From a virus: a DNA stretch of 20,156 nucleotides. Of the stretch, positions 1-20,156 are shown one piece after another (position 1 is the stretch's first letter; each line of letters opens with the position of its first letter). The notes under the pieces are model-generated. The model saw nothing but the letters and a program-made list of their open reading frames with translations. It was not told where the DNA came from and ran no database searches. A program made the position numbers and the translations under genes. The DNA lies in IMG/VR virus record IMGVR_UViG_3300037149_000087, positions 1 through 20,156 of that record; one strand, given 5' to 3'.

Positions 1-3000
1 TTCTGCCTTATAGTATTTGTTGGGAAGGGGAGTGTCCTCTTCTACTCCAGCAAATACTTCAATGGGGGTGCCATTAACCAGCCCCACCAGCACGGACCAG
101 GGTTTATCCTTGTATTTGACCTTGTGGATCTTGATATCCGTGGTCTTGGGCCGCTCTCTTCGCACTACCGGCTCAGCCACTTCTTTCTTGATGCTATTCA
201 GCACTCCAGTTCGACACTTATCCCGATAGACGGTGATGCCCTTCAGGCCATTATCAAATGCCTCCATGTACAATTGACTCACATCTTCTACCGTAGCATC
301 TTCAGGGAGATTTACTGTGCTGCTAATGCTATGATCAATATGTCGTTGAATTGCGGCTTGCATCTTGATTCGCTTGTGGTAATCAATGGAGTTAGCTTCT
401 ACATAGATGGATATGTCAAAATCGGGGTTAATGTTCAACGCATCCTGAATTCCCTGGTGATACACCGTGTATTGAACGGTGTCTCCGGATCCTGGAACTT
501 TCACACTACGAGTCATGGCGGCGAGGAATAGAGGCTCAATTCCAGAGGTGCAATTTCGCATCTCGATACTCAGGGAACCCGCAGGGGACTGAGTGAGTAG
601 CCCAATATTTCGCAGACCCTTGGCTTTAATCATACCCTGAGTTTTTTTACTAAGACGCTGAATAAAGGGGGACTTCTTGTGACGTTCCCAGTCAAAAATC
701 TGAAAACTGCCCTTCTCTTCGGCCAACAGAGCAGAAGTTTGATAAGCGATATTGGCCAAAAAGTCGTAGATGGATTCAGCCATCTGTATTGCCTCATCCG
801 TATCATAACGAAGCCCCATCATGGCCAACGCATCGGCTAATCCAGTGTTGCCCACTGAGATACGACGACCTAGAACTCCGGCAATGCGATTCCCCTCAAG
901 AGGCAGGATCGGAAGATCCCAAGACTTGATGTTATCCTGTGCCCTGACTCCAATGCCAATTACCTCTGCATAGGCATCAAAATCAAAACTAGCTTCTGAG
1001 GTATAGGGATGGCGAACAAAAGCGGGTAAAAAGAAGAGACCCAGATTACATGAGTCAAATGCACTCAAGGTTTCTTCGGCACAGTTATGGGATATTAAAC
1101 CATTAGCATCAAAGGCATGTGGTCCCTCAACGGTGCAATCAAACACTTCTTCCTCACCAGCAGGTTCAATGGACACCACTTTAGTAGTAGTGCAATCTCT
1201 ATAGGCTGCACGTTTATGGGGTGAGAGAATTAGGGCAAGTTTAGCTGCTTTGCTATCTTGAAGGAAACCCACCCTCTTCTCAAATGTAGCAATACTGCTT
1301 CTGGATATCACCAGTTCGTGATTCGCCTTACACCAAAAAAGGCCGTTTTCACCGGTTCCATTATTAAGGGGCATTTCACGAAACTCTGCATTTCGTCGAT
1401 TTTCGTATATGGAAGAGTTAATTCCAAAACGAGCAAGGAGTCGCTGGACTAGGTGGAGTATTTGAGTGTCAGACTGATTCAATCTAACTGAGCTTCCTTT
1501 ATTGGGGTTTACCAAAACTGTGCCATCTGCATCAAAAAGACCTGATAGAAATCCACTAATAAAACTTGAGCTTGCACGCTCAATACTATCTAGAGGTCGT
1601 TTAGTGGGAAATTCAAGGTATTGGGAACAAAGATTAAAGAGTTGCATGGATCTTACATATATTCTGTCTCCTTCAGGTTCCAAATTAATCTTTGATCCAA
1701 AAGGAAAGGGGCTCTTCATGGATAAGGGATCCAGGGTTTTAATAAACTCAACGGCTTTTTGTGCGGTCGCCTTTCCTTCCTCCCAGAAGCCTAAAATTGC
1801 TGACTTGGTGGAAGTGTGGTAATGACCATCTCCCAGCAACGAGCCCACTAAATAGCCCTCTTCAAAAGTTTCAGGCCCTCCCCAGCAAACCTGGGGATTT
1901 TGGCTGAGAAGAAGTTCAGCTTTAAGTTGAAGATTCTGTAATTCTACCCATTCTGGCACCCCATCAGCCCCTCTGACCAGAAACTTATGATTGGCTGTAG
2001 CCTTAATGGAGTGCCCTCGGCTGGTAGATACTTTATAAACTGGTTTGACACCAGTAGACCAAAAACCAGTGGTGGGAAAATGTTCTCCGTTGAGCGTGGT
2101 CATGTGAGGAATACCCACTAAATCTTTAACTTGCTTAGCTCCCCCATCAGTTAGAATCCAAGTGTCACCCGTAAGACATGGATTCAGCCCAACGGTCTCA
2201 AACGAATAGTTGACCCATTTGGTCTCTCCGGTTGCTGGATCAGTAAACTCAATCTCAGGAAGGACCGTATACTGATCCGCAGGGGATTCACGAATAATAT
2301 GATCCCAATTTAGAATCCCAGGTTCTGCTGAACTCCACGCATGGTACATCAGCTTGTCCCACAAAACTCTAGCCTTAATCATTCTAGAAATTCGTGGGTA
2401 GGCGTTATCCTTGAACTCAAACCAGAGTTCATATTCCCCGTCTTCCTTGACTGCTTTCATAAATTGGTCGTTGATTCGAACTGATACATTGGAGTGAGAG
2501 GTGGACTTTAAGCGATCTGCCACCGCTGCCCACTTGTAGTCGTTGATGTTGATGCCGACTCCAGCTAACTCATCAAAGAAGGGCTGTTTCTTCAAGTCAG
2601 ACTTTTCTTCAATGAAAAGTTCAATGTCCGGATGACTGATTCGCATGGTCTGAAGATTTGCCCCTCTGCGCCCAGCCTGACCAATCATCCCAGTCGTATA
2701 AGAAAAAAAGTCCATGAAGCTGGCCGCACCAGTGGAGGAACGTGCTGCGTTGTTTGTAGCGGCCCCACGAGGGCGAAGACCGCTGATATCGTGCCCCTCC
2801 CCTCCTCTGAATGCAAAGATACGAGCCATGTTTTTGGCTGTATCAAAAATGGATTCCAGGTTGTCTTCTGGTGGGGGCAGAGTGAAGCAGTTTTGGCAAA
2901 CAACCCCCTCTACTACGTAAGAGTGGTCCGGGTGATCCACACCTAATGTGTAGACAAATGGTAACTCCGAGTAAATTGGAGTCTTACTGATGATAACTGC

Positions 3001-4596
3001 TAACTCAGTTCCATCCTCAGTGAGCTTGGTGTATTGACGGACCTGAGTCTTTTCAACATACTTTTTAAGTTTTAGGGCTATTCGTCCGTCTGCATAGTGT
3101 TTTTGAATATTAGATAGTATGTCTAGGGAGGGGGTAAAGGCAAGTTTGTGACAGTTCTTTGCAACTCCAAAGTTAGTGAGTGACTCCTTCAGTTTGGAGT
3201 GCCTGACTTGAATACCGTTAGCCCTAAATAGGTGAAACAGGTCAATCATAAGGGTGGGGTTACACATAACGACTCGAATCTCTGTATTTGCCACACTACC
3301 ATCTGACTCTATCAAACCGTACATAAGTTGCTTAATTGAGGGAGTGGGTAGGTTAAAAAACTTAGGGCCTAACTTCTTCCCACCAAACCCGTGGCCAAAC
3401 AGACTTCGAAAAACTATCCCAAGAACCACACTATGAAACACCACCTGAGTGGTATTATCTTTGTTATTGTGATTTATGTCTGGAACTAAGTGGAATACTT
3501 CTTCACCAACCTCAGAAACAAAGGAAATTAACTCCGTTTCAGTCTGGTTAAAGGTAAATGTAATACCAAGAGGGGAAGAATAGCCTTGCAGGGTTCGGTG
3601 AAAAACGCAACCGTCACCATACCACAGCCCTAGGAAGCGCATTAGTCGGGGGGTTAGGGTGAGATGGCGAGGTAATTTTGCTGATGCCTTACTATTTGCT
3701 ATAAACTCTTTTTCATGTCTGGGGTGTTTGTATTTCCAGTGGCGAACTGTAGAGATGACATCTTCCTCCGTTACTAGATCAATCCAGCGGCCCCTTTCGG
3801 CATCTTTATAGGGAGTCATATCTAAATAGTCAGCAAGATCAATACAAACATCAGAGAAGGAGTGGTTATTTTTAGGTAGGGCAATGAAATCACCGGGCCT
3901 CAGATAGCCAATCTCGTTCCAAGTCAGTGCCTGACCCCACCCCTCTTGCTCGTTGGACACTGAGTAGAACTTGTGGTTAGCAGTGACAACAAAGCTGTCA
4001 CTACCATGCACCTTAACCTCATAAAGCTGCCGTCCAGCTAATGGATTTTTGTGAATTTGGCTAACTTTAGCTAGATTACCATTATGAGTGATAACCCAAT
4101 CACCAATAGCAACATCACTAATTTTCTTAGCTCCATTGGTTGTAGTCACCATCGAGTCTGGGTGAAAGCAATTAGAACTGCTGGCCTTCACATAGGGATT
4201 CCCCAAAGCAAACAGCCCCGAGCCCTGTGGAGAATATTTCCACCCATCCAACACTCCGTAGAACTTATCCTTCCAGTAGGAAAATTCCTTGGTATTCGAG
4301 GGGCTTTTCATTTCTTCATTTGCCAAAACTATGGAAATCCGATTCCACATTTCCGCAGGAGTTTGCTCACAGCAGTCTCCTGCTTGAGTATGAAGAGCGT
4401 ATTTATCCACCCAAATGCGAGATGCTAAAGTTGCATTTTCTGGTAAAACCTTCATTTCCTCAATATACCACTCGTAACATTTGGCGTAAGCGTTAGCTTC
4501 ACTCTTAAGTGGAGCGGAAGCACTACTTACACCTGAGCCTTTACTTGTGAGATATTCATCATAGAGTTCCTGATAGGTCAAAATTTTGTCGATCAC
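1..4596 (-). CDS. nrdJ: Class II ribonucleoside-diphosphate/triphosphate reductase with two inteins (3' end outside window)
   Basis: This gene makes deoxyribonucleotides for phage DNA synthesis using an adenosylcobalamin-generated thiyl radical. The frame runs 1532 codons without a stop from GTG at 4596, preceded by AGGAG, to the window edge. An in-frame TAG lies just upstream of the GTG, with no other start between them. Exteins are residues 1-142, 570-806 and 1172 onward. Family signatures seen are SSSN/CFTLP (first redox cysteine, C570), EPGILNWD (758-765), NP/CAE (radical cysteine C1172 with flanking N805 and E1174), SCNLG (second redox cysteine C1183), PAGSLS (1338-1343), SGIEPLF, DHSISSTVNLPE (near 1421-1432) and KGITVYRDKCR (1452-1462). 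After splicing the three cysteines become 143, 380 and 391; the 11-residue spacing of the last two fits class II enzymes. The C-terminal part around 1500-1532 (WSVLVGLVNGTPIEVF) resembles the TSCPD domain typical of NrdJ. No N-terminal ATP-cone is obvious. It is the last visible gene of a three-gene minus-strand run. Confidence 0.95.
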   Translation of the reverse strand, partial: MIDKILTYQELYDEYLTSKGSGVSSASAPLKSEANAYAKCYEWYIEEMKVLPENATLASRIWVDKYALHTQAGDCCEQTPAEMWNRISIVLANEEMKSPSNTKEFSYWKDKFYGVLDGWKYSPQGSGLFALGNPYVKASSSNCFHPDSMVTTTNGAKKISDVAIGDWVITHNGNLAKVSQIHKNPLAGRQLYEVKVHGSDSFVVTANHKFYSVSNEQEGWGQALTWNEIGYLRPGDFIALPKNNHSFSDVCIDLADYLDMTPYKDAERGRWIDLVTEEDVISTVRHWKYKHPRHEKEFIANSKASAKLPRHLTLTPRLMRFLGLWYGDGCVFHRTLQGYSSPLGITFTFNQTETELISFVSEVGEEVFHLVPDINHNNKDNTTQVVFHSVVLGIVFRSLFGHGFGGKKLGPKFFNLPTPSIKQLMYGLIESDGSVANTEIRVVMCNPTLMIDLFHLFRANGIQVRHSKLKESLTNFGVAKNCHKLAFTPSLDILSNIQKHYADGRIALKLKKYVEKTQVRQYTKLTEDGTELAVIISKTPIYSELPFVYTLGVDHPDHSYVVEGVVCQNCFTLPPPEDNLESIFDTAKNMARIFAFRGGEGHDISGLRPRGAATNNAARSSTGAASFMDFFSYTTGMIGQAGRRGANLQTMRISHPDIELFIEEKSDLKKQPFFDELAGVGININDYKWAAVADRLKSTSHSNVSVRINDQFMKAVKEDGEYELWFEFKDNAYPRISRMIKARVLWDKLMYHAWSSAEPGILNWDHIIRESPADQYTVLPEIEFTDPATGETKWVNYSFETVGLNPCLTGDTWILTDGGAKQVKDLVGIPHMTTLNGEHFPTTGFWSTGVKPVYKVSTSRGHSIKATANHKFLVRGADGVPEWVELQNLQLKAELLLSQNPQVCWGGPETFEEGYLVGSLLGDGHYHTSTKSAILGFWEEGKATAQKAVEFIKTLDPLSMKSPFPFGSKINLEPEGDRIYVRSMQLFNLCSQYLEFPTKRPLDSIERASSSFISGFLSGLFDADGTVLVNPNKGSSVRLNQSDTQILHLVQRLLARFGINSSIYENRRNAEFREMPLNNGTGENGLFWCKANHELVISRSSIATFEKRVGFLQDSKAAKLALILSPHKRAAYRDCTTTKVVSIEPAGEEEVFDCTVEGPHAFDANGLISHNCAEETLSAFDSCNLGLFFLPAFVRHPYTSEASFDFDAYAEVIGIGVRAQDNIKSWDLPILPLEGNRIAGVLGRRISVGNTGLADALAMMGLRYDTDEAIQMAESIYDFLANIAYQTSALLAEEKGSFQIFDWERHKKSPFIQRLSKKTQGMIKAKGLRNIGLLTQSPAGSLSIEMRNCTSGIEPLFLAAMTRSVKVPGSGDTVQYTVYHQGIQDALNINPDFDISIYVEANSIDYHKRIKMQAAIQRHIDHSISSTVNLPEDATVEDVSQLYMEAFDNGLKGITVYRDKCRTGVLNSIKKEVAEPVVRRERPKTTDIKIHKVKYKDKPWSVLVGLVNGTPIEVFAGVEEDTPLPNKYYKAE
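1084..2178 (-). other. Intein 2 in NrdJ (Hint splicing domain plus LAGLIDADG endonuclease), 365 residues
   Basis: This in-frame protein intron covers residues 807-1171 of the precursor. It starts with the nucleophile C807 (CLTGDTWILTDGGAKQVKDL, block A). Block B is near 862-872, with TANHKF containing T867 and H870. It ends in the canonical LISHN (H1170, N1171), followed by C1172 as the +1 nucleophile. Two LAGLIDADG motifs are visible, LVGSLLGDG (acid D923) and LSGLFDADG (acid D1024), so a homing endonuclease domain sits between the splicing halves and both metal-binding acids are intact. Removal joins GLNP to CAEETLSAFDSCNLG, a perfect class II reductase active-site segment. Reductase inteins at this NPC site are a known family theme; activity here is inferred from motif completeness. 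Confidence 0.93.
2890..4170 (-). other. Intein 1 in NrdJ (Hint splicing domain plus LAGLIDADG endonuclease), 427 residues
   Basis: This in-frame protein intron covers residues 143-569. Block A begins at C143 (CFHPDSMVTTTNGAKKISDV). Block B is near 202-212 (VVTANHKFYS, with T205 and H208). LAGLIDADG motifs are FLGLWYGDG (acid D328) and MYGLIESDG (acid D432). Blocks F and G are near 548-569 (YTLGVDHPDHSYVVEGVV, then CQN). The last residue is N569 and the +1 residue is C570. The penultimate residue is Gln rather than the usual His. About 100 residues lie between block B and the first LAGLIDADG motif. Removal joins KASSSN to CFTLPPPEDN, which restores the conserved SNCF segment holding the first redox cysteine. 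Splicing and homing activity are inferred from the motifs. Confidence 0.92.
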
Positions 4597-4602
4597 GCAC
4601 CA

Positions 4603-4607
4603 CTCCT
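4603..4607 (-). promoter_or_regulatory. Ribosome binding site for nrdJ
   Basis: AGGAG lies six bases before the GTG at 4596 on the minus strand. It fixes the start: an in-frame TAG at about 4606-4608 leaves no room for an earlier start codon, and the next in-frame ATG is 46 codons in and would cost much of the N-terminal extein. Confidence 0.75.
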
Positions 4608-4618
4608 AAATTACAAAT

Positions 4619-4636
4619 ACTGGGTTAACCCCCAGT
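4619..4636. other. Small hairpin in the gap before nrdJ
   Basis: ACTGGG and CCCAGT can pair as a 6 bp stem with a 6-base loop, in the 70 bp gap between the 267-codon gene and nrdJ. There is no clear T-run after it in the minus-strand direction, so it is at best a weak terminator. It lies 11 bases upstream of the nrdJ ribosome binding site, where it could affect translation or mRNA processing. The function is a guess. Confidence 0.35.
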
Positions 4637-4666
4637 GATGTAGAAATGCAAAAAACATTCTCTGCA

Positions 4667-5470
4667 TCAAAGTTCTTCGGTTGTAGTATTCTCAGGATTC
4701 CAACTAGGCTCGTTAAGCTCCTCACTCGGTGCCATCTGGGCTCGTTTAGTGGTTATAATTTTTTCCACCAACAAGAACTCCTCGTCAATGACTTTTTTCG
4801 TCATGAGCGTAGGGTCGGGAGGCAGGAATCCAAGGGCGTAGAGCCCCACTACTTTTTTATCGGTCAGGGGGGTTTCTTGTGCTAGGGCCATATCTACAAT
4901 TCCAGCGAAAGCCTCAGCAGCCTTAACATTGGGAGCGTAGAATTGAGGGCCAATATACACCCCTTTCTCACTCATTAATTGGCAAAATAGCCAAGCAGAA
5001 GAGATCTTTGGGGTTTTTCTGCTGAGGGTAAGGTTGGTTGCCTTGAATAGCTGTTCCCCATCTTCAGGGAGGGCCTCTCTGGTTTGCAGCCTAGCTAGCT
5101 CGGCAAGAAGAGCATACTCCTCGTGTCCTCGGTGGGTCTGGTTTCGAGGGAGAAAGTCTGCCTCTTCTGCCAGAAGCATATCAAGTTGCTCTTTGGGATC
5201 AAACAGAATATGGTAGTCACGCTCCAGTGACAACTCTTTTTTGTTCAGGCCCTGGCCAAATCGGTTACCTTCAAAAAAGAACTTTTGGAGTTTTTGAAGT
5301 GTCTCCCTACGCGAGAGCCAAGCGGTAGAAAAGAGCCGACTTCGGAAGATCAAGTCATTCATCTTTGGGAATGCGGCAAGCTCCTGAAAATGAAAAAAGT
5401 TATAGTCATCCAGCATCTCCTTATCAATGCGGATGTCTTCGTTACAAATCAGAGTCAAGTCTTGTGGCAT
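4667..5470 (-). CDS. Hypothetical phage protein, 267 residues
   Basis: I do not recognise this protein. It appears to be a soluble, mixed alpha/beta protein with no signal peptide and no obvious membrane segment. The C-terminal 30 residues are acidic and polar (ending NTTTEEL) and look disordered. Only two cysteines are seen (positions 9 and about 163), so a zinc site is unlikely. The ATG at 5470 is the first possible start after an in-frame TAG seven codons upstream, but its ribosome binding site is poor. A later ATG at residue 19 is directly preceded by AAGGAG, with too little spacing, so the true start is uncertain. It lies between the 459-codon gene and nrdJ on the same strand, 70 bp from nrdJ, which suggests co-transcription. 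A nucleotide-metabolism role would be guesswork. Confidence 0.75.
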   Translation of the reverse strand: MPQDLTLICNEDIRIDKEMLDDYNFFHFQELAAFPKMNDLIFRSRLFSTAWLSRRETLQKLQKFFFEGNRFGQGLNKKELSLERDYHILFDPKEQLDMLLAEEADFLPRNQTHRGHEEYALLAELARLQTREALPEDGEQLFKATNLTLSRKTPKISSAWLFCQLMSEKGVYIGPQFYAPNVKAAEAFAGIVDMALAQETPLTDKKVVGLYALGFLPPDPTLMTKKVIDEEFLLVEKIITTKRAQMAPSEELNEPSWNPENTTTEEL

Positions 5471-5662
5471 ACCTAGATAATACTCACTCTACCCCCTGTT
5501 GGGAGCCAATTTTTGGTATTTCTTCTAGTGTTACGGTAGTTACTGCGGGTCTTGCGTGGTGTTGAGCGGCCTTCTCATAGCTAGACTAGGCGGCAAGTCC
5601 AAGTTGGGATGCGGTGTTACCCCCGGAGGGGGATGCGGTAACACTCGGATTGAGGAACGGGG
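5471..5662. other. Non-coding gap between the two unknown minus-strand genes
   Basis: No convincing gene was found on either strand. The longest ATG-initiated frame noticed on the minus strand is about 12 codons. The gap contains the hairpin with direct repeats at 5606-5644. It is the only sizeable gap inside the minus-strand block, so it may hold a promoter or processing site for the 267-codon gene and nrdJ. Confidence 0.5.
5606..5644. repeat. Hairpin with overlapping direct repeats
   Basis: GTGTTACC (5614-5621) and GGTAACAC (5637-5644) form a perfect 8 bp inverted repeat. Inside it CCCCC and GGGGG flank GGA (5620-5632), an alternative 5 bp stem. The ten-base direct repeat GGGATGCGGT occurs at 5606-5615 and 5630-5639. 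No U-tract follows on either strand, so this does not look like an ordinary intrinsic terminator. A protein-binding operator, an RNA processing site or a replication-related structure are all possible. Confidence 0.55.
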
Positions 5663-7042
5663 CTACTTATCCTCATGATAATTTTCTTCTTTTGATTGGA
5701 GTTTACATTGTTGACGATAGAACGCTGATCGCACTCTTTGCCAGCTTTTACTACGAAGAAAGGTGGCTCCATGCCACAAGTCCATCTTAGCCAAAGCAGT
5801 TTGGATGGCGTGGTTCGCTCGGGTAAGCGGGTTTATAACCTGTCGGCTGTCTCCTCCGATCAGAGTTCCATTTACCTCCCGAACCATCAGGGGCCTTCCA
5901 GTTAGTCCCAAGATTAACGAGTAGTCAAACCAGTCCTTGATCAGATTCCTCTGCCACACGTGTAAGTGCAGCGGATGATGCTGAGGACGGTCCTTATATC
6001 TCGCACCCAAGGAGACCAGCTTAGGTGATCGGAACTCTATGGCACCTTCCGCCTGTAGAGTTCTGAGCTTACGTGTTAGGTAAGTCTTAATGTTGCACAA
6101 ATTGCTAGGGCAAACTGGATCCAGTGCTACGACCCTGACTTTCCCTATCATTTGGGCTACAAGTTTATTGATATATTGCTTTGTGAGCTTTTCTTTGGGG
6201 ATGAGACTCCCCCGTCGATCTTCGGTAGGATTCTGAATCTGAACAGCCATTCCATTGGGACTGAAGCAGATGCCCATATCACACAACCTGGGATCACGGC
6301 AAGAGTTTATGCTATGACGATCCAGGTTTACTTCATGAATCCGGACCTCTTTATGCGTGTAGGCCAGCCACACTGTCTTTCCTCGTCTGAGGAGGCGCAT
6401 GGAAATGACATATCGCCAATCCAAATCGAGTGATTTTTTAAGTTCGGCCCGAATTTCTGAGGTGATGGGAATGGAGTTTACCCTAGCCCAGGACTTAAAC
6501 CTCAGCGGATTAACAGCCTGACAACGGCGATTCACATAATCCCGACGAACCTTTCGCTCATGAGGGTCTCCAGTATTAGCCTTTATGAGGGTTCCTGAGC
6601 GATCAAGATGAACAAGCCGGTTCCACACTCCCTGATAAGACTCAAAATATGGAAGCAGGATGCAAGAGGTCTCTGGCGACAGCTTCACCAATTTTCGGAG
6701 TCGCAAAGTCTGTTCAGAGTAGTCCGACTCATCAAAGGGAGCTTGAAACACCACAGTCCCCCCCTCATCTCGATAGTCTGTCTCCTGGCGGAGCCCTGGA
6801 AGGATGCCACCAGATTGACAGCTTTGAAATCCGCTCCGCCGATCATGCAGCCAATCACCCTCGCACTTGATTCCGCTTGCGGGAGACTGATACCAGAAGA
6901 ACTTCTCTCCCTTGCGAAAGTAACCAGCAGGATCCGGCAGTGCCGGAAGGGTGTCGGGGGCAATCAAAAGGGTAGTCCTGGAAAGCTGCTTCATCTCATG
7001 ATGATACTCGAAGTCAGTTCCCTCTGAAGGTTTCTTGAGCAA
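5663..7042 (-). CDS. Hypothetical phage protein, 459 residues
   Basis: I do not recognise this protein. It is basic and rich in Arg, Lys and Trp, especially from about residue 160 to the C-terminus, with scattered cysteines but no clear zinc-binding pattern. There is no signal peptide or membrane helix. The net positive charge would suit a nucleic-acid-binding or virion-associated protein, but no catalytic motif was found. The start is TTG at 7042. Between an in-frame TAA ten codons upstream and this TTG there is no ATG or GTG, and GGGGA lies about seven bases before it. The next in-frame ATG is residue 17. It is the first gene of the minus-strand run and faces the tail operon across a divergent promoter region. 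The opposite-strand frames at 6608-7027 and nearby are shorter and lack support. Confidence 0.75.
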   Translation of the reverse strand: MLKKPSEGTDFEYHHEMKQLSRTTLLIAPDTLPALPDPAGYFRKGEKFFWYQSPASGIKCEGDWLHDRRSGFQSCQSGGILPGLRQETDYRDEGGTVVFQAPFDESDYSEQTLRLRKLVKLSPETSCILLPYFESYQGVWNRLVHLDRSGTLIKANTGDPHERKVRRDYVNRRCQAVNPLRFKSWARVNSIPITSEIRAELKKSLDLDWRYVISMRLLRRGKTVWLAYTHKEVRIHEVNLDRHSINSCRDPRLCDMGICFSPNGMAVQIQNPTEDRRGSLIPKEKLTKQYINKLVAQMIGKVRVVALDPVCPSNLCNIKTYLTRKLRTLQAEGAIEFRSPKLVSLGARYKDRPQHHPLHLHVWQRNLIKDWFDYSLILGLTGRPLMVREVNGTLIGGDSRQVINPLTRANHAIQTALAKMDLWHGATFLRSKSWQRVRSAFYRQQCKLQSKEENYHEDK

Positions 7043-7260
7043 AACTTCTTCCCCATCCTTGAGAGAACCTTACAAGAAAAGAATAAATAATATGTGTATA
7101 TATTCTCTTCTTCTTTTTATTGGAGTTATATAGGGAATTTCAGGGTCAGTGAGATGAAGAATCTAGTATCCATGCGGGTTTAGTCATTTTCAGAGTCCCT
7201 GAAACACATAAAATTGGAACTTTTCCCGTTTGACTTCTGTACACCCCTTTAGAGGCTTTG
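7043..7260. promoter_or_regulatory. Divergent intergenic region, probably holding promoters for both gene blocks
   Basis: Genes leave this region in both directions, so promoters are expected here. Positions 7075-7135 are strongly AT-rich, with TATATA-like and TATTAT-like stretches on both strands that could serve as -10 elements. I could not pair any of them with a convincing -35 box. AATAAATA at 7082-7089 on the plus strand resembles the T4-type late promoter core by one mismatch, which is weak evidence. TTTCAGGG (7138-7145) and CCCTGAAA (7197-7204) form an 8 bp inverted repeat with a long loop, possibly an operator. AGAGG at 7251-7255 is the ribosome binding site of the first tail gene. 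Confidence 0.5.
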
Positions 7261-7803
7261 ATGACCCCCCTTCCTGAAGTTAAGAATGCCCTTGAAATGA
7301 AAGTATTGAACCATGTGTTTCATTTCCGTAGACTTAGGTGGGGGGATATGCCTGCGGTAAGTGAATGGGTTGAAAAATACAAGATGGTGGATCGTTTGGC
7401 AATCACCGCCCACGCACTTCATAACATATCTGGGAAAGATGTGACTCCGGAGGAGGCCCTGAAAGTTTTGACCTCCATACCTCGGGGTGCCTTGGAGACT
7501 GTATATAAATTTTACAAAGGAAGTTTGGACCCCCACCGAATGTTCGAGGTTCTTCCATGGTGGAAGGCCCCTGACGCCGCCACCTATGTCAGAGATTTGG
7601 AAGATGAGGAAGGTCAGACTGACGGACAGATGGATGAGGTGGAGGAACTTCTGACTCAGAAGTTTGGGAAGCAGGCCGTGGATGAGGAGAAAGCCTTGGC
7701 ACATAAAATAGTTGCCAATACAGGTTATGCGGGAGCCATGAGAATTGAAGAAAACTTTATGGACAGGGCCAAGCAAGGCCGTACAGATCAGGAGGAATGG
7801 TGA
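7261..7803 (+). CDS. Possible tail assembly chaperone-like protein, 180 residues
   Basis: This is a small charged protein. It begins with a hydrophobic/aromatic segment (VFHFRRLRWGDMPAVSEW) and has a helical middle and an acidic stretch near residues 118-131 (LEDEEGQTDGQMDEVEELL). The FxFRxLxW opening and the position two genes before the tape measure protein suit a tail assembly chaperone or related assembly factor. No family can be proven by eye. The ATG at 7261 is preferred over the TTG at 7258 because AGAGG ends five bases upstream of the ATG. Its last codons overlap the next gene by 7 bp, indicating translational coupling. It is the first gene of the plus-strand tail operon. Confidence 0.7.
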   Translation: MTPLPEVKNALEMKVLNHVFHFRRLRWGDMPAVSEWVEKYKMVDRLAITAHALHNISGKDVTPEEALKVLTSIPRGALETVYKFYKGSLDPHRMFEVLPWWKAPDAATYVRDLEDEEGQTDGQMDEVEELLTQKFGKQAVDEEKALAHKIVANTGYAGAMRIEENFMDRAKQGRTDQEEW

Positions 7804-8900
7804 GCGAGATCCCCTCTGGCGTTGATATGATGAATCAAATCAGTCTTGGCGAACTAAAATATAAACAATCTAATATCGCGCTTGAGGTGAAGGAGAAGGT
7901 CTCTACTGCGATGGAAGAGATCATTACCATGGGGGCGAGAGTCCGACCCCTCAAGCTAAACGGTAAGAGGGTGGGGTGGCTCCGTCCGTTGGCCTACTCC
8001 GAACGTAAGGTATTGGACCGAATGATAGAGAAGGACGATGAACGGGTTCTTTTGACCCTGACTCACTGCACCACTCTGTCTGAAGAGGACATTAATGACC
8101 TGGATATGTATGAGATGAACTCTATCCTCCATCGTCTTTACTCTGCTAATGTGGCTGACATGTCTCTGTTCCCCTACATCTCAGCGTTTTGCACTACTCA
8201 AATTAGCCAGAACTTATGGTACTCAAAACATGATGCCCTTTATTCACGCCGGGAACTGATTATGCCTGACGGAAAGATTCTGAAACTTTTGGCTCTTCCG
8301 GATCACATAGCTCTTTGGTCCACACTGACCACCATTCGGAACCGCTCTATCACTAAATTAGAGGACAGCTTGAACTTTGGTTCATTGATTAAAGCTCAGA
8401 TTGGTAAAGATGCAAATAAGTATATAAAAGAGCTAGTCAAGGGTTTGAATGAGTTCCAGATTGATATAATTGAGCCTTGGACAGAAGTTGTGGATTACGT
8501 TAAGCTGCAATCCGCCACCCCCCATTTTAGTGATGGTTTTGGCCACTCCCATGAGGATAATACGGTTCAGGGCCTGCTGAGGGAGATGGAGGGGATGATG
8601 CATGGAGACAAACATGAACAACTCATGCAGCAGTTCTACGACAAACAGCTTAGAGAGGCTCAGGAACAGGAGCATTTGGTGCAGCTTCGAGTTCAAAAAC
8701 GGAGACAGGAGCTTGCGCTTCTTGAGGATGATGGGGCTCTGGTGGTGGTAACGGATGCGGAAGTTAAGCGTCGAGAGAGAGAAATTCACGCTAGATCTCA
8801 GGGATTGATCCAACAGCAAATCAATGAGTTGTCAAACCAATCCGAAGAGCCCCCTCCAAGTTCGGAGAGAATCACAAAGTATTTTGAAAGAGAGGGGTAG
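7797..8900 (+). CDS. Tail/baseplate-hub assembly chaperone-like protein, 367 residues
   Basis: The first 150 residues contain a segment of the form VRPLKLNGKRVGWLRPLAYS, followed by an EEDINDLDMYEMNSILHRLY helix and a conserved-looking cysteine (AFCTTQ). This resembles the layout of T4 gp26-type hub assembly proteins, though the similarity is impressionistic. Residues about 270-345 are strongly charged and Gln/Glu/Arg-rich (for example LREAQEQEHLVQLRVQKRRQ) and should form a long helix or coiled coil. The ATG at 7797 is immediately preceded by GGAGGA, and the following GTG at 7800 has better spacing, so either may be the real start. A 7 bp overlap with the upstream gene and 30 bp to the next gene indicate one operon. 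Confidence 0.8.
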   Translation: MVSEIPSGVDMMNQISLGELKYKQSNIALEVKEKVSTAMEEIITMGARVRPLKLNGKRVGWLRPLAYSERKVLDRMIEKDDERVLLTLTHCTTLSEEDINDLDMYEMNSILHRLYSANVADMSLFPYISAFCTTQISQNLWYSKHDALYSRRELIMPDGKILKLLALPDHIALWSTLTTIRNRSITKLEDSLNFGSLIKAQIGKDANKYIKELVKGLNEFQIDIIEPWTEVVDYVKLQSATPHFSDGFGHSHEDNTVQGLLREMEGMMHGDKHEQLMQQFYDKQLREAQEQEHLVQLRVQKRRQELALLEDDGALVVVTDAEVKRREREIHARSQGLIQQQINELSNQSEEPPPSSERITKYFEREG

Positions 8901-8910
8901 CTGTCCCTCT
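8891..8910 (+). other. Small hairpin at the stop codon of the 367-residue protein gene
   Basis: AGAGGG and CCCTCT can pair as a 6 bp stem around an 8-base loop that contains the TAG stop at 8898-8900. The next gene's ribosome binding site (AGGAG, 8921-8925) begins ten bases later. No T-run follows. It could slightly tune expression of the next gene; chance is also possible. Confidence 0.3.
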
Positions 8911-8930
8911 GATGTAGCTTAGGAGCTTTA

Positions 8931-9542
8931 ATGACTCGGAAATACGCAAAACGCATCCCTGATGTAACCAAACCCACCAAGGCGGAGGCCCCAGCCCCAC
9001 TACTATCTCTTGAAGAGATTATTTCTGACCTTAAAGGCTTTGGTATTGAAGAAACCTCAGAATTGATTAGCTTTGGGGCCAGTGGCAAGCAGATTCAGCT
9101 TCGATTGGCCAACATCCCCACCGAAGAGGAAATTGAAACCCTTCTGGCAGTTGAGGAGTATAAGGGTCATGCCTGGGTCTCTAGGGTTAAAGCAGAGATA
9201 TTATCCCGCGCCATTAGTTGGGTGAATGGAATTGACCTTAAGGGCCGTAAGGATGAATTTGTTGTAGACCCTACGACCAATCAGGAAATGGCCTTGCGGG
9301 TGGTGATTCGTAACCTCATTATGGGGTGGGGTCAAGAGGTGGTTAATATCCTGTGGAAAATTCTTATGGTTCATTGCCAAAAAATTGAAGATCGACTGTT
9401 TGAGTCTCTCCCTGACAGCCAAGTCATGACTGAAGTCGAAAAGCGATTTATTGGACAGGCTCTCCAGGAAATCCAAAATGCTCAGCAGGAAGTGTATAAG
9501 GAAGCAATTAAGGAAATTGCCAACACCGATAGGGATTCTTAA
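8931..9542 (+). CDS. Tail assembly protein directly upstream of the tape measure gene, 203 residues
   Basis: This protein is not recognised with certainty. The N-terminus is Lys/Pro/Ala-rich. Then comes LISFGASGKQIQLRLANIPT, followed by helical segments including EYKGHAWVSRVKAEILSRAI and a Gln/Glu-rich C-terminal helix. The phrase 'feature value, LRL-x-x-(I/L)PT-EEE' and the position just before the tape measure gene resemble phage tail assembly chaperones or hub assembly proteins. AGGAG at 8921-8925 gives a clear ribosome binding site with five-base spacing. The TAA stop shares one base with the ATG of the tape measure gene, which implies coupled translation. I saw no open alternative frame of useful length that would indicate the G/GT-type programmed frameshift known in lambda-like tails. 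Confidence 0.75.
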   Translation: MTRKYAKRIPDVTKPTKAEAPAPLLSLEEIISDLKGFGIEETSELISFGASGKQIQLRLANIPTEEEIETLLAVEEYKGHAWVSRVKAEILSRAISWVNGIDLKGRKDEFVVDPTTNQEMALRVVIRNLIMGWGQEVVNILWKILMVHCQKIEDRLFESLPDSQVMTEVEKRFIGQALQEIQNAQQEVYKEAIKEIANTDRDS

Positions 9543-12500
9543 TGGCACAAAGTTTAAAAGCAGTGGGAAGAGAGACTCTTGAAACCCTTCAGGGTGTGAA
9601 AACCCTGATGGGCTCTCTTACTGCGGCTGTGGGAGATCTTAACAACGCTTTGGCGGGTATGAGCAAGCCTATCGATGAAGGGGGTAAGTCTCTAAAAAGA
9701 TGGGGAGATAGCCTTCATGATGTAGTTGATACCACAGAGGAGGGAATTGACAATTATAAGGAAATATTAAACCTCACTACTAAATTGCACCGAGTGGGGA
9801 TATCAGATCAAAAAGAACGGGAAAAAGCTCAGAAATATCTGAAGGAATTGAGTAGTGAGTATGAGAAAGCCAAAAAATTTCATGAAGGAGATGTGGCTAA
9901 GTTAAAAGAAATATCTAAAGTTACAAATGCCATTAATAAGGCGATGGCAGTAGGTGCCGATAGTGCTGAAGAATTTGCAGCGGCGGTCGGAGAGGTCTCT
10001 AATAACGCAAAAGAAGTTAAAGGGACTTTGGGGAATTTATCACTTGAAAGACTTACTGCAAGTACTCATAGGCTCGGAAAATCTCTAGACGAGGGAATTG
10101 GTGGGGCCTTGAAGGGCTTAAAGCTCCTTGATAACTTTGGGTTCAAAGGTTTGTTTGGGAATTTGGCTAATATGCAAATGAGAATCAAACAGATTAAAGA
10201 TGAGACTCAAAAAAGTGGGCAGGCCAGAGCCAGCCAGCATAGCCGAGCCGTGGGTAATGCATATGAGGATCTCACTTCAGGAAACGCTATCCGACGAGAG
10301 GGGGGTATCTCTCAACTAGGTGGATTTTATAAAAATTCTGAGACACCAGAAGCCCGTGCAGGGCTGGTGCGCCAACTTTCTGGAAAAACCGGGGTCACGG
10401 GGATGCTGGACAGGGCTCTGGGTAAAAGAGCCTTAGCGGCTGCCGGTGGGGGCAACCTCGGGTTCGCAGGTAAGATGGGGATGGGCCTGATGGAATCAGG
10501 TGGCGGCTCTGTCTTGGGTGGGGCTGCTATGCAGATGGCTGGCCCCGCTGCGGCCATTTATGGCCTACTTCAATTATTCTCAAAGGGGTTTGAACGTAAT
10601 AAAGAAATCTACTCTAAACTAGGGGGAGGTGGGATAGTTCAACGGGGTAATATGGGGGCAAACTACAATAAATGGAGTAATGCATTATCCGCTGGAGGGC
10701 TGGGCCAAGGTCCAGGGTCTGCTAGATATTTTGACCTCAATTTTGAAAAAATGACAGATCTGATGAAAGAAGTTATTGAGTCCGGTCAAGCAGTCCAGAA
10801 TAAGTATGGCATGATCAATGGGGGGATGTCCCCCGATCAGGCCCTCACTGGTGGGAGGGCCACAAACGTCTATAGTGGAATTGTTCGAAATGCCGCCATG
10901 TTTGGAAAAAACATTGGGCTAGATAGCGGAGAGTCCGCGAAACTAACTATGAAATTGATGCATGATTTCAGTTTATCCATGGGTGAAGTTGAGGACATGT
11001 TTATTGGAATTGACAAAGCCGTCCAAGTAACGGGTATCAGCACCATAGCTTACCTCAAACTCATTGACGATGTAACTAGTCAGTTTGATAAACTTAACAA
11101 ATCTCTGAACTACACTTGCGGACTTATGCTTTTGTTAGGTAACAACGCAAAATACACTGATGATGACATCAAGGGTATGGTTAAGGGTCTCACCGGTAAC
11201 AAGAAGCCCTATGAGCAAGCTATCTACGGGTATCAGATGGCTGGGCCACAGGGAAGAGAAGAGCTAGCCAAAGCTAGACAAACTCAATATCGTAGAACGG
11301 GGGCCGGTCTAGAGAAAGAGTTGGGCTTAGGGGAGGGTGCGTTAGAGGGCATGACTCGGGAGCAGATTCAGAACATGGTTGCTTCAGGCCACCCAGAACA
11401 GCAGGCACTGGCCACCCGCTATCTAAATGATCGGAACAGAGGAAGATCAGCTATGGCTAAGCATGGTGCCTTTGATCTAGCCACTCAGGATGAGCTTTAT
11501 GGTCATGACATTCGAAGTGACACAACGACTCAACTCTCTCTTTTGAATTCCATCTTGCCAAAAGGGACTCATATCTCAGATTTTATCGGTGGGACAAAAG
11601 GAGCGGAAAACCGAGTGCAAAATCTGATGTCTAATGAGGGATTTATGGGTAAGGCCATCCACCTTAATATCTCTCCTGAAGGCATCAGTGCAAAACTTGG
11701 GGCGGCTGGTCAGCAGATTATAGGTGGAATCAGTGCCGCAGCCACCACAGGGGGTAAAGAGGGGGAAGCTGCTAGAGGTAAGTTTACCAATATTAGTGCA
11801 GGGGGGTGGAAAGAAATCAGAGATGCCCTTGCAGAAGGTAAGGGCATCTCTGGTACCAAAGCTGTCCAGGGAGCCCTGAGTGGGTTGGGAGCGGATCAGC
11901 TAGGGGATGTCATAGTAGACGCAGAGGAAAAGGCGGCGGCAGAAAAGGCTAAACAGAATCAAAGTTTTATTACTACACCCCTGGATCGGATCAACAAGTC
12001 CTTGGACTCTATCGTTGAAAATCTTATAACTTTGCTTCAAAAAGCGGTTAATTTCTTCAATTGGAATATCCTTGGTAAGGATGCGTATCAGGCGGCTAAA
12101 CAAAATAAGGAGGAAGCTGAAAACTATAGGCAGAATCAAATGCCCATGGATAAAACGGCTTTAGGTGGGGTGTTGAAGACCGTCAGAGGGGGGATGGAGA
12201 AGCCATATACCGCAGAAAAGGGGAAACACCTCCACGATGCCCTTGGGGAGATTTATTTGAACTCTAAAGAGCTTCTGGGTCATCTTGGACATGATACGGT
12301 CTCGTCTGATGCTCGAAAAGAGGCTAATAACGCACTAGCGTTCCTATTCAGTCCAAAGAGAAACTTCAAGGATATTGGAGATGTGAACGATGCCAAGTCT
12401 AGGATCACTAATGCCTTAAAGTCTGTTACGGATAGTGAATCGGCGGGTGAAAAAGCCAATGCCAATATGTTGTCTACTTCTAAGGAAAAGACTACTGAAA

Positions 12501-13228
12501 CCGGGGCAACTGGGGCTGACGGCACTGGGATGGAACTTCTAGCCGCCCAAAGACAGGTGGAGAACTCAAGAGGAGATATCCGCCTACCCTCTAAGGGTTA
12601 TATAGAAAATGTTAAAGACTCATGGAATGACCCTAAGTCCAAATCCTATAAAGGGCTTCATGAACAGTATAGGACAATGGAAGAAGCTCTGGCGGATACC
12701 CCCATTGGTATCGCTCAAACTAAACCCTCCACGGCGAAGCACATTATGGAAAGAGCCGGTCTTAAATTTGACAAGGATCGGTTCATGGGGACGGGTAATT
12801 ATGCCAAAGGCCAGGGTCGAGACGAAGAAGTAAAAAATTCCCAACTTCAGGTCCAGCAACTTGGGATGACTCAGTTAGAGTCAGACTTTAAACAAAAGTA
12901 TGGTGAGGCTATCAAAGGGGTCAACATTCACGCATTAGCACTAGCCGCCTGGGATGGTGGTAATAAAATGGTAGAAAAGGGGCTAGGTAAGGCAATTCAA
13001 TCTGGTGATGCCACCCGGTGGATTTCCCCAGATAATATCCCAAGTAAAGAAGTGAACAAATATGTAAGAGACGCTTTAGCACTAGCCAATCAGAGTATTA
13101 CCAATAATTACAATGTAGATGCCTCTGCGCTTACGAATGTGGCCTCTGTTTCCGCTGGTAACTCAAGAGAGACCGCCCCAAGTCGTGGTGGCCTCTTAGC
13201 TTCTAACCAGAAGCTATCGGGGTTCTAA
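9542..13228 (+). CDS. Tail tape measure protein with C-terminal lytic transglycosylase-like domain
   Basis: This protein sets tail length and is delivered with the DNA. It has 1228 residues and is the largest protein of the tail operon. The N-terminal 250 residues are highly helical and charged (coiled-coil-like). Residues about 295-345 are Gly/Ala-rich and hydrophobic (GGGSVLGGAAMQMAGPAAAI), a probable membrane-inserting segment. The middle is helical with Gly-rich linkers. The C-terminal 230 residues show a lysozyme-like pattern: E1007 in QRQVEN as candidate catalytic acid, GIAQTKPSTAKHI at 1056-1068 and ALALAAWDGGNKMV near 1131-1144. This matches the E, GxxQxxPSTA and ALAAYNxG motifs of soluble lytic transglycosylases, here with Trp-Asp in place of Tyr-Asn. 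AGGGA at 9531-9535 precedes the ATG by six bases. By the general rule of about 0.15 nm per residue, the tail would be near 180 nm. Confidence 0.88.
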   Translation: MAQSLKAVGRETLETLQGVKTLMGSLTAAVGDLNNALAGMSKPIDEGGKSLKRWGDSLHDVVDTTEEGIDNYKEILNLTTKLHRVGISDQKEREKAQKYLKELSSEYEKAKKFHEGDVAKLKEISKVTNAINKAMAVGADSAEEFAAAVGEVSNNAKEVKGTLGNLSLERLTASTHRLGKSLDEGIGGALKGLKLLDNFGFKGLFGNLANMQMRIKQIKDETQKSGQARASQHSRAVGNAYEDLTSGNAIRREGGISQLGGFYKNSETPEARAGLVRQLSGKTGVTGMLDRALGKRALAAAGGGNLGFAGKMGMGLMESGGGSVLGGAAMQMAGPAAAIYGLLQLFSKGFERNKEIYSKLGGGGIVQRGNMGANYNKWSNALSAGGLGQGPGSARYFDLNFEKMTDLMKEVIESGQAVQNKYGMINGGMSPDQALTGGRATNVYSGIVRNAAMFGKNIGLDSGESAKLTMKLMHDFSLSMGEVEDMFIGIDKAVQVTGISTIAYLKLIDDVTSQFDKLNKSLNYTCGLMLLLGNNAKYTDDDIKGMVKGLTGNKKPYEQAIYGYQMAGPQGREELAKARQTQYRRTGAGLEKELGLGEGALEGMTREQIQNMVASGHPEQQALATRYLNDRNRGRSAMAKHGAFDLATQDELYGHDIRSDTTTQLSLLNSILPKGTHISDFIGGTKGAENRVQNLMSNEGFMGKAIHLNISPEGISAKLGAAGQQIIGGISAAATTGGKEGEAARGKFTNISAGGWKEIRDALAEGKGISGTKAVQGALSGLGADQLGDVIVDAEEKAAAEKAKQNQSFITTPLDRINKSLDSIVENLITLLQKAVNFFNWNILGKDAYQAAKQNKEEAENYRQNQMPMDKTALGGVLKTVRGGMEKPYTAEKGKHLHDALGEIYLNSKELLGHLGHDTVSSDARKEANNALAFLFSPKRNFKDIGDVNDAKSRITNALKSVTDSESAGEKANANMLSTSKEKTTETGATGADGTGMELLAAQRQVENSRGDIRLPSKGYIENVKDSWNDPKSKSYKGLHEQYRTMEEALADTPIGIAQTKPSTAKHIMERAGLKFDKDRFMGTGNYAKGQGRDEEVKNSQLQVQQLGMTQLESDFKQKYGEAIKGVNIHALALAAWDGGNKMVEKGLGKAIQSGDATRWISPDNIPSKEVNKYVRDALALANQSITNNYNVDASALTNVASVSAGNSRETAPSRGGLLASNQKLSGF
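10821..10861 (+). other. Two adjacent GC-rich hairpins inside the tape measure gene
   Basis: GGGGG/CCCCC with a four-base ATGT loop (10821-10834) is followed after five bases by GGCCCTC/GAGGGCC with an eight-base loop (10840-10861). Both lie within codons for GGMSPDQALTGGRA. They could be a by-product of Gly/Ala/Pro-rich coding or could slow ribosomes. No function is claimed. Confidence 0.35.
11816..11854 (+). other. Long perfect hairpin inside the tape measure gene
   Basis: CAGAGATGCCCTT (11818-11830) is perfectly complementary to AAGGGCATCTCTG (11840-11852). Inside the stem a G-U and a C-G pair add two steps, leaving a five-base loop AGAAG (11833-11837). Outside, a U-G and an A-U pair extend it further, giving 17 pairs in a 39-base element. 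It lies in frame and encodes roughly IRDALAEGKGISG (around residues 759-771). The length of perfect pairing is far beyond what codon choice would normally give. Confidence 0.7.
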
Positions 13229-14302
13229 ATGGCCACTCCCACTACTCCTCTTGGTGATATCGGGTTCACAGCGACAACTGCTCAACCCGTTCAGTCCTCC
13301 CTCACCTCGTCTCAGGCTACCGGTCAGATGAGCCAAGCCCTTGACACCTTAGTCAGATACACAGATCTCGCTAACGCCCCATGGTGGCAAATTGGTTTCA
13401 CCGGTAACCCTACCTTAAAGCGTTTGAAGTCCCCTGTAACTTTTCAGGTGGGACTGGATGCAACCAGACCTTCAGTCATGCTTCCTAAATCTCAATCTAA
13501 TCAGACTCCACTGACTCTGAAGTTAAATTGCAGTCTGACTCAAGTGTCCCACCAGATGAAGCATATTATTAACAAAGCCAACACCAGATCTGGTGTACAC
13601 CTCACCTTCTGGGGTATGGAGCCAGACCTGATTACTGGTTCGGGCAGCACCGGCCTTTTCATGAATCGGTATGGTATTACAGAGATTATGTCATTGGAGG
13701 ACGATACCGATTTTTTGGAGCAGTCCATTGATCAGTCTGCTTACGGCAGTTCCTCACCCAATGCTTATGGTCAGCCTTACACTGGCCCAGACGCCTCTCC
13801 AGTGGCCCTGGCTAAACTACGGGGAATGTTCCCGCAGCATAGATTCAGGGTTGCCGCACAGGATGCCTTCATGGAGCTTTTGAGCCTTTTCAAAAATAAT
13901 GGAATAACCAGATTCGTCTCGGCTGATTCTGACTCTCCTTTTAACAATAGGACTCAGCTATCTCCCACCATTTGGTCTGCCCAATATGGGTCTAATACTT
14001 CGCAAAGAAACGCGAGAAATAATGATGTAATGGTTAAGGGGCAGGTTACCATGAACTTTAAGGGGAACATCTACCAGGGTTACTTCAAGTCTTTAACTTG
14101 GACAATGGATGCAAACTCCCCTTATCAATGGAAATTTGATTTTATTTTTCAAGTAGAACGAGCCATTAACTATGTATTTTACACACAGAGTTCTGCTGCG
14201 GCCCAGGCTGCCTCTAATGCTGCTTTTAATGCCAGGGTAACTGGAGCGGCTAACTCCCTTTCCGCTTCGGGCGTGGCTGGGAGCCAAGAGCTTGTTGGAT
14301 AA
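13229..14302 (+). CDS. Baseplate / tail-tube-initiator-like protein A, 357 residues
   Basis: This is a beta-rich protein with a Ser/Thr/Gln-rich start and an Ala/Ser/Gly-rich, probably flexible C-terminus. The core contains VTFQVGLDATRPSVMLPKSQ, LTFWGMEPDLITGSGSTGLF and, near the end, a segment of the form GQVTMNFKGNIYQGYFKSLT followed by NSPYQWKFDFIF. The WG...TGsgsTG and G-x-Y-x-G-x-F...P-(Y/F)...F-D-x-x-F patterns recur in the next gene product, so the two are probably paralogues. Proteins of this type between tape measure and hub commonly form baseplate rings or the first tube layer (T4 gp48/gp54-like roles); this assignment is inference from position. The ATG abuts the stop of the tape measure gene and its ribosome binding site is weak (GGGG seven bases upstream). 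Confidence 0.8.
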   Translation: MATPTTPLGDIGFTATTAQPVQSSLTSSQATGQMSQALDTLVRYTDLANAPWWQIGFTGNPTLKRLKSPVTFQVGLDATRPSVMLPKSQSNQTPLTLKLNCSLTQVSHQMKHIINKANTRSGVHLTFWGMEPDLITGSGSTGLFMNRYGITEIMSLEDDTDFLEQSIDQSAYGSSSPNAYGQPYTGPDASPVALAKLRGMFPQHRFRVAAQDAFMELLSLFKNNGITRFVSADSDSPFNNRTQLSPTIWSAQYGSNTSQRNARNNDVMVKGQVTMNFKGNIYQGYFKSLTWTMDANSPYQWKFDFIFQVERAINYVFYTQSSAAAQAASNAAFNARVTGAANSLSASGVAGSQELVG

Positions 14303-14320
14303 CCATGGACGATAACTAAA

Positions 14321-15250
14321 ATGTCAGACTCTTACCTCAACCCTATTTGGAACTCCCCCTACTTTGACCTCACCTCAGTGACCAAGGTAGGGACACTCCC
14401 AGTTCGCGGGGAGACTCGTCTGGTGCCAGTGGGTATGTTATCCTCATCAGTGGCCCCTCCTCCACAGCTTCAAACTTCTGGATCAGATGAGTCCTCTCAG
14501 GTTCCCTCAGCCTATGAGGCCATCTCATTTGCAAAATCAACCTTCACTGACTACATGAACATCACTATCCCATCTCGTATATCAGCCTCCACTGACTACT
14601 TTGAAGCGGATTACACCTATCGGTTTCTCATTAATCCTCACACTCTGAGTGTTTCCCATCAGACTGCGGATAGCCAAAGCATGACACGTGGGGGTTGGCA
14701 ATTTGGAGTGTGGGGTGAGGATGTGGTGGAACTTCATATGACTGGTATTACAGCCGGAGATTACTTCCAAAATGGGTTATCGGATCAGTGGGAAGAATAT
14801 AGTCTGAGCTATCGTAATCTTGCAGAACTCACAAATGTAGTGCTAAATAACGGTTACTGGTTTGAGGGCGAAGAGGTAAACACAGCCTGGAATGCCCCCG
14901 ATTACACCAGAAAGCGTATTAAGAGCCATGGGGATGTAGTGGTTAGAGTGGGGAATTTCATGTGGAGCGGAATGTTTACAAATATGACTCATACTAAATC
15001 CGCAGAAAACCCGTTTTATAACACGTTTGATATTGGATTTATTGCCTGGAAGGAGCGGTTTGCCTCCGGATCTCCCTGGCTCTCCGCCATCAGAAATAAC
15101 ACTTATCGTGGACATTCAAAGGAACTTCTTCTAGCTACCCCCTCCGCTACCCCTCAGTCTCAAGTGCCAGTAGACCAGTCAGTCTCTAATTCTGTAATCA
15201 CAACGGCCCCCATAGCCCCAAGTTTTCTACATATTGTAGAGTCAGCCTAA
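14321..15250 (+). CDS. Baseplate / tail-tube-initiator-like protein B, 309 residues
   Basis: This is a beta-rich protein with a variable, Ser/Pro-rich N-terminal 75 residues and a Thr/Ser/Pro-rich tail. The core reads YRFLINPHTLSVSHQTADSQ, then WGEDVVELHMTGITAGDYF, an ELTNVVLNNGYWF helix/turn, and VVVRVGNFMWSGMFTNMTHT followed by ENPFYNTFDIGF and WKER. The 'FxxNPxxLxxSHQT ... WGxxxxxLxxxGxTAG' layout is typical of phage baseplate and tail-initiator proteins. It parallels protein A segment by segment. It sits 18 bp after protein A; that gap holds a four-codon ATG...TAA frame (14305-14319) that is likely meaningless. The ribosome binding site is weak, so expression may depend on coupling. Confidence 0.8.
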   Translation: MSDSYLNPIWNSPYFDLTSVTKVGTLPVRGETRLVPVGMLSSSVAPPPQLQTSGSDESSQVPSAYEAISFAKSTFTDYMNITIPSRISASTDYFEADYTYRFLINPHTLSVSHQTADSQSMTRGGWQFGVWGEDVVELHMTGITAGDYFQNGLSDQWEEYSLSYRNLAELTNVVLNNGYWFEGEEVNTAWNAPDYTRKRIKSHGDVVVRVGNFMWSGMFTNMTHTKSAENPFYNTFDIGFIAWKERFASGSPWLSAIRNNTYRGHSKELLLATPSATPQSQVPVDQSVSNSVITTAPIAPSFLHIVESA

Positions 15251-18202
15251 ATGATCACCCCCTCTTCCCCTAATCCTGTTTCAGCGAATCCACTCACGGC
15301 TTCGCCAACCCCAGCATCTAAAATTCGTAATATTGTGCAGTCTGCACAAGAGCGGGAAATTGTCAAAACAGCCCCAGATATGGTGGTTTATATTGATTCT
15401 CTACCCTTTATAAACAACCCCTATCTGAGTCAGGGCTCAACAAATATGGTGGCAGTTAATTTTAACGATTACGTCACCTCCATCATTACTTCCTATAGTA
15501 TAGATTCCTTTATGCCCTCCGGAGCTATCAATCTGTCCGTCCCAAACGGATCTAAGCAGTTATTCATGGCTCCAGGTGGCAACACGATTATTGATATTAT
15601 GAGTGCGGTTAGAATTTATGCCAAAAGCTATTTTTTTGCTGCTGATGGTAACACCATTTTTCGCCGCATATTCAATGGCTTGATCAAGTCAGTAGGTCTA
15701 AACGAAACCCCGACTAGTTTGGAAATCACAATAGGGATTGTAGGGATTTGCCGCCTTCTTGAAATGACCCAAATCGAACTAAGTAAGGCCCTCATTTCAG
15801 ATTCAAGTTCCCTAGTTACGGTGTTTAGGACCAATCAGGCGTACCTGAACGTCTACGGGGCTCTGTACGACACCTTTCATAGAGATGTGGATTTCAGTGA
15901 ATTCCTGCAAGAGGCATTCCAGCAAACTTTCATGGAAGATGACAGGGATAAACTGGTCATTCAAAATGAATATGCTTCCAAATGGGCCGCAAGACTCCAA
16001 GATCTGTGTAGGGATGTCCGACTATTTGGTTGGTCTTCCAATAATAAATCCATTTCATCTCCCGTCACTACAGGTGCGACCGCTGCTCAACAAAATTCCG
16101 TGATCGCCAGCCAGTCTGGAGCCGCCCCTACTCCGCTTATTTCACAAACTGAAATGAGCAAAGAGAATGCCGCCATAATTGGCCTGCTGAATGAATACAG
16201 TTTTGACATGGCAATCTCAGGAATCAAGTTATTTGGAAATCAGCTAGTCTCCAGGTTAGAGAGAGTTCGCTATCTTGTGGAGATTATGGGTTTTGAGGGT
16301 TATCAGGATGTTGACGGTCTGATTATTATAAAGCCCCCTTTGTACAACCTTGATTGCACAATTATCAGCAATAGCACTACTACTGCTGCTCAAACTGGAA
16401 ATGTATCTGGGGAAAATTTGAGCCCTGCTACAAATCCTTACGTTATCAATATGGCGGAAATCTTATCTGAAGATTACTTGGAGGATGAATCTGCGATTAG
16501 AAAGACCTCCATGTCTATCTCACTCAATTTTGCTGACCCATCAGGGCTTCAGATTGCCGCCCCCACTGATCTGACCAAGGTGACAAGGTTCACTGATGTT
16601 AATTTAGTGAGGAAATTCGGAGTTCGTCAGGAGCCAGCTAAGTATTGTGGGTTCCTACATGGAGATCTGAGGGCCACTTATGGATTTTGTGCCGCAGAGC
16701 TAGCCAAGGCCAATATGGGCTTCACTACATACTCGGTTTCTATCCCCCTCCGTCCTGAAATTCGACTTGGGTTTACAATCTATATCCCTCATCGAGATAT
16801 GTACGCTTATATTACTGGCATCGCTATGAGTTATAACGTTGGGGGTCAGGCCACAACCAGTTTAACTTGCAATTTTGCCAGAAAACGCCCACTATTCCTT
16901 CAAAATCAAAATATCACACAAATTGTAAATGGGCAACAAGTCCCTCTTACAGTTCAAGTATTTGCGGCCCAGCCTAATCTGGTTCATGCCTTCACCACAG
17001 CCTCCGCACAGCCCCCTACTACTTCAAATGGTGGGACGCTTAATGAAGTTGGGTTGATCTCCTCAGTTCCTCTGACACCGAGTGGCACCCCTAGTGCAGA
17101 CCAACTAACGGTGAATACCTACCTTGCTCAAAAATTGGGGAGCATTTACGAAACCTGGACTGATATGCCAGCTATGTCTAATGTTCCCACTTGGAGGATA
17201 CAGAATGACGGCACCAGTGGGGCCAATGGAACAGATGGTCCTGCCGTCCCCTTCACTAATGGAGATTCTGCCCCAGATGGGACCAATACTTGGTATAATG
17301 GCGGTTTGGACAGCAGCACCGGCACCAAATTCTCAGTTCCCAAAATAGTAGATGGTCATTACCTGGACCGCACAACCATGGTCCAGCCCTATACGAATGA
17401 AAAGGGATACGAAGTGGTTTCCCCGCTTCCATGGGGTCGTTATGCCACCCTCACGGATGCCCTAGTTACCTTTACACGGGATGCTTGGCCAGAACCTGCC
17501 AGTGCCGCCACCTCTAGTCCAATTTCAAACACCACTGTTTCAGCGTTCCTGACCGCTGGTTTAACCACCCACCTTAACTCTTCAGATGCAGCCACTCAAC
17601 TAGCTAATATTGCGCCTCCTTCCTCAAATCGTTCAAACTTACCAAAAGGGGATACCCTCATCACCTCCACCTTCCCCTTCCAAAAGTTTGATAAGACCAA
17701 TGTCCCTTACTTTGAACTGGCATATTCTTCCAGTGATATGGGGGTTACGGAGACTAGTTTTGCCATACCAGATTGGTCTAACCCTAATAATTCTGCCTCT
17801 GGGGCCGTTTCTGGATCCTCTGGGGCTATCTCCTCCGTCTCTCAATCGTCATCCACCTCTGGCTTGGACACTTTCTCCTCCTCCGTGGACGCTCTTCAAG
17901 TATTTCTACAGGGATATATTGGCCCTACTAATAGCAACAATGTTGGGCCATATGCAGTTTCCACCCTGCCTCAAAATACTGATATTGGCGGGTATGCTCC
18001 ACCCAATGGCCCATTAAGTGGAGTATTACTTAGTATGGGTGCCACCTTCACTAGATCCCCATACGGAGCAATTCTAGGTCTGAGACCTACCGGCGCAACC
18101 CAGAATCCAGCCTATACGACCGGCACAAATGCTACATATACAGGGGATACTTTGGGGCAGACTCTAACAAACATTGGTCAGATAATAAGTGGTGGTGGGT
18201 AA
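15251..18202 (+). CDS. Baseplate hub protein (gp27/gpD-like) with long C-terminal extension, 983 residues
   Basis: The N-terminal half looks like a tail hub. Residues about 45-170 contain VNFNDYVTSIITSYSIDSFM, a PSGAINLSVPNG strand, and IFNGLIKSVGLN followed by SLEITIGIVG, the usual 'function value, Ft-G-x-I-x-x-V' layout of hub domain 1. A flexible Thr/Ala/Gln/Ser linker lies near 270-300. Residues about 495-550 read LRPEIRLGFTIYIPHRDMYA then YITGIAMSYNVGGQATTSLT and CNFARKRPL, matching the hub feature 'G..v.v...d..yYvtgi.hsysvGG..tT.L...r.RP'. From about 570 to 983 the protein is rich in Ser, Thr, Gly, Pro and Asn. This is unusually long for a hub and may be a fused adhesin, spacer or decoration region. 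The ATG abuts the stop of the preceding gene, and four bases separate its TAA from the spike gene. Confidence 0.82.
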   Translation: MITPSSPNPVSANPLTASPTPASKIRNIVQSAQEREIVKTAPDMVVYIDSLPFINNPYLSQGSTNMVAVNFNDYVTSIITSYSIDSFMPSGAINLSVPNGSKQLFMAPGGNTIIDIMSAVRIYAKSYFFAADGNTIFRRIFNGLIKSVGLNETPTSLEITIGIVGICRLLEMTQIELSKALISDSSSLVTVFRTNQAYLNVYGALYDTFHRDVDFSEFLQEAFQQTFMEDDRDKLVIQNEYASKWAARLQDLCRDVRLFGWSSNNKSISSPVTTGATAAQQNSVIASQSGAAPTPLISQTEMSKENAAIIGLLNEYSFDMAISGIKLFGNQLVSRLERVRYLVEIMGFEGYQDVDGLIIIKPPLYNLDCTIISNSTTTAAQTGNVSGENLSPATNPYVINMAEILSEDYLEDESAIRKTSMSISLNFADPSGLQIAAPTDLTKVTRFTDVNLVRKFGVRQEPAKYCGFLHGDLRATYGFCAAELAKANMGFTTYSVSIPLRPEIRLGFTIYIPHRDMYAYITGIAMSYNVGGQATTSLTCNFARKRPLFLQNQNITQIVNGQQVPLTVQVFAAQPNLVHAFTTASAQPPTTSNGGTLNEVGLISSVPLTPSGTPSADQLTVNTYLAQKLGSIYETWTDMPAMSNVPTWRIQNDGTSGANGTDGPAVPFTNGDSAPDGTNTWYNGGLDSSTGTKFSVPKIVDGHYLDRTTMVQPYTNEKGYEVVSPLPWGRYATLTDALVTFTRDAWPEPASAATSSPISNTTVSAFLTAGLTTHLNSSDAATQLANIAPPSSNRSNLPKGDTLITSTFPFQKFDKTNVPYFELAYSSSDMGVTETSFAIPDWSNPNNSASGAVSGSSGAISSVSQSSSTSGLDTFSSSVDALQVFLQGYIGPTNSNNVGPYAVSTLPQNTDIGGYAPPNGPLSGVLLSMGATFTRSPYGAILGLRPTGATQNPAYTTGTNATYTGDTLGQTLTNIGQIISGGG

Positions 18203-18205
18203 AAT

Positions 18206-20156
18206 ATGGATATAAAAAGTTTCACTCGAAGGCCCGATACCCCAGTTCTCTCTGAGTCTTCTCGGTTGGATGAGCAATATCAGGTATTCCCCGCTGAAGT
18301 GGTTAGAGTGGATTATGAGCGTAAAGTTGTAGCTATTCGTGACAAGCGGCATAACCAAATCTACCAGGATGTAGTGGCGTTCCCAGCGAATTCGTCCTCT
18401 GTGGAGGGGACCGATATTGATATGCCGGAAGAGGGCACTGCCTGCTTGGCCGCCACTTTGGAGTGGAACAAAGGCTACTCTCAGCACATCATTATTTGTT
18501 ATTTGCTATCCGCTACCACAACCTCCCAGGATGCGGTGTCCCAACGTTCACTGTCAGGTGCGAGTAAGCCTCTAGGGGAGTGGACTGATCGAACCCGTGG
18601 GGTCTATCGGAAAGCCTATCCGGGGCAGCACACGATTGCTAAGACGGATGGGTATACGGCAAAATTTGCTAATGGCTGGGATCAGGCTGCTATGGATTTG
18701 AGTCGAGATCAGCTTGACCCCTTCCGCCGTACCCGCACATCCAGCACAGGTCGGCAGATCATCAGAACCGATACTGCACTAAAATATGAAGGCTTTGTTC
18801 ATCGTCCCCAGGCCAACTCCTCCGATATCACTCCTCACATTCTCCCAGATGGGTCAAAAGAGTGGGTGCTCTATCTAAACCCGACCGTTACAGATTGGTC
18901 AGCCCGTTATTTTGGCCAAAATGACCTCTTGATTCAGGATATGATCCCCTTTGTGGAGCATGTAGAAAAAATTCAAGAATTTGGGCTGGATTACCCCGTC
19001 CCTCACGAGATTTATGAAACGGATATGTGGGATAAGATCCTGGGAACGGTTCAGCCCTTCCCTGATCCTTCTTCACCCACCGATAGCCAGAATTGGTGGA
19101 ACCGAACTGCCATGATTGATGAGTCAGAGGGGGCTTCTTCAAATGAAAACATGTATGTTGAGGATCAGGCATGGCCTTTTGCTCAGCCATGGGATCACCC
19201 GAACAACCCCGCTGAGAATCCTGGAGTTGGCCCCGCTTTGAATGATGGTCCTACCCCTCGTCGTCGTGGATGGATTATTGAAAAAGCTGAGGGCACCCTT
19301 GTTGGGTCCAACATGTTTGATGCGACAACCTATGGTAAGGTGCTCAAGCCAATGGTGTTTCCACTCACCACAGCAGGCCGCTTCGCTGCTGACACGATGT
19401 CTGGTTATTCTGCGGTCACAAAACTTCCCGACCAGTCTGAGGCCCGTCTAGCCGCCTCCGCATGGTCTCTCAGATTCCCCTACGAATACAACACAACTCG
19501 TTTTGAAGTTACCAAAGAGGGGATGGCCCTATTTGAGATTGGCTCAACCCTTCCGAAGGAAAACATTGTCTGGGATTCTGGGAAATATGAACATCCTCAT
19601 GGCGCGGGTCGTTCCCTTGAAGGCAATTTCACTGGTTCGGTCAAGTTGGTGCTGGGTAAGAATCGTGATGAGGAAGAGAGTCTTGATATCCAGACGACTG
19701 GCGGGGCTGTATTGCGTCTCGGAGCGGATGATGCCTCCATTCCTAATTTTCGTCGTGTCTCACAGACACAGATTCGCGGAAAGAAGGACATGATTACAGA
19801 CCGCTCTCTTCAGTATTGGGGCACTCAGTCTAAAAATCAACTTGGTCAGTGGGCCAGTGGGGTAAAACTGACTCCAGGAGATGCAGGAAATCTTAGTGCA
19901 AAGACCGGAGCAGAAAATGTGAGTCTCAGGGCTGCCCTAGATGGTGGACTGGTGCTTCGGCTGGGTGGTAGGAACAAGGGCTCGAAACGCCGCCACTTTT
20001 TCAATGGATATCAAGATGGGCCTGGGAAAACTCCCTACTCCATCACAGATTCAAATCGCCTAGACTCCCGTAGTCCCAATCGCCCCGTGTACCAGCTTGC
20101 TTCAACCGCAACCAGAGGCGCAGCCCTAGATACGATCTACCAGTTTCACGATTTGA
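18206..20156 (+). CDS. Central tail spike/needle protein, gp5/gpV-like OB-fold with beta-rich repeats (3' end outside window)
   Basis: The frame is open from ATG at 18206 to the window edge, giving 650 complete codons and no stop. Residues about 27-100 (VFPAEVVRVDYERKVVAIRD, then YQDVVAFPANSSSVEGTDID and PEEGTACLAATLEW) match the 'PA.VV.VDy....VaVRd...y.dV..P....d...P..Gt..lv' pattern of spike OB-fold domains. A variable middle of about 250 residues is rich in Asp, Asn, Pro and Trp. Residues about 477-590 contain two similar units ending LDIQTTGGAVLRLG (493-506) and ALDGGLVLRLGG (near 578-589), like the beta-helical repeats of VgrG/gp5-type spikes. Position after the hub fits. GGTGGG just upstream, overlapping the previous stop, is the likely ribosome binding site. 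The tip, where a cell-wall or metal-binding domain would be, lies outside the window. Confidence 0.85.
   Translation, partial: MDIKSFTRRPDTPVLSESSRLDEQYQVFPAEVVRVDYERKVVAIRDKRHNQIYQDVVAFPANSSSVEGTDIDMPEEGTACLAATLEWNKGYSQHIIICYLLSATTTSQDAVSQRSLSGASKPLGEWTDRTRGVYRKAYPGQHTIAKTDGYTAKFANGWDQAAMDLSRDQLDPFRRTRTSSTGRQIIRTDTALKYEGFVHRPQANSSDITPHILPDGSKEWVLYLNPTVTDWSARYFGQNDLLIQDMIPFVEHVEKIQEFGLDYPVPHEIYETDMWDKILGTVQPFPDPSSPTDSQNWWNRTAMIDESEGASSNENMYVEDQAWPFAQPWDHPNNPAENPGVGPALNDGPTPRRRGWIIEKAEGTLVGSNMFDATTYGKVLKPMVFPLTTAGRFAADTMSGYSAVTKLPDQSEARLAASAWSLRFPYEYNTTRFEVTKEGMALFEIGSTLPKENIVWDSGKYEHPHGAGRSLEGNFTGSVKLVLGKNRDEEESLDIQTTGGAVLRLGADDASIPNFRRVSQTQIRGKKDMITDRSLQYWGTQSKNQLGQWASGVKLTPGDAGNLSAKTGAENVSLRAALDGGLVLRLGGRNKGSKRRHFFNGYQDGPGKTPYSITDSNRLDSRSPNRPVYQLASTATRGAALDTIYQFHDL

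Follow-up and report, generated by a model that had tools for sequence, protein, structure and literature searches.

Two independent inteins, each with a LAGLIDADG-type homing endonuclease, have very probably colonised a virus-borne nrdJ gene, in which they behave as mobile passengers. The window, which is the entire 20,156-base virus record, contains the gene on its minus strand at 1–4596 as a single open frame of 1532 codons with a GTG start; on re-reading, the frame was free of stops and frameshifts, as an earlier note on this DNA had claimed. A ribosome-binding-like AGGAG is located at 4603–4607 on the same strand, 6 nt 5' of the GTG. A search of the whole frame against the NCBIfam profiles gave 417 bits for TIGR02504 (NrdJ), above the curated equivalog cut-off of 399.95, and Pfam returned reductase, Hint/Intein_splicing and LAGLIDADG/Hom_end domains. 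These profiles identify the product of the viral gene as NrdJ, a ribonucleotide reductase of class II (adenosylcobalamin-type), and the identity given in the earlier note stands.

The exteins lie on the minus strand at 4171–4596 (N-extein, residues 1–142), 2179–2889 (middle extein, residues 570–806, ending in LNP) and 1–1083 (C-extein, residues 1172–1532), and are separated by intein 1 at site 1 and intein 2 at site 2. The N-extein protein is 98.6% identical to that of the relative L002, in which it is contiguous with the middle extein. The frame runs past the end of the record, which truncates the C-extein and cuts the 3' end of the gene (1532 codons are seen, ∼1663 are expected). Two relatives are complete: L002 (1236 amino acids, with intein 2 only) and L005 (871 amino acids, intein-free). 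In comparison with these, ∼131 C-terminal residues, including the CPLC...CSSC region, are absent from the window frame. Because the record ends inside the gene and the relatives are complete, the spliced product is expected to comprise ∼871 residues; the 740 residues previously proposed are too few.

The insertion sites were mapped onto the active site by aligning the naturally intein-free L005 with TmNrdJ (1xje). Residues Cys143, Cys380 and Cys391 of L005 align with TmNrdJ 134, 322 and 333, and Asn378, Cys380 and Glu382 of the N-x-C-x-E motif align with 320, 322 and 324, the same motif residues being present in the window. The window equivalents of TmNrdJ Cys134, Cys322 and Cys333 are Cys570 (the +1 residue of intein 1), Cys1172 (the +1 residue of intein 2) and Cys1183, respectively. 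We take TmNrdJ Cys134 and Cys333 to be the redox pair and Cys322 to be the thiyl radical cysteine. With these roles, the alignment bears out the earlier statement that both inteins directly precede catalytic cysteines and that Cys1183 is the redox partner. From this mapping, no reductase activity is expected of the precursor before both inteins have left. According to a review (PMC5874633), inteins frequently interrupt sites of critical function, among them catalytic and ligand-binding ones.

Intein 1 (residues 143–569, 427 amino acids, window 2890–4170, minus strand) comprises a Hint splicing domain and a LAGLIDADG-type endonuclease; it begins with Cys1 and ends in VVCQN, followed directly by Cys570. 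Its LAGLIDADG motifs are MRFLGLWYGDG (3610–3642) and QLMYGLIESDG (3298–3330), both on the minus strand. The third residue from its end is also a cysteine, so that C567-Q-N-C570 (2887–2898, minus strand) forms a CxxC across the C-terminal splice junction, in which Cys570 is both the +1 nucleophile and the TmNrdJ Cys134 equivalent. In both inteins, block B reads TANH (TxxH), Cys1, the C-terminal asparagine and the +1 cysteine are intact, and two LAGLIDADG motifs with their acidic residues are present. When intein 1 was searched alone, Pfam Hint (1.3e-8) scored above gathering, Intein_splicing (2.6e-4) below it and Hom_end (5.6e-4) just under it (20.4 versus 21.1); the NCBIfam profile intein_Nterm scored 21.4, below its cut-off of 24.5. 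A sequence search of the PDB with intein 1 gave no firm match. An AlphaFold model from the single sequence was unusable (pLDDT 33), and an alignment of seven site-1 inteins was used instead, yielding a model with a pLDDT of 81 and a pTM of 0.83. This model matches crystal structures of inteins with homing endonucleases (TliVMA, Z 32.0; PhoVMA, Z 27.7; PI-PfuI, Z 22.5) and also I-Tsp061I (Z 15.6). The nature of intein 1 thus rests on more than profiles, because related virus contigs join the exteins without it and the predicted fold matches known inteins; the model settles that it is a complete intein with a predicted endonuclease domain, as had been claimed for residues 143–569.

Intein 2 (residues 807–1171, 365 amino acids, window 1084–2178, minus strand) consists of a splicing domain and LAGLIDADG_3, begins with Cys1 and ends in ISHN, with the penultimate histidine present, followed by Cys1172. 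Its motifs are GYLVGSLLGDG (1825–1857) and GFLSGLFDADG (1522–1554), both on the minus strand. Searched alone, it exceeded the Pfam gathering scores for both Intein_splicing (2e-17) and LAGLIDADG_3 (1.3e-21), in agreement with its earlier description as a full intein; endonuclease motifs had likewise been noted in both inteins, and the LAGLIDADG_3 match of intein 2 and the fold matches of intein 1 confirm them. The copy in L002 is identical to that of the window (1095/1095 nt) and that in L007 differs at one position (1094/1095 nt). Against the copy in L003, at which dS is saturated, dN/dS is 0.05; judged by these values, intein 2 is long-lived and under purifying selection. A proline occupies position −1 of site 2 (NP/C; window 2179–2181, with the cysteine codon at 1081–1083), and it was found in 5/5 distinct class II site-2 inteins that were read (window = L007, L003, L006, L087 and L274). 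According to PMC13123727, a −1 proline compromises splicing of the NrdJ-1 intein and is termed incompatible with splicing. At site 2 the proline belongs to the NPC active-site motif and is therefore set by the reductase and not by the intein.

Six records of the virus group of the window cover both sites (the window, L002, L003, L005, L006 and L007); L004 starts just past site 2 and was left out of this count. Only the window has intein 1 (1/6); a homologous intein 2 is shared by the window, L002, L003 and L007 (4/6); and L005 carries neither. The next relative, L025 (61% identity in the C-extein), spans both sites without an insert. The exteins of the window and L002 are 98.9–99.3% identical at the nucleotide level, and L002, on a contig of 313,597 bases (G001), has no intein 1. 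Across 20 kb the window and G001 are near-identical outside a small number of SNP tracts. Intein 1 lies within one of these, and its flanks to either side are collinear with G001. For each of the two inteins, a near-isogenic pair was found of which one member has the intein and the other lacks it. L006 contains at site 2 a 329-amino-acid LAGLIDADG intein (L006:4990–5976) that ends in LLVSN, without the penultimate histidine; no tblastn match between it and intein 2 was detectable.

The pair that differs by intein 2 preserves a conversion tract on the 5' side of the intein. Contigs G006 (containing L007) and G004 (containing L005) are 99.8% identical over 16,707 nt and differ by intein 2. The nrdJ of G006 follows L005 up to extein nucleotide 1008 and from nucleotide 1014 shows no mismatch to the window, and this window-like extein continues through site 2 (after nucleotide 1137) to the end of the contig, 195 nt past the intein. 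The switch point is therefore 124–129 nt before site 2, and on the 3' side the sequence can be followed only as far as the contig end. Upstream of the switch, dS between the window and L007 is about 1.1. Only five bases (1009–1013) are common to all sequences at the switch, too few for a k-mer joint, which makes an assembly joint at this point unlikely. Intein 2 would accordingly seem to have arrived with flanking DNA, as is expected of an intein that homes with co-conversion, and the tract is indirect support for an endonuclease that cuts the intein-free allele at its site. It points to the movement of an intein between viruses that share only ∼69–79% identity in the stretches of backbone that align. 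A corresponding tract around intein 1 was considered and dropped: against random placement of the site in the mosaic background, as many SNPs fall within 250 nt at 18% of sites and within 500 nt at 30%, which is not significant, so co-conversion is claimed for intein 2 only.

A further element of homing type follows the gene in two relatives. A free-standing HNH ORF of 241 amino acids (Pfam HNH, 1.3e-8) lies right after nrdJ and is identical in L002 (L002:7472–8194) and L005 (L005:7472–8194). It is contained in a 1,646-nt block without a mismatch between these two, and the nrdJ sequence just before the block is 81% identical. In L004 a dUTPase directly follows nrdJ with no HNH gene, and the NrdJ tail is 51% identical. 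The HNH ORF looks like a third homing-type element at the locus that seemingly also replaced the 3' end of nrdJ. Over the last 126 nt of the window, neither L002 nor L005 shows a difference, which suggests that the virus of the window probably carries the HNH gene too, past the record end. In this virus group a single nrdJ is thus the meeting point of three elements of homing type, namely the two LAGLIDADG inteins and the HNH gene, illustrating why homing is aimed at active-site codons.

In the mechanism that we infer for endonuclease activity, splicing and the direction of transfer, each endonuclease would recognise its site in the intein-free gene, where a catalytic cysteine is encoded and where constraint should be among the strongest in the gene; the endonuclease would cut this empty site, and repair would copy the intein in. 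After translation, the inteins would excise and ligate the exteins, restoring the Cys134- and Cys322-equivalent cysteines at the junctions. The placement of the inteins appears to be best explained by conservation of the target together with the cost of imprecise loss of the insert, and not by selection for a switch.

Relatives of intein 1 were found at exactly site 1 in six further distinct NrdJs [L191 (= L192), L271, L272, L273, L274 (= L275) and L276]. A pattern scan using intein 1 alone found no relative, and the family surfaced only when alignments were used; a repeat scan with the site-1 family alignment gave eight loci, all on contigs already known. The best relatives are 36–39% identical to intein 1, and its donor was not found among them. 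Together with intein 1 they form one supported clade (100/99) in a tree in which several branches, including that of the window, are long according to a warning from the tool. A penultimate histidine is usual in inteins, where it usually assists asparagine cyclisation, and is not a defining feature. In the seven site-1 inteins the residue before the final asparagine is Q, K, K, L, F, K and K (histidine in 0/7), and the third residue from the end is C, C, C, S, C, A and C (cysteine in 5/7); together with the +1 cysteine, which is redox-active, this cysteine forms a C-x-N-C. Among eight intein-1 relatives that reside in other genes (L190, L194, L195, L201, L205, L210, L229 and L232), the histidine occurs in 8/8 and the cysteine in 0/8 cases (Fisher p = 1.6e-4 and 0.007, respectively, with kinship ignored). 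Since the seven form a clade and these values ignore kinship, the difference may reflect a single inherited change. The eight consist of seven from the 13 of 80 loci that were examined (67 loci were unscored) plus L190; those left out were L191/L192 (the site-1 locus), L196, L197 and L202 (partial matches) and L212, a duplicate that is identical to L205 at 374/375 residues and likewise ends in AVHN. No published description of this viral NrdJ site-1 clade was recognised in a literature search, which is weak evidence of absence. An Enterococcus phage has an ORF with an intein-1-like domain (L189:2006–3823), and ∼0.8 kb downstream of it lies an ORF with the annotation reductase large subunit.

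The clade could be read as old and specialised for a redox niche, having lost the histidine and mostly forming a CxxC with the +1 cysteine, so that on oxidation a disulfide would block transesterification and splicing would be slow and redox-gated; we regard this as unlikely. The CxxC at junction 1 is only a hint of signal-responsive splicing. If it were true, the reductase would be completed only in a thioredoxin-reducing cytosol, by a redox-gated intein inside a redox enzyme. With its missing penultimate histidine and frequent junction CxxC, the site-1 clade offers a redox enzyme in which it can be tested directly whether inteins are selfish or regulatory.

The earlier note had suggested that splicing could act as a double on-switch; in the form of this idea considered here, slow or conditional splicing would time the activation of the reductase during infection. 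The part concerning an inactive precursor agrees with the active-site mapping, and both junctions fall on catalytic cysteines; intein 1, like all seven distinct site-1 inteins, lacks the penultimate histidine, and the −1 proline at site 2 is of the kind reported to compromise NrdJ-1 splicing. There are also precedents in the literature, namely a DnaB with two inteins, one of them redox-sensing (PMC6195587), and an intein in the R2 protein of Aquifex that assists iron loading (PMC8772380). The part concerning evolved control, however, is not supported: neither intein is retained across relatives in the manner of a regulator of its host gene, given the 1/6 and 4/6 occupancies and the empty L005, and the fact that near-identical viruses differ in whether they carry each intein argues against either being required. 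The −1 proline, moreover, is dictated by the reductase. An evolved switch is therefore considered to be quite improbable, and mobile inteins remain the favoured reading; the near-isogenic pairs provide natural material for measuring the cost or benefit of an active-site intein.

Decay, in which one or both inteins no longer splice and the gene is a pseudogene, might be suggested by the atypical QN C-terminus of intein 1 and by the −1 proline. It is opposed by the uninterrupted frame, the intact splicing residues of both inteins and dN/dS values of 0.05 for intein 2 (versus L003) and 0.02–0.06 for the exteins (versus L003 and L005), and is very unlikely. An assembly chimera, with one intein derived from another virus, is less likely still: intein 1 was found in no close relative, but its insertion is exact and in frame with intact splice residues, its site is common to six other distinct viral inteins and its flanks are collinear with G001 on both sides.

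The frequency of such inserts was surveyed in viral and host NrdJ loci. Among the best 80 of at least 551 related viral loci, all with frames spanning both sites, an insert of at least 90 amino acids occurs in one (L087, at site 2); the site-1 carriers found later by the intein search are not part of these 80. Host loci, mostly Bacteroidota by title, were represented by the best 80 of at least 547, of which 78 span both sites, and 0/78 contain an insert of at least 90 amino acids at either site. The insert in L087 (L087:5554–6000) is a 149-amino-acid mini-intein that ends in CLVHN and has no Pfam endonuclease match. One host NrdJ (L120) consists of two overlapping frames with a break near site 2 (HMM positions 7–271 and 280–774), probably owing to a frameshift. 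The viral count (1/80 of the best of at least 551) supports the view that double inteins are uncommon, but reductases with several inteins have already been published. In PMC3322345, two inteins are described in the reductase large subunit of Campylobacter phage IBB_35, which resembles the window in this respect and differs in being of class I. In PMC4071816, the intein alleles rir1-b, -g, -k, -l and -m likewise belong to one reductase gene, and one Chloroflexi reductase is listed under three of these alleles.

Another NrdJ in which both of these sites hold inteins was encountered in L274:2775–5816 (and in L275). Its site-1 intein belongs to the same clade as intein 1, whereas its site-2 intein of 311 amino acids is of HNH type by a weak HNH_3 match (21.7 versus a cut-off of 24.8) with no LAGLIDADG match, and its exteins are only 31–36% identical to L005; double occupancy is thus found in two distant NrdJ lineages. 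The PRK08332/NF006207 NrdJ model (length 1684), which we take to represent Pyrococcus/Thermococcus, contains an intein precisely at site 2, with intein 2 aligning to model positions 940–1241 and the C-extein starting at 1242. The window nevertheless scores 281 bits against this model, far from its cut-off of 2400.

Equivalents of both sites are occupied in other reductase classes. The bnrdE intein of SP-beta (Bacillus phage SPBc2), a full-length relative of intein 2 (27% identity), is inserted directly before the site-2 equivalent, the residue that aligns with position 382 of 6cgl; unlike the window, the enzyme is of class Ib and is annotated with one intein plus an intron. The NrdA intein of Tenacibaculum phage PTm1, a relative of intein 1 (24% identity), directly precedes the residue aligning with Cys225 of E. 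coli NrdA, the site-1 equivalent; this enzyme is of class I, and its intein is placed outside the NrdJ site-1 clade on a long branch. Because both sites hold inteins in other reductase classes, the two-intein NrdJ belongs to an already known type. The PTm1 NrdA frame ends inside the intein (L017:3501–4499) and a separate reductase ORF follows at 5051–6265, which indicates a broken or split gene. The NrdJ-1 split intein (8ubs), from an NrdJ gene by name, shares the Hint fold with the model of intein 1 (Z 17.2) and differs in being split and in having a +1 serine, as given in PMC13123727.

Ten neighbouring proteins of the window (4667–20,155) gave no PHROGs match at E ≤ 0.01, none of the eight of these scanned with Pfam exceeded a gathering score, and a megablast search of the window against 50,697 phage records returned no match. 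Its relatives sit on contigs of 147 and 313 kb. Two stretches of the window (9001–10,750 and 12,501–13,250) diverge strongly from G001; they lie around both ends of a gene of 1228 amino acids, the size of a tape-measure protein, and may mark a recombination or host-range hotspot.
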